A stretch of 64,000 bases of DNA from Acuticoccus sp. I52.16.1 (lineage in GTDB: Bacteria; Pseudomonadota; Alphaproteobacteria; Rhizobiales; Amorphaceae), in assembly GCF_022865125.1 (NCBI RefSeq), contig NZ_CP094828.1, positions 62,001 to 126,000 of the forward strand, given 5' to 3'. The position numbers were made by a program, and so were the translations under genes. This document shows, piece after piece, positions 1 through 64,000 of this stretch (positions within the stretch are counted from its first letter, which is position 1; every line of letters begins with the position of its first letter). The notes under the pieces were generated by a model, which was not told the origin of the DNA, ran no database searches, and was given only the letters and a program-made list of their open reading frames with translations.

Positions 1-264
1 ATCGGCATCCTCGGCCTCAACAAGGCCGAGAAGGAGAGCTACCAGATCACCCTCGGCGGACGGGCCGACGAGCACGCCAGCGTGGGCGAGATCCTGGGCC
101 CCGGCTTCTCCGCCGAGGAAGTGCCGGCGGTGGTCGACCGCATCATCGCCACCTGGAAGGCCAACCGCGACGCGGGCGAGTCCTTCTCCGACACCTACCG
201 ACGCGTCGGCAAGGCCGTCTTCAAGACCGCCGTCTACGAGGAGCCTCTCAATGTGGCTGCTTGA
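1..264 (+). CDS. cysI: Sulfite/nitrite reductase hemoprotein beta subunit, C-terminal end (partial)
   Basis: The reading frame is open at the left edge and ends in TGA at 262-264, giving the last 87 residues. They resemble the C-terminal domain of assimilatory sulfite reductase hemoprotein (ITLGGRADE, followed by EILGPGF and a helical tail ending near VFKTAVY). The enzyme reduces sulfite to sulfide with six electrons, using siroheme coupled to a [4Fe-4S] cluster. The cluster cysteines normally lie about 90-130 residues from the C-terminus, so they fall outside the window. The next three genes (DUF934, ferredoxin reductase, CysH) confirm the sulfur-assimilation context. The missing N-terminal part prevents a firm choice between the sulfite and nitrite branches, but the neighbours favour sulfite. 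Confidence 0.88.
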   Translation: MGILGLNKAEKESYQITLGGRADEHASVGEILGPGFSAEEVPAVVDRIIATWKANRDAGESFSDTYRRVGKAVFKTAVYEEPLNVAA

Positions 265-655
265 TCACGAGGGCGGGCTGGCCCGCCACGACACCATCGA
301 GCTGGGCCTCGAGCTGGCCGGAGACGACGTGCCGCAGACCCTGCCGATCGAGCCGACGGTGACCGTGCGGCTCGGCGGCTATGCGGACGGGCGGGGATTC
401 TCGGTCGGTAACAGCTTGCGGGCGAAGGGCTACCAGGGGCGCCTGATCGCCGCCGGCCCCCTCGTCCCCGACCAGGCGCGCCATGCCTTCCAGTCCGGGT
501 TCGACGCGGTCGCGATCGAGGATTCGGAGATGGAGCGTCAGGGCGAAGCGGCTTGGGCCAACGCAATGTCACTGACGGTCCGCGAGTTGTATATGCCTAG
601 GCGCGGCAGCCGTGGACCAGAGCACGGCATCTGGGCCGCGCGTCACGGTCAGTAA
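251..655 (+). CDS. DUF934 family protein linked to sulfite reductase
   Basis: This 134-residue protein belongs to the DUF934 family, recognisable from the DGRGFS stretch near residue 50, followed by LRAKGYQG and the FQSGFDAV segment. Members are nearly always encoded directly after cysI and are presumed accessory factors of sulfite reduction; their biochemical role is not established. The ATG at 251 lies inside the end of cysI, overlapping by 14 nt, which implies translational coupling. The fpr gene starts 18 nt after the stop. No membrane segment or signal peptide is visible. The tail after about residue 120 is Arg/Gly-rich and variable. Confidence 0.85.
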   Translation: MWLLDHEGGLARHDTIELGLELAGDDVPQTLPIEPTVTVRLGGYADGRGFSVGNSLRAKGYQGRLIAAGPLVPDQARHAFQSGFDAVAIEDSEMERQGEAAWANAMSLTVRELYMPRRGSRGPEHGIWAARHGQ

Positions 656-673
656 CACGGAAAAAGACATCAG

Positions 674-1453
674 ATGGCAGCGATCCCGACGGAAACCGTC
701 CTCTCGACCCACCATTACACGGACGACCTGTTCTCGTTCAAAACCACCCGGCCGTCCTCGTTCCGCTTCCGCTCCGGCGAGTTCGCGATGCTGGGGCTGA
801 TGGCGGACGGCAAGCCGCTCCTGCGCGCCTACTCGATCGCCTCCCCCAACTGGGCGGACGAGTTGGAGTTCTACTCCATCAAGGTGCCGAACGGCCCGCT
901 GACCTCGCGCCTCCAGCACATCAAGCCGGGCGACGAGATCCTGTTGAAGCCGAAGGCCACCGGCACCCTCGTCCACGACGCGCTGGTGCCGGGCAAGAAC
1001 CTGTGGCTCGTCTCCTCGGGCACCGGTATCGCCCCGTTCACCTCGGTGGCGCGCGACCCGGAGACCTACGAGCGCTTCGAGCAGGTCATCCTGGTGCAGA
1101 CGTGCCGGCAGATGGCCGAGCTGCAATACGGAATCGACATCGTCGACGAGATCCGCAGCGACGAGATGCTGTCCGAACTCGTGGGCGACCGGCTGAAGCA
1201 CGTGGCCACCGTCACGCGCGAATCCCCCGGCCCCAACACTCTGGAAGGCCGCTGTACCGACCTCATCCGGTCCGGCGATCTCTTCGAAGTCACCGGGACC
1301 AGTCCGTGGTCGCCCGAAGACGACCGCGTCATGATCTGCGGCTCCACCGCGATGCTGACCGACACGCGCGAACTGTGCGAGGCGGCCGGGCTCGACGAGG
1401 GGTCGAACTCACAACCTGGACGATTCGTCGTCGAGAAGGCGTTCGTGGGCTGA
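674..1453 (+). CDS. fpr: Ferredoxin--NADP(+) reductase
   Basis: A 259-residue flavoprotein of the bacterial ferredoxin/flavodoxin-NADP reductase family. The FAD-binding motif RAYSIAS is near residue 55, the NADP-binding segment LVSSGTGIAPF near residue 113, and the MICGS strand near residue 222. The C-terminus ends VEKAFVG, as in the class I bacterial FPRs. It moves electrons between NADPH and ferredoxin. Its position between cysI-DUF934 and cysH, with no CysJ flavoprotein visible, suggests it supplies electrons to sulfite reductase through a ferredoxin. It lies 18 nt after the DUF934 gene and 36 nt before cysH, probably in one transcript. Confidence 0.93.
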   Translation: MAAIPTETVLSTHHYTDDLFSFKTTRPSSFRFRSGEFAMLGLMADGKPLLRAYSIASPNWADELEFYSIKVPNGPLTSRLQHIKPGDEILLKPKATGTLVHDALVPGKNLWLVSSGTGIAPFTSVARDPETYERFEQVILVQTCRQMAELQYGIDIVDEIRSDEMLSELVGDRLKHVATVTRESPGPNTLEGRCTDLIRSGDLFEVTGTSPWSPEDDRVMICGSTAMLTDTRELCEAAGLDEGSNSQPGRFVVEKAFVG

Positions 1454-1489
1454 CCGCCCGCCGTCTTCCGGACTTTTCAGGAGAGCGCC

Positions 1490-2197
1490 ATGCTCGACAT
1501 TCCCCAGCGCTCGGTCGAGGCTCGCGCCGCCGACCTCGACGCTCGCTACGGCGACCTCGCCCCGGCCGAGCTGATCGGGACCATGGCCTATCACTTCTTC
1601 CCCGACCGGTTGGCGCTGGTCTCGTCGTTCGGGGCGGATTCCATCACGATGCTGTCCATCGTCGCCGAAGTGGTGCCGGACCTGCCGGTGCTCTTCCTGC
1701 AGACCGGCAAGCACTTCGACGAGACGCTGCGCTACCGCGACGAGGTGGTGAAGCGCCTCGGATTGACGAACGTGGTCGACCTCTACCCCGAGCCGCTGGC
1801 GCTCGCGCAGGACGACCCCGACGGGATGCTGCACAAGCGCGATCCCGACGCCTGCTGCGCGATCCGCAAGGTGCACCCGCTGAACCGCGCGCTGAAGCCC
1901 TACGACGCGTGGATCACCGGCCGCCGCCGCCACCAGACGTTCGCACGGCGTCAGCTGCCGATCGTCGAGGCGGACGGCACGCACATCAAGCTGAACCCGA
2001 TCGCCACCTGGAGCCAGGACGACGTCGACCAATATATCGACGAACACGACCTGCCGCGGCACCCGCTTGTGGCCGAGGGTTACCCGTCGATCGGCTGCGC
2101 CCCCTGCACCGCCCGCCCCGCCGCCGGCGAGGACGCGCGCGCCGGCCGCTGGAGCGAAGCCGGTAAGACCGAGTGCGGCATCCACTGGATGCGCTGA
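1490..2197 (+). CDS. cysH: Adenylyl-/phosphoadenylyl-sulfate reductase
   Basis: A 235-residue thiol-dependent reductase that converts activated sulfate to sulfite in assimilation. The nucleotide-binding SSFGADS motif is at residues 45-51. The pairs Cys122-Cys123 and Cys203-x2-Cys206 are the [4Fe-4S] ligands typical of enzymes that accept APS. The catalytic cysteine is Cys229 in KTECGIH near the C-terminus. The cluster signature favours APS over PAPS as substrate, though some cluster-bearing enzymes accept both. An AGGAG-like site (tcaggagagcgcc) precedes the ATG. It is the last gene of the visible sulfur operon and is followed by two hairpins. Confidence 0.93.
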   Translation: MLDIPQRSVEARAADLDARYGDLAPAELIGTMAYHFFPDRLALVSSFGADSITMLSIVAEVVPDLPVLFLQTGKHFDETLRYRDEVVKRLGLTNVVDLYPEPLALAQDDPDGMLHKRDPDACCAIRKVHPLNRALKPYDAWITGRRRHQTFARRQLPIVEADGTHIKLNPIATWSQDDVDQYIDEHDLPRHPLVAEGYPSIGCAPCTARPAAGEDARAGRWSEAGKTECGIHWMR

Positions 2198-2239
2198 GCG
2201 CCGCCTGCCGGCCCCCTCGGCGCCGGTCGTCGCTGGGAT

Positions 2240-2294
2240 GCGAGGCGGTCCTTCCGCCTCGCGGATGAGCCGGACCGGGCCGCCGGGCGGCCCG
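2240..2294. terminator. Paired hairpins between convergent cysH and FAA-hydrolase genes
   Basis: There are two perfect inverted repeats in the 115-nt convergent gap. GCGAGGCGG (2240-2248) pairs with CCGCCTCGC (2254-2262) around a 5-nt loop. CGGGCCGC (2276-2283) pairs with GCGGCCCG (2287-2294). Neither is followed by a clear T-run, so this is a plausible bidirectional termination zone rather than a textbook intrinsic terminator. Confidence 0.45.
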
Positions 2295-2312
2295 CGAGCC
2301 GGCCCTTGTCGC

Positions 2313-3161
2313 TCAACGCTCGGCGACGATGCGATTGGTGAGCGTGCCGGCCGCGCCGACCATGACCTCGACCACGTCCCCATCCTTCAGCCACACCGAC
2401 GGGGTGCGCCGCTCGCCGACGCCGCCGGGCGTGCCGGTGGCGATCACGTCGCCCGGCGCCAGCGGGGTGAACTGGGAGCAGTAGGCGATCACGTCGGGGA
2501 TCGAGAAGATGAGGTCGGCGAGCGAGGCCTTCTGCATCGTCTCGCCGTTGAGGCGGGTCTCGATCGGCAACGCCGCCAGGTCGCCGATCTCGTCGGGCGT
2601 CACCAGCGCGGGGCCGAAGCCGCCGGTGCCGGGGAAGTTCTTGCCCGGCGTGAACTGCGCGGTGTGGCGCTGGAAGTCGCGCACCGAGCCGTCCATGAAC
2701 GGGGCATAGCCGGCGACGTGGTCGAGCGCGTCCTCCGGCTTGATGTTGCGCCCGCCGCGGCCGATGACCAGCGCCAGCTCGCCCTCGTAGTCGAGATTGT
2801 CGGACACGGCCGGCTTGATGATCGGCGCACCGTCGGCCACCAGCGAATCGGCGAAGCGGGTGAAGATCGTTGGGTGGCCGACCTCCTTGCGCCCGGTCTC
2901 CTCGCGGTGCGCCACGTAGTTGACGCCCACGCACAGGACCTTGCCCGGCTCCGGGATCACCGGCAGCAGCGTCACGTCCGACAGCGCGAACTCCGCCTTG
3001 CGGCCGACGATGGCGCGCGCCGCTTCGTCGAGGAGGTCCTCCGCGATCGCCTCGCGCAGCGTGTCGATACCGGGAATGAGGCGCGCGAGATCGACGATCC
3101 CGCCGTCCACGAGGGCACCGAAGGACGGCCGGCCGAGCCGAACATAAGAGACGAAGCGCAT
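2313..3161 (-). CDS. Fumarylacetoacetate hydrolase family protein
   Basis: A 282-residue member of the FAH superfamily, which hydrolyses, decarboxylates or isomerises small 2-oxo acids using a divalent metal. The characteristic core is visible: GVNYVAH near residue 98, the metal-ligand region DYEGELALVIG near residue 144, GKNFPGTGGFGP near residue 193, and the C-terminal ATGTPGGVG near residue 260. A short cap-less N-terminus marks the common bacterial type (2-hydroxyhepta-2,4-diene-dioate isomerase or oxaloacetate decarboxylase-like). It lies 132 nt downstream of kynA on the same strand, so it may act on a later product of tryptophan or aromatic breakdown. That link is inferred from position only and the substrate cannot be read from sequence. 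Confidence 0.88.
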   Translation of the reverse strand: MRFVSYVRLGRPSFGALVDGGIVDLARLIPGIDTLREAIAEDLLDEAARAIVGRKAEFALSDVTLLPVIPEPGKVLCVGVNYVAHREETGRKEVGHPTIFTRFADSLVADGAPIIKPAVSDNLDYEGELALVIGRGGRNIKPEDALDHVAGYAPFMDGSVRDFQRHTAQFTPGKNFPGTGGFGPALVTPDEIGDLAALPIETRLNGETMQKASLADLIFSIPDVIAYCSQFTPLAPGDVIATGTPGGVGERRTPSVWLKDGDVVEVMVGAAGTLTNRIVAER

Positions 3162-3293
3162 GGGGATCTCCTCGAGCGTGATGGCGTGGCCGCGTCCGGC
3201 GTGGCGTGCCGGATGGCGGACCGCTCGAAGGCTCTAGCGCGCAAATGCGCCGAGCGCGACCTCTGCGGGCGGCGGCGGAGAAAGATTGCGCCG

Positions 3294-4091
3294 CTACATC
3301 GCGGTGCGCACCTCCCACAGCTCCGGGAAGAGCACCACGTCGAGCATCTTGCGCAGGTACGACACGCCCCCCGTCCCCCCCGTTCCGCGCTTCAGGCCGA
3401 TGATGCGCTCCACGGTGGTGACGTGGTTGAAGCGCCAGCGGCGGAAATAATCCTCCAGATCGACCAGCTTCTCGGCCAGCTCGTAGAGTTCCCAATAGGT
3501 CGCGGGCGCGGCGTAGATCGTCCGCCACGCCTCCAGCACCGCTGGGTTCGCCTCGCGCGGAGTGCGCCACTCGGTCCGCGCGGCGTCGGCGCCGACGGCA
3601 AAGCCGTGGCGCGCGAGAAGCAGCAGCGCCTCGTCGTAGAGGCTGGGAGCGGCGAGGATCGCCTCCAGCTTGGCGACGATCTCCGGCCGGTGGGCGTGGG
3701 GGCGCAGCATCGCGTGGTTGCGATTGCCCAGCAGGAACTCGATCGCGCGGTACTGGTAGGACTGGAACCCGGACGACTGACCGAGCGCGCCGCGGAACTC
3801 GGTGTACTCGCTCGGGGTCATCGTGCGCAGGACGTCCCAGGCCGAGTTGAGCTGCTCGAAGATCCGGGCGACGCGCGTCAGCATCTTGAACGCCGGCTGC
3901 ACGTCACCGCGGTGGATCGCGGCGCTGGCGGAGCGGATCTCGTGTACCGCGAGCTTCATCCACAGCTCGCTCGTCTGGTGCTGGACGATGAAGAGCAGCT
4001 CGTCGTGCGCGTCCGACAGCGGCGATTGCGCACCGAGCACCTGGTCGAGCTTCAGATAGTCGCCGTAGGACATGCGCTCGGCGAAGGACAT
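3294..4091 (-). CDS. kynA: Tryptophan 2,3-dioxygenase
   Basis: A 265-residue heme enzyme that opens the indole ring of L-tryptophan to N-formylkynurenine, the first step of the kynurenine pathway. The family signatures are clear: TYGDYLK-like [10 protein letters not shown] at residues 7-16, [14 protein letters not shown] near residue 32 (containing the active-site histidine), [10 protein letters not shown] near residue 95, and RWRFNHV near the C-terminus. The ATG at 4091 follows a GAGGGGGCGG stretch. The frame remains open upstream, but that extension only shadows kynU. It lies 35 nt after kynU in the same orientation. No kynurenine formamidase (kynB) is present nearby. Confidence 0.95.
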
Positions 4092-4126
4092 CTCCGCCCC
4101 CTCGCCCGCCGGATCGTAGGGCCCCG

Positions 4127-5347
4127 TCACGTGACGCGCGCCCGGGTGCGGTACTCCGGCCGGTCCCACAGCGCCTCGGACATGACGGCCTCCAGAACGA
4201 CGACCGCGGCGAGCACGTCCGCCTCGTCGATATAAAGGGGTGCGAAGCCGAAGCGGAGGGCGTCGGGAGCGCGGAAATCGCCGATCACGCCGCGGGCGAT
4301 CAGCGCCTGGCAGATGGCGTAACCCTGCGGATGACGGAAGGAGACCTGGCTGCCGCGCTGTGCCGGATCGCGCGGCGAGGCGAGCGTCAGCGCCGGGCAG
4401 CGCGCCTCCACCTCGGCGATGAAGCGTTCGCACAGCGCGATCGAGGCGCGGCGAATGTCGGCGAGGCGGACGCCGTCCCAGACGTCGAGCGCGGCGTCGA
4501 GCGCGGCGAGGCCGATGATCGGCGGGGTGCCGACGCGCATGCGCGAGACGCCCGCGCCGGGGCGGTAGTCGAGGTCGAAGGCGAAGGGCGCCGCGTGGCC
4601 GAGCCAGCCGGAGAGCGCCGGGCGCGCGACGTCCGCCCACCGCGGCGCCACGTAGATGAAGGCCGGCGCGCCGGGGCCGCCGTTGAGGTACTTGTAGGTG
4701 CAGCCGGCGGCGAAGTCGGCCCCCGCACCGGCGAGGTCGATCGGCAGCGCGCCCGCCGAGTGGGCGAGGTCCCACACGGCGAGCGCGCCGGCGGCGTGTG
4801 CCTTGGCGGTCAGCCGCGCCATGTCGTGCAGGCGGCCGGTCCGGTAGTCGACTTCCGTCAGCATCAGGACCGCGACGCTGTCGTCGATGGCCTCCTCCAC
4901 CGCCTCCGGCGCGACGATGCGCAGCTCGTGCCCGCGGCCCAGCGTGTCGATCAGGCCGCGCGCCATGTAGAGATCGGTCGGGAAGTTGCCGTCGTCGGAC
5001 AGGACCACCTTGCGCTCCGGCCGCAGGTCGAGCGCGGCAGCGAGCGCCTGGAACATCTTGATGGAGAGCGTGTCGCCCATCGTCACCGTGCCGGCGGCGG
5101 CGCCGACGAGTGGCGCGATGCGGTCGCCGATCCGCTCGGGCGCGGCCATCCAGCCGGCATCGTTCCAGCCGCGGATGAGGCGCTGGCCCCACTCCTCGCG
5201 CATCATCGTGGCGACACGTTCGGCGGCGCCCTCGGGGAGCGGACCGAGCGAGTTGCCGTCGAGGTAGATCACCCCGGCGGGCAGGTCGAACTGAGCCTTG
5301 GTCGCCGAAAAGTCCGTCCCGGCGTCCATCACCGTGCCACGCAACAT
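4127..5347 (-). CDS. kynU: Kynureninase
   Basis: A 406-residue PLP enzyme of aminotransferase class V that cleaves kynurenine to anthranilate and alanine. [11 protein letters not shown] lies near residue 30. The PLP-binding lysine is in [10 protein letters not shown] near residue 225. The substrate-site segment GWLGH is near residue 254 and RVGTPPI near residue 276. The ATG at 5347 is preferred because GGGAGGGG lies immediately upstream; an internal ATG at 5329 lacks such a site. kynU is first in a run kynU-kynA-FAA hydrolase. Placing anthranilate formation upstream of the dioxygenase gene is common in bacteria with the anthranilate branch. The missing formamidase must be elsewhere or replaced. 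Confidence 0.95.
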
Positions 5348-5448
5348 CGCCCCTCCCGCGCCGGCTACCGACGAGGCGGCGCACACGCCGCCCCGCGCGA
5401 CGACACGCCCAAACGTGCCGCCGATCAAGCCCTTATCGCCGAGCGCCG

Positions 5449-6975
5449 TCAGCCGGCGTGGATGCGCCCCTCCAGGCCGGCCAGCTTGCCCAGCTGGCGC
5501 ATGCGCCGCAGCGGGCGCTCGCCGTCGAACACCGCCATCTCGGCCGGCAGCCGCAGGACGAGGTTGCCCTCCTCCTGCACGATGGTGGTCTTGGGCAGCA
5601 CGTCGGCGATGCCGGGCGCCAGCACGTAGGCGACCCGCAGGATGGCGGCGATCACCTTCGCGCGCTCCAGCAGCCGGCCGGAGCACAGCGTGGTGGCGTC
5701 CGGGCTGGCGCCGGGGTTCTCCGGCCCGCCGTAGCGGTCGTTCAGCACCTGGGCGAGGAAGCCGCGGCCCGGGTGGTCCACCCCGTAGAGCGCCACGTTA
5801 GAGATCACCGCCAGCGCCTGGTCGGCCCGGTAGTCCGGGTGCGAGCGCCAGGAGATGTCCGACAGCAGGCAGGCCCCGATGCGAAGCCGCTCGTCGGTAT
5901 CGCTCTCCTCGAAGCCCATCGCGTCGAGGCAGGCCTTGGAGAAGTCGACCAGCTCGGCCGAATGGCGGGGCGAGCGGTTGCGCAGGATGGCGAGTTCCTC
6001 GGCCGCCAGCACCAGCGGATCGCGGTTGCGTTCGGCCTCGGGCAGCGCCTCGTAGATCATCCCCTCGCGCACACCCAGCGAGGAGGCGACGATCGTCTTG
6101 GGCTGGCCCAGCGCGATGAGCGCGCGCATGACGACGGCGCCCCACGGCACCAGCGCCCGCCGACCCTTGGAGACGACGTTGCCCTTGTCCATCGCGTCGA
6201 GGCCGTGCTTGAGCACCTCGTCGCAGAAGTCGGCCATCTCGTTCGCGTCGACGGCATACTGATGCATGATCGAGATGGGGTAGCCCGTCATCGCCATGTG
6301 CAGCTTGACGAGCGAGCGCCACGTTCCGCCGACCGCGTAGAAGTTGCGGCCCTGGCAGGCGAGGAGCGGCTCGGAACGGGAGAGGATATCGCGCGAGATC
6401 GACGCGCCGGTGGCGAGCTGGCTCTTGGCGTCGCCGCGCAGGCGCAGCGTGCCGAGCGGGTAGCTGTCCCCGTCGCCGACCCCTTCGGCCGTCACGTCGA
6501 TCAGCTCCAGCGACCCGCCGCCGAGGTCGCCGACCACGCCGTCCGGCCGCCAGAAGCCGCACAGGACGCCGGAGGCGGCCATCTGCGCTTCCTCCGCGCC
6601 CTCGAGCACGCGCACCTTGATGCCGGAGATCGCCTCGATGTCGCGGATGAAGGCGGCGCCGTTGGAGGCGACGCGCGCCGCGGCCGTGGCGAGGATAGTC
6701 ACGTCCGACACGTCCGCCGCCTTGGTGACGGCGATGAAGCGGCGCACGGCGATAAGCGCGCGGCCCATCGATTCCTCGGTCAGGCGCCCGTTGTCGACGA
6801 GCCCCTCCCCGAGCGCGGCCAGCACCTTCTCGTTGAACAGGACCGTCGGCGCGCGGGAAGCGCGCTCGTAGATCACGAGGCGGACGGAGTTGGAACCGAC
6901 GTCGATGACGGCGATCCCTTCGCCCAGGCGGGTCCCCCGCGAAACCGCGAGGGCGCGAGACAGATCGACCACCAT
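5449..6975 (-). CDS. ppx: Exopolyphosphatase (Ppx/GppA family)
   Basis: A 508-residue protein of the ASKHA-fold Ppx/GppA phosphatase family, which degrades inorganic polyphosphate from its ends and in some members hydrolyses pppGpp. The phosphate-1 loop AVIDVGSNSVRLVIYE is near residue 22, ATAAARVASNG near residue 95, the catalytic-glutamate segment EGAEEA near residue 126, and the phosphate-2 loop VGDLGGGSLEL near residue 148. A C-terminal HD-like helical domain starts near residue 320, as in longer family members. Its ATG abuts the ppk1 stop codon with no intervening base (TAGATG), so the two are almost certainly translationally coupled and co-regulated. Confidence 0.93.
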   Translation of the reverse strand: MVVDLSRALAVSRGTRLGEGIAVIDVGSNSVRLVIYERASRAPTVLFNEKVLAALGEGLVDNGRLTEESMGRALIAVRRFIAVTKAADVSDVTILATAAARVASNGAAFIRDIEAISGIKVRVLEGAEEAQMAASGVLCGFWRPDGVVGDLGGGSLELIDVTAEGVGDGDSYPLGTLRLRGDAKSQLATGASISRDILSRSEPLLACQGRNFYAVGGTWRSLVKLHMAMTGYPISIMHQYAVDANEMADFCDEVLKHGLDAMDKGNVVSKGRRALVPWGAVVMRALIALGQPKTIVASSLGVREGMIYEALPEAERNRDPLVLAAEELAILRNRSPRHSAELVDFSKACLDAMGFEESDTDERLRIGACLLSDISWRSHPDYRADQALAVISNVALYGVDHPGRGFLAQVLNDRYGGPENPGASPDATTLCSGRLLERAKVIAAILRVAYVLAPGIADVLPKTTIVQEEGNLVLRLPAEMAVFDGERPLRRMRQLGKLAGLEGRIHAG

Positions 6976-9240
6976 CTAGTCCATGAACGGCGCGAACGCC
7001 TTGGGTTTCTGGAGTTCGCCCGCCTTGCCACGACCGGACAGGGACGGGTTGGTCATGAAGTATTTGTGCGCGTTCACACGCTCCTCGTCGTCCACGGGCC
7101 GCACGCGGCGGTGGCTGCCGTCGGGATAGATCGTCCAGCTCTGCTCATTATCGCGCAGCGACGCAACCATAATTTGGTCGAGAATTTGTTGGTGCACCGT
7201 GTCGTTGTCGATCGGGGCGAGGGTCTCGACACGGCGGTCGAGGTTGCGGGGCATCAGGTCCGCGGACCCGATGTAAACCACCGCATCGCGCGACGGCAGC
7301 GCCGAACCGTTGCCGAAGCAAAAGATGCGAGAATGTTCGAGAAATCGACCCACGATCGATTTCACCCTCACATTCTCCGAGAGCCCCGAAACGCCCGGAC
7401 GCAAGCAGCATATGCCGCGCACGACGAGGTCCACCTCCACCCCGGCGGAGGACGCCTCGTAGAGCTTGTCGATGACCGCCGGGTCGACCAGCGAGTTCAT
7501 CTTCATCCACACCGCGCCCGGCCGGCCGGCCCGCGCATGGGCGATCTCGGCGTCGATATGGTCGAGGATGCGCTTGCGCAGCGTGATCGGCGAGACGGCG
7601 AGGCGGTTCAGCTCCGCCGGCTCCGCATAGCCGGTGATGAAGTTGAAGATCCGCGCCGCGTCGTGACCGATCTCCGGATCCGCGGTGAAGAACGAGAGGT
7701 CCGTATAAATCTTCGCCGTGATGGGGTGGTAGTTGCCGGTGCCGATGTGAGTGTAGGTGGCGAGCCTGCCGCCCTCGCGGCGCACGACCATGGAGAGCTT
7801 GGCGTGCGTCTTCAGCTCGAGGAAGCCGAACACGACCTGGACGCCGGCGCGCTCCATGTCCTTGGCCCAGCGGATGTTGGCCTCCTCGTCGAACCGCGCC
7901 TTGATCTCGACCAGCGCCGTGACCGACTTGCCGGCCTCCGCCGCCTCGATCAGCGCCGCGACGATGGGCGAGTTGGAGGAGGTACGATAGAACGTCTGCT
8001 TGATGGCGACGACGTCCGGGTCCTGTGCGGCCTGGCGCACGAACTGGACCACCACGTCGAACGATTCGTACGGGTGGTGGATCACCATGTCCTTGGTGCG
8101 GATCGCGGCGAAGACGTCCCCGCCCGCGTCGCGCACGCGCTCGGGGAAGCGCGGGGTGTAGGGCTGGAACTTCAGGTCCGGCCGGTCGAGGCCGACGAGC
8201 TGGCCGAGGTCCTTCATCGCCAACATGCCGTCGACCATCATCTGCGCGCTCTCGCCGACACCGAGGCGCTCGCGGATGAAGGCCCGCAGGTCCTCCGGCA
8301 TCGCGCTCTCGATCTGGATGCGGATGACGTCGCCGCGGCGGCGCCGCTTCAGCGCACTCTCGAAGGTGCGAACGAGGTCCTCCGCCTCTTCCTCGATTTC
8401 GAGGTCGCTGTCGCGCACGACGCGGAAGACGCCGGTCTCCAGGATCTCGTGCGCCGGGAACAGGCGGTGAAGGTGCACGCGGATGGCGTTGGCGAGCAGG
8501 ATGAAGCGCTGCGGCTCTCCCTCCGCGGTGCCCGAGACGCGCACGAAGCGGTCCACCTGCGCCGGGATACGCACGATGGCGACGCGCGCGTCCCCCTCCG
8601 GCGCCTTCAGCGAGAGGGCGAGCGAGAGGTTGAGGTTGGGGATGAAGGGAAACGGGTGCGCCGGATCGATCGCGAGCGGCGTGAGCACCGGGAAAATGTG
8701 TGTCAGGAAGGTCTGCTCGAGGTGGTCCCGCTCGCGCTCGGTGAGGTCGCCGGGCTCGACGATCTCGATGCCTTCCTTGACGAGGTCGCCGCGCAGCTCC
8801 GCGAACTGGCGTTGTTGCTCGCTCTGCAACTTGGCGACGGCCTCGTTGATCTTGTTGAGCTGGCCGGACGGGCTGAGCCCGTCGGCGCTGACCGCGTCCA
8901 CCCCGGCGCGCTGCTGCGCGATCAGGCCGGCGACGCGCACCATCAGGAACTCGTCGAGGTTGTTGTCGGAGATGGAGAGGAAGCGCAGCCGCTCCAGGAG
9001 CGGATGATTGGTGTTGGCCGACTCCTCGAGGACGCGCTCGTTGAAGCCGAGCCAGGAAAGCTCGCGGTTGGTGAAGCGGTCCGGACTGCCGGTCAGGGCC
9101 GCGTCCAAGTCGTGGGGGGTGGGGTGATGGTGGGACCCGCTCGCCTCGCCGCCGTCGGCACCCTCGGGGGTGTCGACGAAGGTCGTCGCGCTCGTGTCCG
9201 AAGGCGCGCGCGGCGCCTCCTCCGTGTCAGAGATCGCCAT
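6976..9240 (-). CDS. ppk1: Polyphosphate kinase 1
   Basis: A 754-residue PPK1 that polymerises the gamma phosphate of ATP into inorganic polyphosphate. The first ~55 residues are acidic and low in complexity (with a HHH run) and unlike the family core, which begins at [17 protein letters not shown]. The catalytic histidines are in THAKLSMV and [10 protein letters not shown], matching the autophosphorylated and acid/base histidines of E. coli PPK. FCFGNGS and [17 protein letters not shown] mark the C-terminal phospholipase-D-like domains. It sits 35 nt downstream of hdaA and directly abuts ppx, so synthesis and breakdown of polyphosphate share a transcript. The ATG at 9240 gives a length typical of alphaproteobacteria. 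Confidence 0.95.
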
Positions 9241-9275
9241 GTTCGCCCTCGGCCTCGGTGTGGCTGTCAGCGGGC

Positions 9276-9938
9276 CTATGGCACAATGTCGTCGGCGTTT
9301 GAACCGCCTGTTTTCAAGACTCGTGCAGCAAGCGGCCGAGTGGGTCCCCGCTGCTCCGCCAGGGCCACACGGTCGATCTGGCCGACCATGCGCACGGCGG
9401 CGTGCAAGGTGCGCTCCAGCCGCGCCATGAGGAAGGCGACGACGGCCGGATCCGCCGGCAACTGGCGGGCGTGGAAGGCCTCCACGAGGACGCGGCGCAA
9501 CATCGCGTCGTCGGGCGGCTGCAGCACCGTCTCGGGCGTGGCGCGCAGGCGGGACTCGAGATCGGGCAGAGCGATCCCGGCGCGCGAGCGGGCCGTCAGC
9601 AGCAGCGTGGTGCCGGCGGCGCGCACGGCGTTGATGAGGTGGAAGAGCGCGCGCTCGTCCGCCCGGTCCGCGTCGTCCACCACGACGGGGCCGCGGGCGA
9701 GCCGGAGCACGTCGACCGCGGCCAACGCCTCGCCGGCGACCAGCGTGGCGCCGGCGTGCTCGGCGAAGACGCGGGCGAGGTGGGACTTGCCGCTCCCCTC
9801 GCCGCCGCGCACCATCGCCACCGGGTGCGCCCAGCGCGGCCACTCCTCCACGAGCGCGAAGGCGGCCGCGTTGCAGGGCGCCACGATCGTGGCGTGCGGT
9901 GCGTCTTGCGATCCGAGATCGAGCGCGAGCTGTTCCAT
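9276..9938 (-). CDS. hdaA: DnaA regulatory inactivator HdaA (AAA+ DnaA-related protein)
   Basis: A 220-residue AAA+ protein resembling DnaA without its DNA-binding domain. The N-terminal QLALDL (residues 3-8) fits the sliding-clamp binding motif of Hda proteins. Walker A is [11 protein letters not shown] near residue 45 and Walker B is VVVDDADR near residue 85. The arginine-finger region LESRLRA is near residue 126. Hda proteins with the loaded clamp stimulate ATP hydrolysis on DnaA and so limit re-initiation of replication. The ATG at 9938 places the clamp motif at the extreme N-terminus, which supports that start. It is first in the hdaA-ppk1-ppx run and is divergent from purM across 204 nt. 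Confidence 0.87.
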
Positions 9939-10142
9939 CAATGCCCCACGGTGACGCTGCGACTTAGGCGCGGATACCCTAGCCGCCGGCGGGCGCTTCG
10001 CGATTGGCTGAACGATAGGCTCACCGCTTTCAACACCGTTTGCCCGATTGCCTGTTGACAACCTGTGCGGCACTTGGCCCGTTCGCCCTTTCCTCTCGGC
10101 GCGAACCGTGGCAGGTCGCGGGCGACATTTCGGAAGGCATCG

Positions 10143-11177
10143 ATGAACGACCCCCGTGCACGCTACGCCGCCGCCGGCGTGAACGTCGAGGCCGGCGATT
10201 CGCTGGTCGAGCGGATCAAGCCGGCCGCCAAGTCCACCGCGCGGCCCGGCTGCGCCCCGGCGCTGGGCGGCTTCGCGGGCCTCTTCGACCTCGGCGCCGC
10301 CGGCCACGGCGATTCGCTCCTCGTCGCCTCGACCGACGGGGTCGGCACCAAGCTGCGCCTCGCGGTGGAGACCGGGATGCACCGCGGCGTCGGGATCGAC
10401 CTCGTCGCGATGTGCGTCAACGACGTGCTCGCCCAGGGGGCCGAGCCGCTGATGTTCCTCGACTACTACGCCACCGGCAAACTCGAGGTCGAGGCCGCGG
10501 CCGAGATCGTGGAGGGCATCGCCGAGGGCTGCCGGCAGGCCGGGTGCGCCCTGGTGGGCGGCGAAACTGCGGAGATGCCCGGCCACTACGCGCCGGGCGA
10601 TTACGACCTCGCCGGCTTCGTCGTCGGCGCCGTGCCGCGCGACCGGGTGCTGCCCCAGGGCGTCGCGGCGGGTGACGCGCTGATCGGCCTCGCCGCATCG
10701 GGCGCGCACTCCAACGGCTACTCGCTGATCCGCCGCCTCGCCGCCGACAAGGGGTGGGACCTCTCCGCCCCGTTCGAGGACCAGACCCTCGCCGAAACAC
10801 TGATGACGCCGACGCGGATCTACGTGAAGCCGGTGCTGGCGGCGGTGGCGGCACATCCGGTGCATGGCATCGCCCACATCACTGGCGGCGGCATCACCGG
10901 CAACGTCCCGCGCATGCTGACGGCGGACCTCGCCGCCGCGATCGACCGCACGGCGCTGCCGCCGAGCAAGCTGATGGCCTTCCTCGCCGAGCAGGGCGGC
11001 CTGTCGCCGGACGAGATGGAGGCGACCTTCAACTGCGGCACGGGCCTCGTGATGGCGGTGGCTCCGGAGGCGGCGGACGGCGTGATCGCCGACCTGGAAG
11101 CCGCCGGCGAGACGGCCGCGCGGATCGGAACGGTGGTGGCGCGCGAGGGCGATGGGCCGCAATGCCTGATTTCGTGA
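10143..11177 (+). CDS. purM: Phosphoribosylformylglycinamidine cyclo-ligase (AIR synthetase)
   Basis: A 344-residue ATP-dependent ligase that closes the imidazole ring to give aminoimidazole ribotide in purine synthesis. [12 protein letters not shown] at the N-terminus, [12 protein letters not shown] near residue 61, [18 protein letters not shown] near residue 85, GGETAEMPG near residue 139 and [10 protein letters not shown] near residue 243 are family signatures. The ATG at 10143 follows a GGAAGG site (tttcggaaggcatcg). It overlaps purN by 16 nt. The purM-purN pair divergent from hdaA-ppk1 recurs in alphaproteobacteria. Confidence 0.96.
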
Positions 11178-11779
11178 CGGACGCGGACGGGCGCGTTCCG
11201 ATCGCGGTCTTCATCTCGGGCCGCGGCAGCAACTTCGCCGCGCTCGCCGAGGCGGCGGACGACGCGGCATTCCCGGCCCGCATCGTCCTCTGCCTGTCCG
11301 ACAAGCCGGACGCCAAGGGCCTCGACATCGCGCGACAGCGGGGGATTGCCGTCGCCACGCCGACGCGGGCCGACTACGAGAGCCGCGACGCGTTCGACGC
11401 CGCGATGGAGGCCGAGGTCGTGGCCGCCGGGGCGCAGCTCATCTGCCTCGCCGGGTTCATGCGCATCTTGGGGCGGGCGTTCGTGGAGCGCTGGGAGGGC
11501 CGGATGCTGAACATCCACCCCTCGCTGCTGCCGGCCTACCGCGGGCTCGACACGCACGCCCGCGCCCTCGCCGACGGGGCGCGCGAGCACGGCGTGACGG
11601 TCCACCTCGTGACCCCCGGCCTCGACGAGGGGCCGATCCTCGCCCAGGCGCGCGTCCCGGTGCTGGCGGACGACACCGCCGAGACGCTGGCCGCCCGCGT
11701 TCTCGCCGAAGAGCACACGCTCTACCCCGACGCGCTCGCCGCCTACGTCCGCGGCGCCGAACCCCGCCCCCAGGGCTGA
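11162..11779 (+). CDS. purN: Phosphoribosylglycinamide formyltransferase
   Basis: A 205-residue GAR transformylase that transfers a formyl group from 10-formyl-THF to glycinamide ribotide. FISGRGSNF near residue 15 binds the ribotide phosphate. The catalytic Asn and His are in [10 protein letters not shown] near residue 117, and the catalytic Asp is in GLDEGPIL near residue 155. The start at 11162 lies inside the end of purM (16-nt overlap), implying translational coupling. About 10 residues precede the usual start of the first strand. The C-terminus extends slightly beyond the core with no further domain. Confidence 0.95.
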
Positions 11780-11942
11780 CGCGCGCACGGCACGCCGACC
11801 TCCAATCACCTCCGCAGGCACGGCGCCCCCTCCTCGGGCACCATGGCACGGCGGTCCCCTCGCCTGTTTCATGGTGAAACCCGAGCCCCCGCGGCGTTCC
11901 CACCCGGGATAATCGCGTCGCGGCCGGGGATTGGCATGCCAT

Positions 11943-11958
11943 CGGCACGCAAAATGCA
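11943..11958 (+). promoter_or_regulatory. Candidate sigma-54 (RpoN) promoter upstream of amino-acid ABC operon
   Basis: The sequence cGGCACG-CAAA-aTGCA matches 10 of 12 fixed positions of the sigma-54 consensus TGGCACG-N4-TTGCW. GG at 11944-11945 and GC at 11956-11957 are exactly ten bases apart. It lies 90 nt upstream of the binding-protein ATG. Sigma-54 with NtrC controls many nitrogen-scavenging transporters in this class. The spacing rule is met often by chance in GC-rich DNA, so this remains a prediction. Confidence 0.5.
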
Positions 11959-12046
11959 AGGGGCTCTCCGATTGGTTCCGGCCCGAGGACCCGCCGCGGC
12001 GGCGCCCTCCGCACCCGCGCCGGACGAACGGGAGAGGAGAACTCCG

Positions 12047-12895
12047 ATGACACCTGCCCTCAAGGCGACGCTCATTGCCGCCGGCCTCGCCGTGCCGCTC
12101 ATCGCCGCGCCCCTTGCCGCCTCGGCCCAGTCGCTCAAGACCGGCGTCGACGGCACGTTCGCGCCGCACGCCTTCCCCACGCTCGACGGCAAGACCGAGG
12201 GCTTCAACATGGACCTCGGCGCCGCGCTGGGCGAGGCGCTCGGCACCGAGGTGGAGATCGACGTCACGCAGTGGTCCGGCCTCTTGCCGGGCATGCAGGC
12301 TGGCACCTACGACTTCGTCCTGGCGCCGACGACGGTGACGGAGGAGCGGGCCGGCAACATGATCTTCACCGAGCCCTACCTCAACACCGACTTCCAGTTC
12401 GTGACGAAGAAGGGCGCGCCGGAGATCACCGATCTGAAGGAGTTCGACGGCAAGGTGATCGCCGTCAACAAGGGCTCGGCCTACGACCAGTGGGCGCGCG
12501 ACATCGCCGGCGACATCGGCTGGACGGTGGAGTCCTACGGCACCAACCTCGATGCGTTGCAGGCGGTGATGTCGGGCCGGGCGTTCGCCAACGTGGCGGG
12601 CAACACCAACTCGGCCTGGGCGGTGAAGACCAACCCGCAGCTCCAGCTCTCGTATCTCTACTCCACGGGCAAGGTGTTCTCGATCCCGCTGCGGACCGAC
12701 AACACCGAGCTGCGCGCCAAGCTCGACATGGCGCTGGAGTGCCTGAAGGAGAGCGGCAAGCTCGCCGAGCTGCACGAGAAGTGGTTCGGCTACGCGCCGG
12801 CGGCCGATTCGGCGACGGCGACGATCTACCCCGGCGTCGGCATCCCGGACATGCCGGGCTACGACGCCACCGAGCACGAGCTGTCCTGCTCCTGA
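12047..12895 (+). CDS. Amino-acid ABC transporter substrate-binding protein (family 3)
   Basis: A 282-residue periplasmic binding protein. A signal peptide covers about residues 1-28 with a likely cleavage after ASA. The mature part has the family-3 fold: GTFAPHAFP, the FNMDLGAALGEAL segment, VEIDVTQWSGLLPGMQAGTYD, and the later IAVNKGSAYDQW hinge. It should capture a polar amino-acid-like ligand. The downstream carbamoylase suggests that ligands could include N-carbamoyl or D-amino acids, but nothing in the sequence fixes this. GGGAGAGGAGAA ends 6 nt before the ATG and is a strong ribosome site. A hairpin plus T-run follows the stop. Confidence 0.9.
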   Translation: MTPALKATLIAAGLAVPLIAAPLAASAQSLKTGVDGTFAPHAFPTLDGKTEGFNMDLGAALGEALGTEVEIDVTQWSGLLPGMQAGTYDFVLAPTTVTEERAGNMIFTEPYLNTDFQFVTKKGAPEITDLKEFDGKVIAVNKGSAYDQWARDIAGDIGWTVESYGTNLDALQAVMSGRAFANVAGNTNSAWAVKTNPQLQLSYLYSTGKVFSIPLRTDNTELRAKLDMALECLKESGKLAELHEKWFGYAPAADSATATIYPGVGIPDMPGYDATEHELSCS

Positions 12896-12927
12896 GCCTC
12901 GCGCCCGGTGTACCGGGCACCCCCGGA

Positions 12928-12955
12928 GCCGGCCCGCGCGGCCGGCCCGCTTTTT
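12928..12955 (+). terminator. Intrinsic terminator/attenuator after the binding-protein gene
   Basis: GCCGGCC (12928-12934) pairs with GGCCGGC (12940-12946) around a 5-nt loop, followed by CCGC and five T residues. It lies between the binding-protein gene and the rest of the same-strand ABC operon. This would allow partial read-through and a molar excess of binding protein. Confidence 0.6.
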
Positions 12956-12976
12956 GTGTCACAGTGGATCGTTCAG

Positions 12977-13720
12977 TTGGCCACCCAGCAACCCATTCTC
13001 GACGTGCGCGGTCTCATCAAGCGCTTCGGCACGACGGAAGTGCTCAAGGGCATCGACCTCGCGGTGCACGCGCAGGAACTCGTCTTCGTGATCGGCCCGT
13101 CGGGGTCCGGCAAGTCGACCCTCTTGCGGTGCTGCAACCGGCTGGAGGAACCGACCGACGGCTCGATCCGCTTCGCCGGGCAGGAGCTCCTCGCCCATGA
13201 CGTGGACATCAACGCCATGCGGCGCCGCATCGGCATGGTGTTCCAGTCCTTCAACCTCTACCCGCACATGACGGCGCGCGGGAACGTCATGCTGGCGCTG
13301 CGCAAGGTGCTGAAGCTTCCGCGCGAGCAGGCACGGGCGGAGGCGGACGCGGCGCTGGACCGCGTCGGCCTCGCCGACCGTGCCGACCATCACCCCAACG
13401 CGCTGTCGGGCGGGCAGCAGCAGCGCGTCGCCATCGCCCGCGCGCTGGCGCTCAAGCCGGAGGTGATGCTGTTCGACGAACCGACGTCGGCGCTCGACCC
13501 GGAACTGGTCGGCTCGGTTCTGGCGGTGATGCGCGACCTGAAGGCGGACGGGATGACGATGATGGTCGTCAGCCACGAGATGCGCTTCGCCCAGGACGCG
13601 GCCGACCGAGTGGTGTTCATGGACGGCGGGGTGATCGTCGAGCAGGGGCCGCCGGCGCAGATCTTCACCGCCCCGGCGCACGAGCGAACCCAGGCCTTCC
13701 TGGCGCGGGTTCTGAATTGA
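12977..13720 (+). CDS. Amino-acid ABC transporter ATP-binding protein
   Basis: A GlnQ/HisP-type ATPase of about 247 residues. Walker A is GPSGSGKST, the Q-loop is in [13 protein letters not shown], the ABC signature is [15 protein letters not shown], Walker B is [12 protein letters not shown], and the switch histidine is in VVSHEMRFA. The start is uncertain. TTG at 12977 begins close to where homologues begin ([11 protein letters not shown]), but GTG at 12956, directly after the terminator T-run, is also in frame. Neither has a strong ribosome site. It should energise import with the two permeases that follow 36 nt downstream. Confidence 0.9.
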
Positions 13721-13756
13721 CGCGGCGTTTCGCAGCGAGGCGCGCGGAGACACGCC

Positions 13757-14446
13757 ATGCAGCCTGACCGCTGGTCGATCTTCCTCGACACGTTCTTCAA
13801 AGCCTCGGTGATCGACAAGTACCTTCCGTCGATCGCGTCGGGCGTCATCATCACGATCCAGATCGCGGGGCTGGTCGTGGTCACCGGGATCGGCCTCGGC
13901 CTCCTGCTGGCGCTGGTCCGCGCCTACCGGATCCGGGCGATCAACGTGCTGATCGTGGTGCTGGTGGACATGTTCCGCGCACTGCCGCCGCTGGTGCTGA
14001 TCCTCGTCATCTACTTCGGCCTGCCGAACGTCGGCATCGCGCTGCCCAATTTCGTCGTCTTGTGGCTGGTGCTGATGCTGGTGCTGGCGGCGTTCGCGGA
14101 AGAGATCTTCTGGGCCGGCATCACCGCGACGCCGAAGGGGCAATGGGAGGCGGCCCGCTCCACCGGCCTCGGCTTCACGCAGACGCTGGTGTTCGTGGTG
14201 ATGCCGCAGGCGGCGCGCATCACCATCCCGCCGCTGACCAACCGCACCATCGCGATCACCAAGAACACCGCGCTCGGGACGGTGATCGGCGTGCCGGAGA
14301 TCCTCAACCAGGCGACGACGGCGACCTCGTTCGCCGGCAGCGCGACGCCGTTGATGATGGGCGCTGTCGCCTACCTCGTCCTCTTCATTCCGGTCGTGAT
14401 CTTCGGGCGCTGGCTCGAGACGCGCTTTGCCTGGAAGCGCGCCTGA
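13757..14446 (+). CDS. Amino-acid ABC transporter permease 1 (HisM/GlnP type)
   Basis: A 229-residue inner-membrane permease of the polar amino-acid group, with about five hydrophobic segments beginning at SIASGVIITIQIAGLVVVTG. The EAA-loop motif that contacts the ATPase is visible as GQWEAARSTGLGFTQTL near residue 130, and the earlier VLVDMFRALPPLVLIL segment is typical of the HisMQ subfamily. Its stop codon shares one base with the start of the second permease (TGATG), indicating coupled translation and a heteromeric channel. Confidence 0.92.
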   Translation: MQPDRWSIFLDTFFKASVIDKYLPSIASGVIITIQIAGLVVVTGIGLGLLLALVRAYRIRAINVLIVVLVDMFRALPPLVLILVIYFGLPNVGIALPNFVVLWLVLMLVLAAFAEEIFWAGITATPKGQWEAARSTGLGFTQTLVFVVMPQAARITIPPLTNRTIAITKNTALGTVIGVPEILNQATTATSFAGSATPLMMGAVAYLVLFIPVVIFGRWLETRFAWKRA

Positions 14447-15111
14447 TGGACCAGCTTCTCGATCAGTTCTTCAACGTGCCGATCATGCTGAAGACCTTCC
14501 CGCTCCTGGTGAAGGGACTGTGGATGACGCTGTCGGTCTGCGCCATCGTGGTGCCGGTCGGGCTGGTCGCGGGACTGCTCGTCGCGCTCGCGGCCACCAG
14601 CCAGCGCCGCTGGCTGCGCGTCCTCACCGTGCCCTATGTCGACCTCTTTCGCGCCGTGCCGCCGCTGGTGCTCCTCATCTTCATCCACTCGGGGCTGCCG
14701 TTCGCGGGGGTGAACCTGACGCCGTTCCAGTCGGTGACCTTGGCGTTCCTCCTCAACAACTCGGCCTTTTACGGGGAGATCTACCGGGCGGGACTGGAGA
14801 GCATCGGCGCGGGCCAGCGGGAGGCGGCGCGCTCCACCGGGCTGACGGTGTTCCAGACCAACCTCTACGTCGTCATCCCGCAGGCGGTGCGCAACGTGCT
14901 GCCGGATCTGCTCTCCAATACGATCGAGGTCGTGAAGCTGACCTCGCTCGCCAGCGTCGTGGCCTTGCCGGAGCTGCTCTATTCGGCGGACATGGCACGG
15001 TCTATTACCTTCAACGCCTCGCCGCTGGTTCTGGCGGCGTGCTTCTACCTCGTCCTGCTGTGGCCGGTGGTGCGGCTTCTGAGCCGCCTGGAACGCCGTG
15101 TCGCAGGCTGA
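14446..15111 (+). CDS. Amino-acid ABC transporter permease 2 (HisM/GlnP type)
   Basis: A 221-residue permease paired with the preceding one. It has about five membrane segments (first at LWMTLSVCAIVVPVGLVAG), the YVDLFRAVPPLVLLIF segment, and an EAA loop at GQREAARSTGLTVFQTN near residue 124. It starts on the last base of the previous stop codon. The carbamoylase gene follows 19 nt later, so the transporter and the enzyme are probably co-transcribed. Confidence 0.92.
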   Translation: MDQLLDQFFNVPIMLKTFPLLVKGLWMTLSVCAIVVPVGLVAGLLVALAATSQRRWLRVLTVPYVDLFRAVPPLVLLIFIHSGLPFAGVNLTPFQSVTLAFLLNNSAFYGEIYRAGLESIGAGQREAARSTGLTVFQTNLYVVIPQAVRNVLPDLLSNTIEVVKLTSLASVVALPELLYSADMARSITFNASPLVLAACFYLVLLWPVVRLLSRLERRVAG

Positions 15112-15130
15112 TCGCCCAAGGAGACCTTCA

Positions 15131-16060
15131 TTGCGTACCGTGACCGTCGGAGCCGCGCAGCTCGGCCCCATCCAGAAAGCGGAGGGCCGGCAGGAAGTCG
15201 TCGCCCGCATGATCGCCCTCCTGGACGATGCGGCCGCCAAGGGCTGCGATCTCGTCGTCTTTCCGGAGCTGGCGCTGACGACCTTCTTCCCCCGCTGGTA
15301 CATGACCGACGAGACCGAGGCCGACGCCTGGTTCGAGACCGAGATGCCGAACGCGGCGACGCAGCCGCTGTTCGACCGTGCCGCGGAGCACGGCGTCGCT
15401 ATCTCCTTCGGCTACGCGGAGAAGACGCCGGACGGGCACCACTTCAACACCTCGATCCTCACCGACAAGGCGGGAACGATCGTCGGCAAGTACCGCAAGA
15501 CCCACCTCCCCGGCCACGCCGAGTACGACGAGGAGCGCGCGTTCCAGCACCTCGAAAAGCGATACTTCGAACCGGGCGACACGGGCTTCCCGGTCTGGCG
15601 CGTGCTGGACGGGATCATGGGCATGTGCATCTGCAACGATCGCCGGTGGCCGGAGGTCTACCGGGTGATGGGCCTGCAAGGCGTCGAGATGGTGATGCTC
15701 GGCTTCAACACGCCGTCGGTGAACAGCCAGAAGCCCGGCGAGGGGCTGGAGCAGCGCATGTTCCACCACAAGCTCTCGCTGCAGGCCGGCGCCTACCAGA
15801 ACTCCACCTGGGTGATCGCCGTGGCCAAGGCGGGCGACGAGGACGGGCACCATCTGATGGGGGGGACGGTGATCGTCGATCCCAACGGCCAGATCGTCGC
15901 CGAGGCGACGAGCGAGGCGGACGAGCTGATCGTCCACCCCTGCGACCTCGACGACACGCGCTTCGGCAAGGAGACGATCTTCGACTTTGCGCGTCACCGC
16001 CGGATCGAGCACTACGGCCTGATCACCAGCCGCACCGGCGCCGAGCCGCCCGCCCGATGA
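15131..16060 (+). CDS. N-carbamoyl-D-amino-acid hydrolase (nitrilase superfamily)
   Basis: A 309-residue carbon-nitrogen hydrolase closely resembling the Agrobacterium N-carbamoyl-D-amino-acid amidohydrolase, which releases a D-amino acid, CO2 and ammonia. The Glu-Lys-Cys triad is Glu46 (VFPELALT), Lys123 (GKYRKTHLPG) and Cys168 (CICNDRRWPE), in the same surroundings as the known enzyme; HLEKRYFEPGD and the C-terminal HYGLI also match. The TTG at 15131 is chosen because AAGGAGA lies 7 nt upstream and the length then equals the family's; GTG at 15098 is an in-frame alternative. Cotranscription with an amino-acid ABC transporter suggests uptake of the substrate. No hydantoinase is present nearby. 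Confidence 0.88.
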   Translation: MRTVTVGAAQLGPIQKAEGRQEVVARMIALLDDAAAKGCDLVVFPELALTTFFPRWYMTDETEADAWFETEMPNAATQPLFDRAAEHGVAISFGYAEKTPDGHHFNTSILTDKAGTIVGKYRKTHLPGHAEYDEERAFQHLEKRYFEPGDTGFPVWRVLDGIMGMCICNDRRWPEVYRVMGLQGVEMVMLGFNTPSVNSQKPGEGLEQRMFHHKLSLQAGAYQNSTWVIAVAKAGDEDGHHLMGGTVIVDPNGQIVAEATSEADELIVHPCDLDDTRFGKETIFDFARHRRIEHYGLITSRTGAEPPAR

Positions 16061-16719
16061 GCGCCCGCCCCACGCTGGACGGAGGCCTCGACGTCGCCCT
16101 CGCCGATCTCGCGCAGCGCGACCGCTACAAGGTGCTGTGCAGCGTCGTCATCCCGCGCCCGATCGCGCTGGTGACGACGCTCGCGCAGAACGGCGCGGTG
16201 AACGCCGCCCCCTTCTCGTTCTTCAACGTCTTCTCCGAGGCGCCGCCGCTGGTGGTGCTGGGTCTGCAGTCGCGCGAGGGGGCGATGAAGGACACCACCG
16301 CCAACGTGCGCCGCACGGGCGAGTTCGTGGTCAACCTCGTCTCGGAGGACATCGCCGAGGCGATGAACCGTTGCGCGGTCGATTTCCCGGCGGACGTCGG
16401 CGAGCTGGCCTACGCCGGCCTCACGCCGTCCCCGTCGCGCGACGTCGCCCCGCCGGCGATCGCCGAGGCGCCGGTCGCGCTGGAGTGCCGGCGGTTCATG
16501 ATGGTCAACGTCTCGCAGGAGCGCGACCTGCTGGTGGGAGAAGTCACCCGCGTGCGCGCACGCCCCGGCCTGATCGACCCCGAGACGCTCTACGTCGACG
16601 TCGACGCCTACAAGCCCGTCGCCCGCCTGTTCGGCAGCTCCTATGCGACGCTGGGCGAGCCCTACTCGATGACACGCGAGGCCTACGACCCCGCCATCCA
16701 CGGCACCGGGTCGCGATGA
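16057..16719 (+). CDS. Flavin reductase-like (FMN-binding) family protein
   Basis: A 220-residue protein of the flavin reductase-like split-barrel family. RPIALVTTLAQNGAVNAAPFS near residue 30 (shown here by its ends RPIALVTT and NAAPFSFF) is the FMN-binding signature; PLVVLGLQSR and DTTANVRRTGEFVVNL follow. Members bind FMN and act as NAD(P)H:flavin reductases or as oxidoreductases of unknown substrate. Its ATG overlaps the carbamoylase stop by 4 nt (ATGA), so it belongs to the same transcript. Its contribution to D-amino-acid use is not evident from sequence. Confidence 0.85.
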   Translation: MSARPTLDGGLDVALADLAQRDRYKVLCSVVIPRPIALVTTLAQNGAVNAAPFSFFNVFSEAPPLVVLGLQSREGAMKDTTANVRRTGEFVVNLVSEDIAEAMNRCAVDFPADVGELAYAGLTPSPSRDVAPPAIAEAPVALECRRFMMVNVSQERDLLVGEVTRVRARPGLIDPETLYVDVDAYKPVARLFGSSYATLGEPYSMTREAYDPAIHGTGSR

Positions 16720-16723
16720 CGAA

Positions 16724-16753
16724 CGCCCCGGCCGAGACGGCTCGGCCGGGGCG
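16724..16753. terminator. Bidirectional hairpin terminator between convergent genes
   Basis: A perfect 13-bp stem, CGCCCCGGCCGAG (16724-16736) with CTCGGCCGGGGCG (16741-16753), closes a 4-nt ACGG loop. It starts a few bases after the flavin-reductase stop. Only a short GTTTCGTCTT follows on the + strand, so Rho-independent activity is likely but the U-tract is weak. Confidence 0.65.
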
Positions 16754-16789
16754 CCGGGTTTCGTCTTGGAGGCGCTGGGCGGCGCCCCG

Positions 16790-18070
16790 TCAGGCGCCGG
16801 TGCCCAGGTGCGGCAGCGGATCGACCGGGGTTGAGCTGCGGCGCAGCTCGAAGTGGAGCTGCGGCTTGTCGACGGAGCCGGTGCTGCCGACGGCCGCGAT
16901 CGCCTGCCCCTTCTTCACCGTATCGCCGCGCGACACCTTCAGCTCCGAGTTGTGGGCGTAGGCCGAGACCCAGTCCCCGTCATGCTGGATGAGGACGAGG
17001 TTGCCGTATCCCTCGAGTTCGTTGCCGGCGTAGATGACTTTGCCGTTGCCCGCCGCGTGCACCGGCGTCCCCACCGGCGCGGCGAGGTTGATGCCGTCGT
17101 TGCGGTCGCCGGACGCCTGCTTGCCGAAGCCGACGAGGATGGCGCCACGCAGCGGCCAGCCGAACCCGCTCGACTGGTCGGCCTGGGGCTGGGCGGCGGC
17201 CGGCGGGGTCGCACCGGCCTGCGGCGCGGCGCCGGCGGCGGGCTGCTGCGACACCGGAGCGCTCGGAGCGGCCTCGGCCGGGGCGCTCGGTTGCGGGTCC
17301 AGCATGGCGAGCTGCGTGTCGCCCTGGGGGGCGGTCGCGGCCGGCTGCGCGGCGACCTGCGTGCCGCCCGTGCCGGGGATTCGCAGCGACTGGCCGGCCT
17401 GGACCTGCGTGTCCGGGCTGATGCCGTTCAGCGTGGCGATCGAGATGTGGGACACGTTGTACGTGCGGGCGAGAGAATAGAGCGTCTCGCCGGGCTGCAC
17501 GGTGTGACGCTGCTCGGCCGCCTGCTGGTTCAGCGTCCGGGGCGGCGAGCCGAGCGCCATCTCCTGCGCACTGAGCTGCGAGGGCGTCTCGGGGATGGAG
17601 GCCGGCCCCATCGCGGGGGTGACGGTCGGCTCGTCGACCCGCACGTAGGTCGGAATGATGACGCGCGAGCCGGGGCGAATGTCGAGCGGGTTGGAGAGCC
17701 GATTGGCCTCCAGGATTACGTCGACCGGGACGTTGAAGCCCTGCGAAAGGGTCTCGGCGGTGTCGCCGGGAGACACTTCGACGATCGGCGCCCCCTCGAC
17801 CGTCCAGCCCCGCTGGCGCAGCGAGGCGGGGGTGGTGATGGGCTGCGAGGCCATGCCCTGCTGGCTGCTCAGCGGGGCGAGATCCCGCGACTCGATCGGC
17901 ATGGCGCCGGTCGACTCGGGCGGGTTGTTGGCGGCGAACAGCGAGGCTCCCGGCACGTTCACTCCGCCGCCCGAGCACCCCGCCGCCAGTGCGCAAACTC
18001 CGAGTACCGCACTGAGATTGATTGCAGTTTTGCCCAAGCCGCCCGTATGCCGTCCGCGCATGACTCGCAC
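16790..18070 (-). CDS. NlpD-like lipoprotein with LysM domains and degenerate LytM (M23) domain
   Basis: A 426-residue envelope lipoprotein. A lipobox LAAGC places the lipidated cysteine at residue 32. Two LysM-type peptidoglycan-binding segments lie near residues 88-145 and 188-235, then a Pro/Ala/Gln-rich linker, then a LytM fold at about 310-420. In that domain the usual zinc/catalytic set is altered: Asn324 and Asn328 stand where His and Asp are expected (NDGIN), and Gln404 replaces the first His of HxH (QLH), while His373 and His406 remain. This pattern is known in NlpD, which activates amidases rather than cutting peptidoglycan. It lies 138 nt downstream of pcm, as nlpD does in many Proteobacteria. 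Confidence 0.88.
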   Translation of the reverse strand: MRVMRGRHTGGLGKTAINLSAVLGVCALAAGCSGGGVNVPGASLFAANNPPESTGAMPIESRDLAPLSSQQGMASQPITTPASLRQRGWTVEGAPIVEVSPGDTAETLSQGFNVPVDVILEANRLSNPLDIRPGSRVIIPTYVRVDEPTVTPAMGPASIPETPSQLSAQEMALGSPPRTLNQQAAEQRHTVQPGETLYSLARTYNVSHISIATLNGISPDTQVQAGQSLRIPGTGGTQVAAQPAATAPQGDTQLAMLDPQPSAPAEAAPSAPVSQQPAAGAAPQAGATPPAAAQPQADQSSGFGWPLRGAILVGFGKQASGDRNDGINLAAPVGTPVHAAGNGKVIYAGNELEGYGNLVLIQHDGDWVSAYAHNSELKVSRGDTVKKGQAIAAVGSTGSVDKPQLHFELRRSSTPVDPLPHLGTGA

Positions 18071-18208
18071 CCTTCCGCGCCTAGAAAATACGCGTCCACT
18101 TAGGGGCTGACGGGCTTACCGAGATCTTAAGGTGCTCGGCAGAATGCTTCAGGTTCGAGTGGTTTGGGCTTCACTCATGCGATGAAGCGTGGGGTTGTTG
18201 CGATGGTG

Positions 18209-18859
18209 TCACAACCGGCCCGCCGGACCCGGCACCAGCGGCACGAACCGCACGTCGGCGATCCGCTCGCCGACGAGGCCGCCGTCCGCCTTGCGGCACT
18301 TCATCAGCTCCTGCACTGCCCCGTCCTCGCCGACCGGAGCCACCAGGATGCCCTCCGGTGCCAGCTGCTCGACCAGCGCCTCGGGAACCGCGGGGGCGGC
18401 GGCGGTGACGATGATCCGGTCGTAGGGCGCGTGCTCGGCCCACCCGTCGTGCCCGTCGCCGACGCGGATGGCGACGTTGGCGACCTTGAGGACGGCCAGC
18501 CGCTCACGCGCCAGATCCGACAGCAGGCGGAAGCGCTCGACCGAATAGACGTGCCCGGCGAGGCGAGCGAGGATCGCGGTCTGGTAGCCCGACCCGGTGC
18601 CGATCTCGAGGACGGTGACGTCCGGTGTCAGCTCCAACGCCTCGGTCATGCGCGCGACGATGGCGGGTTGGGAGACGGTCTGCCCGCAGTCGATCGGCGC
18701 GGCGCGATCGGCGTAGGCGAGCGCCTTGTGGGCCGCGCCCAGGAAGAGCGAGCGCGGCACCGATTCGAGCGCGGCGAGCACCTTGTGGCCGGCGACGTTC
18801 TGCCGGCGCAGGCTCATCGCCAGCTCGGCACGCGCGATCGCCTCTTCCTCCGGTGTCAT
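18209..18859 (-). CDS. pcm: Protein-L-isoaspartate O-methyltransferase
   Basis: A 216-residue SAM-dependent methyltransferase that starts repair of isoaspartyl residues in ageing proteins. The PCMT signature appears as CGQTVSQPAIVARM near residue 58, SAM-binding motif I as VLEIGTGSGYQTAILA near residue 83, and YDRIIVTAAAP near residue 145. The extreme N-terminus EEEAIARAELAMSLRRQ is typical. It lies 30 nt after serS and before the NlpD-like gene. In related genomes surE often sits between serS and pcm; here there is no room for it. Confidence 0.93.
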   Translation of the reverse strand: MTPEEEAIARAELAMSLRRQNVAGHKVLAALESVPRSLFLGAAHKALAYADRAAPIDCGQTVSQPAIVARMTEALELTPDVTVLEIGTGSGYQTAILARLAGHVYSVERFRLLSDLARERLAVLKVANVAIRVGDGHDGWAEHAPYDRIIVTAAAPAVPEALVEQLAPEGILVAPVGEDGAVQELMKCRKADGGLVGERIADVRFVPLVPGPAGRL

Positions 18860-18889
18860 CGCCGCGCCCCCGTCCTCATGCCGCCCTGG

Positions 18890-20170
18890 TCAGCCCTCGG
18901 CCTCGATCCGCTCGAACCCGGTATAGGGCACCAGCACCTCCGGCACACGGATCGCGCCGTCCGCCTCCTGGTAGTTCTCCATCACCGCGATCAACGCGCG
19001 GCCGACGGCGACGCCCGAGCCGTTCAACGTGTGGACGAACTGCGGCGCCGCGTCCGGTTCCGGCCGGTAGCGCGCGTTCATGCGCCGCGCCTGGAAGTCG
19101 CCGCAGACCGAGCAGGACGAGATCTCGCGGTAAGTCGCCTGTCCCGGCAGCCACACCTCGATGTCATAGGTGCGGCGGGCACCGAAGCCCAGGTCGCCGG
19201 TGGACAGCGTGACCACGCGATAGGCCAGCCCCAGCGCCTTCAGGATGCCTTCGGCGCAGGCCGTCATCCGCTCCTGCTCCTCCAGCGCCGCCTCCGCGGT
19301 GGTGATCGAGACCAGCTCGCACTTGGTGAACTGGTGCTGGCGCAGCATGCCGCGCACGTCCCGCCCGGCCGAGCCCGCCTCGGAGCGGAAGCACGGGGTC
19401 AGCGCCGTCACGCGCAGCGGCAGCCGGCGCCCGTCGAGGATCTGGCCGGCGACGAGGTTGGTGAGCGGCACTTCGGCGGTCGGAATCAGCCAGCGCCCGT
19501 CGGTGGTCCGGAAGAGGTCGTCGGCGAACTTGGGGAGCTGCGCGGTTCCGAAGACGGCCTCGTCGCGCACCAGGAGCGGCGGCGAGACCTCGGTGTAGCC
19601 GTTCACCTCGGTGTGCGTGTCGATCATGAACTGGCCGAGCGCGCGCTCCAGGCGGGCGAGCTTGCCGGTCAGCACCGTGAAGCGCGAGCCGGCGATGCGC
19701 CCGGCGGTCTCCACGTCCATCAGGCCGAGCGCCTCGCCGATGGCGTCGTGCTCCTTGACCTCGAAGTCGAACACCGGCGGCTCGCCGACGCGGCGCAGCT
19801 CGACATTGTCGCTCTCGTCCGCGCCGACGGGCACCTCGTCGAGCACCATGTTGGGGAGCGCGGCCAGCTCGTCGTGCAGCTTGGCGTTGACCTCGCGCTC
19901 CTGCTCCTCGCCGGACTGGATGGTGGCCTTCAGGTCCGCCACCTCGCCGATGAGGCGCTGCGCCTCCTCCTCGTTCTTGGTGGCCTTGGCCTTGCCGATG
20001 GCCTTGGAGGCGGCGTTGCGGGCGGTCTGGGCCTCCTGCAGGCGGGTGACGATCGCGCGGCGCTCGTCGTCCAGCTGCAGCAGCCGGGAGGCAGCGGGCG
20101 GGGCCCCGCGTTTGGCGAGGGCGGCGTCGAAGGCGTCGGGCGCATCCCGAACGGCGCGAATGTCGAACAT
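18890..20170 (-). CDS. serS: Seryl-tRNA synthetase
   Basis: A 426-residue class II aminoacyl-tRNA synthetase that charges tRNA-Ser and tRNA-Sec. The N-terminal long helical arm (about residues 25-105) that recognises the tRNA long arm is evident as an Ala/Lys/Glu/Arg-rich coiled coil. Motif 2 appears as [20 protein letters not shown] near residue 255 and motif 3 as [19 protein letters not shown] near residue 378. The ATG at 20170 gives the usual N-terminus MFDIRAVR. It is first in the serS-pcm-nlpD direction and faces the dipeptidase gene across a 281-nt divergent gap. Confidence 0.97.
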
Positions 20171-20451
20171 GATCGAGGCTCGGTTCCTTAAGTCTTGCGC
20201 CCCTCTTAACGAGTGCGGCGGGATGGCTCCAGTGGCAGGGCGCACCGACGCCGCACGGACACCGCTCCGGCGCCGTACCGATGCGTTGACGACACCGCCC
20301 CGCGGGGCCACCCTTGCACGTCTCCCGCCCCCCGGCGGGGACGCTCGCCCACCTCGCCACCCCCGGCCCGGACCGATCGCCCGATCGCCAGCCACCACCG
20401 CCATGACCGACCGGCTCCCGGGCCGAGCGGCCCGGATAGAGAAGCGCTTTC
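20171..20451. other. Divergent intergenic region between serS and the M19 dipeptidase
   Basis: A 281-nt gap that must hold the promoters of serS (leftward) and the dipeptidase (rightward). It is GC-rich with several short C- and G-runs. I see no T-box-like structure, no convincing -35/-10 pair, and no gene. Confidence 0.5.
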
Positions 20452-21507
20452 ATGGACCTCACCGTCCCAACGATCTTCGACGGTCACAACGATGTTCTCT
20501 CCCGTCTCGCCGCGGCCGGCCGGGCCGACGCGGCCGAGACCTTCGCCACCGGACCGGGCCACATCAACCACGAGCGAGCCCGTGCCGGCGGCTTCGGCGG
20601 CGGCTTCTTCGCGGTGTGGATCCCCTCGCCCGGCGGCGGCACGATCGACTTCGACGCGATGGCCCAGCCGCGCTACAGCGTGCCCCTGCCCCCCCAGGTG
20701 CCCCAGCCGGACGCGCTCGCCGGTGCGATGCGCCAGGCCGCGCTCCTCGCCAACCTGGAGGAGGCCGGGGCGCTGAAGATCTGCCGCACCGCCGGCGAGA
20801 TCGAGGCAACGCTGGGCGGCGAGCGCCTCGCCGCGGTCTTCCACGTCGAGGGTGCGGAGGCGATCGACCGCGAGCTGGCGGCCCTCGACGTGCTCCATGC
20901 GGCGGGCCTGCGCTCGCTGGGGCCGGTGTGGAGCCGCCCGAACCGCTTCGGCCACGGCGTGCCGTTCCGCTTCCCCTCCTCGCCCGACACCGGCCCCGGC
21001 CTCACCGAGGACGGACTGCGCCTCGTCGACCGGTGCCTGGAGCTGGGAATCATGCTGGACGTGTCGCACCTGACGGAGGCCGGCTTCTGGGACATCGCCC
21101 GGCGCACCACGAAGCCGATCGTCGCCACCCACTCCAACGCGCACGCCATCACGCCGACCGCACGCAACCTGACCGACAAGCAGCTCGCCGCGGTCGCCGA
21201 ATCGGGAGGCGTCGTGGGGCTCAACTTCGCCTCGGCCTTCCTGCGCGAAGACGGGCGCATGCTGGGCGACGTGCCGCTCGCCACCATGCTGCGCCACCTC
21301 GACCACCTCCTGGCGATCCTCGGCGAGGACGGGGTGGCGCTGGGCTCGGACTACGACGGCGCCTTGGTGCCGCACGAGGTCGACGGGGTCGAGCGCCTGC
21401 CGAATCTGCGCCGGGCGATGAGCGCGCACGGCTATGGCGAGGCGCTGATCACGAAGATTTGCCACGGCAACTGGGTGAACGTGCTGCGCCGCACCTGGGG
21501 CGCCTGA
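20452..21507 (+). CDS. Membrane dipeptidase family (M19) zinc dipeptidase
   Basis: A 351-residue M19 metallopeptidase. Candidate zinc ligands are His and Asp in DGHNDV (residue ~11), Glu in FHVEGAE (~130), His in DVSHLTE (~206) and His in THSNAHA (~227); GSDYDG near residue 300 carries the conserved Asp. The family hydrolyses dipeptides, often tolerating a D-residue at the C-terminal position. No signal peptide or anchor is visible, so it should be cytoplasmic. The peptide ABC transporter 347 nt downstream suggests import followed by hydrolysis, although the gap makes a shared transcript uncertain. Confidence 0.9.
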   Translation: MDLTVPTIFDGHNDVLSRLAAAGRADAAETFATGPGHINHERARAGGFGGGFFAVWIPSPGGGTIDFDAMAQPRYSVPLPPQVPQPDALAGAMRQAALLANLEEAGALKICRTAGEIEATLGGERLAAVFHVEGAEAIDRELAALDVLHAAGLRSLGPVWSRPNRFGHGVPFRFPSSPDTGPGLTEDGLRLVDRCLELGIMLDVSHLTEAGFWDIARRTTKPIVATHSNAHAITPTARNLTDKQLAAVAESGGVVGLNFASAFLREDGRMLGDVPLATMLRHLDHLLAILGEDGVALGSDYDGALVPHEVDGVERLPNLRRAMSAHGYGEALITKICHGNWVNVLRRTWGA

Positions 21508-21854
21508 CCGCCAGAGACCGGCCCCACCTGCGGCGCGCCGTCGCAGTGCGTGCCCGGCGCCACCCTCGGGACGGCGGCGCGCGGCACCGCAGGGGCGCCG
21601 CCGGTCGGACGCGGCGCGCGCCCGAACCGCGCCCCAAACGAACGCTTTCCTCTCTTATGGCCGGCTGGAACATCGCTTGCACGCGAATGGGTTCGAGCGC
21701 CCAGGCCTCGCATGTTCCGGCCGTTTTCGGATGGGCTTGCGGTGCCGGCGTCCGGTTCGTTTAACTTATGCCGATCGGTGCGCCATGCTCACGGGGCTTC
21801 GGTCGCACAACCATGGGCTCGCGCTGCCGCGGCAGCGCACAACGAGGGAAGCAC
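21508..21854 (+). other. Intergenic region upstream of the peptide ABC operon
   Basis: A 347-nt stretch with no gene I can support. Its first half is very GC-rich with dyads (cggcgcgcggc); its second half becomes more mixed and contains the candidate sigma-54 element at 21666-21681. A putative ribosome site (gagggaagcac) ends just before the ATG at 21855. Confidence 0.5.
21666..21681 (+). promoter_or_regulatory. Candidate sigma-54 promoter upstream of peptide ABC operon
   Basis: TGGAACA-TCGC-TTGCA matches 10 of 12 fixed positions of TGGCACG-N4-TTGCW, with GG (21667-21668) and GC (21679-21680) exactly ten bases apart. It is 173 nt from the ATG at 21855, which would leave a long leader. Weaker evidence than for the amino-acid operons because of that distance. 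Confidence 0.35.
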
Positions 21855-23447
21855 ATGACACATCTTCGCGCGCTCCTGGCCGCTGCCGGTCTCGCTGCGC
21901 TGAGCGCCGCCACCCCGGCGCTCGCCGCCACGCCGGACAACATGCTCGTCATCGCCAACCGCATCGACGACATCGTCTCGCTCGACCCGGCCGAGACGTT
22001 CGAATTCGCCGGCAACGACGTCAATCGAAACGTCTATGGTCGCCTGGTGAACTTCGACCCGGCCGACCTCGAGGCCGGCTACCAGCCCGACATCGCCGAG
22101 AGCTGGGAGGTCTCCGAGGACGGCACGTCGATCACCTTCAAGATCCGGGACGGGATGACCTTCCACTCCGGCAACCCGGTCCGCGCCGAGGACGCCGCCT
22201 TCTCGCTGCGCCGCGTCATCAAGCTGAACCTCACCCCGTCGTTCATCTTCAGCCAGTTCGGCTTCACGCCCGAGAACGTCGACGAGAAGATCACCTTCGA
22301 CGACACCACGGTGACGTTGAACTTCGACGCGCCGTACGCCGAATCCTTCGTCCTCAACTGCCTCACCGCCGGCGTCGGCTCGATCGTCGACAAGGAACTG
22401 GCGATGGAGCACGAGAGCGACGGCGACTTCGGCCACGACTGGCTGAAGACCAACTCGGCCGGCTCCTACGCCTACAAGCTGACCAGCTGGCGCCCCGCCG
22501 AGGCCGTCACCCTGGAAGCCAACCCGGACTTCTACCTCGGCGAGCCGGCGATGAAGCGCGTCATCGTGCGCCACATCTCCGAGAGCGCCAACCAGCGCCT
22601 GCTGCTGGAGCGCGGCGACATCGACGTCGCCCGCAACCTCAACCCCGAGGATGTCGCCGGCATCGAGAGCGCCGAGGGCGTGAAGGTGGTGGACGAGCTG
22701 CGCGGGCGCATCATGTACGCCAGCTTCAACCAGAAGAACGAGTTCTCCGCCAATCCGAAGGTGATCGAGGCGCTGAAGTACGCCGTCGACTACGAGGGCA
22801 TGGCCAACTCGTTCCTCAAGGGCCAGTGGACCATCCACCAGACCTTCCTGCCGCAGACCTACTTCGGCGCGCTGGACGAGACGCCCTACACCTTCGACCT
22901 CGACAAGGCGAAGGCGCTGATCGTGGAAGCCGGCGTCGAGACGCCGATCACCCTCGGCCTCGGCGTACGTGACGCGCAGGAGCGCATCGAGATCGCGCAG
23001 TCGATGCAGAACACGCTCGGCGAACTGGGCATCGACCTCGACATCACCGTCGGTACCGGGGCGCAGACGCTCGGCAAGTACCGCGCCCGCGAACTCGACG
23101 TCTACGTCGGCGAGTGGGGGCCGGATTATCCGGATCCGAACACCAACGCCGCGACCTTCTCCTCCAACCCGGACAACTCGGACGCAGCGCAGGCGACCGG
23201 CATCCTCGCCTGGCGCAACGCCTACGATCCGGGCGCGCTGACGCAGAAAACCAAGGACGCGGTGCTGGAGAAGGACACCGAGACGCGCCGCAAGATGTAC
23301 GAGGAGATCCAGCAGACCTTCCTCGAGACCGCGCCGTTCGTGATCATGTTCCAGAAGATCGAGCAGGCGGCGATGCGCGACAACGTGGAGGGACTTTCCC
23401 TCGGCCAGGCGATCACCGCGGCGGCGTACTGGAAAGTCTCCAAGTAG
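21855..23447 (+). CDS. Peptide ABC transporter substrate-binding protein (family 5, DppA/OppA-like)
   Basis: A 530-residue periplasmic binding protein of solute-binding family 5. The signal peptide (about residues 1-24, cleavage after ALA) precedes the mature start ATPDN. Family features include the YQPDIAESWEVSEDGTSITF region near residue 75 (seen here as PDIAESWEVSEDG), TFHSGNPVRAED near residue 100, and the C-terminal GEWGPDYPDPNT near residue 420. It binds short peptides or similar ligands. It is first in a five-gene operon; the next gene starts on the base after its stop. The ATG at 21855 has a GAGGGAAG site upstream. Confidence 0.92.
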   Translation: MTHLRALLAAAGLAALSAATPALAATPDNMLVIANRIDDIVSLDPAETFEFAGNDVNRNVYGRLVNFDPADLEAGYQPDIAESWEVSEDGTSITFKIRDGMTFHSGNPVRAEDAAFSLRRVIKLNLTPSFIFSQFGFTPENVDEKITFDDTTVTLNFDAPYAESFVLNCLTAGVGSIVDKELAMEHESDGDFGHDWLKTNSAGSYAYKLTSWRPAEAVTLEANPDFYLGEPAMKRVIVRHISESANQRLLLERGDIDVARNLNPEDVAGIESAEGVKVVDELRGRIMYASFNQKNEFSANPKVIEALKYAVDYEGMANSFLKGQWTIHQTFLPQTYFGALDETPYTFDLDKAKALIVEAGVETPITLGLGVRDAQERIEIAQSMQNTLGELGIDLDITVGTGAQTLGKYRARELDVYVGEWGPDYPDPNTNAATFSSNPDNSDAAQATGILAWRNAYDPGALTQKTKDAVLEKDTETRRKMYEEIQQTFLETAPFVIMFQKIEQAAMRDNVEGLSLGQAITAAAYWKVSK

Positions 23448-24560
23448 GTGTCGATCTCCGACCGTGCGGGCGGGGGGGCGACCTCCCCCGCCTCGTCACC
23501 GGGCGGTCCGCCGCCTCGCGTGGCCAAACCGGAGCGGCGCCGCATCGTACCCCGCTGGATCGTCAGCCTCGCCTCCGGGGTCGGCACGATCGCGGTGACG
23601 CTGCTGGGGCTGCTGTTCGTGACCTTCGTCATCGGCCGCCTGATGCCGATCGACCCGGTGCTGGCCGTCGTCGGCGAGCGGGCCTCGCAGTCGACCTATG
23701 ATCAGGTCCACCGGGAGATGGGCCTCGACCAGCCCATCTTCGTCCAGTTCATCTACTACCTCGGCGACGTCCTGACCGGGGATTTCGGCACCTCCACCAC
23801 CACCGCCCACCCCGTCATCCAGGACATCGCCCGCGTCTTCCCGGCGACGTTGGAGCTGGCGACGCTCGGCACCCTCATCGGCGTCCTCGCCGGTGTGCCG
23901 CTCGGCGTGCTGGCGGCGGTCAAACGCGGCTCGCTGATCGACCAGATCGCCCGCGTGCTGGCGCTGGTGGGCTACTCGGCGCCGATCTTCTGGCTCGGCC
24001 TGCTGGCGCTCAACGTGTTCTACGGGCAGCTCGGCTGGGTCGCGGGGCCGGGGCGCGTGTCGATTTTCTACATGGACATGGTGCCGTCGGTGACGGGGCT
24101 CATCCTGGTGGATTCCATCCTGGACGACAATTGGGACGTCTTCTGGGACGCGCTCAGCCACATCATCCTGCCGGCTTCGCTGCTGGGTTACTACTCGCTC
24201 GCTTACATCAGCCGCATGACGCGCTCCTTCATGCTGGAGCAGCTCTCGGCCGAGTACATCACCACCGCCCGCGTCAAGGGCGCGCCGGAGTGGCTCGTCG
24301 TCTGGGGGCACGCCTTCGCCAACATCCGCGTGCAGCTCGTCACCGTGATCGCGCTGTCCTACGCGCAGCTGCTGGAGGGCTCGGTGCTCACCGAGATCAT
24401 CTTCGCCTGGCCGGGCCTCGGCAACTACATCGCCACCGCCCTCCTCTCGGCCGATCTCAACGCGGTCATGGGCGGAACGGTGGTCGTCGGCTGCGTCTTC
24501 GTCGGCCTCAACCTCTTCGCCGATTTCCTCTACCGCTTCTTCGACCCGAGGGCGCGCTGA
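23448..24560 (+). CDS. Peptide ABC transporter permease (DppB/OppB-like)
   Basis: A 370-residue inner-membrane permease with about six membrane segments. The N-terminal ~45 residues before RWIVSLASGVGTIAVTLLGL are Gly/Pro/Ser-rich and longer than usual for the family, so a later start is possible. The GTG at 23448 immediately follows the previous TAG. LGLDQPIFVQFIYYLG-like MGLDQPIFVQFIYYLGDV, the DFGTS segment, and the EAA loop TARVKGAPEWLVVWGHAF near residue 270 are typical of DppB. It forms the channel with the next gene product. Confidence 0.92.
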   Translation: MSISDRAGGGATSPASSPGGPPPRVAKPERRRIVPRWIVSLASGVGTIAVTLLGLLFVTFVIGRLMPIDPVLAVVGERASQSTYDQVHREMGLDQPIFVQFIYYLGDVLTGDFGTSTTTAHPVIQDIARVFPATLELATLGTLIGVLAGVPLGVLAAVKRGSLIDQIARVLALVGYSAPIFWLGLLALNVFYGQLGWVAGPGRVSIFYMDMVPSVTGLILVDSILDDNWDVFWDALSHIILPASLLGYYSLAYISRMTRSFMLEQLSAEYITTARVKGAPEWLVVWGHAFANIRVQLVTVIALSYAQLLEGSVLTEIIFAWPGLGNYIATALLSADLNAVMGGTVVVGCVFVGLNLFADFLYRFFDPRAR

Positions 24561-25471
24561 TGGCCGATCCAACCGCCCGCCGCGCCTGGCTCTTCTCCGA
24601 TGCGCCGGCCTCCCGGTTGCAGGCGCGGCTGTCCAACCTCTACACCGGGTGGCTCGCCTTCCGTGCCAATCGGCTGGCCATGGTGGGCCTGGCAATCCTG
24701 GTCCTTCTGGTGCTGGTGGCCGCGTTCGCGCCCTACGTCGCGCCGGCCAGCCCGTATGCGCAGGATCTGCCCAACCGCCTCCAGCCGCTCGGCGCGTCGG
24801 GCCACCTCCTCGGCACCGACTCGCTGGGGCGCGACATCCTCTCGCGCATCATCTGGGGCTCGCGCATCACGCTCGTCATCGTGGCGCTAGTGGCCGTGAT
24901 CGCGGCCCCCATCGGACTCCTCGTCGGCACGGTCGCCGGCTACTTCGGCGGCTGGCTCGACGCGGTGCTGATGCGCATCACCGACATCTTCCTCGCCTTC
25001 CCGCGCCTCGTGCTGGCGCTCGCCTTCGTCGCAGCGCTGGGGACGGGGATCGAGAACGCCATCATCGCGATCTCGATCACCGCCTGGCCGCCCTACGCCC
25101 GCATCGCCCGCGCCGAGACGCTGACGATCCGCAACCAGGACTTCATCTCCGCGATCCGTCTGCAGGGCGCGGGGCCGATCCGCATCATCACGCGCCACAT
25201 TTGGCCCCTGTGCATCTCGTCGCTGATCGTGCGCGTCACGCTCGACATGGCGGGCATCATCCTCGCTGCGGCGGGGCTGGGCTTCCTCGGCATGGGCGCG
25301 CAGCCGCCGGCGCCGGAGTGGGGCGCGATGATCTCCGAGGGGCGGCGCTTCATCCTCGACTACTGGTGGGTGGCGGCGGTGCCGGGGTTCGCGATCTTCT
25401 TCGTCTCGCTCGGCTTCAACCTCCTGGGCGACGGCCTGCGCGACGTTCTCGACCCGAAGGACGCCAAATGA
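24560..25471 (+). CDS. Peptide ABC transporter permease (DppC/OppC-like)
   Basis: A 303-residue permease beginning with the OppC-type N-terminal segment (FRANRLAMVGLAILVLLVLV). HLLGTDSLGRDILSRIIWG near residue 77 is the classic DppC signature, and the EAA loop is AIRLQGAGPIRIITRHI near residue 198. About six membrane segments are visible. Its ATG shares a base with the preceding TGA. Its end overlaps the next ATPase gene by 4 nt (ATGA), so the operon is tightly coupled. Confidence 0.94.
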   Translation: MADPTARRAWLFSDAPASRLQARLSNLYTGWLAFRANRLAMVGLAILVLLVLVAAFAPYVAPASPYAQDLPNRLQPLGASGHLLGTDSLGRDILSRIIWGSRITLVIVALVAVIAAPIGLLVGTVAGYFGGWLDAVLMRITDIFLAFPRLVLALAFVAALGTGIENAIIAISITAWPPYARIARAETLTIRNQDFISAIRLQGAGPIRIITRHIWPLCISSLIVRVTLDMAGIILAAAGLGFLGMGAQPPAPEWGAMISEGRRFILDYWWVAAVPGFAIFFVSLGFNLLGDGLRDVLDPKDAK

Positions 25472-26322
25472 CCCTTCTCGACGTCGAAAACCTCACCGTC
25501 ACCTTCCCCACCCGCACCGGCACGTTCGAGGCGGTGCGCGGGACGACCTTCTCGCTGGAACGCGAACGGCTCGGCATCGTCGGCGAATCGGGATCGGGCA
25601 AATCGATGACCGGGCGCGCGATCCTGCGCCTCGTCCGGCCGCCGGGCGAGGTCCGCGCCAACCATATCCGCCTCGGCGGCGAGGACCTCCTCGCCAAGTC
25701 CGAGCGGGCGATGCGCAAGGTCCGCGGCGAACGCATCTCGATGGTGATGCAGGATCCGAAATATTCGCTGAACCCGGTGCGCAGCGTCGGCCATCAGATC
25801 ATGGAGGCCTACCGCCTGCATGAACGCGGCAGCGCCAAAGACGCCCGCCGGCGTGCGCTGGAGATGCTGGAGGCGGTCCAGATCCGCGACCCGGAGCGCG
25901 TGTTCCGCGCCTACCCGCACGAGGTGTCGGGCGGCATGGGCCAGCGGATCATGATCGCGATGATGCTGATCCCCAATCCCGAGATCCTCATCGCCGACGA
26001 GCCGACCTCCGCGCTCGACGTGTCGGTGCAGCAGGAGGTGCTGGGGATCATGGACCGCCTGGTGCGCGACCGCGGAATGGGGCTGATCTTCATCAGCCAC
26101 GACCTCAACCTCGTCGCCTCGTTCTGCGATCGGGTGCTCATCATGTATGCCGGCCGCATCGTCGAGACGCTGCGGGCCGACCGCCTCGGCGAGGCCGAGC
26201 ACCCCTACACCCGCGGCCTCCTGGGCTCGCTCCCGCGGCTCGACGCGCCGACGGACCGGCTGACGGTGCTCGAGCGCGACCCGCTCTGGCGCGACATGCC
26301 GTCGGTGGAGGGGCGGGCATGA
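25468..26322 (+). CDS. Peptide ABC transporter ATP-binding protein (DppD-like)
   Basis: A 284-residue ATPase. Walker A is GESGSGKSMTG near residue 38, the Q-loop is in SMVMQDPKYSLNP near residue 92, the signature is VSGGMGQRIMIAMML near residue 153, Walker B is [13 protein letters not shown] near residue 173, and the switch His is in FISHDLNLV near residue 208. The signature is a G-M-G-Q variant, which is usual for DppD-type subunits. Its C-terminal YTRGLLGSLPRLD belongs to the oligopeptide-transporter extension. It forms a heterodimer with the next ATPase, whose ATG overlaps its stop by 4 nt. Confidence 0.94.
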   Translation: MTLLDVENLTVTFPTRTGTFEAVRGTTFSLERERLGIVGESGSGKSMTGRAILRLVRPPGEVRANHIRLGGEDLLAKSERAMRKVRGERISMVMQDPKYSLNPVRSVGHQIMEAYRLHERGSAKDARRRALEMLEAVQIRDPERVFRAYPHEVSGGMGQRIMIAMMLIPNPEILIADEPTSALDVSVQQEVLGIMDRLVRDRGMGLIFISHDLNLVASFCDRVLIMYAGRIVETLRADRLGEAEHPYTRGLLGSLPRLDAPTDRLTVLERDPLWRDMPSVEGRA

Positions 26323-27077
26323 GCGCGCTGAGCGTGCGCGACCTCGACGTGTGGTTCGCCAGCGGCGAGGACCGGGTCGACGCGGTGAAGGGCGCGAGCT
26401 TCGAGGTGCCGGCGGGGGGTTCGTTCGGCCTCGTCGGCGAATCGGGGTCGGGCAAGTCCACGGTGCTTCGGGCGATCACCGGACTGGTGCCGACATGGTC
26501 GGGCAGCATCGTCGTCGACGGGGTCGCGCTGGGGACGCGGCGCGACCGGGCCTTCTACGGCACGGTGCAGATGGTGTTCCAGGACCCGTACGCGTCGCTC
26601 CACCCGCGCCACTCGGTGGACAAGGTGCTGGACGAGACGTTGCGGTTGCACGGCATCCGCGACACCAACCGGCGCATCCCCGAGCTGCTGGAGCAGGTCG
26701 GTCTCGGCCCCTCATTCCGCTTCCGCTATCCGCACCAGCTCTCGGGCGGACAGCGGCAGCGTGTCGCCATCGCGCGGGCGCTGGCGCCCGAACCCTCGGT
26801 GCTGCTGCTCGACGAGCCGACATCGGCGCTCGACGTCTCGGTGCAGGCGGAGATCCTCAACCTGCTGACCGACCTCAGGGCGCAGCGCAACCTCACCTAC
26901 GTCATGGTGAGCCACGACCTGGCGGTGGTCGGCCACGTCGCCGAGCGGATCGCGGTGATGCGCGGCGGCGAGATCGTCGAGATCATGAGCGTCGACGACA
27001 TGCGCGCGATGACGCCCCGGCACGCCTACACGCGCCACCTCCTCGACGCCTCGCTCGGCTACAAGCGGGCGGGTTGA
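26319..27077 (+). CDS. Peptide ABC transporter ATP-binding protein (DppF-like)
   Basis: A 252-residue ATPase, the second of the pair. Walker A is GESGSGKSTVLRAI near residue 36, the Q-loop is in QMVFQDPYASLHPRHSV near residue 84, the signature is [16 protein letters not shown] near residue 142, Walker B is [12 protein letters not shown] near residue 164, and the switch His is in VSHDLAVVGH near residue 199. It is shorter than many DppF proteins, lacking most of the C-terminal extension. It ends the operon and is followed by a hairpin in the convergent gap. Confidence 0.94.
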   Translation: MSALSVRDLDVWFASGEDRVDAVKGASFEVPAGGSFGLVGESGSGKSTVLRAITGLVPTWSGSIVVDGVALGTRRDRAFYGTVQMVFQDPYASLHPRHSVDKVLDETLRLHGIRDTNRRIPELLEQVGLGPSFRFRYPHQLSGGQRQRVAIARALAPEPSVLLLDEPTSALDVSVQAEILNLLTDLRAQRNLTYVMVSHDLAVVGHVAERIAVMRGGEIVEIMSVDDMRAMTPRHAYTRHLLDASLGYKRAG

Positions 27078-27081
27078 AGTG

Positions 27082-27106
27082 CGCCGGCCGCGCACGGCGG
27101 CCGGCG
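27082..27106. terminator. Hairpin in the convergent gap after the peptide ABC operon
   Basis: A perfect 10-bp stem, CGCCGGCCGC (27082-27091) with GCGGCCGGCG (27097-27106), closes a 5-nt loop just after the last ATPase stop. There is no T-run on either side, so termination may depend on other factors. Confidence 0.45.
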
Positions 27107-27131
27107 GCGAGGCAAGGTCGGCGGTGCGCGA

Positions 27132-27599
27132 TCAGCCCAGGAGTTCGGGCTCGGGCGCGCCGGGGCCGAATTCGAAGACGTAGGGGGTCTCGGGGTTCCA
27201 GCCTTCGAGATCGATCCCGAACGCCGCCGAGGCGCTGACCGCCACCGCCCCGCGCCCGCCCTGGAACTCGAAGTCCTCGGCGAACGCGAAGTCGAACTTG
27301 AAGATGATGTCCGCCCCACCGACGTCGGCCGAGGTCGACGCCTCGACGGACGGGTCCTCGTCGCCGGTCAATGCGGTGGAGATGGCGGCGCCGCCGGTCA
27401 GGCGCGCGGCGAAGCCCACCGCGATGGACCCGAACAGCCCCTCCCCGGAGCCGAACAGTCCCTCGCCGGACATCTGCTCGTCGACGGGATAGAAGGTGTC
27501 GCCGGTATGCTCGGACGAGCCTTCGCTCGTCGGCTCGAGCGATGTGTCGGTTTCCTGGAAGGTCGGCGCGCGGTCGCGAAGTCGCGAGAACATCGGCAT
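27132..27599 (-). CDS. Acidic hypothetical protein with tandem heptapeptide
   Basis: A 155-residue protein that I cannot assign to a family. It is strongly acidic, rich in Glu, Asp, Gly, Ser and Phe, with few basic residues after position 10. Residues 45-58 are two exact copies of GEGLFGS. A Gly/Ala-rich middle (about 58-75) is weakly hydrophobic. The C-terminal half alternates small and aromatic residues (FKFDFAFAEDFEF; FGIDLEGW), reminiscent of beta-strands, and it ends EPELLG. There is no obvious signal peptide or cysteine. The upstream region is unusually AT-rich for this genome. It could be a recently acquired or lineage-specific gene; function unknown. Confidence 0.6.
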   Translation of the reverse strand: MPMFSRLRDRAPTFQETDTSLEPTSEGSSEHTGDTFYPVDEQMSGEGLFGSGEGLFGSIAVGFAARLTGGAAISTALTGDEDPSVEASTSADVGGADIIFKFDFAFAEDFEFQGGRGAVAVSASAAFGIDLEGWNPETPYVFEFGPGAPEPELLG

Positions 27600-27821
27600 C
27601 GGTGCAATCCCTCTATTTCAACAATACCGGAAAAACGCACCGGCGGCGCATGAACATTGCGCGGGTCGGCGCGACCATAAGCTGTCAATCGAAGCGATGG
27701 CAATAACGATTACTCAAAAAACGCCATAGCACGAGCACACAACGTTAGCGAACGCTGCCGTTGGTTAACATCACTGTGGCCATTTCGTGATCTATAGTAC
27801 TTCGAACAGATATAAACGTCG
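27600..27821. other. AT-rich intergenic island upstream of the acidic orphan
   Basis: A 222-nt stretch with markedly more A and T than its surroundings (for example cgattactcaaaaaacgcc and ctatagtacttcgaaca). It separates the MCE-operon lipoprotein end from the acidic orphan start, so it should hold the orphan's promoter and the end of the MCE transcript. It contains a partial dyad around aacgttagcgaacg. No gene is seen. Confidence 0.5.
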
Positions 27822-28406
27822 TCAGATCGACGCCAACGTCCACTCCACGATCTCCAACGCGGCCTGGCGCGCGGCGTTGTTCATTCCCTCGGCCGCGGTG
27901 TCGACCTGATCGCTGGCGAGCGGGACGATGGTGTCGAACACGCGGGTCCGGACCACGCGACCATTGGAATCGTCGAGGATCTTGACCGCAACCTGCACCC
28001 GCGCGCGTGTGCCCGCATAGGTCTCCACCTGGAAGGCGCGGACCTCGGTCACGACCTGGTAGTTGATCAACAGGCTCTGCCCCGGCAGGCCCACGGCGTG
28101 GACGCGGCCGGTGTTCTCGAACGTGTCGAGCAGCATGCGCTGCAACACCTTCGGCGCGGCGTCCTGGTAGACCACCTGAGGGTAGTAGGAGAGCGTCATC
28201 GCCGTGGGCTTCACGGCGATCTTCGACGTGGAGAGCGATTCCAACGCCCGCGGCTCCGGCACCAGGATCTGCGCCGTCGTGCCGCTCGCGACCGCCGGGT
28301 TGTCGAGCGCGGTCAGTTCGTAGATCGCTTCGATCTTGTCGCCTCCCGCGCAGCCCACCAGGGCCAACGCGAGAAGCAGTGAAGCAAAGGCGCGCAATCT
28401 ACTCAT
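27822..28406 (-). CDS. ABC-type transport auxiliary lipoprotein (PqiC/YmbA-like)
   Basis: A 194-residue outer-membrane-type lipoprotein. The signal sequence ends in a lipobox LVGC with the lipidated Cys at residue 19. The rest matches the auxiliary lipoproteins that accompany MCE transporters: a YxLxxxD-like start (YELTALDNP), ILVPEPRA..LSTSKIAVKP, YYPQVVYQDAAPKVLQRML (seen as YYPQVVYQDAAP), and a C-terminal helix. Such proteins link the periplasmic MCE assembly to the outer membrane. Its ATG overlaps the MCE gene stop by 4 nt, so it is the last gene of the permease-ATPase-MCE-lipoprotein operon. Confidence 0.85.
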   Translation of the reverse strand: MSRLRAFASLLLALALVGCAGGDKIEAIYELTALDNPAVASGTTAQILVPEPRALESLSTSKIAVKPTAMTLSYYPQVVYQDAAPKVLQRMLLDTFENTGRVHAVGLPGQSLLINYQVVTEVRAFQVETYAGTRARVQVAVKILDDSNGRVVRTRVFDTIVPLASDQVDTAAEGMNNAARQAALEIVEWTLASI

Positions 28407-31400
28407 CGGCGCTGCGGGGTATATCGAGGCGCACTGTCACCCCCGAAGATCACGCGGCTGGGGTCGCGGTCAAAACTCGACACGGCACTCTCGATCGCTC
28501 GCAAGGTACTACGTCCTTGATTGATGAGTGCCCGAAGATCGTCAAGACCGCTCTGGCTAAACCGTGAAAGACCGTTCGCGATTGTACCGGCGCGTGGCGC
28601 AAATGCAGCAGCAACGTCCCGGATCGAGGCCGTCGCGCCGTTGACCCCGGCGAACACCGTCTGCACCTCGCCGCCCAGCACCGCGTTGGCGCGATCCATG
28701 AAGACGCCCAGCTTGTTGGACGCGCCCTCCACGTTGGCCGCGATGACCTTCACCCGGTCGATCAGGTCCTGGACCATGCCGCCCTCGCCGCTCGCGTTGC
28801 TCAGGCTGTCGGTGATGCGCCGCGCGGTCGCCACCACCTCGTCGATCGCGGTGCCGATCTCGCCGGTGCGCGAGCCGATGGCGGTCGCCACCTGCCGCGC
28901 GTTGTCGAGGATCGTGTTGATCGCCGACGTGTCGATCGAGCTGACGGCGACGGCGACGTCGTCGGCCGCCCGTTTCACGCTGGCGACGATGTCGTCGATG
29001 CTGGGCCCGGCGTCGCGCAGGTTGCCCGCGAAACTCGACACCGAGTCGATCGTCGAGCCAATCTGGTCGGTGCGGGCCGAAACCGCCGCGGCGACCTGGT
29101 CGATCCGCCGCGAGGCCTCGCTCGCCGTGGAGATGATCTGCTGCACGTTCTCGCGCGAGTCCGACAGGGTGAGCGAGACGTCGCGCACGTTCGTCATGAT
29201 CGCGCGCACCATCACCGGGTCGACGGCGGTCACTACCTCGGTCACCGCGTCCACCACCGGGTCGATCTGCCGGCGCAGGGCCGGCAAGGTCGCGGTGAAC
29301 GTCTTCACGTCGGCCACCGCCCCGTTCGCGTTGTCGATGATCGCGCTGATCGTGCCCAACTCGCCCCGGACGCGGCCGGTGATGTCGGCGACGTCGTCCG
29401 CCGCCACGCCGGCAGTGGCGATGAAGTGCTGCACCTGCGGCGCGGCGGCGCCCAGCGTGTCGGTCAGCGCCTTCACGCTGGCGACGATCTCGCCAATCGC
29501 CGCCGGGTCCACCGCCTGCAACACCGCCGAGACGTTCTCGATCCCCGGACGCAGCGTCTCGCCGTAGCCCGGCAAGGCGTCGGCGAAGGTGCGGGCCGAG
29601 GCGACGGCCGCGCCCGCATCGTCGATCGCGGTCGTCACCTGCGGCAGCTTGGCCTGCAGGCCTGCGGCGATGTCGCGGGCGCTCGCCACGGTTGTGTCCA
29701 CCCCCGCGATGATCGCCTGCACCCGCTCGCTCTCGCCCGAAAGCATCGTCGTCAGCCCGCGCACGTCGTCGACGATCCCGTCGAGCGCCGCCGGGTCGAT
29801 GGCCGACAGGGCGGCCGAGACGTTCTCGATCCCCGGCTGCAGCGCCGTCGCCATGTCCGGCAGCGACGCGGCGAAGACGCGCGCGTCGGCGACGGATGCG
29901 GCGACGTTGTCGATCACACCCTCGATCGCCGGGATGCGCGCGACGAGCCGGTCGGTCACCTCGCGAGCGTTCTGGATCGACTGCTCGGCGGAGGTGATGA
30001 TCCCGTCGATCGCCGGCGCCCGGTTGCTGAGGACGCCGGAGATGTCGTGCACGTTCTGGAAGATCGCCTCCACGGCGGTCGGGTCGATCGCCGCCAGCAC
30101 GTCGGAGACGTTCTGCACGCCCGGCTCCAGCGAGGCGACCAGCCCCGGCAGCGCTTCGGTCGTGCGGCGGATGTCGGCGGCGGACGCGGTCACGTCGTCG
30201 ATCGCGGTGCCGATCCGCGGCATGCGCTGGGCCACCCCGGAGGTGATCGCCTCGACCCGCAGCGACGCGCCGCGCACCGCGGTGACGATGTCGTCGATCG
30301 CCGGGGTCTGCGCGTTGACCGCGTCGGTCACGCCACGAACGTTGGCGACGATCGCCTCGATGGCGGCCGGGTCGACCGCGCTCAACACGTTGGAGAGGTT
30401 GGCGATGCCCGGCTCGAGCGAGGCGACGAGCCGCGGCGCGGCGTCGGCGGCCTGCCGGGCGCTGGCGATCGCGGCGGAGGCGTCGTCGATCGCCGTGCCG
30501 ATCTCGGCCGAGCGGGTCGCCACCTCCTGGACCACCACGCGCGCATCGGCCGCGACCGACGAGGCGTCGGCGACGACGCCCTCGACACGCTCGACGATGC
30601 GCTCCACCGCCGGTGCCTGTCCTCCCAGCGCCGTGGACAGAGCCTCGACGTTGGAGACGATGGCCTCGATGGCGGCCGGGTCGATGCTGTTCAGGACGTC
30701 CGTCACGTTGGCGATGCCCGGCTCCAGCGAGGCCACGATCCGCGGCAGATCGTTGCTGGCGGTGCGCACGTTCGCCATCGTGGCGGTCGCATCGTCGATG
30801 GCGGTCCCGATGGCCGGCATGCGCTGTGCGATCGACGACGTGATCGTCTCGGCGCGCATCGCGGTGCCGCGGGCGGCCTCGATCAGATCGGCGATGGCCG
30901 GGCCTTTGTCGGCCACCGTCTGCGACAGTCGCTCGACGTTGGCGACCACGGCGTCGATGCGCGTCGCGTCGACGGCGGCGACCGTCGCCGAGGCGTCTTC
31001 CAGCAGCTTCTCGGCCGTCGCCACGAGCTGCGGCGCGCCGTCCGACGCCTGACGCAGGTTGGTCACCAGCGCCGAGGCCTGGTCGATGGTCGTCCCGATC
31101 GCCTCGCTGCGGGCCGAGAGCACACGGGTCACGCTGTCGATCCCCTTGGCCGCTTCGGTCGCCGCGCCGACGAGGCTGGCGACGTTCTCGGCCTGGCCGG
31201 CGAGCGTGTTCGTCACGCTTTGGACGTCGTCGACGATGCCGGTGACCTTCTCGGGCGTGATCGCGGCGCTGGCGCGGCTGATGTTCTGGATCGCGGGGCC
31301 GGCGGCCTTCACCGCGGTGCGGATGTCGCCCACCAGAGCGGAAACGTCGTCCAGCGTCTTGCCGACGTCGTCGCGCCGGGCGGCGACCGTGTCGGTGATT

Positions 31401-32395
31401 TGCGTCAGGTTGACGCTGATGCGGGAGGCGTTGTCGATCAGGCTGCCGATCTCGCTGGAGCGATCGGACACCGCCTTGCTGACGGTGTCGACGTTGGTGA
31501 TGATCTGATTGACCGCCGTCGCGTCGATCGACTTCACCAGCGTGTCGGCCGAGTTGAGCGCCTCGTTGAGGGTGTCGGCGGCGTCGCCGACGCGAGTGAC
31601 GATGCCGTTGGCGCTCGCCATCAACGTGTCGGCCTGCTGGCCGATCTTCGGCAGGTCGCCTGAGAAGGTCTCGATATTGCCGACGATGGTGCCGACGCGC
31701 GACGGGTCGATCGCCGCCAGGATGCCGTTGGCGTTCTCGACCACGCCGGTGATCTGCGGCGCCGCCTGGGCGATGGCGTTGGCGGCGTTGGAGAAGTCGG
31801 TCACCATCCCCGGCACCTGCGGCGAGGCCTGGGCGAGGTTGTCGGTGATCGTGCGCACGTTCTGGACGACGCCGGAGAGGTTCCCCTGGTTCTCGTCGAC
31901 GAGCTGTCGCACCACGCCCAGCGTGGAATCGAGCCGGCCCAGGACGCTCTGCAACGTGTCGAGAACGTTGGTGAAGGCGCTGGTGGCGGCCTCCAGGGTG
32001 GGGATCTTGTCTTCCTTGTCGGCCGCCTCGAACAGCGACTCGCCCGAGCCGCCGACCAGCGACACGTAGGCGACGCCCGTCAGCCCCTGGGAGGCGAGCT
32101 GGGCCTGCGTGTTGACCTTGATCGGCGCCGAGGGGTTCACCCTCGTGATGGCGATGACGTTGTCGCCCCCTTCCGGCGGGAACTCCAGCGACGTCACCTC
32201 GCCGACGCGGATGCCGTTGAAGTACACCCCCGCGCCGGTGGACAGGCCGGTCACCGCCTCCGGAAAGATGATGCGCAGCCGTTCCGTCGCCCCGGTGCCG
32301 GACGCGCGATAGAGCCACCACAGCGAACCGAACGCCCCTGCGAGCACGACAAGCACGAAGATGCCGATCGCAACGTAGTTGGCACGCGTTTCCAT
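28403..32395 (-). CDS. Giant MCE (MlaD-family) protein with about ten 96-residue repeats
   Basis: A 1330-residue inner-membrane-anchored periplasmic protein. One membrane segment lies at residues 8-29. A single MCE/MlaD domain spans about 38-118 (GLSTGAGVYFNGIRVGEV; LTGVAYVSLVGGS). The remainder is helical and nearly free of aromatic residues. From about residue 225 to 1200 it repeats: an anchor of the form (A/S)(I/V)D(P/x) recurs at residues 229, 290, 379, 475, 571, 674, 770, 866, 962, 1058 and 1154. Seven of those intervals are exactly 96 residues; the others are 61, 89 and 103. MCE proteins form hexameric rings that carry lipids between membranes. Family members with one domain are usually about 300-500 residues. 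The permease and ATPase genes precede it and a lipoprotein follows. Confidence 0.92.
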   Translation of the reverse strand: METRANYVAIGIFVLVVLAGAFGSLWWLYRASGTGATERLRIIFPEAVTGLSTGAGVYFNGIRVGEVTSLEFPPEGGDNVIAITRVNPSAPIKVNTQAQLASQGLTGVAYVSLVGGSGESLFEAADKEDKIPTLEAATSAFTNVLDTLQSVLGRLDSTLGVVRQLVDENQGNLSGVVQNVRTITDNLAQASPQVPGMVTDFSNAANAIAQAAPQITGVVENANGILAAIDPSRVGTIVGNIETFSGDLPKIGQQADTLMASANGIVTRVGDAADTLNEALNSADTLVKSIDATAVNQIITNVDTVSKAVSDRSSEIGSLIDNASRISVNLTQITDTVAARRDDVGKTLDDVSALVGDIRTAVKAAGPAIQNISRASAAITPEKVTGIVDDVQSVTNTLAGQAENVASLVGAATEAAKGIDSVTRVLSARSEAIGTTIDQASALVTNLRQASDGAPQLVATAEKLLEDASATVAAVDATRIDAVVANVERLSQTVADKGPAIADLIEAARGTAMRAETITSSIAQRMPAIGTAIDDATATMANVRTASNDLPRIVASLEPGIANVTDVLNSIDPAAIEAIVSNVEALSTALGGQAPAVERIVERVEGVVADASSVAADARVVVQEVATRSAEIGTAIDDASAAIASARQAADAAPRLVASLEPGIANLSNVLSAVDPAAIEAIVANVRGVTDAVNAQTPAIDDIVTAVRGASLRVEAITSGVAQRMPRIGTAIDDVTASAADIRRTTEALPGLVASLEPGVQNVSDVLAAIDPTAVEAIFQNVHDISGVLSNRAPAIDGIITSAEQSIQNAREVTDRLVARIPAIEGVIDNVAASVADARVFAASLPDMATALQPGIENVSAALSAIDPAALDGIVDDVRGLTTMLSGESERVQAIIAGVDTTVASARDIAAGLQAKLPQVTTAIDDAGAAVASARTFADALPGYGETLRPGIENVSAVLQAVDPAAIGEIVASVKALTDTLGAAAPQVQHFIATAGVAADDVADITGRVRGELGTISAIIDNANGAVADVKTFTATLPALRRQIDPVVDAVTEVVTAVDPVMVRAIMTNVRDVSLTLSDSRENVQQIISTASEASRRIDQVAAAVSARTDQIGSTIDSVSSFAGNLRDAGPSIDDIVASVKRAADDVAVAVSSIDTSAINTILDNARQVATAIGSRTGEIGTAIDEVVATARRITDSLSNASGEGGMVQDLIDRVKVIAANVEGASNKLGVFMDRANAVLGGEVQTVFAGVNGATASIRDVAAAFAPRAGTIANGLSRFSQSGLDDLRALINQGRSTLRAIESAVSSFDRDPSRVIFGGDSAPRYTPQRR
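28796..31723 (-). repeat. Coding tandem repeat, 288-nt period (96 codons)
   Basis: The region of the MCE gene encoding residues ~225-1200 is built from about ten diverged units. A typical unit reads, in order: IDPAAIEAIV, NVxxLS, APAIDxIV, a GTAIDDA or related turn, then LEPGIxNVS. The 89- and 103-residue units differ from 96 by seven residues, one helical heptad, so length changes appear to have kept the helical phase. The protein units have diverged enough that simple recent slippage is unlikely. Confidence 0.85.
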
Positions 32396-32445
32396 CAGTA
32401 AGCCCTACACGTTGTGCGGCGACGGGCCGCGAGGAACTGAAACAT

Positions 32446-33333
32446 CTAAGTGCTCACGAACCGACCGCCGCGCACACCGCGGAAGTATTCCTGAACCCAC
32501 GGGTGATCGTAGTCGACGAGGTCCTGCACCGGGCCGTTGACGATGACCCGCTTGTCCGCCAGCACCGCCACGCGGTCGCACACGTTCCAGAGCGAATCGA
32601 GGTCGTGCGTCACCATGTAGACGGTGAGGCCCAGCGTATCGCGCAGGCCCGCGATGAGATCGTCGAAGTTGGCGGCGCCGATCGGGTCGAGGCCGGAGGT
32701 CGGCTCGTCGACGAAGAGGAGGTCCGGGTCGAGCGCCAGCGCGCGCGCCAGACCGGCACGCTTGATCATGCCGCCGGACAGTTCGGACGGAAGCTTGTCG
32801 GCCGAGTTGCGCGCCAGACCCACCATGTCGATCTTCATCAACGCCAGCTCGTCCATGAGCTGCTTGCTCATGGTGCCGCCCTGCTCCTTCATCGGAACCT
32901 GGATGTTCTCCTTGACCGTCAGCGAGGAGAACAGCGCGCCCATCTGGAAGAGCACGCCATAGCGGCGGTTGAGCAGCGAGCGCTGCGATGCGCTCAGCGC
33001 GTCCACGTCCTTGTCGAACAGGCGGATCGTGCCCGAACACTTCGGCACCAGGTCGAGGATGGTGCGCATCAGCACGGACTTGCCCTGCCCCGACCCGCCG
33101 ACGAAGCCGAGGATCTCGCCGCGGCGCACATCGAGGTTGAGGTTCTTGAACACCGTGAACGAGCCGAAGCGGACCTCGACGTCGCGCGCCTCGATGACGT
33201 GCTCGTCGTCGTTCGGTTTCTCGTCCAGCGTGGAGTCGTGGCCGGCGCGGTGATGGGCGGGCGCGGGATGGACCTTGAAGGTCCCGTCCGGCAGCGTCTC
33301 CTCCATCGGGGCGGTGTCGTCTTCGTCGCTCAC
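32446..33333 (-). CDS. MCE-associated lipid transporter ATP-binding protein (MlaF-like)
   Basis: A 295-residue ABC ATPase of the MlaF/Ttg2A group. About 40 extra hydrophilic residues precede the conserved start VIEARDVEVRFG. Walker A is GGSGQGKSVLMR, the Q-loop is in GVLFQMGALFSSLTV (the MlaF form), the signature is LSGGMIKRAGLARAL, Walker B is LLFVDEPTSGLDP, and the switch His is in VTHDLDS. The GTG at 33333 shares one base with the permease stop (TAGTG). It energises lipid movement through the permease and MCE protein. The MCE gene starts 50 nt downstream. Confidence 0.93.
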   Translation of the reverse strand: MSDEDDTAPMEETLPDGTFKVHPAPAHHRAGHDSTLDEKPNDDEHVIEARDVEVRFGSFTVFKNLNLDVRRGEILGFVGGSGQGKSVLMRTILDLVPKCSGTIRLFDKDVDALSASQRSLLNRRYGVLFQMGALFSSLTVKENIQVPMKEQGGTMSKQLMDELALMKIDMVGLARNSADKLPSELSGGMIKRAGLARALALDPDLLFVDEPTSGLDPIGAANFDDLIAGLRDTLGLTVYMVTHDLDSLWNVCDRVAVLADKRVIVNGPVQDLVDYDHPWVQEYFRGVRGGRFVST

Positions 33334-34502
33334 TAGATCCCCACCGCTGCGAAGAAGATTGCGAAGAGGCCGTCGACGACGATCACCAGGAAGATGGCCT
33401 TCACCACCGAGCTGGTCGTCTGCCGGCCCAGCGACTCGGACGACCCCCCCACTTTCAGCCCCTCCGAGCAGCCCACCAGGCCGATGATGAGCGCCATGAA
33501 CGGCGCCTTGGCGATGCCGATCCAGAATTCGAGCGGCGTCACGACCTCGTTGAGGCGGCGCAGGAAGACGTCCGGCGAGATGCCCAGCGAACTCCACGAG
33601 ATGAGCATCGCCCCCAGGATGGCCGCGATGTCGGACAGGAAGGCGAGGAGCGGCATGGCCAGGATCAGCGCCATCAGCCGCGGCACCACCAGCACCTCGA
33701 CCGGGTCGAGGCCGAGGACGTCCAACGCGTCCACCTCTTCACGCATGCGCATGGCGCCGATTTCGGCGGTGAACGCCGACCCGGAGCGGCCCGCCACCAG
33801 GATCGCCGCCAGGAGCACGCCCAGCTCGCGCAGGATGAGGATGCCGGACATGTCCACCACGAAGATCGTGGCGCCGAAAGAGGAGAGGTAGAACCCGCCC
33901 TGCTGCGCCACGATGAGGCCGACGAGGAAGCTCATCAGCATCACGATCGGCACCGCGCCGCGGCAGCTGCGGTCGAAGTTGGAGAGGATCGAGGTGACGC
34001 GCAGCCGGCGGAAGTGGGTGAAGAGGGTCGTCAGGCGGAAGCCGAACACCCCCAGCATCGACAGGAGCGCCACGAAGTCCTGGAAGACGCCGACGGTGGT
34101 GGCGCCGATGGAGTTGACCCAGCGGATCACCGCCCACGGCTGGCGCGGACGGTCGAGCAGCTGCGGGATGTGGTTCTCGATCTCCTTGAGGAGGAATTGC
34201 AGCCGCGGGCTCGCCCCCTCCAGGCGCACGCGGTGGCCGGCGAACTCGGCCCGCGCCCGTTCGCGGTGGATGATCCAAGCGCCCGCGGTGTCGACGGTGG
34301 CGATGCCGGCGAGCTGGAAGACCACGTCGCACGGCTTGGTGCCGCGCCCCGCCTCCGACAGCGCGTCGAGCGCGGCGACGGAGCATTCGGCCATATCGGC
34401 CGCGCTCACCGTCCAGCTGCCGCTGAACGTTGCCGAGAACGTCTCGCCCTCGCGGTGCGTCTTCACCGCCGGTGTCGGGGATGGTGCCTGCGCGTCCATC
34501 AT
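33333..34502 (-). CDS. MlaE-family permease with N-terminal STAS domain
   Basis: A 389-residue permease. Residues ~15-115 look like a STAS domain (TFSGSWTVSAADMAECSVA, then CDVVFQLAGIATVDTAGAW), the fold of MlaB, here fused to the channel subunit. The rest is an MlaE permease: FRRLRVTSILSNFDRSC, VPIVMLMSFLVGLIVAQQG, LLAAILVAGRSGSAFTAEIG and the FMALIIGLVGCSEGL end with about five membrane segments. It is first in the operon. Tandem ATG codons (34502 and 34499) make the exact start ambiguous by one residue. Confidence 0.93.
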   Translation of the reverse strand: MMDAQAPSPTPAVKTHREGETFSATFSGSWTVSAADMAECSVAALDALSEAGRGTKPCDVVFQLAGIATVDTAGAWIIHRERARAEFAGHRVRLEGASPRLQFLLKEIENHIPQLLDRPRQPWAVIRWVNSIGATTVGVFQDFVALLSMLGVFGFRLTTLFTHFRRLRVTSILSNFDRSCRGAVPIVMLMSFLVGLIVAQQGGFYLSSFGATIFVVDMSGILILRELGVLLAAILVAGRSGSAFTAEIGAMRMREEVDALDVLGLDPVEVLVVPRLMALILAMPLLAFLSDIAAILGAMLISWSSLGISPDVFLRRLNEVVTPLEFWIGIAKAPFMALIIGLVGCSEGLKVGGSSESLGRQTTSSVVKAIFLVIVVDGLFAIFFAAVGI

Positions 34503-34582
34503 CTCGTCTTTTGCATGCTCGTTTTAGGTGGTAGCTCCACAAGGCTGTTTCGTCACCAGCTGACGGGCCGTGCCACTGCACG

Positions 34583-34598
34583 TGGCCCACCGAGTGCT
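34583..34598 (+). promoter_or_regulatory. Weak candidate sigma-54 promoter upstream of dgcN
   Basis: TGGCCCA-CCGA-GTGCT has GG (34584-34585) and GC (34596-34597) ten bases apart and matches 9 of 12 fixed consensus positions. It is 65 nt from the dgcN ATG, a suitable distance. The match is the weakest of the four candidates in the window and could be chance. Confidence 0.3.
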
Positions 34599-34662
34599 GC
34601 ACAATGGCATCATGTCCGGATTGCCTAAACAGTCCGCTACGATCAAAGAGGGATTGGCGCCT

Positions 34663-35673
34663 ATGGAACTCGAACGCCCCTATCTGTTGTTTCTCGGCGA
34701 CGTTCCTGACGCCTTGGCCGCGAAAACCAGCCTCGGAATCGTCGATTGGCGACGCGATTGGTGCGTGGGTCAGTGGCGCCTGCCGGGCTGCAAGGCGGAT
34801 GCGAAGCTCCCCGAGATGAACGCGACGGACGCCGCCGCGCAGGGCGCCAAGACGATGATCGTCGGCGTCGTGAACGCCGGCGGGGTGCTGCCGGACCATT
34901 GGATCGCCTCGATCGTGGAAGCGCTGGAGGCGGGGCTCGACGTCGCCAGCGGCCTGCACAAGCCGCTCGCCAGCGTTCCGGCGATCGCAGAGGCCGCGGC
35001 CAAGACCGGCCAGCGCCTCCTCGACGTGCGCCTCTCCAAGCAGTCCTTCGCCACCGGCAAGGGCACCAAGCGTCCCGGCAAGCGCCTCCTCACCGTCGGC
35101 ACCGACTGCTCGGTCGGCAAGAAATACACCGCGCTGGCGCTGGAAGCCGGCATGAACGCCAAGGGCTTCGACGCCACCTTCTGCGCCACGGGGCAGACGG
35201 GCGTCTTCATCTCCGGCCGCGGCGTCGCCATCGACGCGGTGGTGGCCGACTTCATCTCCGGCGCCGCCGAGTGGCTGACCCCGGAGACCGCGCCGGACGC
35301 GTGGCAGATCGTCGAGGGCCAGGGGTCGCTGTTCCACCCGTCGTTCGCGGGCGTCTCGCTGGGGCTTCTGCATGGAGCGCAGCCGGACGCGTTCGTCGTC
35401 TGCCACGAGCCGACGCGCACCAGGATGCGCGGCGTGGAGACGCCGCTGCCGTCGATCGGCGAGGTGATCGAGATGAACATCGCCCTCGGCCGGCTCACCA
35501 ATCCCGCGATCAAGCCGGTCGGCGTCGCGGTCAACACCGCCGCCCTCGACGAGGGGGCCGCGCGCGCGCTCCTCTACGAGATCGCCACGGAATACAACCT
35601 GCCCACCATCGACCCGGTGCGGTTCGGCGTGGATCCCATCGTCGACGCGCTGGCGACGGAGTACCTGTCGTGA
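34663..35673 (+). CDS. dgcN: DgcN family protein (DUF1611), D-glutamate N-acetyltransferase
   Basis: A 336-residue DUF1611 protein. It has an N-terminal Rossmann-like part (LLFLGDVPDALAAKT) and a P-loop-like nucleotide site TVGTDCSVGKKYTALAL near residue 145. ATGQTGVFISGRG and the VEGQGSLFHPSF segment follow. Homologues named DgcN work with DgcA to convert D-glutamate by way of N-acetyl-D-glutamate in marine bacteria; this assignment rests on family and on the adjacent gene. The ATG at 34663 is chosen because family members start near MELERPYLLFLGD and an AGAGGGA site lies upstream. dgcA overlaps its end by 4 nt. Confidence 0.82.
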   Translation: MELERPYLLFLGDVPDALAAKTSLGIVDWRRDWCVGQWRLPGCKADAKLPEMNATDAAAQGAKTMIVGVVNAGGVLPDHWIASIVEALEAGLDVASGLHKPLASVPAIAEAAAKTGQRLLDVRLSKQSFATGKGTKRPGKRLLTVGTDCSVGKKYTALALEAGMNAKGFDATFCATGQTGVFISGRGVAIDAVVADFISGAAEWLTPETAPDAWQIVEGQGSLFHPSFAGVSLGLLHGAQPDAFVVCHEPTRTRMRGVETPLPSIGEVIEMNIALGRLTNPAIKPVGVAVNTAALDEGAARALLYEIATEYNLPTIDPVRFGVDPIVDALATEYLS

Positions 35674-36650
35674 CCGCGCTGACCGCCGTCGCGGAAGAAT
35701 ATCCGATCGCGGGCGTCTTCTCGATCTCGCGCGAGCGGCGCACCATCGCGCGGATGGTGGTCGCGACGCTGACCGACGGGCCGCACGTCGGCCGGGGCGA
35801 GGCCGTGCCCTATCCGCGCTACGGCGAATCGGTCGAGGGCGTGCTGGCGGACATACTGGCAATGTCCGACCGGATCGCCGCTGGCCTGACGCGCGAGGAG
35901 TTGCAAGCGGCGATGCCCGCCGGCGCGGCCCGCAACGCCATCGACCTTGCGATGTGGGACCTGGAGGCCAAGCGCTCCGGCACACGCGTCGCCGACATGC
36001 TGGGCCAGACGATGGCGCCGGTGACGACGGCCTACACCATCGGCCTGGGCGAAGCGGAGGAGATGGCGGAGGCGGCCCGCAACGCCGGCGACCGCCCGCT
36101 GCTGAAGATCAAGCTCGGGCGCCCGCTGGGGGACGACGTGCGCATCCAGGCGATCCGCGCGGCGGTGCCGAACGCGACCCTGATCGTCGACGCCAACGAG
36201 GGTTGGAGCGACAACAACCTCCTGATCAACATGTCGGCCTGCAAGGCGGCGAAGGTCGCGCTGATCGAGCAGCCGCTCCCGGCCAACCGCGACGGCGCGC
36301 TGGCGACGGTCTCGCACCCGGTGCCGATCTGCGCCGACGAGAGCGTCCACGCCTCGACGGACCTCGCCGCGCTGAAGGGCCGCTACGACGCGGTGAACAT
36401 CAAGCTCGACAAGACCGGCGGCCTGACCGAGGCCCTCAAGGCCGTCGAAGAGGCGCGCCGGCTCGACCTGATGGTGATGGTCGGCTGCATGGTGACGACG
36501 TCGCTGGGGATCGCACCGGCGATGCTGCTGACCCAGGGCGCCGCCTACGTGGACATCGACGGCCCGCTGATGCTCGCCCGCGACCGCGACGAGGGCCTCA
36601 CGTTCGACGGCTCGACGGTCTACCCACCGTCCGCCGAACTCTGGGGCTGA
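35670..36650 (+). CDS. dgcA: N-acetyl-D-glutamate racemase / dipeptide epimerase (enolase superfamily)
   Basis: A 326-residue enolase-superfamily enzyme. The first catalytic lysine is in the KxK motif LLKIKLG near residue 143. Metal ligands are Asp in VDANEGW, Glu in EQPLP and Asp in CADES, and the second catalytic lysine is in NIKLDKTGG near residue 245. The layout is that of dipeptide epimerases; the pairing with dgcN points to the N-acetyl-D-glutamate racemase variant. The GTG start at 35670 overlaps the dgcN stop (GTGA). Which of the two activities applies cannot be settled from motifs alone. Confidence 0.85.
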   Translation: MTALTAVAEEYPIAGVFSISRERRTIARMVVATLTDGPHVGRGEAVPYPRYGESVEGVLADILAMSDRIAAGLTREELQAAMPAGAARNAIDLAMWDLEAKRSGTRVADMLGQTMAPVTTAYTIGLGEAEEMAEAARNAGDRPLLKIKLGRPLGDDVRIQAIRAAVPNATLIVDANEGWSDNNLLINMSACKAAKVALIEQPLPANRDGALATVSHPVPICADESVHASTDLAALKGRYDAVNIKLDKTGGLTEALKAVEEARRLDLMVMVGCMVTTSLGIAPAMLLTQGAAYVDIDGPLMLARDRDEGLTFDGSTVYPPSAELWG

Positions 36651-36740
36651 CCCGGCACCCGGATCGGCCCCGGGGCCGCTGCGGCGCGGGTCGAGCCCCC
36701 GCCCCGCCGCGCGATATGGCCGTGCGGGGCGGACGCGCCG

Positions 36741-37730
36741 TCAGGCGTCGTCGAGGGCGCGCATCAGCATCGACGGGTCGACATTGCCGCCCGACAGCAC
36801 CACGACCACGGTCTCTCCGTCGACGTCGAGCAGGCCGCCCAGGAGCGCGGCGAGGGCGATGGCGCCGCCCGGCTCGGTGACGAGCTTCAGCTCGTGGAAA
36901 GCGAAGGCCATGGCCTTGTAGATCAGCGCATCCGGCACGGCGACGCCGGGCTCGGCGAGGCGGGCCATCACCGGGAAGGTCAATTCGCCCGGCGCCTGCG
37001 ACATCAGCGCGTCGGCGATCGAGCCGGCCTTCTGCGTGTTCGTCTCGCGCTGGCCGCTGCGCAGGGACCGTGTCGTGTCGTCGAAACCCTCGGGCTCGAC
37101 CGGCTGGCAGATCGTCGTCGGCATCCGCGTCTTGATCGCGGTCGCCACGCCCGAGAGGAGCCCGCCGCCGCTGACCGGCACCAGCACACGGTCCGGCGTC
37201 ACCCCGATCGCGGCGAGATCCTCGGCGATCTCGGTGCCGACGGTGCCCTGCCCGGCCATGACGCCGGGGTCGTCATAGGGGGAGACGAAGGTGGCGCCGG
37301 TCTCGGCCGCGATGTCGGTCGCGATCTTGACGCGGTCCTCGTTCTCGCGGTCGTAGCCGACGACGGTCGCGCCGGAACGCACCGTGCGCGCCTTTTTGAT
37401 CGACGGCGCATCATGCGGCATGACGATCGTCGCCGGGATGCCGGCGACGCGGGCCGCCTCGGCGACGCCTTGCGCGTGGTTGCCCGAAGAACAGGCGACG
37501 ACGCCGCGCTGCCGGGCACCGTCCGGGATGCGGCCGATGGCGTTGGTCGCGCCGCGGAACTTGAAGGAGCCCGTGCGTTGCAGGCACTCGGGCTTGATGA
37601 AGACGCGGGCGCCGACCTTCATGTCGAGCACGGGCGAGGAGATCAGCTGCGTGCGGACCACGCGGCCACTCAATCGGCCGACGGCCGCCTCGATATCCGC
37701 ATCGGTGATCGCGACTGCTGGCTCATCCAT
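36741..37730 (-). CDS. Threonine/serine dehydratase family PLP enzyme
   Basis: A 329-residue fold-type II PLP enzyme. The PLP lysine is in GSFKFRGA near residue 53, the substrate loop is SSGNHAQG near residue 81, the phosphate-binding loop is PVSGGGLLSG near residue 182, and VLSGGNVD lies near the C-terminus. It lacks the ACT regulatory domain of biosynthetic IlvA, so it is a catabolic Ser/Thr dehydratase or a relative such as serine racemase or hydroxyaspartate ammonia-lyase. Its ATG shares one base with the stop of the upstream metallophosphoesterase gene. It faces dgcA across a 90-nt convergent gap. Confidence 0.9.
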   Translation of the reverse strand: MDEPAVAITDADIEAAVGRLSGRVVRTQLISSPVLDMKVGARVFIKPECLQRTGSFKFRGATNAIGRIPDGARQRGVVACSSGNHAQGVAEAARVAGIPATIVMPHDAPSIKKARTVRSGATVVGYDRENEDRVKIATDIAAETGATFVSPYDDPGVMAGQGTVGTEIAEDLAAIGVTPDRVLVPVSGGGLLSGVATAIKTRMPTTICQPVEPEGFDDTTRSLRSGQRETNTQKAGSIADALMSQAPGELTFPVMARLAEPGVAVPDALIYKAMAFAFHELKLVTEPGGAIALAALLGGLLDVDGETVVVVLSGGNVDPSMLMRALDDA

Positions 37731-38554
37731 CAGGCAGGGACCGGGTTGTCGAACAGGACGGGCGTACCGTAGCTCTCCACATAGCCGATATGCGAGATGG
37801 CGCGCCCGTTGTCGACCATATGCACACCGTAGGCCGGCGGCTCCATGACGAGTGCGGCCGGGGTCGCATCGTCGAGCGCCATCACCACCTGGTGGGCGAC
37901 GCCCGGGATGGCGATTGCCGGAACGCCGCCGACTTCCGAGACGATCGTGCGGTGGACGTGGCCGCAGACGATGCGCAGGACATTCTCATGACGCGCCAGG
38001 ACCTTGGCGAATCCGCGGGCGTCGGCCAGGCCGATCTTGTCCATGAAGCCGATGCCGACGCCGAACGGCGGGTGATGCATCGCGATCAGCGCCGGGCCCG
38101 CCTGCGACAACGTGGCGTCGAGCCACTCGAGCTGCGCCGCGCCCAGTTCGCCGTGGTGCCCGTTGGTGGCCAGCTGGTCGATCGAGGTGTCGAGCGCGAC
38201 GAGCGTCACGCCCGCCACGCGGTGGGCGTGACAGGCCTTGCCGGGGACCGTCTCCTCGCCGAGGCCGGGGAAGGCACGGAAGGCCTCGCGCAGCGCCGCG
38301 GTCTGGTCGTGGTTGCCCGGAACGACGATCACCGGGACGGGAAAGCGCGACAGCAACATCGCGGCCCGGTTGTAGGCCTCGTCCTCGCCCAGGTCGGTGA
38401 TGTCGCCCGAGACGATGACCGCGTCGATGTCGGGATGGCGTGCGTTGATGGCATCGATCGCCTGCACGACGTATCGATCGGTATCGATCCGGCCCAGCGT
38501 GAGAACGCCCGGGGGGCGCAGGTGCAGATCGGTGAGATGTACGAAGACCGCCAT
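37730..38554 (-). CDS. Metallophosphoesterase (class III cyclic nucleotide phosphodiesterase / CpdA-GpdQ type)
   Basis: A 274-residue calcineurin-like phosphoesterase. All five metal-site motifs are present in order: DLHLR (residue 8), GDITD (~50), GNHDQ (~79), MHHPP (~158) and CGHVHR (~196). The spacing suits the CpdA/GpdQ group, which hydrolyses cyclic nucleotides or glycerophosphodiesters. No signal peptide is seen. It is co-directional and overlaps the downstream dehydratase gene by one base, so the two are co-translated, though the metabolic link is unclear. Confidence 0.9.
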   Translation of the reverse strand: MAVFVHLTDLHLRPPGVLTLGRIDTDRYVVQAIDAINARHPDIDAVIVSGDITDLGEDEAYNRAAMLLSRFPVPVIVVPGNHDQTAALREAFRAFPGLGEETVPGKACHAHRVAGVTLVALDTSIDQLATNGHHGELGAAQLEWLDATLSQAGPALIAMHHPPFGVGIGFMDKIGLADARGFAKVLARHENVLRIVCGHVHRTIVSEVGGVPAIAIPGVAHQVVMALDDATPAALVMEPPAYGVHMVDNGRAISHIGYVESYGTPVLFDNPVPA

Positions 38555-38666
38555 ATGCGCGCCTCTAGCAGGGCCGCCCGGCGGATGCTACTGCCCCGAG
38601 CGTAACGCTGTGGAGTGTTGCATCCCGGCCGCTGACCGCGGCCTCCCTATCCCCTAAGGCCATCTC

Positions 38667-40349
38667 ATGTCGACCCCACGAACCGCGCGCCCGCACGACG
38701 GGTCCTTGATCGGTGCCTGGAGCCCGCTCGCGCTGGTGCTGCTCGTTTTCCTGGCCTTCGTGCCCGGATTCAGCACCGTGCCGCCGCTCGACCGTGACGA
38801 GCCGCGCTACACGCAGGCGACCAAGCAGATGGTGGAGACCGGCGACTATGTCCGGATCCGCTTCCAGGATGCGCCGCGGCACAAGAAGCCGATCGGCATT
38901 CACTGGTTGCAGGCGGCCTCCGTCTGGGTCAGCGGCGAGGGCAACCAGGCGCCGCTGTGGGTCTACCGCATCCCATCGCTGATCGGTGCCATCGCGGCGG
39001 TCCTGCTGACGATATGGATGGCGCGGGCCTTCCTGTCGCCGACCCATGCGGTGCTGGCCGGGGCGCTGCTGGGCGCGACGGTGATCGTCGGCGTCGAGGC
39101 GCGGCTGGCGAAGACGGACGCCATGCTGCTGGCGACCGTCGTCCTGATGCAGGGCGCGCTGGCGCGGGTGTGGCTGTCGCAGGCGCGGACGTGGGCGGCG
39201 CCGGTCACGTTCTGGGTGGGACTGGCGCTCGGCATCCTCGTCAAGGGGCCGATCGCGCCGATGGTGGCGGTCCTGACCGTCGCGGTGCTCGCGTGGCGCT
39301 CGGGCCGCGGCCTGCTGCCCCGGCTGAGGCCGCTCGCCGGCCTCGTCATCCTGGCGGCGATCTGCCTGCCGTGGTTCGTGGCGATCTGGCGCGCGACCGA
39401 CGGTGCCTTCTTCACCACCGCCCTCGGGACCGACTTCCTGGGCAAGGCGGCGACCGGACAGGAGGGGCACTGGGCGCCTCCGCTCACCCACCTCGCCTTC
39501 TTCTTCGTGGTGGCGTGGCCGCTGGCGCCGTTCGTGCTGGCGAGCCTCCGGGGCTTCTGGACCGAGCGCAGCGCCGCCCTCCTCTTCGCCGCCGCCTGGG
39601 CGATCCCGAGCTGGATCGTCTTCGAGGCGACGCCGACCAAGCTGCCGCACTACACCCTCCCCCTCTTCCCGGCGATCGCGCTGGCGGCGGTCGCCGTCCT
39701 GCAGACGGTCCAGCCGCCCAAGATCCTGCGCATCCTCGCGGTCGTCGGCCTGGTGCTGACGCCGCTCGGCCTCGTCGCCGCCGGCCTCGCGGCGCCCTCG
39801 GTGATCAACGACAACGTCGGTGCCCCGCTCGACATCGCCGGTTCGCTGCTGCGCCCGGCGACCCTCATCGGACTGGTGGCGATCGCATTCGGCATCGTCG
39901 CGGGCGTCTCGTTGTGGCGCGGGCGGGCGGCGCTCTCGATGCCGGTCGCGGGATCGGCGGTGCTGTCGGCGGTTCTGGCGCAGGCGATGGTGTGGGGCCT
40001 CGTCCTGCCCAACATGACGCCGCTGTGGGTGAGCCCGGCGCTGGTGGCCCAAGCGCGCGCGGTGTCGCCCTGCCCCGACCCGCGCATCGCCAGTGTCGGC
40101 GGATTCAACGAGCCGAGCCTCATCTTCCTCGCCGGCACCGACACGGCGCTGACGAGCCCGGCGAGCGCCGTCGCGCTGGCACGCAGCGAATGCCTCGTCA
40201 TCGTCGCGCGGGAGCGGGCGGTCGAGGAGGTGCGGGCCGCCGCGGCCGACGCCGGCGTGACGCTCGCCGAGGCCGCCGTCGTCGAGGGCTTCAACATCTC
40301 CAAGGGCGACCCGGTGCGCCTCACCCTCTTCGTGCGGGAGGACCCGTGA
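38667..40349 (+). CDS. ArnT-like polyprenyl-phosphate-sugar glycosyltransferase (PMT family)
   Basis: A 560-residue multi-pass inner-membrane glycosyltransferase of the GT-C fold. The N-terminal loop after the first membrane segment reads RDEPRYTQATKQMVETGDY, with the Asp-Glu pair conserved in ArnT enzymes, and KKPIGIHWLQ follows. About a dozen hydrophobic segments are apparent, ending in a soluble C-terminal domain from near residue 455. ArnT enzymes transfer sugars from undecaprenyl phosphate to lipid A in the periplasm. The next genes (a GT2 transferase and a LAB-N protein) overlap it head to tail, forming a glycolipid-modification module. Confidence 0.88.
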   Translation: MSTPRTARPHDGSLIGAWSPLALVLLVFLAFVPGFSTVPPLDRDEPRYTQATKQMVETGDYVRIRFQDAPRHKKPIGIHWLQAASVWVSGEGNQAPLWVYRIPSLIGAIAAVLLTIWMARAFLSPTHAVLAGALLGATVIVGVEARLAKTDAMLLATVVLMQGALARVWLSQARTWAAPVTFWVGLALGILVKGPIAPMVAVLTVAVLAWRSGRGLLPRLRPLAGLVILAAICLPWFVAIWRATDGAFFTTALGTDFLGKAATGQEGHWAPPLTHLAFFFVVAWPLAPFVLASLRGFWTERSAALLFAAAWAIPSWIVFEATPTKLPHYTLPLFPAIALAAVAVLQTVQPPKILRILAVVGLVLTPLGLVAAGLAAPSVINDNVGAPLDIAGSLLRPATLIGLVAIAFGIVAGVSLWRGRAALSMPVAGSAVLSAVLAQAMVWGLVLPNMTPLWVSPALVAQARAVSPCPDPRIASVGGFNEPSLIFLAGTDTALTSPASAVALARSECLVIVARERAVEEVRAAAADAGVTLAEAAVVEGFNISKGDPVRLTLFVREDP

Positions 40350-41083
40350 GCGCCGCACCCGTCGTCTCGGTCCTGATCCCGGCGAAGGACGAGGCCGGGG
40401 CGATCGCGGACCTCCTGGCCGAGATCACCGCCTCCTCGCTCGCCGTCCCCTACGAGTTGATCGTCGTCGACGACGGCTCGACGGACGGCACCGCCGCGGC
40501 CGCCCTCGCGACCGGCCTTGCCAACCTGCGCGTGCTGCGGCACGAGGCGTCGGGCGGCAAGTCGCGCGCGATCCGGGCCGGGGCGCAGGCCGCCCGCGGC
40601 GACATCCTGGTCACCGTCGACGGAGACGGGCAGAACGATCCGCAATTCCTCGCCGCTCTGGTCGCACCGCTCCTCGCCGACCCCGCCGTCGGCATCGTCG
40701 CCGGGCAGCGCACGCGGCGGCACGACGGCTGGCGCAAGAAGCTCGTCTCGAAGATCGCCAACCGCACCCGCCGGGCCTTTCTCGCCGACAACACGCGCGA
40801 CACCGCCTGCGGTCTGAAAGCCATGCGCCGGGAGGTCTATCTCACCCTGCCGTTCTTCGATAACAACCACCGCTTCTATCCGGCCCTCTTCATGCGGGAG
40901 GGCTGGCGCGTGGCGCATGTGGACGTGGCCGACCGGGCACGCACCAGCGGCACCTCGAAATACGGCGTATGGGACCGCGCGCTGGTGGGTCTGCCCGACC
41001 TTCTGGGCATGTGGTGGTTGCGGCGGCGGGCGGCCTCCCGCCCCACCGCGGTCGAAGTGAGACGGGAGTCGAGCGATGGGTGA
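40346..41083 (+). CDS. Glycosyltransferase family 2 (dolichol/undecaprenyl-phosphate mannosyltransferase-like)
   Basis: A 245-residue GT-A enzyme. SVLIPAKDEAGAI starts the fold, VVDDGSTDGT near residue 37 binds the nucleotide, TVDGDGQNDPQFL near residue 90 holds the metal-binding DxD-type site, and ACGLKAMRRE with a basic SGTSKYG motif follow, as in DPM1/ArnC-type enzymes. It should load a sugar onto undecaprenyl phosphate for the ArnT-like enzyme encoded just before. No long membrane tail is present apart from a short C-terminal hydrophobic part. The GTG start overlaps the preceding stop (GTGA). Confidence 0.9.
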   Translation: MSAAPVVSVLIPAKDEAGAIADLLAEITASSLAVPYELIVVDDGSTDGTAAAALATGLANLRVLRHEASGGKSRAIRAGAQAARGDILVTVDGDGQNDPQFLAALVAPLLADPAVGIVAGQRTRRHDGWRKKLVSKIANRTRRAFLADNTRDTACGLKAMRREVYLTLPFFDNNHRFYPALFMREGWRVAHVDVADRARTSGTSKYGVWDRALVGLPDLLGMWWLRRRAASRPTAVEVRRESSDG

Positions 41084-41408
41084 CGTGTGGTCGGGTCTGG
41101 GCACCTGGTTCCATCAGGTGTTCGTCGAGCAGTTCGACGTGTGGATCGCGATCGGCTTCTTCGCCCAGGCGATGTTCTCGGCGCGCTTCATCATCCAGTG
41201 GATCGCGTCCGAGCGGGCGGGCCGCTCGGTGGTGCCGGTGGCGTTCTGGTTCTTCTCGATCGCCGGCGGCGGGATGCTCTTCGTCTATGCCCTGTCGCGC
41301 AAGGATCCGGTGTTCATCGCCGGACAGGGTGCGGGGCTGCTGATCTATGCGCGCAACCTCTGGCTCATCTTCCGTGAGCGCAAGACGGCGCTGACCAACG
41401 CCAGCTAG
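41076..41408 (+). CDS. Lipid A biosynthesis N-terminal domain (LAB-N) membrane protein
   Basis: A 110-residue integral membrane protein with three hydrophobic segments. It matches the LAB-N domain: AMFSARFIIQWIASERAGRS near residue 33, VVPVAFWFFSIAGG, and a final GQGAGLLIYARNLWLI. Stand-alone LAB-N proteins are often encoded with GT2 and ArnT-like genes and may move or present the lipid-linked sugar; the mechanism is not established. Its start lies within the GT2 gene (8-nt overlap), which completes a three-gene coupled set. Confidence 0.88.
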   Translation: MGDVWSGLGTWFHQVFVEQFDVWIAIGFFAQAMFSARFIIQWIASERAGRSVVPVAFWFFSIAGGGMLFVYALSRKDPVFIAGQGAGLLIYARNLWLIFRERKTALTNAS

Positions 41409-41427
41409 GCGGCGTGTCGACGCCGCC
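41408..41427. terminator. Hairpin overlapping the LAB-N stop codon
   Basis: GGCGGCGT (41408-41415) pairs perfectly with ACGCCGCC (41420-41427) around a GTCG tetraloop in the 33-nt convergent gap with the metC-like gene. The stem uses the last base of the TAG stop. There is no T-run. Confidence 0.4.
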
Positions 41428-41441
41428 CGGCCGGCCGGCGC

Positions 41442-42614
41442 TCAAAGATGCGCCATCGCCTGGTCTAGGTCCGCGATCAGATCGGCCGGGTCCTCCAGGC
41501 CGATATTGATGCGCACCAGCGGCTCGTCGTCCGGCCAGCGCGTCGCCGAGCGGGTGGCGTTGACGACGGGCATCGTCGCCAGGCTCTCGAAGCCGCCCCA
41601 GGAGGCTCCGATGCCGAAGAGAGTCAGGCTGTCGACCATCTTCATGATCTCCGCCTCGGTCCGCCCCTTGAAGGTGACTGCGAAGAGCGACGTCGCGCCC
41701 TCGAAGTCGCGCTTCCACAGCGCGTGCCCCGGCGCACCCGGCAACGCCGGATAAAGCACCTTGCCGACCCGCGCGTCGGCGCTCAGCCACTCGGCCACCT
41801 TGCGCGTATTGTGCTGGAACTGCGCCATGCGCGGCTGCAACGTACGGATGCCGCGCATGACCGAATAAACGTCATCCGGGCCTACATTTTCGCCGAACTC
41901 CTGAACGGTGTTCCGCACGTTGGCGATGGCCTCGCCCCGTCCGGAGATCGTGCCGAAGAGCAGATCGGAGTGGCCGGACAGATATTTCGTCGCCGCATGG
42001 ATCGACAGGTCCACGCCATGCTCGAGCGGGCGGAAAAAGAGCGGCGTCGCCCAGGTGTTGTCCATCATGGTGACGGCGCCGGCGGCCTTGGCGCGCGCCG
42101 CCAGGTACGGAATGTCGCACATCTCGAAGGTGAGCGATCCGGGCGCCTCGAGGAAGACCGCGGCGGCGCCTTTTTCGAGCTCGGTTTCGTATGCGGCATG
42201 ATCGAGCGGATCGAAATAGACGATCTCCACACCGAATCGGGACAAAAATCCGTTCGAGAAGCGGCGCGTCGGCATATAGACGTTGTCGGTCACGAGGGCC
42301 CTGTCGCCCGCTTTCAGCGCCGACGCGAAGGCGATCGTGCAAGCGGCGAGACCGCTCGAAACCAGCGCCGTATGTTCCGCCCCCTCCAGCTCGTTCATGA
42401 TCGATGCGAGCGCGTCGGTCGTCGGCGTCCCATTGATTCCGTAGGTATATTTCTGGGTCCGGGTGCGCGTCGCCTGCACGTCCGGGAAGAGGACGGTGGA
42501 GGCGTGAACGACCGGCGGGTTGATGAACCCGTGGTACGCCGTCGGATCGCGGCCCGCGTGGGCCAGCGTCGTTGCGACGCGGCGCTTGGGGCGGGCGGCG
42601 GACGCATCGTCCAT
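41442..42614 (-). CDS. metC: Cystathionine beta-lyase (Cys/Met metabolism PLP family)
   Basis: A 390-residue PLP enzyme. INPPVVHASTVLFPD near the N-terminus, the SSGLAACTIA stretch near residue 85, and the PLP lysine in HAATKYLSGHSDLLFG near residue 205 are typical of the cystathionine beta-lyase type, and ASWGGFESL near residue 340 marks the MetC branch. It cleaves cystathionine to homocysteine, pyruvate and ammonia, or other C-S substrates. The ATG at 42614 follows AAGGGAAAA. It is divergent from aapJ across 167 nt. Alternative activity as a general cysteine-S-conjugate lyase is possible. Confidence 0.9.
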   Translation of the reverse strand: MDDASAARPKRRVATTLAHAGRDPTAYHGFINPPVVHASTVLFPDVQATRTRTQKYTYGINGTPTTDALASIMNELEGAEHTALVSSGLAACTIAFASALKAGDRALVTDNVYMPTRRFSNGFLSRFGVEIVYFDPLDHAAYETELEKGAAAVFLEAPGSLTFEMCDIPYLAARAKAAGAVTMMDNTWATPLFFRPLEHGVDLSIHAATKYLSGHSDLLFGTISGRGEAIANVRNTVQEFGENVGPDDVYSVMRGIRTLQPRMAQFQHNTRKVAEWLSADARVGKVLYPALPGAPGHALWKRDFEGATSLFAVTFKGRTEAEIMKMVDSLTLFGIGASWGGFESLATMPVVNATRSATRWPDDEPLVRINIGLEDPADLIADLDQAMAHL

Positions 42615-42707
42615 ACTATTTTCCCTTCGAGGCGTTGGCAGGTTGATTGGCGTCTGACTATGCTCCGAACAGCCATGCAAGCCTGACGAGTTCGGTATGT
42701 TTTCGAA

Positions 42708-42723
42708 CGGCATGGCAATTGCT
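42708..42723 (+). promoter_or_regulatory. Candidate sigma-54 promoter upstream of aapJ
   Basis: cGGCATG-GCAA-TTGCT matches 10 of 12 fixed positions of TGGCACG-N4-TTGCW, including the entire -12 box. GG (42709-42710) and GC (42721-42722) are exactly ten bases apart. It lies about 60 nt before the aapJ ATG, giving a sensible leader. The rhizobial aap operon is known to respond to the Ntr system, which supports the prediction. Confidence 0.55.
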
Positions 42724-42781
42724 TATGGCGGGCCAACGGAACACGAGACTTCCGTCGCCTTCAAAGGAGAGAGCAAGACAC

Positions 42782-43807
42782 ATGAAATTCACCAAACTGG
42801 CGATCGCCGCCGCTGCGGGGCTTGCCTTCGCCGGCCAGGCTCATGCGCAAAGCTCGATGCTGGACCAGATCAAGGAACGCGGCCAGCTCATCTGCGGCAT
42901 CAACACCGGCCTCGTCGGCTTCGCGTTCACCGACGAAGCCGGCAATTGGCAAGGCTTCGACGTCGCGCTCTGCAAGGCCGTGGCGGCTGCGATCTTCGGC
43001 GATCCGTCCAAGGTCCAGTACACCTCGCTCACCGGCAAGACGCGCTTCACCGCGCTGGCCTCCGGCGAAGTGGACATGCTGTCGCGCAACACCACGTGGA
43101 CGCTGTCGCGGGATGCCGACCTCGGCCTCACCTTCACCGGCGTCAACTACTACGACGGCCAGGGCTTCATGGTCCCGAAGGCGCTCGGCGTGTCCTCCGC
43201 GTCCGAGCTGGACGGCGCCACCGTCTGCATTCAGACCGGCACCACCACCGAGCTGAACCTCGCCGACTATTTCCGTGCCAACAACATGGATTACGAGCCG
43301 GTGCCGATCGAGACCAACGCCGAGGCGCAGCAGCGCTATCTGGCCGAGGCCTGCGACGTCTACACGACCGACGCGTCGGGCCTCGCCGCGACCCGCGCCT
43401 CGTTCGACAATCCGGACGATCACGTGATCCTGCCGGAGATCATCTCCAAAGAACCGCTCGGCCCGGCCGTGCGTGAGGGCGACGAGCCCTGGGGCGACGT
43501 GGTGCGCTGGGTGCTGAACGCGCTCATCATCGCCGAAGAGAAGGGCGTCACCGCCGAGAACGTCGAAGAGATGGCCGCGGCCGAGGACATCAACCCGGAC
43601 GTCGCCCGCCTCCTGGGCGTCGAGGGCGAAATGGGCTCCATGCTCGGCCTGCCGAACGAGTGGGCCATCAGCGCCATCAAGGCCGTCGGCAACTACGGCG
43701 AAGTGTTCGACGAATACCTCGGTCCGGACACCGCGGTCGGCCTGGAGCGTGGCCTCAACGCGCTCTACACCGACGGCGGCATTATGTACGCTCCGCCGAT
43801 CCGCTGA
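42782..43807 (+). CDS. aapJ: General L-amino-acid ABC transporter substrate-binding protein
   Basis: A 341-residue periplasmic protein of the AapJ/BztA type. The signal peptide (about residues 1-23) ends AHA before QSSMLDQIKERGQLICG. QGFDVALCKAVAAAIFG, TRFTALASGEVDMLSRNTTW and the C-terminal GGIMYAPPIR are characteristic of AapJ, which is longer than ordinary family-3 binding proteins. It has broad amino-acid specificity in known cases. AAAGGAGAG lies 10 nt before the ATG. A strong terminator-like hairpin separates it from aapQ. Confidence 0.95.
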   Translation: MKFTKLAIAAAAGLAFAGQAHAQSSMLDQIKERGQLICGINTGLVGFAFTDEAGNWQGFDVALCKAVAAAIFGDPSKVQYTSLTGKTRFTALASGEVDMLSRNTTWTLSRDADLGLTFTGVNYYDGQGFMVPKALGVSSASELDGATVCIQTGTTTELNLADYFRANNMDYEPVPIETNAEAQQRYLAEACDVYTTDASGLAATRASFDNPDDHVILPEIISKEPLGPAVREGDEPWGDVVRWVLNALIIAEEKGVTAENVEEMAAAEDINPDVARLLGVEGEMGSMLGLPNEWAISAIKAVGNYGEVFDEYLGPDTAVGLERGLNALYTDGGIMYAPPIR

Positions 43808-43821
43808 CGCAGATGATGATT

Positions 43822-43860
43822 GGGGCGCGAATCCATCGGGTTCGCGCCCCTCTTATTTTT
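43822..43860 (+). terminator. Intrinsic terminator/attenuator between aapJ and aapQ
   Basis: A perfect 10-bp stem, GGGGCGCGAA (43822-43831) with TTCGCGCCCC (43841-43850), is followed by TCTTATTTTT. This is the best intrinsic terminator in the window. It lies inside the operon, so partial read-through would set binding protein above permease levels. Confidence 0.8.
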
Positions 43861-43870
43861 GGAGGACGGC

Positions 43871-45064
43871 ATGAGCGTTGCGGCTGAGCGGCAACCTGTA
43901 TTTCGATTGGACATGCTGTGGCGAGACGAACGCTACAGGTCCGCATTCATCCAAGCGATCACCTTGATCTTACTGATGCTGGGCGTGGGCTGGCTCGTCA
44001 ACAACGCGGTGGTCAACCTGTCGGCCGTCGGCAAGGACTTCGATTTCCGCTTTCTCTGGCAAAGCGCCAACTACGACATCAACCAGACGCTCATCCCCTA
44101 CGACAATCAGGACACCCACGCGCGCGCCGCGCTCGTCGGGATCCTCAACACCCTCCTCGTCGCCGCCCTCGGCTGCCTGACGGCCACGATCCTGGGCATC
44201 GTCTTCGGCGTCCTGCGCCTCTCCAAGAACTGGATCGTCGCCAAGATCGCGCTGATCTACGTGGAGATGTTCCGCAACGTGCCGGTGCTCCTGTGGATCC
44301 TCCTCACGATGACCATCGTGAACGAGATCGCCCCCTCGCCGCGCGCACTGCGGGAGGTCGAGACCGGCGCCGTCGTCGTCACCAACCGCGGCATCTACAT
44401 CCCCGCGCCGATCCTCGAGGCGGGGGCCAACATCGTCATCGCGGTGTTCCTGCTCTCGGTCGCCGCGCTCTTCCTGGTCCGGTCCTGGGCGCGCAAGCGG
44501 CAGATGGAGACCGGCGAGCAGCTGCCGATGTTCTGGATCGGTCTCGCCATCCTCATCGTGCCGACGGCGCTCGTCTACTTCGTCCTCGGCATGCCGATCT
44601 CGCTGGAATATCCGGAGCTGAAAGGCTTCAACTTCCGCGGCGGCATCAATATCCGTGACAGCCTCATCGCGCTGTGGCTGGCGCTCTCGGTCTATACCGG
44701 CGCGTTCATCGCCGAGATCGTGCGCGCGGGCATCCTGTCGGTCAGCCGGGGGCAGACGGAAGCGGCCTTCGCGCTCGGCCTGCCGCCCGGCCGCACGATG
44801 AACCTCATCATCCTGCCGCAGGCGCTGCGCGTGATCATTCCGCCGCTGATCAGCCAGTTTTTGAACCTGACCAAGAATTCCTCGCTGGCGATCGCCATCG
44901 GCTACCTCGACGTGACGGGCACGCTCGGCGGCATCACGCTGAACCAGACCGGGCGCGAGATGGAGTGCATCCTGCTCCTGATGGCGGTCTACCTCTTCAT
45001 CTCGCTGGTCATCTCGGCGGTGATGAACTTCTACAATTCGCGCGTTCGACTGGTGGAGCGTTGA
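43871..45064 (+). CDS. aapQ: General L-amino-acid ABC transporter permease AapQ
   Basis: A 397-residue permease, much longer than ordinary HisM-type subunits because of the long loop between the first membrane segments (YDINQTLIPYDNQDTHARAA) and extra helices, as in AapQ/BztB. LIYVEMFRNVPVLLWIL near residue 130 and the EAA loop GQTEAAFALGLPPGRTMN near residue 294 are visible. The ATG at 43871 is preceded by GGAGGACGGC. It lies only 11 nt after the terminator T-run and 1 nt before aapM. Confidence 0.94.
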   Translation: MSVAAERQPVFRLDMLWRDERYRSAFIQAITLILLMLGVGWLVNNAVVNLSAVGKDFDFRFLWQSANYDINQTLIPYDNQDTHARAALVGILNTLLVAALGCLTATILGIVFGVLRLSKNWIVAKIALIYVEMFRNVPVLLWILLTMTIVNEIAPSPRALREVETGAVVVTNRGIYIPAPILEAGANIVIAVFLLSVAALFLVRSWARKRQMETGEQLPMFWIGLAILIVPTALVYFVLGMPISLEYPELKGFNFRGGINIRDSLIALWLALSVYTGAFIAEIVRAGILSVSRGQTEAAFALGLPPGRTMNLIILPQALRVIIPPLISQFLNLTKNSSLAIAIGYLDVTGTLGGITLNQTGREMECILLLMAVYLFISLVISAVMNFYNSRVRLVER

Positions 45065-45065
45065 T

Positions 45066-46376
45066 ATGAGCGGAACGCACGCCGAAACCGTTGCCTACGT
45101 CGCCGACACGCAGTTCGCGCCGCAGCCCGCCCCCGTCAGCACCAGCGGCGTCGTGGGCTGGCTGCGGGAGAACCTCTTCTCCTCCTGGCTCAACAGCGCG
45201 CTGACGATCGCGTGCCTGGCCTTCGTCGCCTGGCTGCTTCCTAGCATCCTGGAATGGGCGCTGTTCAACTCGGTCTGGAACGCCGGCAGCCTGTCGGAAT
45301 GCCGCGAGATCATCGCCAACACGCTGGGCGAAGGGGAGAGCGGGGCCTGCTGGGCCGTCATCAACGAGCGCTTCGGGCAGCTGATGTACGGGTTTTACCC
45401 GATCAGCTACCGCTGGCGGCCCAATCTGGCGCTGCTGCTCCTCTTCATCGCCATCGCGCCGGTCCTGTTCCAGACGCTGCGGCCGCTGGCGCTGGGCCTC
45501 GCCGGCTTCCTCGCCGCCAAGGTGGCGATCACGCTGATCGCCGTCCTGTTCGGCGCCGGCGACCCGGAGATCCTCGTCGGGCCGACGACGTTCGTGGCGA
45601 TCGTCATCGCCCCGCTGGCGTACTTCTTCGGCCACGCCCACCAGAAGCGCTACTGGCTGTGGTTCAGCCTCGCCTATCCGGTGATCTGCTACGTGCTGCT
45701 CGTCGGCGGCGTGCTGCTGCGGCCGGTGACGACCGACCAGTTCGGCGGCTTCCTGCTGACGCTGGTCATCGGCATCACCGGCATCGCCGCTTCCTTCCCG
45801 ATCGGCATCCTCCTCGCCCTCGGGCGCCAGTCCAACCTGCCGATCCTGAAGATCGTCTGCGTGACGTTCATCGAGTTCGTACGCGGCGTGCCCTTGATCA
45901 CGCTGCTCTTCGTCGCGTCGGTGCTGCTCAACTACTTCCTGCCGCCCGGCACCAACTTCGACAAGATCCTGCGCGTCATCATCATGGTGACGCTGTTCGC
46001 GTCGGCCTACATGGCCGAGGTGGTCCGCGGTGGCCTCGCCGCGCTCCCGCGCGGGCAGTACGAGGCGGCGGACGCCATGGGGCTGACCTACTGGCAATCC
46101 ATGCGTCTCATCATCCTCCCCCAGGCGCTGAAGATCTCGATCCCGGGCATCGTCAACACCTTCATCGGCCTCTTCAAGGACACGACCTTGGTGTCGATCA
46201 TCGCCCTGTTCGACCCGATCGGCATCATCAACCCGATCCGCGCCGATTCCGACTGGAACGGCATCGTCTGGGAGCTCTACGGCTTCATCGCCTTCGTCTT
46301 CTTCATCTGCTGCTGGTCCATGTCGCGTTACTCGATCTACCTTGAGAACCGGCTGCGCGCCGCCGACGCTCGCTAA
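45066..46376 (+). CDS. aapM: General L-amino-acid ABC transporter permease AapM
   Basis: A 436-residue permease of the AapM/BztC type with about eight to nine membrane segments. The N-terminal soluble region (about 35 residues) precedes WLRENLFSSWLNSALT. The channel part holds FIEFVRGVPLITLLF near residue 270 and the EAA loop GQYEAADAMGLTYWQSM near residue 330. It pairs with AapQ to form the channel. It starts one base after the aapQ stop and is followed 12 nt later by aapP. Confidence 0.94.
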   Translation: MSGTHAETVAYVADTQFAPQPAPVSTSGVVGWLRENLFSSWLNSALTIACLAFVAWLLPSILEWALFNSVWNAGSLSECREIIANTLGEGESGACWAVINERFGQLMYGFYPISYRWRPNLALLLLFIAIAPVLFQTLRPLALGLAGFLAAKVAITLIAVLFGAGDPEILVGPTTFVAIVIAPLAYFFGHAHQKRYWLWFSLAYPVICYVLLVGGVLLRPVTTDQFGGFLLTLVIGITGIAASFPIGILLALGRQSNLPILKIVCVTFIEFVRGVPLITLLFVASVLLNYFLPPGTNFDKILRVIIMVTLFASAYMAEVVRGGLAALPRGQYEAADAMGLTYWQSMRLIILPQALKISIPGIVNTFIGLFKDTTLVSIIALFDPIGIINPIRADSDWNGIVWELYGFIAFVFFICCWSMSRYSIYLENRLRAADAR

Positions 46377-46388
46377 AGGAGCCTGACC

Positions 46389-47180
46389 ATGTCTTTGCAA
46401 ACGCCTGAGGCGGGCGCCCCCGTCGCGCCGATGACCGTCTCCAAGGAGATCGCCATCGAGATCGCCGGGATGAACAAGTGGTACGGCGAGTTCCACGTCC
46501 TGAAGAACATCGACCTCACGGTTCACAAAGGGGAGCGGATCGTGGTCTGCGGCCCGTCCGGTTCCGGCAAGTCGACGCTGATCCGCTGCATCAACGCGCT
46601 GGAGAAGCATCAGTCCGGCAGGATCGTGGTCGACGGGATCGAGCTGACGTCGGATCTCAAGAAGATCGACGAGATCCGACGCGACGTCGGCATGGTGTTC
46701 CAACACTTCAACCTGTTCCCGCATCTGACGATCCTCGAGAACTGCACCCTCGCCCCGATCTGGGTGAAGAAGATGCCCAAGAAGCAGGCCAGCGAGATCG
46801 CCATGGAGTACCTGACGCGGGTGAAGATCCCCGAGCAGGCGAACAAGTACCCCGGCCAGCTCTCCGGCGGCCAGCAGCAGCGCGTGGCGATCGCCCGCTC
46901 GCTCTGCATGAACCCGCACGTGATGCTGTTCGACGAGCCCACCTCCGCCCTCGATCCGGAGATGATCAAGGAGGTGCTCGACGTGATGGTGGACCTGGCG
47001 CAGACCGGCATGACGATGATCTGCGTGACCCACGAGATGGGCTTCGCCCGTCAGGTCGCGAACCGCGTGGTGTTCATGGACCAGGGGCAGATCGTGGAGA
47101 GCAACGCGCCGGAGCCGTTCTTCACCGACCCGCAGCACGAGCGGACCAAGCTCTTCCTGAGCCAGATCCTGGCGCACTGA
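46389..47180 (+). CDS. aapP: General L-amino-acid ABC transporter ATP-binding protein AapP
   Basis: A 263-residue ATPase. Walker A is [13 protein letters not shown] near residue 58, the Q-loop is in [15 protein letters not shown] near residue 102, the signature is [15 protein letters not shown] near residue 158, Walker B is [15 protein letters not shown] near residue 177, and the switch His is in [10 protein letters not shown] near residue 217. It closes the aapJQMP operon. AAAGGAGCCTGACC precedes the ATG. A hairpin in the convergent gap follows. Confidence 0.95.
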
Positions 47181-47230
47181 CCGCCGCCCGGCCACCCGCC
47201 GCGCCGAGCCGCGGCGGCCCCCGACGAAAA

Positions 47231-47258
47231 ACGGCGGCCTCACCGGCCGCCGTTATTG
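47231..47258. terminator. Hairpin terminator after aapP
   Basis: A perfect 9-bp stem, ACGGCGGCC (47231-47239) with GGCCGCCGT (47245-47253), closes a TCACC loop. TATTG follows on the + strand, and on the - strand the upstream AAAA run (47227-47230 region) gives TTTT, so it could serve both convergent genes. Confidence 0.65.
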
Positions 47259-47284
47259 CATTGTGGCGCCGAGGTGCGGGGACC

Positions 47285-48367
47285 CTACCCCTCGGATTTG
47301 CCGGTCGGCACCTCGAAGCGGGCCGACAGCATCTCTTGCCGGGCCTTGATGTCGCGGTTCTGCTCGATGATCGTCGCCAGGGCGTCGCGTAGCTGGGCGA
47401 CGTCCGCGGGCGTGCGCTCGCCGTCGCCGTCGGCCCCCATCCGTTCCAGGCGGCGCACGATGTCGGCGGCGACCTCGTCCACCCGCTTCAGGTGGCGGCC
47501 CATGTCGGTCACCGTGTCGCGCACGTTGGCGCTGAGGCGCTCCAGCTCGGCCTTGCGCGCCTCCACCCCCTTCTCGACCGTCTGGATACGGGCCGTCAGG
47601 GCCGCGGTGTCGATCGGCGCGCCGCCTTCGGCGCCGCGTGCAGCCTCCAGCGCGGCGCGCAGCTCGGTCATCTCGCGGTGGTCGACGTCGCGGGCGGAGC
47701 GCAGCTTGGCGACCTCTTCGGCAAGGCCCTGCGGCGCGGCGCCCCCGGCCATCCGCTCGTCGATCGCGGCGCCGATCATGTCCTTGATGCGCGGCAGCAG
47801 TCGCTCGTTGACGGCGGAGTTGAACGTCTCGATGCGCAGGTACTCGTCGAGCGCCGGGCCAGGGCCAGCGCCGCTACCGCCCCCCTCGCCCAGGCGCGCC
47901 TCCATCTGGCTCAGCCGTTCGTTGAGGTTGCTTTCGAGCTTGGCGATCTGCGCGCCGCGGGCGGCCTTCTCGCGGTTGATCAGCGCGTCGACGCTGGGGC
48001 CGAACGGCCGGCTCTCGGGAAACGGCGGGGCGGCACGGGTGGAGGCGGCGCTCTCGGTGCGCAGAGTGCCGCCGCTGGGGGTCGCCCGATCGCGCGAGGA
48101 GAAGGTCACCTCCTCGGTGCGCGGGATGGAGCGCATCGCCGGACGCTCGGCCGGCGCCGGCGCCTTGCGGCCGATGGCGCGCAGGCCCAGCAGCAGCACC
48201 AGCGCGGTGACGCCGGTCAGGCCGTAGAACGCGAGCTGAACGTCGCGCGCCTCGGCAAGATAACCCATGTAGAACGCCCAGGCGCCGAACAGGACGAGGA
48301 AAATATTTCCGGGCCACGGCCACAGCCCCTGGAAACTCTCACGGCGATCGCTGCGGTTGCGGGCCAT
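47285..48367 (-). CDS. Two-membrane-segment coiled-coil protein of unknown function
   Basis: A 360-residue protein with no family I recognise. After a short basic N-terminus, two hydrophobic segments lie at about residues 18-36 and 45-64, joined by a short acidic loop, so both termini should be cytoplasmic. A Pro/Arg/Ser-rich linker (about 68-125) leads to a long helical region from ~128 to ~345 rich in Glu, Arg, Ala and Leu with heptad-like spacing, interrupted by a Gly-rich break (GEGGGSGAGPG). It looks like a structural or envelope-tethered coiled coil. It is divergent from the glycosyltransferase gene. Confidence 0.7.
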   Translation of the reverse strand: MARNRSDRRESFQGLWPWPGNIFLVLFGAWAFYMGYLAEARDVQLAFYGLTGVTALVLLLGLRAIGRKAPAPAERPAMRSIPRTEEVTFSSRDRATPSGGTLRTESAASTRAAPPFPESRPFGPSVDALINREKAARGAQIAKLESNLNERLSQMEARLGEGGGSGAGPGPALDEYLRIETFNSAVNERLLPRIKDMIGAAIDERMAGGAAPQGLAEEVAKLRSARDVDHREMTELRAALEAARGAEGGAPIDTAALTARIQTVEKGVEARKAELERLSANVRDTVTDMGRHLKRVDEVAADIVRRLERMGADGDGERTPADVAQLRDALATIIEQNRDIKARQEMLSARFEVPTGKSEG

Positions 48368-48796
48368 CTCGCTCCTGCCTCATCAACATTGTGCACCCAA
48401 TTGGAATGCTTACTCCCTGCCTTGTCGTCAAACAACGCGGGCTCGTCCGGCTTACCCTGATCGCGGGCACTGTCCACCATCAAACGCAAGACACGGCGCG
48501 CCGCGCGCGAACATTCGCGCTCCGGACCGGAAGGATATGCCGCTGTTGCTTTTACGCCACGCCCAGGTAGAGAGTGCAGGTTCCATTTTTAGTAGAACCA
48601 TTGCCGATGTCGTCGAAAGAAGCTGGGGCACACGCCCGCTATGTGATCCTCGGGCCCGCGAGCGAAGGGCGGCATCCGTGCCGGGGTGGCAGCATCAATG
48701 CTGCGCCACCACGTCGGAGCCGGGACCGAGACGACACCCGCAACGAGCCGGAGGCCACCGCCCGTGCATGGACGTGAGGACAATCGGCCCTTCACC
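48368..48796. other. Divergent intergenic region with uncertain glycosyltransferase start
   Basis: A 429-nt stretch between the coiled-coil gene and the chosen glycosyltransferase start. The first half is less GC-rich than average (acattgtgcacccaattgg). In-frame GTG (48686) and ATG (48698) codons could extend the glycosyltransferase leftwards. No other gene is supported. Confidence 0.4.
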
Positions 48797-50227
48797 ATGC
48801 CGGCATCCCCCGCCGGGACGCCTGCGGAAAGGTCCGGCCCGGGCGAGACGGCGCAGGCCGCACCCGCACGGCCCGCGGCAGGAGAGAGCGCCGCAGCGGT
48901 GAAGAAGCCCGGCCAGCTGTCGATCGGCACGAAGAACCTCTCGCTCGACCCGGTTTGGTCGCAGCCGCCGATCACCGACATCGAGTTCGCGCTCCTGCGC
49001 AACGCCGCGCTGCCGGAGATCGCCCGCACCAACGGGCTCGATCACGAGATCGTCATCGTCGACCCCTCCACCGATCCCGACAATCCCGCCCACGACGACC
49101 TCGCCACCCGGCTGACAGAGTGTGCGCGGCGGCTGAGCCTGCGCACGGTCGTCATCGGCCACCGCAACAGCCGCCAGTTCGGCGGCGGCGGCTTCTCCAC
49201 CTCGCTGTCGGACATCGGGCGGCTGCCGGAGGCCCAGCAGGCCGAGGCGTTCGCCGCGGTGCGTGAGCGGATCGGCTGGATCATCTCCGCCACCCGGTTC
49301 AGCCGCAAGCGGCATCTCTTCTTTCCGGTGTGCGACGCGTCGCTCTACGCCATCGTCATGGAGCTGCTGGCGCAGCAACCGGCCGCCTCGCGTCCGTTCG
49401 TCCACCTGGCGACGTGGTGGGACCCGGAGCGGCTGCCCAACCGCGAGCGCTTTCCCTCGCTGGAGCGGCTTGGGTCGGCGATCCAGCAGCTCAACAACGA
49501 GCGTGTCTCCACCTTCCTCTATGCTTGGACGCGGCCGCTGGCGCAGCGCATGTCGAGCGCGTTCGGCATCCCCGTCGTCCCGCTGGAGACGCCTCCCGAG
49601 ATTTCCCTCGCCGCACCGGGCGACAGTGCCCCCGGCCGACTGACGGTCGGCTTCCTCAGCGCGCCGACGACTGTGAACGGGTTCGAGAACCTGCCGCACG
49701 TGATCCGCACGGTGAACGCCGCGCTCCCCAACCCGCGCCAGGTGCGCTTCGTGGTGCAGGTGCGCCCCGGCACCGGCAGCGGCCCCGCGTCGGACGACAT
49801 CCTGACCACCCGTGCGGAGCTTGCCGCCCTGCCGGACCGCAACGTGTCCATGATCGACGAGGTGCTGGACCGCCCGATCTACTTCGCCGCGATGCAGCAG
49901 ATCGACGCGCTGCTGATCCCGGTGCGCGGCATGACCGAGCACCACTCCGTCGCGGCGCTCCACGCGATGGCCGCCGGCAAGCTGGTGCTGACGCTGGACG
50001 GAACCTCATTTGCGGGGACGGTCAAGAACCGCGTCGTCGCCGCGCCCAGCGTGGAGGCGCTCGCCGAGCTGATCCGTCACGCCGCGGAGGACCCCAAGGC
50101 GATCCGCCAGGCGGCCCGCCTCGCCCGCTCGACCTTCTGGTCCACGGTCCGTCCCTCGCGCATGTTCGCGCAGCTGCTCTACGGCCCGCTCATCATCGGC
50201 GGGGCGGAGGGGAGCAGCTCCATCTGA
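48797..50227 (+). CDS. Glycosyltransferase-like protein (GT-B fold), substrate unknown
   Basis: A protein of 476 residues from the ATG at 48797. The first ~45 residues are Pro/Ala-rich and probably disordered. The C-terminal half shows GT-B features: RLTVGFLSAPTTVNGFENL opens a Rossmann-like domain, RQVRFVVQVRPGT follows, and IDALLIPVRGMTEHHSVA then ALHAMAAGKLVLT resemble the nucleotide-sugar-binding glutamate region of GT4 enzymes. It resembles polysaccharide or lipid glycosyltransferases, but no acceptor can be inferred. The manC gene lies 55 nt beyond its end on the opposite strand, hinting at GDP-mannose use. Confidence 0.6.
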   Translation: MPASPAGTPAERSGPGETAQAAPARPAAGESAAAVKKPGQLSIGTKNLSLDPVWSQPPITDIEFALLRNAALPEIARTNGLDHEIVIVDPSTDPDNPAHDDLATRLTECARRLSLRTVVIGHRNSRQFGGGGFSTSLSDIGRLPEAQQAEAFAAVRERIGWIISATRFSRKRHLFFPVCDASLYAIVMELLAQQPAASRPFVHLATWWDPERLPNRERFPSLERLGSAIQQLNNERVSTFLYAWTRPLAQRMSSAFGIPVVPLETPPEISLAAPGDSAPGRLTVGFLSAPTTVNGFENLPHVIRTVNAALPNPRQVRFVVQVRPGTGSGPASDDILTTRAELAALPDRNVSMIDEVLDRPIYFAAMQQIDALLIPVRGMTEHHSVAALHAMAAGKLVLTLDGTSFAGTVKNRVVAAPSVEALAELIRHAAEDPKAIRQAARLARSTFWSTVRPSRMFAQLLYGPLIIGGAEGSSSI

Positions 50228-50282
50228 CGCCCCTCCATCCGGCGCCCCTCCAACTGGCGCCCTGGGTGGGGCGCCGCCGGCC

Positions 50283-51695
50283 TCAGGTGCGGCCCCATTC
50301 GTCCTGAAGGCGCACGATGTCGTCCTCGCCCAGGTACGAGCCGGTCTGCACCTCGATCACCTCGAGCATGATGCGGCCGGGATTGGCGAGCCGGTGCACG
50401 CAACCGAGCGGCAGGTAGGTCGACTGGTTCTCCGACAGGGTGATCACCTTGTCGTCGATCGTGACCTCGGCCGTGCCGCGGACCACGACCCAGTGCTCCG
50501 CGCGGTGATGGTGCTTCTGCAGCGACAGCCGCTTGCCCGGCGACACGAACAGGTGCTTCACCTGGAAGCGGGGCCCGTTCATGATCGACGTGTAGCCGCC
50601 CCAGGGGCGGTTCACCGTCGGCGATACGTCGAGCAGCTCGTTGCGCTTGCGCTCCTTCAGGAGCGTCACGACCGACTTCACGTCCTGCGAGCGGTCCAGC
50701 GGACAGACCAGAATGGCGTCCTCGGCGGCGATGATGGCGATCTTCTCCAGCCCCAACGCCACCACGTCGGCCCGCTGCGAGACGATCAGCGAGTCCTTGG
50801 TGTCGACCGTGACCGCCTTGCCGCGCACGGCATTGCCGTCGCCGTCCTTCTCCAGGCTCTCCCAGTAGGCGTGCCAGGAGCCGACGTCGGACCAGCGGCA
50901 CGAGATCGGCGCGATCACCGCCTTGTCGGTCAGCTCGAAGAGGGCGTAGTCGATCGAGATGTCGGGCGCCTGCGACCAGGCGCCGGCCGCCAGGTCGATG
51001 CAGCCGGGCTCGCCCTGCGCCGCGTCGACCGCGGCCGTTGCCGCCGCGACCACGGCGGGGGTGTGGGTGGTCAGCTCGTCCAGGAGCGCGCGCGCGCCGA
51101 AGGCGAAGAAGCCGGCGTTCCAGAAATACGACCCGTCCGCCACCATCCGCGCCGCCTCGGCCGCGGGCGGCTTCTCGACGAACGACTTCACCGGGCGCAC
51201 CAGCTCGCTCCCCTCGCCCGACTGCACGTAGCCGTATCCGGTCTCCGGGTGCGTCGGATGGATGCCGAAGGTCACCATCTTGCCGGCGCGCGCGGCGGCG
51301 AACGCGGCCTCGACCGAGCGGAAATAGGCATCGTCGGTGGTGATGAGGTGGTCGGACGGCAGCACGAAGAGGATCGCCTCGGGATCCTCGCGCAGCAGCA
51401 CCTCGGCGGCGGCGGCGATGGCGGGAGCGGTGTTGCGCGGCGCCGGCTCGATGATCACGGTGGCGTCGGTCACGCCGAGGGCGGTGAGCCCGTCGTCGAC
51501 CTGGAAGCGGTCGTTGGCGCCGCAGACGATCACCGGATGACCGACCCCGTCCATCCCCCGGTGCCGCTCGACCGTGCGCTGGAAGAGACTATGCTCCCCG
51601 TGCATCGGGAGAAACTGCTTGGGCTTGTCGGCGCGGGACAGCGGCCACAGACGCGTCCCTTTTCCGCCGGCCAAGATCACGGGGTAGACCGTCAT
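50283..51695 (-). CDS. manC: Mannose-1-phosphate guanylyltransferase / mannose-6-phosphate isomerase
   Basis: A 470-residue type II bifunctional enzyme that makes GDP-mannose. The guanylyltransferase part begins VILAGGKGTRLWPLSR at residue 6, with FVLPSDHLI near residue 107 and FVEKPP near residue 168. The C-terminal cupin isomerase domain holds NRPWGGYTSI and the metal-binding QKHHHRAEHWVVVRG near residue 405. The ATG at 51695 is chosen because GAGGAAGG lies 8 nt upstream. The product feeds exopolysaccharide or glycolipid synthesis, consistent with glycosyltransferase genes on both sides. It is divergent from sqdB. Confidence 0.94.
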   Translation of the reverse strand: MTVYPVILAGGKGTRLWPLSRADKPKQFLPMHGEHSLFQRTVERHRGMDGVGHPVIVCGANDRFQVDDGLTALGVTDATVIIEPAPRNTAPAIAAAAEVLLREDPEAILFVLPSDHLITTDDAYFRSVEAAFAAARAGKMVTFGIHPTHPETGYGYVQSGEGSELVRPVKSFVEKPPAAEAARMVADGSYFWNAGFFAFGARALLDELTTHTPAVVAAATAAVDAAQGEPGCIDLAAGAWSQAPDISIDYALFELTDKAVIAPISCRWSDVGSWHAYWESLEKDGDGNAVRGKAVTVDTKDSLIVSQRADVVALGLEKIAIIAAEDAILVCPLDRSQDVKSVVTLLKERKRNELLDVSPTVNRPWGGYTSIMNGPRFQVKHLFVSPGKRLSLQKHHHRAEHWVVVRGTAEVTIDDKVITLSENQSTYLPLGCVHRLANPGRIMLEVIEVQTGSYLGEDDIVRLQDEWGRT

Positions 51696-51909
51696 GCCAT
51701 CAACCTTCCTCAGACCCGAGTTCCCGTAGCAAAGGTCTTGCTCCCGGCCAACAGCGAGGCGCGGCCGAGGCACCTTTGCATGGCGGCCATTCCACCCCTT
51801 TAACTTTCCTATCGTTTGCGTGTAAGGCCATCACCTCGCGGCGCACGCTGCCTCACGGCGCCGCCTCCTCCCCACCAGGTCGCCTGACCCTTGTTCGGAG
51901 CACTTCTTC

Positions 51910-53070
51910 ATGGCGAAGATCATCGTCCTCGGCGGTGACGGATTCTGTGGCTGGCCCACAAGTCTGCACCTGTCAAAGCGGGGTCACGAGGTCATCATCG
52001 TCGACAATCTCTCCCGCCGGAAGATCGACGTCGAGCTCGAGGTCGAATCGCTGACACCGATCTGCCACCTGTCGGAACGGTTGGCGGCGTGGAAAGACGT
52101 CAGCGGACAGACGATCCGTCACGTCAACTTCACGGTCGGCGAGAACTACCACCGGCTGCTGTCGCTCATCATCGAGGAGAAGCCGGACGCCATCGTCCAC
52201 TTCGCCGAGCAGCGCGCCGCGCCCTACTCGATGAAGTCGGCCATGCACAAGCGCTATACCGTGCGCAACAACCTGACCGCCACGCACGATGTCCTGTGCG
52301 CCATCGTGGAGTCGGGCATCGACGTGCACCTCGTCCACCTCGGGACGATGGGCGTCTACGGTTACGGCACCGCCGGCATGAAGATCCCGGAAGGGTATCT
52401 GCGCATCAAGGTGGACACCGACCACGGCCTGACCGATCAGGAGATCCTGTACCCGGCCAATCCGGGTTCGATCTACCACATGACGAAGACCCAGGATCAG
52501 CTCTTCTTCTTCTACTACAACAAGAACGACAAGGTGAAGATCACCGACCTTCACCAGGGCATCGTCTGGGGCACGCAAACCGACGAGACCTCATCGGACG
52601 ACCGTCTCATCAACCGCTTCGACTATGACGGGGACTACGGAACCGTCCTCAATCGCTTCCTGATGCAGGCGGCGGTGGACTATCCCCTCACCGTCCACGG
52701 GACCGGCGGCCAGACACGCGCCTTCATCCATATCCGCGACACCTGCCGCTGCGTGGAACTGGCGATCGAGAACCCGCCGCAGGCCGGCGAGCGCGTCAAC
52801 ATCCTCAACCAGATGACCGAGACGCACCGCATCCGGGACCTGGCGCAGATGATCGCCGACCAGACCGGCGTCGAGATCGCCTACCTCGACAACCCGCGCA
52901 ACGAGGCGCCGGAGAACGAGCTGCACGTCGAGCACGACCGGTTCCTGAACCTCGGCCTGGAACCGATCACGCTCGCCAACGGGCTGATGGCCGAGGTCAC
53001 GGATATCGCGCGCAGGTACGCCGACCGCTGCGACCGCAGCAAGATCCCCTGCGTCTCCCTCTGGCGCTGA
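51910..53070 (+). CDS. sqdB: UDP-sulfoquinovose synthase (sulfolipid biosynthesis)
   Basis: A 386-residue SDR-family enzyme that makes UDP-sulfoquinovose from UDP-glucose and sulfite. The NAD-binding [20 protein letters not shown] start is characteristic of SQD1/Sqd[12 protein letters not shown] near residue 36, [11 protein letters not shown] near residue 142 (catalytic Thr), and the YHMTK Tyr-x3-Lys pair near residue 192 match the known active site; [14 protein letters not shown] is also conserved. Length and ends agree with the family. None of the other sulfolipid genes (sqdA, sqdC, sqdD, sqdX) is recognisable in the window. It is divergent from manC across 214 nt. Confidence 0.93.
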
Positions 53071-53083
53071 TCCAGGACCGGGG

Positions 53084-53102
53084 GGCGGCGCCGCTCGCCG
53101 CC
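53084..53102. terminator. Hairpin between convergent sqdB and thiolase genes
   Basis: GGCGGCG (53084-53090) pairs with CGCCGCC (53096-53102) around CCGCT in the 45-nt convergent gap. Only CTCTTC follows on the + strand, so terminator activity is uncertain. Confidence 0.35.
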
Positions 53103-53115
53103 TCTTCGCATCGGC

Positions 53116-54288
53116 TCAGGCCGCCTCGACGATCATGACGTTGGCGAGCCCGCCTCCCTCGCACATCGTCTGCAGGCCGAAGCGCTCGCCGCGGGCCCGC
53201 AACGCGTGCACCAGCGTCGCCATCAGCTTGGTGCCGGAGGCGCCCAGCGGGTGGCCGAGGGCGATCGCACCGCCGTTGACGTTGAGCCGCGCCGGGTCCG
53301 CCCCGGTGTGGGCGAGCCATGCCAAAGGCACCGGCGCGAACGCCTCGTTGACCTCGTAGAGGTCGATATCGTCGATCCGCAGGCCGGCCCGCTTCAACGC
53401 CTTTCCGGTCGCGAACAACGGCTCCTCCAGCATGATCACCGGGTCGCCGGCCGTCACCGTGAAGGAGTGGATGCGCGCCAGCGGCGTCAGCCCGTGGTCC
53501 GCCAGCGCTCGCTCGGAGACGACCATCACGGCCGAGGCCCCGTCGCAGATCTGCGAGGCGTTGCCGGCGGTGACGACGCCGTCCTCGGCCAGTGTCCGGA
53601 GGCCGGCGAGCGCCGCGGCGGAGGCGTCGGGGCGGATCCCCTCGTCGATGGTGTGAGGGGCGGTGCCACCCTCGCCGTCGGGGACGTCGATGGGGACGAT
53701 CTCCTCGCGGAAGGCGCCGGCCCGGGTCGCCGCGGTGGCGCGCCGGTGGCTGTCCAGCGCGTAGGCGTCGAGCGCCTCGCGGTCGAGGCCGTGCTTGCGG
53801 GCGATCATCTCGGCGCCCATGAATTGGCTGAAGGCGATGCCGGGATACTTCGCGTCGAGGCTCGGGCTCTTGGGCGAATTGGGCTCGGGCGCCGGACCGA
53901 AGCGGCCGGTGGCCCCCATCGGCACCCGGCTCATCGATTCGACGCCCGCCGCCAGCACGATCTCCTGCGTCCCCGACATCACCGCCTGTGCGGCGAATTG
54001 CAGCGCCTGCTGCGAGGAGCCGCACTGCCGGTCGATCGTCACCGCCGGCACGCTCTCGGGCAGGCCCGACGCGAGGACGGCGTTGCGGGCGACATGGAGC
54101 CCCTGCTCGCCGGTCTGACTGACGCAGCCCATGATGACGTCGTCGAGCGCGGCCGGGTCGACCCCTGCGCGGGCGACGGCGGAGTCGATGGTGCGGGCGG
54201 CGAGGTCCACCGGGTGCCAGCCGGCGAGCTTGCCGCCGCGCCGTCCGCCGGCGGTCCGCACCGCGCTGACGATGTAAGCCTGTGCCAT
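53116..54288 (-). CDS. Acetyl-CoA acetyltransferase / thiolase
   Basis: A 390-residue thiolase that cleaves 3-oxoacyl-CoA or condenses acyl-CoA units. The nucleophilic cysteine is in DRQCGSSQQAL near residue 90. The later catalytic residues are in GGAIALGHPLGASG (His, near residue 347) and CEGGGLANVMIVE (Cys, near residue 378). NEAFAPVPLAW near residue 315 is also typical. The ATG at 54288 gives the usual N-terminus MAQAYIVSAVRT. It lies 65 nt downstream of the enoyl-CoA hydratase gene and ends the leftward acyl-CoA run. Confidence 0.94.
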   Translation of the reverse strand: MAQAYIVSAVRTAGGRRGGKLAGWHPVDLAARTIDSAVARAGVDPAALDDVIMGCVSQTGEQGLHVARNAVLASGLPESVPAVTIDRQCGSSQQALQFAAQAVMSGTQEIVLAAGVESMSRVPMGATGRFGPAPEPNSPKSPSLDAKYPGIAFSQFMGAEMIARKHGLDREALDAYALDSHRRATAATRAGAFREEIVPIDVPDGEGGTAPHTIDEGIRPDASAAALAGLRTLAEDGVVTAGNASQICDGASAVMVVSERALADHGLTPLARIHSFTVTAGDPVIMLEEPLFATGKALKRAGLRIDDIDLYEVNEAFAPVPLAWLAHTGADPARLNVNGGAIALGHPLGASGTKLMATLVHALRARGERFGLQTMCEGGGLANVMIVEAA

Positions 54289-54353
54289 GGCGCTCGTCCT
54301 TGTTGGGCCGCCCGCTCCGCGAGGGGGTCGGCGATTGTTCCGTCGGCGTCCGG

Positions 54354-55145
54354 TCAGGCCCCGAATTTCGCCGCGCGCTTCGCCTGGAAGGCGGCGAGAC
54401 CCTCGGCGAAATCCGGGTGATGGCCGGCCTCGCGCTGGTTGGCCCGCTCGCGGGCCAGCGCCTCGTCGAACGTCGTCTCGCACGCCGCCCACGCCGCGCG
54501 GCGGATCAGGCCGAGCGCGGTCGAGGGTCCGGCGGCGAGGCGCGTCGCCAGCGCCACCGCCACCTCGTCGACCGTGTCGTCCTCCACCACGCGAGTCACC
54601 AGGCCCCACTGGTGCGCGGTCTCGGCCGGGATCTTCTCGGCGAGCAGCATCATCTCCATCGCCCGCACCCGGCCGACGGCGCGCGTCAACATCCACGTCG
54701 CCCCCCCGTCCGGCACCAGGCCGATCCGCGCGAACGCCTCCAGGAAGTAGGCCGACCGGCCCGCGACGATGATGTCCCCCGCCATCGCGAGCGACGCGCC
54801 GACGCCCGCCGCCGCGCCCCGCACGGCCGTCACGACCGGGATGGGCAGGTCGCGGATGGCACGCATCAGCGGGTTGAAGGTGCGCTCCAGCGAGGCGCCG
54901 ATGTCGCCCCCGCGCTCGACCATCCCCGAGTCGGCCGAAAGCTTGGCGCCGGAAGAGAACGCGCGCTCGCCGCCCGCCAGCACCACCGCGCGCGACGACT
55001 GCCCCGCCGCCTCCAGCGCGCGCCGCAGCGTCTGGCCGACCTCCTCGGTCACCGCGTTCATCGTCTTCGGGTCGTTGAGCCGCAGCACCGTGACATCGCC
55101 CTGCTGCTCGATCAGGACCGCGTCCCCGCTTGTCGCTTCCGCCAC
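54354..55145 (-). CDS. Enoyl-CoA hydratase/isomerase (PaaG-like active site)
   Basis: A 263-residue crotonase-family protein. The oxyanion-hole regions are GERAFSSGAKL near residue 60 and AVRGAAAGVGASLAMAGD near residue 103. The usual hydratase pair of glutamates is not conserved: the second position is an Asp in IGLVPDGGATW near residue 140, as in PaaG-type isomerases. It may therefore isomerise or hydrate an unusual acyl-CoA. The GTG at 55145 is the start; TTG at 55151 is an alternative. The palindrome at 55161-55178 lies just upstream, so it probably has its own regulated promoter. Confidence 0.88.
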   Translation of the reverse strand: MAEATSGDAVLIEQQGDVTVLRLNDPKTMNAVTEEVGQTLRRALEAAGQSSRAVVLAGGERAFSSGAKLSADSGMVERGGDIGASLERTFNPLMRAIRDLPIPVVTAVRGAAAGVGASLAMAGDIIVAGRSAYFLEAFARIGLVPDGGATWMLTRAVGRVRAMEMMLLAEKIPAETAHQWGLVTRVVEDDTVDEVAVALATRLAAGPSTALGLIRRAAWAACETTFDEALARERANQREAGHHPDFAEGLAAFQAKRAAKFGA

Positions 55146-55160
55146 CGCAATGCCTCGCTT

Positions 55161-55178
55161 CTTAATTGCCCGATTAAG
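55161..55178 (-). promoter_or_regulatory. Candidate TetR operator upstream of the enoyl-CoA hydratase gene
   Basis: CTTAAT-TGCCCG-ATTAAG is a perfect 6-bp inverted repeat with a 6-nt spacer, 16 nt upstream of the GTG start. It shares TTAATT....GATT.A with the sites at 58041 and 58862. It is strikingly AT-rich at the arms for this genome. Binding by the TetR protein encoded at 58059 is inferred. Confidence 0.6.
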
Positions 55179-55229
55179 GCATAAGTCGTTTCACGCCGAC
55201 TGCCAATACGCGTGAAACATTCGGCGATT

Positions 55230-56798
55230 TCAATGCACCTGCCGCTCTTGGACGGCCCAATAAGGTCGGCGAAGCTCGCGCCGCAGGACCTTGCCGGCGG
55301 CGTTGCGCGGCAGCGCGTCGACGATGTCGATCGTCTTGGGGCACTTGAAGGCGGCGAGGCGTTCGCGCGTCCAGGCGAGAACGGCCTCGCGGTCCACCAC
55401 GTGGCCCGGCCGCGGCGCGACGATCGCCTTCACCGCCTCGCCCCAGACCTCGTCCGGCACGCCGATCACCGCCACCTCGTCGACGTCCGGGTGGCCGAAG
55501 ATCGCGTTCTCCACCTCCGCCGGATAGACGTTCTCGCCTCCGGTGATGATCATGTCCTTGATGCGGTCGTGGATGTAGAGGAAGCCGTCCTCGTCGAGGT
55601 AGCCGGCGTCGCCGGAGCGGAACCAGCCGTCGCGCCCCAGCACCTGCGCCGTCGCGTCCGGCTTGTCGAGGTAGCCCAGCATCACCGCCGTCCCGCGGAT
55701 CGCCACCTCGCCGATGGCGCCCGGCGGCAGCGTCTCGCCGTGCGGGCCGACGATCCTGATCTGCGACCCCGGCGCCGCGCGCCCGGCGGATCGCATACGC
55801 GGGGCGCCGTCGGCGGTATGCTCGGCCGGCAGCAGCATCGCGACCGTGCCCGTGGTCTCGGTCAACCCGTAGCACTGCAGGAAGTCGCAGCCGATGAGGG
55901 TGATCGCCTCGCGCAGGAGCGCCAGCGGCATCGGCGCCGCGCCGTAGCAGATGAGGTCGACGCAGCGAAAATCCGTGCCGATGGCCTCCGGGTGCCGCAC
56001 GATGAGCTGCAACGCCGCCGGCACCAGGAAGAGCTTCGACACCCGCTCGCGGGCGATGATGGCGATGATCGCGCCGGGATCAAACTCGCGGGTGATGATG
56101 TTGGTGCAGGCGTTGACGAAGCCCAGCATCCACCACCCGGACCCGGCGATGTGCGCCACCGGCATCGACGTGAGACTGACGTCGTCGTCGTTCCAGTGGT
56201 CGTAGGTCAGCGTCGCCGGGGTGTGCCGCCGCTGGCCGAACAGGTTGTCGTGCGACAGCATCGCCCCCTTCGGTAGCCCCGTGGTGCCGGACGTGAAGAG
56301 GACGAGAACCGGCTCGCCCGCGCGGCCTCTGTCCGGGTGCGCCTCGGCGCGTGACGCGTCGCGCCAGGCATCGAAGGCGGGCCATTGCGGGTGGCCCCCT
56401 TCCATGGCGATCAGCGTGAGGCCGGGGGGCAGGCGGCCGCGGATCGCGGCGACGGCCTCGGCGCATTCCGGCCCGACGAAGAGCACCTGCGGCGCGAAGT
56501 CCGCCAGAATCGCGGCGACCTCGGGCGGGGCGAGGCGCCAGTTCACCGGCGCGAACAGGACACCGGCCCGCGCCGCGCCGACCAGCACCTCGAACACCGT
56601 GTCGCAATTCTTGCCGAGATAAGCGACCCGGCGCGCCGCAAGGTCGGTGAACGCGTTGGCGATCCGGTCGCAGTGCGCGTCGAACGCGGCGAACGTCGTG
56701 GTGCGCCCCTCGAAGACGTTGCAGGCGCGCCCGGGCGCCCGCCGCGCATTCTCGCGCGCCAGCGTGCCGATGGTCGACAGCGCGTCGTGATCGAACAT
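55230..56798 (-). CDS. Acyl-CoA synthetase (AMP-forming), fatty/aryl acid type
   Basis: A 522-residue ANL-superfamily ligase that adenylates a carboxylic acid and transfers it to CoA. The P-loop-like motif is LFTSGTTGLPKGAM near residue 178, the A5 motif is CYGLTETTG near residue 305, the hinge region is GDAGYLDEDGFLYIHDR near residue 410, and the catalytic lysine region is PRNAAGKVLRREL near the C-terminus. Substrate chain length cannot be read. It lies 76 nt after the acyl-CoA dehydrogenase gene and 84 nt before the enoyl-CoA hydratase gene. Confidence 0.93.
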   Translation of the reverse strand: MFDHDALSTIGTLARENARRAPGRACNVFEGRTTTFAAFDAHCDRIANAFTDLAARRVAYLGKNCDTVFEVLVGAARAGVLFAPVNWRLAPPEVAAILADFAPQVLFVGPECAEAVAAIRGRLPPGLTLIAMEGGHPQWPAFDAWRDASRAEAHPDRGRAGEPVLVLFTSGTTGLPKGAMLSHDNLFGQRRHTPATLTYDHWNDDDVSLTSMPVAHIAGSGWWMLGFVNACTNIITREFDPGAIIAIIARERVSKLFLVPAALQLIVRHPEAIGTDFRCVDLICYGAAPMPLALLREAITLIGCDFLQCYGLTETTGTVAMLLPAEHTADGAPRMRSAGRAAPGSQIRIVGPHGETLPPGAIGEVAIRGTAVMLGYLDKPDATAQVLGRDGWFRSGDAGYLDEDGFLYIHDRIKDMIITGGENVYPAEVENAIFGHPDVDEVAVIGVPDEVWGEAVKAIVAPRPGHVVDREAVLAWTRERLAAFKCPKTIDIVDALPRNAAGKVLRRELRRPYWAVQERQVH

Positions 56799-56874
56799 GG
56801 CCTCTCCCCCCGGGGCATGTTCTCGTCAGCCGGTCGGCCGGCGGCGGATGCCCCTCCGCCCCCTCGATGCACGC

Positions 56875-58017
56875 TCAGATGCTGCGCGCGACGACCTCCT
56901 TCATGATCTCGGACGTGCCGCCGTAGATCCGCTCGACACGCGCGTCGCGCCAGATCCGGGCGATGGGATATTCGTTCATGTAGCCGGCGCCGCCGTGAAG
57001 CTGCAGCGCGGCATCGCAGATCGCCCAAAGCGTCTCGGTGTGCCACAGCTTCGCCGCAGAGGCCTGCGCCGCATCGAGCCTGCCGGCGACGTGCCGCGCC
57101 AACGCCCAGTCGAGGTGCGACCAGCCCACCTGAAGGCGCGTCTTGAGGTCCGCCAGGGTGAAGCGGGTGTTCTGCAGGTCGAACACCGTGCCGCCGAAGG
57201 CCGCGCGGCCCTTGGTGAAGGCGACCGCCTCGTCGAACGCGCGCTGCGCCCGGGCCTGCGCCATGACGGCGATCGACAGGCGCTCCTGCGGCAGCTGGTT
57301 CATCAGCTGCGCGAACCCCTCGCCCTCGGCGCCGAGACAGTTGGTGATCGGCACCCGCACCTTGTCGAAGAAAAGCTCGGACGTGTCGGCCGAATGCTGG
57401 CCGATCTTGTCGAGGTTGCGGCCACGGGCGAACCCGTCGCGGTCGGCCTCGACCAGGATGAGGCTGATGCCCTTGGCGCCCTTGTCGGGGTCGGTCTTGG
57501 CGACGACGACCACGAGGTCGGCATTTTGCCCGTTGGTGATGTAGGTCTTGGCGCCGGACACGTCGTAGTGGTTGCCGTCGCGGCGCGCCACGGTCGTCAC
57601 GCCCTTGAGGTCCGACCCCGCGCCGGGCTCCGTCATCGCGATCGCGGTGATCACCTCGCCGGAGACCATGCCCGGAAGCCACCGCGCCTTCTGCTCGGGC
57701 GAGCCGTAGGCGACGAGATAGTCGGCGACGATGTCGGACTGGAGGCCGATACCGGCGCTGGATCCGGCATAGGCCAGTTCCTCGGCGACGACGGCATTAT
57801 ACCTGAAGTCGAGTCCCGGCCCGCCATGGGCCTCGGGCACCGTGGGGCACAACAGCCCGGCCGCCCCCGCCTCCCGCCAGAAGGCGCGGTCGACGATGCC
57901 GTCCCGTTCCCAGCGCTCCAGGTTGGGGGTCAGATGCCGCGCGAAGACTTTGCGGACGGTGTCGCGGAAGGCGTCGTGCTCGGCCTCGAAGACCCCACGT
58001 TCCGCGGTATCGAGCAT
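56875..58017 (-). CDS. Acyl-CoA dehydrogenase (LCAD-like active-site arrangement)
   Basis: A 380-residue FAD enzyme. AMTEPGAGSDLKGV near residue 120 and YITNGQNAD near residue 155 bind flavin and substrate; GGAGYMNEYPIARIWRDARV near residue 340 and RIYGGTSEIMKEV near the end are conserved. The catalytic Glu of short/medium-chain enzymes (YEGT) is Gly here. This is the arrangement in long-chain and isovaleryl enzymes, whose base is on another helix; a Glu in RAFDEAVAF near residue 245 is the candidate. The ATG at 58017 has GGGAGGATGCG upstream. The operator at 58041-58058 lies 24 nt upstream. Confidence 0.93.
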   Translation of the reverse strand: MLDTAERGVFEAEHDAFRDTVRKVFARHLTPNLERWERDGIVDRAFWREAGAAGLLCPTVPEAHGGPGLDFRYNAVVAEELAYAGSSAGIGLQSDIVADYLVAYGSPEQKARWLPGMVSGEVITAIAMTEPGAGSDLKGVTTVARRDGNHYDVSGAKTYITNGQNADLVVVVAKTDPDKGAKGISLILVEADRDGFARGRNLDKIGQHSADTSELFFDKVRVPITNCLGAEGEGFAQLMNQLPQERLSIAVMAQARAQRAFDEAVAFTKGRAAFGGTVFDLQNTRFTLADLKTRLQVGWSHLDWALARHVAGRLDAAQASAAKLWHTETLWAICDAALQLHGGAGYMNEYPIARIWRDARVERIYGGTSEIMKEVVARSI

Positions 58018-58040
58018 CGCATCCTCCCAATACAGGGCGG

Positions 58041-58058
58041 ATTAATTACCCGATTAAG
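58041..58058 (-). promoter_or_regulatory. Candidate TetR operator between tetR and the acyl-CoA dehydrogenase gene
   Basis: ATTAAT-TACCCG-ATTAAG differs from the site at 55161 at two of 18 positions. It begins 24 nt upstream of the dehydrogenase ATG and abuts the tetR stop codon (58059-58061). Its place before the first gene of the leftward catabolic run fits an operator controlling that run. Confidence 0.6.
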
Positions 58059-58745
58059 TCAATCCGGTAAAGGCGTGCCCTCGACGACCAGGCCGCACAT
58101 GATGAGGTCGATCACCTGGCGGGCGTAGGCGCGGCGCAGATCGTCGTCGACCTCCTCGATGCCGTGGACGTAGCGCAGCACGTAGCGGGCGGAAAAGATC
58201 TGATCGCACGCACCTATGATTGTAAAGTACAGAAACTTGGCATCGACGTGCTTGAACTCGCCCTTCGCGACCCCGTCCTCGACCATGCGCTGGTAGGCCT
58301 CGATGATCGGCGCGCAATAGGAAAGCGCGATCTCGCGCGCGGCAGGCTCGTTTCCGTCGCGCATGACGGCGGTGAGCAGGCGGTTGAGATAGGGGCGATA
58401 GAAGTACATCTTGATCAGCGCCGAGAGATGATATTTCATCTTCAGGGTCGGCCGCAGGTCCATGTCGACCAGTTCGCGCAGCTGCGTGACCGCATTGGTC
58501 AGGTCCCGCTCCAGCAGCGCCAGGACCATGCCCCGCTTGTTGCCGAAGTAATACTTCACCAGCGCCGCGTTGACCTTCGCCGTCTGCGCGATGTCGCTCA
58601 GCGAAACGTCGATCGTGTCGCGGGTGCGCATGAGCGAGCTGGCCGCCTCCAGCAGCTTGTCGCGCGTCGTGACGGGCGCACCGTCTTCACCGACGGCCCC
58701 CGTGCTGCCGAACTCGTCGGTCGCCGTATGATCGTAACTCTCCAC
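58059..58745 (-). CDS. TetR/AcrR family transcriptional regulator
   Basis: A regulator of 228 residues if GTG at 58745 is used. The helix-turn-helix lies in VSLSDIAQTAKVNAALVKYYFGNKRG (its ends VSLSDIA and YYFGNK are typical of TetR), near residue 40. The C-terminal ligand domain is all helical and resembles fatty-acid-responsive members (CerR-like C-terminal type). The frame is open to an ATG at 58838, which would add 31 residues with unusual composition; the shorter form is preferred but not proven. It is upstream of the acyl-CoA dehydrogenase on the same strand, with matching palindromes at its own upstream region and at two target positions, suggesting autoregulated control of acyl-CoA catabolism. 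Confidence 0.85.
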   Translation of the reverse strand: MESYDHTATDEFGSTGAVGEDGAPVTTRDKLLEAASSLMRTRDTIDVSLSDIAQTAKVNAALVKYYFGNKRGMVLALLERDLTNAVTQLRELVDMDLRPTLKMKYHLSALIKMYFYRPYLNRLLTAVMRDGNEPAAREIALSYCAPIIEAYQRMVEDGVAKGEFKHVDAKFLYFTIIGACDQIFSARYVLRYVHGIEEVDDDLRRAYARQVIDLIMCGLVVEGTPLPD

Positions 58746-59309
58746 GCCTTTAAAGTGGCACGCCGGCCGCCTGTCCGCAACGCACCCGCCCGCCCGGCGG
58801 ACGCAGGCCTGCGTCCCCAAAAATGCGTGCCCGGCCATCCCCCTAACCGATCGACGAAGGCGTTAATTGATGGATTGACAGATGCGCATCAACATGGTGA
58901 AGAGTCTCCTCAACGGCGACATTAGATCGCTGCGGACGAACCGGCCGGGAGGGGCCGGCGCTCTTAAGGGAAACGGCCGTGTCTAGGGTTGGGGCTGCGG
59001 TGAGAGGTCGGGTCCGGTGCCAACGGCGCCGCGCCGGCCACGCTCAGACGCAGGCTCGAGGGGTGGCACCCAACCGCGACGGGCTGGACCTGGTCCAGCC
59101 GCGCGCGTGACGGACGGAAAGCGTCCCATGGCTGCGCCTCGGCCGCGACGATCGGTCGAGGCGCACCACGCCCACCTCGATCATCCCACCTTCCGTATCT
59201 CCGTCTCACTGCCGATTCGCCTCTCGCGGCGATGCGTCATGTTGCAGGGCGCCCCGTCCGGCGGACCCTGGCCGGGGCGAGCTGCGCGCGGGCGCGTCCG
59301 GAGCCACCC
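58746..59309. other. Divergent intergenic region between tetR and an acyl-CoA ligase gene
   Basis: A 564-nt stretch. It holds the palindrome at 58862-58879 and a possible upstream tetR start (ATG 58838). The rest, from about 58890, is GC-rich with no gene I can support; short open frames in it lack ribosome sites and family resemblance. An in-frame ATG at 59232 could extend the following ligase by 26 residues. Confidence 0.45.
58862..58879. promoter_or_regulatory. Candidate TetR autoregulatory operator
   Basis: GTTAAT-TGATGG-ATTGAC keeps the TTAATT....GATT.A core of the other two sites with the same 18-bp geometry, though its arms are less symmetric. It lies 117 nt upstream of the preferred tetR start (24 nt upstream of the longer alternative), which indirectly favours the longer tetR form or a leader transcript. 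Confidence 0.45.
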
Positions 59310-60911
59310 ATGAGCGAGCCGTCCTCTCACCCCGCCTCTCCTCCGTTGCGGATGGAGTTGCACCACGGCCGCGTCGTCGCCTGTCGGCCCAACCGCCTTC
59401 CCAATGTCCACGCGCTGTGGTCGGCCGCGTTGGCGGCGAACCCGGACGGCGAGGTCGTCATCGCCGGCGCCGAGCGCCTCACCTACGCCATGCTGGAGGT
59501 GCGCATCGCGGCGCTGGCGGGCGGGCTCGCGGCGGCGGGCGTGGACCGCGGCGCGCGCGTCGCGGTGCGGCTCGGCAACGGAGTGCCGTTCGTGGCGCTC
59601 GCCTTCGCCGTCGCCCGGCTCGGCGCGATCTTCGTGCCGATCAATGTGCGTGAAGAACGCGAGGCGATGCGCCACCTCCTCAACGACTGCGCCGCCTTCC
59701 TGCTCGTCACCGAGGACGAGTTCGCCGCCGCCGTCCCGCCCGCGCACGAGACCCCGGCCTGCCGCCACCGCTTCACGCTCGGCACCGCGCCGGGCTTCCG
59801 CCCGTTCGCCGAGTTGGAATCGGGCGCGCCCATCACGGCGGCGGTCCCGGTCGACGAGGACGAGACCGCCGCGATCCTCTACACCTCCGGCACCACCGGC
59901 CGCTCGAAGGGTGCGCTCCTCACCCACCTCGGCATCGTCCATCAGGCGACGACCTACCGCGACCTCTTCGCCCTCACGGCGCGGGACTGCACCATTCTCG
60001 TCGTCCCGATGAGCCATGTGACCGGTTTGATGGCCGGCATCCACGCCACCATCGCCTGCGCCGGCCGCATGGTGGCGATGCGCGCGTTCGAGGCGATCGA
60101 TTTCCTCGAGACCGCAGCGCGCGAGCGGCTCAGCTTCGCGGTGCTGGTGCCGGCGATGTACAACCTGTGCCTCCTGCGCGCCCGGCTCGAGGACTACGAC
60201 CTCGGCGCCTGGCGCATCGGCGGCTACGGCGGCGCGCCGATGCCCGCCCCCACCATCGAGCGGCTCGGCCGAGCCCTGCCGCGGCTGCAACTCGTCAACG
60301 CCTACGGCGCGACCGAGACCACCTCGCCGATGACCGTCATGGACCCGGCCGAGACCGCCCGCCGGCGCCTCAGCGTCGGCCTCGCCACCCCCGGCGCCGA
60401 CATTTTGGTGATGGACGACGACGGGCGCGAGGTGCCGGCCGGAGAGAGCGGCGAGCTGTGGCACGCCGGGCCGATGATCGCGCCCGGATACTGGAACAAC
60501 CCCGAGGCGACGGCGCGCGAATTCGCCGGGCGCTACTGGAAGTCGGGCGACATCGGCTCCAAGGACGCGGACGGCTTCGTCTACGTTCACGACCGCAAGA
60601 AGGACATGATCAACCGCGGCGGCTACAAGATCTACACCGCCGAGGTGGAGGGTGTGCTCCTCGCCGTTCCGGGAGTGCGGGAGGCGGCGGTGATCGCCAA
60701 GCCGTGCCCGGTCCTGGGCGAGCGGGTCCACGCGGTGGTGCACGCCGACGCCGGCGTCACCGCGGAGGCGCTCGCCGCCGCCTGCGCCGTCCTGACCGAC
60801 TATCAGCGGCCCGAGAGCTATTCGTTCGACGCCGCGCCGCTGCCGCGCAACGCCAACGGCAAGGTGCTCAAGCGGCGATTGCGCGAAGATCTGGGGTTCG
60901 TCGGCGGATAG
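59310..60911 (+). CDS. Acyl-CoA synthetase (AMP-forming), class I
   Basis: A 533-residue ANL-superfamily ligase. The nucleotide motif is ILYTSGTTGRSKGALLTH near residue 192, the A5 motif is NAYGATETTSP near residue 330, SGDIGSKDADGFVYVHDR lies near residue 412 and PRNANGKVLKRRL near the C-terminus. The ATG at 59310 is chosen because GGAG sits 7 nt upstream. It is divergent from tetR, so it may or may not share its control. Its substrate is unknown; sequence-level similarity suggests a different specificity from the ligases at 55230 and 61851. Confidence 0.92.
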   Translation: MSEPSSHPASPPLRMELHHGRVVACRPNRLPNVHALWSAALAANPDGEVVIAGAERLTYAMLEVRIAALAGGLAAAGVDRGARVAVRLGNGVPFVALAFAVARLGAIFVPINVREEREAMRHLLNDCAAFLLVTEDEFAAAVPPAHETPACRHRFTLGTAPGFRPFAELESGAPITAAVPVDEDETAAILYTSGTTGRSKGALLTHLGIVHQATTYRDLFALTARDCTILVVPMSHVTGLMAGIHATIACAGRMVAMRAFEAIDFLETAARERLSFAVLVPAMYNLCLLRARLEDYDLGAWRIGGYGGAPMPAPTIERLGRALPRLQLVNAYGATETTSPMTVMDPAETARRRLSVGLATPGADILVMDDDGREVPAGESGELWHAGPMIAPGYWNNPEATAREFAGRYWKSGDIGSKDADGFVYVHDRKKDMINRGGYKIYTAEVEGVLLAVPGVREAAVIAKPCPVLGERVHAVVHADAGVTAEALAAACAVLTDYQRPESYSFDAAPLPRNANGKVLKRRLREDLGFVGG

Positions 60912-61032
60912 ACGGCGGCGGATCGGCCGCGTCAGGCGCTTGCGCCGACAGGGGCGCGCGGCGCCGCATCGGGGGGCTCGTCGGCCCGGGGCGCGACGAG
61001 GAAGAGGCACAGCGTGGTGCGCCCCACCCGCC

Positions 61033-61248
61033 TCATTGCAGGGTGGAACCGTCCGGGGCGGAGCCGCCCCCGTCGCAATCGTCGTCGGGCTTGCCCACCG
61101 GGCGGTGGCAGAAGGGGCAGGGCAGCCCGTTCACCGCGGAAAGATCCAGCATACGCCGTTGGGGCAGAAAGATGATCTTCCCGTCATCGTCCAATCCCGT
61201 CTGGAACGGGCCAAAGTCGGACACGGGCAACCTCCCTGGAGTGTCCAT
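61033..61248 (-). CDS. Small putative zinc-binding protein (CPFC motif)
   Basis: A 71-residue protein. It has a CPFCHRPVGKPDDDC segment with Cys44, Cys47 and Cys58, a possible zinc ribbon with a histidine (His48) as a fourth ligand. The N-terminal part (VSDFGPFQTGLDDDGKIIFL) looks like a small beta structure. GAGGGGGCC lies directly before the ATG at 61248. The gene stands alone between a rightward and a leftward acyl-CoA ligase gene. I do not recognise a family. The start signal and plausible composition favour a real gene over a chance frame. Confidence 0.5.
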   Translation of the reverse strand: MDTPGRLPVSDFGPFQTGLDDDGKIIFLPQRRMLDLSAVNGLPCPFCHRPVGKPDDDCDGGGSAPDGSTLQ

Positions 61249-61850
61249 GGCCCCCTCACGCGCGCCGCCGAGAGCCGCCGCACGCCTGAAGCCTTCAATA
61301 GTTTCTGCACGCTATCTAAAGTTATCAGGTCATACCATATTATTTGCAGCAGAGTGACGAAGAAATATCAGCTTTAGTTATATCTCGGTGACAGGCCGAT
61401 ATGGGCGCACCGACATCCCCGCTGCACAAAACGCAAGAGACCTCGGCCCCGCGCGCGTCTAACCGCAGGGTCCGTCGATCCAATCATGGTACGAGCGCGG
61501 CGACTTTCAGACGAAACCGAGAATTCCCGCGCGGAATCGGGCCATGGCCGACGTTCGCAGGACCCGCTCCGGCTCTGTAACGCTCACGCCGTACCGACAA
61601 AAACTAGTCACATCCGTTCAACAATGAAGAACATAGTGGCAATCGAACGGGGACTGCAAGGGTCGACGCCTGAGCGTTCTTGCCGAGATCATTGTGAATA
61701 TTGTGATATTTCAGAGCGCCGGCACGGCTGCGTGTGATTGTACCGCCGACTGCGGCGCGCCGGCCGAGGCCCGACATGCGTGGCGGGAGGACGCTGCCGC
61801 AAAATCCCGAGGGTGGTCCTACACCGACGCGCAGCGGCCGGCGTGCGCGC
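61249..61850. other. 602-nt gene-poor stretch with AT-rich patches
   Basis: No gene is supported here. Two patches (about 61290-61400 and 61600-61730) are much more AT-rich than the rest of the window (cataccatattatttgc; gaatattgtgatatttc). The second contains an imperfect palindrome near 61696-61714 that could be an operator. Short open frames are present but lack ribosome sites and look unlike proteins. It should include the promoter of the small CPFC gene and the end of the leftward ligase transcript. Confidence 0.5.
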
Positions 61851-63500
61851 TCATGGCTCGCCGGCGGCCATCTCACGCAACCGGCCGCGGATGATTTTGC
61901 CCGTGGTGGTCAGCGGCATCTCGGACAGGAAGCGCACGACGCGCGGGTACTCGTGCGCGGCCAGCCGCACCTTGACGTGCTCGGCGATCTCCCTGGCGAG
62001 GTCGTCCGACGGGACATAGCCGTCCGCCAGCGTGACGTAGGCGGCGACGACCGCGCCGCGCAGCGCATCCGGCTTGCCCACCACGCCGGCAAGTTGCACC
62101 GCGGGGTGGGAGATGAGGCAATTTTCCACCTCGGCCGGCCCGATCCTGTAACCGGCCGAGCTGATGACGTCGTCATCGCGGCCGATGAAGGTGAAGCGCC
62201 CCTCCTCGCACCGGCCGCGATCGCCGGTCAGCAGCCAGCGCCCCTCGAGACCGCTGACGAACTTCTCCGCCGTGGCCGCGGGGTTGTTCCAATAGCGCAG
62301 GAACATCACCGGATCCGGTGACAGCACGGCGATGGCGCCTTCCTCGCCGTCCGGCAGCCTCTCGCCGGTCGCAGCGTCGACGATCGCCACCCGGTGCCCC
62401 GGCGCCGCGCGGCCCATGACGCCCGGCACCACCGGCTCCAGCGACGAACAGGAGGACACGACCATGTTGCACTCGGTCTGGCCGTAGAACTCGTTGATCG
62501 TGGTGCCGAAGACGCGCTCGCCCCACGCGATCAGTTCCGGGCTCAGCGTCTCACCGCCGCTCGCCACGGAGCGCAGGCGCAGGCCGAAGCGCTCCGCGTC
62601 CGGCACGAGGCGCATCATCTTCAGCGCCGTCGGCGGCAGGAAGGCGTTGCGCACGCCCTGCGTCGCCATCAACTCCAGCGCCGCCTCGCCGGTGAACTTC
62701 TCGAACCGGCATGCCACCACCGCGAGACCGTGGTGCAGGGCCGGCATCAGCACGTCCAACAGACCGCCGATCCACGCCCAGTCCGCCGGCGTCCAGATCC
62801 GGTCGCCCGGCTGGGGCAACAGGTTGTGACTGGCCTCGACGCCCGGCAGATGGCCCAGGAGCACCCGGTGCGCATGCAGCGCTCCCTTGGGGTCACCGGT
62901 GGTCCCGGAGGTATAGATGAGGACCGCCGGATCGTCGGCGCGCGTGTCGGCGGGGGTGTAAGCCCGGCTCTCGGCCGCGCAGGCGGCGGCGAAGTCCTCC
63001 GCGCCGTCCACCGCACCGTCGATGCACAGCACGACGTCGAGATCGGGCAGCGTTCCGCGGATCTCGGCGATCCGGGCCGCACCGGCGCGGTTGGTGACGA
63101 CGGCGCGGGCCTGCGAGTCGCGCAGCCGGTAGCCCAGCGCGTCGACCCCGAAGAGCGTGAACAGCGGGATCGACACGCAGCCCATCTTGGCCGACGCGAT
63201 GTGCGCCACGGCCGTCTCCACCCCCTGCGGCAGCAGCACGCCGATGCGGTCGCCGAGCGAGCCGCGCAGCCCGATGCCGCGCGCCGCCAGCGCGTTGGCG
63301 AGCTGGTTGGAGCGTGCCTTCAGATCGGCGAACGTGGTGATGGACGCCGCCCCGCCCGGCTTGACGTCGATGATCGCCGGTGCGTCCGGCGTCGTCGCCG
63401 CCCAGCGGTCGCAGACGTCGACGCCGATGTTGTAGCGCGCCGGGATGTCCCAGCGGAACGCCGCCTCGAGGGCTGCATAGGTGTCGGCGTGCGGCAGCAT
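61851..63500 (-). CDS. Acyl-CoA synthetase (AMP-forming), acetyl-CoA/medium-chain synthetase-like
   Basis: A 549-residue ANL-superfamily ligase nearer to the acetyl-CoA and medium-chain ligase branch (DVCDRWAATTPDAPAI near residue 30; FTLFGVDALGYRLRDSQA near residue 118). The nucleotide motif is LIYTSGTTGDPKGAL near residue 196, the A5 motif is EFYGQTECNMV near residue 340, and the C-terminal PLTTTGKIIRGRLRE holds the catalytic lysine. Its ATG at 63500 shares a base with the stop of the upstream carboxylase gene (TGATG), so the two are co-translated. GTG at 63503 would add one residue. Confidence 0.92.
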   Translation of the reverse strand: MLPHADTYAALEAAFRWDIPARYNIGVDVCDRWAATTPDAPAIIDVKPGGAASITTFADLKARSNQLANALAARGIGLRGSLGDRIGVLLPQGVETAVAHIASAKMGCVSIPLFTLFGVDALGYRLRDSQARAVVTNRAGAARIAEIRGTLPDLDVVLCIDGAVDGAEDFAAACAAESRAYTPADTRADDPAVLIYTSGTTGDPKGALHAHRVLLGHLPGVEASHNLLPQPGDRIWTPADWAWIGGLLDVLMPALHHGLAVVACRFEKFTGEAALELMATQGVRNAFLPPTALKMMRLVPDAERFGLRLRSVASGGETLSPELIAWGERVFGTTINEFYGQTECNMVVSSCSSLEPVVPGVMGRAAPGHRVAIVDAATGERLPDGEEGAIAVLSPDPVMFLRYWNNPAATAEKFVSGLEGRWLLTGDRGRCEEGRFTFIGRDDDVISSAGYRIGPAEVENCLISHPAVQLAGVVGKPDALRGAVVAAYVTLADGYVPSDDLAREIAEHVKVRLAAHEYPRVVRFLSEMPLTTTGKIIRGRLREMAAGEP

Positions 63501-64000
63501 CACGCCTCCGTTTCCAGCGCGAGGAGGAGCGTGCCCTCCTCGACTTGATCCCCCTCGGCCACCATCACCTCGGCGACGATGCCGTCGCGCGGGGCGGTCA
63601 TGGTGTGCTCCATCTTCATCGCCTCCAGGATGACGAGCGCCTGCCCGGCCTCGACGGAGTCTCCCGCGGCGATCCGCACGGCACGCACCAGACCGGGCAT
63701 CGGCGCGGCCACCGTGTCGCCCCCGGCCCCCTCCTCGGCGTGTGCCTCGGCGCTGTAGTGCACGAAGCGGTGGGCCGCGGCATCCATGAAGACGGTGACG
63801 GCGCCCGGCTCGGTCGCGATACCGGCGGTGGCGATGCGGTCGACGAAGGCGAGCCGCAGCCGGTCCGGGTCCCGCCCGTCGATCACCGCGACGGGGACGG
63901 TGGCCGCCGGCGTCGTCACGACGAAACCGTCGTCGCGGTCGGTGACGATGATGTCGACCCGCCCCTCGGCGCCCTCGAACCGGGCGGCCTGGCGCGCCTC
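63500..64000 (-). CDS. Biotin-dependent acyl-CoA carboxylase alpha subunit, C-terminal end (partial)
   Basis: The frame is open to the right edge, giving the last 166 residues. The biotinyl domain is clear: APMPGLVRAVRI, then the biotinylation motif LEAMKMEHTM with its Lys, then VAEGDQVEEGTLLL. About 80 residues of the preceding linker and beta domain are present (FEGAEGRVDIIV and FVVTTPAATVPV). It matches the C-terminus of 3-methylcrotonyl-, propionyl- or acetyl-CoA carboxylase alpha subunits; which one cannot be told without the rest. It is coupled to the ligase gene downstream, which suggests activation and carboxylation of the same acid. Confidence 0.88.
   Translation of the reverse strand, partial: EARQAARFEGAEGRVDIIVTDRDDGFVVTTPAATVPVAVIDGRDPDRLRLAFVDRIATAGIATEPGAVTVFMDAAAHRFVHYSAEAHAEEGAGGDTVAAPMPGLVRAVRIAAGDSVEAGQALVILEAMKMEHTMTAPRDGIVAEVMVAEGDQVEEGTLLLALETEA

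Follow-up and report, generated by a model that had tools for sequence, protein, structure and literature searches.

The locus described here raises the question of why an MCE protein with a single MCE domain should be 1330 residues long, and what so long a tail might do in the cell envelope. The gene lies in a window of 64,000 nucleotides (the whole stretch of DNA analysed; positions 62,001 to 126,000 of contig NZ_CP094828.1) from the marine bacterium Acuticoccus sp. I52.16.1 and stands third in an operon of four genes:

33333-34502, minus strand: MlaE-type permease with an N-terminal STAS-like domain (MpcE-like), 389 aa; PF02405, 238 bits
32446-33333, minus strand: MlaF-type ABC ATPase (MpcF-like); PF00005, 101.3 bits
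28403-32395, minus strand: MCE protein (MpcD-like), 1330 aa; open frame with domain and NCBIfam profile matches
27822-28406, minus strand: PqiC-type (ABC_trans_aux) lipoprotein (MpcA-like), 194 aa; PF03886, 52.2 bits

A first-pass annotation of this DNA had given the third gene the same coordinates, a length of 1330 aa and one MCE domain, leaving the strand unstated; all of this is borne out by the open frame and by PF02470, with the gene on the minus strand. The permease is the sole PF02405 match in the genome, and its match to STAS_2 in a profile search (27.6 bits) is slightly below the cut-off of 29.2. The best NCBIfam match of the ATPase is to MlaF, with a score under the MlaF cut-off, and the gene likely starts with the GTG at 33333 (295 aa), abutting the permease stop. 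The lipoprotein gene is downstream of the MCE gene, and the two share 4 bases where the lipoprotein start and the MCE stop overlap. The residues LVGC are visible in its product and presumably form a lipobox-like motif. At the 31 loci tested (27 distinct genes) the order permease, ATPase, MCE was kept in every case and a PqiC-type lipoprotein was present at 30. Relatives of about 308 aa in the Gammaproteobacteria (locus L073 and other Lysobacteraceae/Xanthomonadales loci) also have a permease and an ATPase upstream; L073, the only such locus tested, gave no lipoprotein match. In the Acuticoccus genome as a whole (5.53 Mb, 97% complete) one MCE gene and one MlaE gene were found, and there were no matches to PF05494 (MlaC) or PF04333 (MlaA), profiles for which the controls were positive in E. 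coli and Caulobacter (2/14). The operon is flanked on the opposite strand by plus-strand genes (21768-27077 and 34570-36650) which, by eye only, have the look of an ABC transporter of the peptide type, with a binding protein and two each of permeases and ATPases, and of two genes of dipeptide/D-amino-acid metabolism. A small open frame between the operons (27132-27599, minus strand, 155 aa) carries a 21-bp tandem repeat at 27426-27471.

A system of this composition is already known. The Mpc (Mla-Pqi chimeric) system of Brucella abortus, MpcEFDA, consists of a STAS-MlaE protein, an ATPase, a single-MCE protein and a PqiC-like lipoprotein, and the four proteins co-purify in a pull-down (PMC12436622). 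The Acuticoccus operon has the same four genes in the same order and, as in the Brucella account, which has no MlaC and no MlaA in the operon, neither of these was found. In Acuticoccus, too, approximately 100 MlaD-like N-terminal residues are followed by what a low-confidence model predicts to be an extended helical C-terminus. The difference is one of scale, since MpcD is a protein of 331 aa with a needle modelled at approximately 250 Å (PMC12436622), whereas the Acuticoccus protein has 1330 aa and eleven 5-residue joints. The same paper already remarks that channels of the Hyphomicrobiales vary widely in length, and it mentions repeat coiled coils of low confidence (PMC12436622).

The first-pass annotation had held that long MCE proteins gain their length by stacking MCE domains and not by helical repeats. 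This expectation did not survive comparison with the literature, in which the usual design of a long MCE protein is a needle with one MCE domain and a helical tail: of MlaD homologues, 85% are described as long, with an average of 374 residues (PMC10665443). The long MlaD of Veillonella parvula, like the Acuticoccus protein, has a single MCE domain and a helical tail, and has been put forward as an envelope bridge that needs neither MlaA nor MlaC; it is a protein of 419 aa with approximately 150 helical residues and a beta-barrel (PMC10665443), whereas in Acuticoccus no barrel was seen and the helical length is about eight times as great. In Mycobacterium smegmatis Mce1 (PDB 8fed-8fef) a single MCE domain is again followed by helical repeats separated by kinks, eight per subunit; stacked as 6-helix modules, these form a tube (PMC9882608). 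The six subunits of Mce1 all differ, each has eight short repeats, and there is a C-terminal portal barrel (PMC9882608), in contrast to the one gene, the segments of 8-14 heptads and the lack of any visible barrel in Acuticoccus. These two precedents, the long MlaD homologues and the Mce1 tube, mean that a helical bridge of great length is not in itself new. PqiB and LetB are likewise MCE proteins, forming periplasm-spanning tunnels, and the lipoprotein encoded beside the Acuticoccus MCE gene is PqiC-like; each has a stack of three or seven MCE domains (PMC5561183), whereas PF02470 matched one stretch only of the 1330-aa protein, so that the tandem MCE domains typical of PqiB and LetB were not found. 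What distinguishes the Acuticoccus protein is its size together with a jointed build that is counted in heptads.

After the MCE domain comes a tail of approximately 1195 residues, rich in Ala, Val and Ile. The parts of the protein are as follows, all on the minus strand:

32303-32392, minus strand: N-terminal membrane helix, residues 2-31 (AlphaFold2 helix 2-31; hydrophobic run in the sequence)
32051-32281, minus strand: MCE domain, residues 39-115 (PF02470, 51.4 bits; strands, pLDDT 60-86 in blocks over residues 31-140)
31712-31987, minus strand: first tail segment, residues 137-228 (4-residue register insertion near 166 by anchor-free segmentation)
31529-31711, minus strand: unit 229-289, 8 heptads + 5
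31262-31528, minus strand: unit 290-378, 12 heptads + 5
30974-31261, minus strand: unit 379-474, 13 heptads + 5
30686-30973, minus strand: unit 475-570, 13 heptads + 5
30377-30685, minus strand: unit 571-673, 14 heptads + 5
30089-30376, minus strand: unit 674-769, 13 heptads + 5
29801-30088, minus strand: unit 770-865, 13 heptads + 5
29513-29800, minus strand: unit 866-961, 13 heptads + 5
29225-29512, minus strand: unit 962-1057, 13 heptads + 5
28937-29224, minus strand: unit 1058-1153, 13 heptads + 5
28406-28936, minus strand: C-terminal module, residues 1154-1330 (one-residue register skips approximately 88 and 49 residues before the end)
28439-28471, minus strand: conserved C-terminal motif DRDPSRVIFGG, residues 1309-1319

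The eleven anchors from which these units are counted (residues 229, 290, 379, 475, 571, 674, 770, 866, 962, 1058 and 1154) had been proposed in the first-pass annotation and all of them hold, as does its count of seven intervals of exactly 96 residues among the ten (61, 89, 96, 96, 103, 96, 96, 96, 96, 96). A looser anchor expression misses 866 and adds 684 and 695. The repetition is far above chance, identity at a lag of 96 over residues 181-1330 being 23.4% against a maximum of 13.8% at any lag (3-599) in 300 shuffles, and the claim of a very long, repetitive helical tail is supported. The description of the repeats as near-exact stands for their spacing, which is exact, and fails for their sequence: the seven central units (anchors 475-1058) share 21-48% protein identity, no pair of the eleven units exceeds 64% identity in DNA, and Tandem Repeats Finder reported no 288-bp array. 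Judged from this divergence the repeats appear to be old, with exact spacing.

The spacing follows a simple rule. In every unit an integral number of unbroken heptads is combined with a break of 5 residues at the anchor (96 = 13 × 7 + 5), and all ten anchor intervals equal 5 modulo 7. When the heptad count is restarted 5 residues past each anchor, 236 of the 248 Val, Ile, Leu, Met, Phe, Trp and Tyr residues between 229 and 1153 occupy positions a, d and e (95%, where 43% would be expected), against 44% of large hydrophobics on the core in the best single register without resets. A segmentation that makes no use of the anchors recovered a register reset 3-5 residues past each of the eleven, giving eleven 5-residue resets, together with skips of one residue at 1242 and 1281 and the insertion of 4 residues near 166, with a core occupancy of 317/336 compared with 226-235/336 in three shuffles. 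Across 49 distinct units of exactly 96 residues from eight Acuticoccus proteins, large hydrophobics occupy 77%, 53% and 53% of positions a, d and e and at most 3% of the non-core positions. Two other descriptions of the tail were considered and set aside. A single continuous helix face, suggested by a peak in the spectrum at 3.557 residues per turn, turned out to be the average of exact heptads (3.5) and 5-residue resets. Four helices of approximately 24 residues per unit, punctuated by prolines, do not match the heptad register, which continues through the recurrent prolines; these therefore look like kinks inside a helix. A step of 5 residues does not keep the hydrophobic face of a single continuous alpha-helix, and each joint therefore needs a real kink.

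Structure prediction is in keeping with a jointed helix, at low confidence. An AlphaFold2 model of residues 1-1199 (9 sequences) gave a credible MCE domain and an all-helical tail (monomer, mean pLDDT 45.7) in which the helix breaks at 11/11 anchors and at nine other places, the last units being modelled as helices of 90-92 residues. A three-unit monomer (mean pLDDT 41.7) broke at 3/3 anchors and was uninformative on packing. With the low-confidence full model, Foldseek returned Mce1 subunits and MlaD as best matches, a result that bears on the MCE part alone. The protein exceeds the cut-offs of PF11887 (Mce4_CUP1; 79.2 against 32.6) and TIGR00996 (Mtu_fam_mce; 181.6 against 140.5); since the unrelated coiled-coil families Baculo_PEP_C, DUF948 and DUF1664 also pass, the tail matches are probably in part compositional. 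The nearest solved sequence is PDB 13hr (E 5e-28, residues 1-284), with Mce1 weaker. This 312-aa 'Mce/MlaD domain-containing protein', a quarter of the Acuticoccus length, has the same core pattern, segmentation of the part of its sequence listed giving 5-residue resets at approximately 171 and 234 and a core of 38/39.

The reach of the rule was followed in 94 distinct relatives (of 100 proteins chosen by similarity to the window's protein). An anchor profile found at least two anchors in 41 of the 94. Counting spacings of 41-129 between ungapped anchor matches of at least 8 bits, 121/132 equal 5 modulo 7, and 53/63 outside Acuticoccus, where one in seven would be expected; the spacings are not independent, since orthologues share them, and 7 of the 14 distinct spacing values obey. 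In the 53 obeying segments outside Acuticoccus 966 of 1039 large hydrophobics lie on the core, a test that left out the 10 non-Acuticoccus spacings that do not equal 5 modulo 7. Among relatives of at least 400 aa (n = 44) the 4-residue insertion near 166 occurs in 42 (58/94 over all relatives), a 5-residue reset near 232 in 43, and the skips approximately 88 and 49 residues from the C-terminal end in 32 and 34 respectively. Among those under 400 aa (n = 50) the reset near 232 occurs, by subtraction, in only one, and 61/151 register resets are of 5 residues compared with 209/702 in shuffled sequences, so that the rule appears weak in these shorter proteins. Joint number and length are correlated over the 94 relatives (0.96), and a degenerate form of the C-terminal motif is present in 86 of them.

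Joint number is not fixed within the genus. In the eight Acuticoccus proteins the lengths are 1620, 1508, 1330, 1234, 1232, 1140, 1132 and 1038 aa and the joints number 14, 13, 11, 10, 10, 9, 9 and 8 respectively. Exactly 96 residues are missing from the protein of G005, the nearest relative (694-789 as aligned, overlapping units 674 and 770), and the A. yangtzensis protein lacks two blocks of 96; these two and the window's protein form one clade (100/100) with three different lengths. Between nearest-neighbour pairs there are 52 indels of at least 4 residues, of which 13 are multiples of 7, nine correspond to between one and three whole 96-residue units and 30 are neither; a statistic calculated on them with the 3.557 period (R 0.49) was reached by 0/5000 jittered sets and compares with 0.03-0.17 for re-aligned random deletions. 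This statistic is used in support only, being built on the 3.557 period and including some indels that stem from poorly aligned comparisons with L136. Four consecutive 96-residue units of the A. mangrovi protein (residues 534-917; L062:8100-9251) are 95-98% identical in DNA, and units are therefore still undergoing duplication; this array is a recent in-frame tandem amplification, the count of which could vary by strain or be misjudged in assembly. Proteins of more than 1000 aa were found, among the matches listed (359 of 397 genomes of the order matched), only in Acuticoccus and in one genome of another family of the order (G379, L052). That protein has 1171 aa, a best lag of 105 and again many 5-residue resets, and its elongation looks independent, since its repeat pattern differs from that of Acuticoccus. 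A class-wide survey of length, not a census, gave 733 aa as the longest open frame among the matches listed, which did not include the window's gene.

These data bear on the possibility, raised in the first-pass annotation as grounds for rejecting its reading, that the gene is an artefact of assembly, and equally on the further possibility of a decaying gene carrying a selfish, functionless repeat. Repeats can expand neutrally, and in A. mangrovi the copy number could indeed reflect assembly. The window's own units, at no more than 64% DNA identity, are nevertheless too divergent to have been collapsed or copied by an assembler, and long open frames are present in 8/8 Acuticoccus genomes, which together make an assembly artefact unlikely; with dN/dS below 1 and both ends conserved, artefact or decay has hardly any claim to be the explanation.

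For the window's protein and its two nearest relatives dN/dS (all three pairs) is 0.08-0.18 over residues 1-135, 0.46-0.53 in the tail and 0.12-0.25 over the last 100 residues. The base and the C-terminal end are conserved, then, and the number of joints is variable. Such a pattern might be expected if the tail were a tether rather than a conduit, a flexible coiled-coil spacer joining a short transporter to the outer membrane, with a length that drifts because little depends on it: the tail evolves faster than the ends, and length varies across all eight species with copy number changing readily. Against this, the class of the large hydrophobics is retained when the closest relatives are compared (0.91-0.94) and adherence to the core pattern is 95%, which argues that the amphipathic build is itself under selection, and a tether would need no unbroken stripe. 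We regard a tether as a rather improbable account.

The reading that we prefer, and consider fairly probable, is that the gene encodes the MCE subunit of an MpcD-type phospholipid transporter with an extremely extended, jointed needle. The membrane-anchored MCE domain would dock onto the STAS-MlaE/MlaF ABC engine and the helical tail would lead across the periplasm, its C-terminal end probably meeting the PqiC-type lipoprotein at the outer membrane. The tail would be made up of amphipathic heptad helices (8, 12, 13, 13, 14 and five of 13 heptads) with 5-residue breaks starting I/V-D-P, and six parallel copies, by analogy with Mce1 and MpcD, would turn their hydrophobic faces inwards to line a single lipid conduit. 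The hydrophobic core stripe fits, without proving, six subunits round a hydrophobic tunnel, and transport of lipid between the membranes is suggested by the sequence relationships. Each break would serve as an in-line joint, so that the assembly would be a jointed hose. Gain and loss are of entire units, and species would therefore differ in steps of approximately 14 nm.

At the alpha-helical rise of 1.5 Å per residue the 1195-residue tail would measure roughly 180 nm fully stretched and approximately 90 nm at half that rise. Published periplasm widths in other bacteria are approximately 20 nm in M. smegmatis (PMC9882608), 24.2 nm in V. parvula (PMC10665443) and approximately 30 nm in Brucella (PMC12436622). 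A straight upright bridge is therefore excluded, as 180 nm is several times these widths and half the rise is still too long, and the hose would have to run obliquely, bend or lie along the membrane. The length problem would be solved if instead the chain reversed at each I/V-D-P joint, so that helices of 13 heptads (approximately 13.5 nm) stood side by side in a bundle with a column about the height of the periplasm. Helix length is near-uniform within the protein (89 or 82 in other genera) and AlphaFold breaks the helix at all eleven anchors and all three in the two models, as a fold-back would predict; uniform helices are, however, also expected from duplication of units. Glycine is rare at the anchor columns, which would be unusual for hairpin turns, and the kinks described in Mce1 are in-line (PMC9882608). 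Moreover joint numbers change by odd steps, with single 96-residue differences between close species, which would place the C-terminal end on alternating sides; a fold-back anchored at both ends should change in pairs. In-line joints are favoured on this ground and seem considerably the more probable of the two arrangements, the fold-back bundle being an unlikely one that nonetheless ranks ahead of a tether.

Within the literature searched, and as far as the partial sources show, the size of the protein, the heptad + 5 rule and the changes in copy number by whole units appear to be new. Neither the rule nor the whole-unit changes were found in the portion of the Brucella Mpc description available (PMC12436622), and searches combining MCE with heptad, or MlaD with tandem repeat, gave only off-topic matches among those listed. 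Cells of A. yangtzensis are described as oval with one peak end (PMC5747140). We suggest, tentatively and with more doubt than attaches to the transporter itself, that the jointed hose may be a hexamer in which rigid heptad barrels of 13.5 nm alternate with kinked joints, approximately 90-180 nm long and bent or lying in the plane of the membrane, linking distant sites on the inner and outer membranes, with its reach set by whole segments under a heptad + 5 rule that the longer MCE-family members would share. MCE needles have been explained in print as being of periplasm length; a genus with proteins of 1038-1620 residues either breaks this idea or implies a folding of the tail that has not been seen. 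As in Acuticoccus, AlphaFold models of MCE tails are of low confidence in two of the papers cited, and the heptad + 5 rule would offer a means of predicting segment boundaries in such tails.
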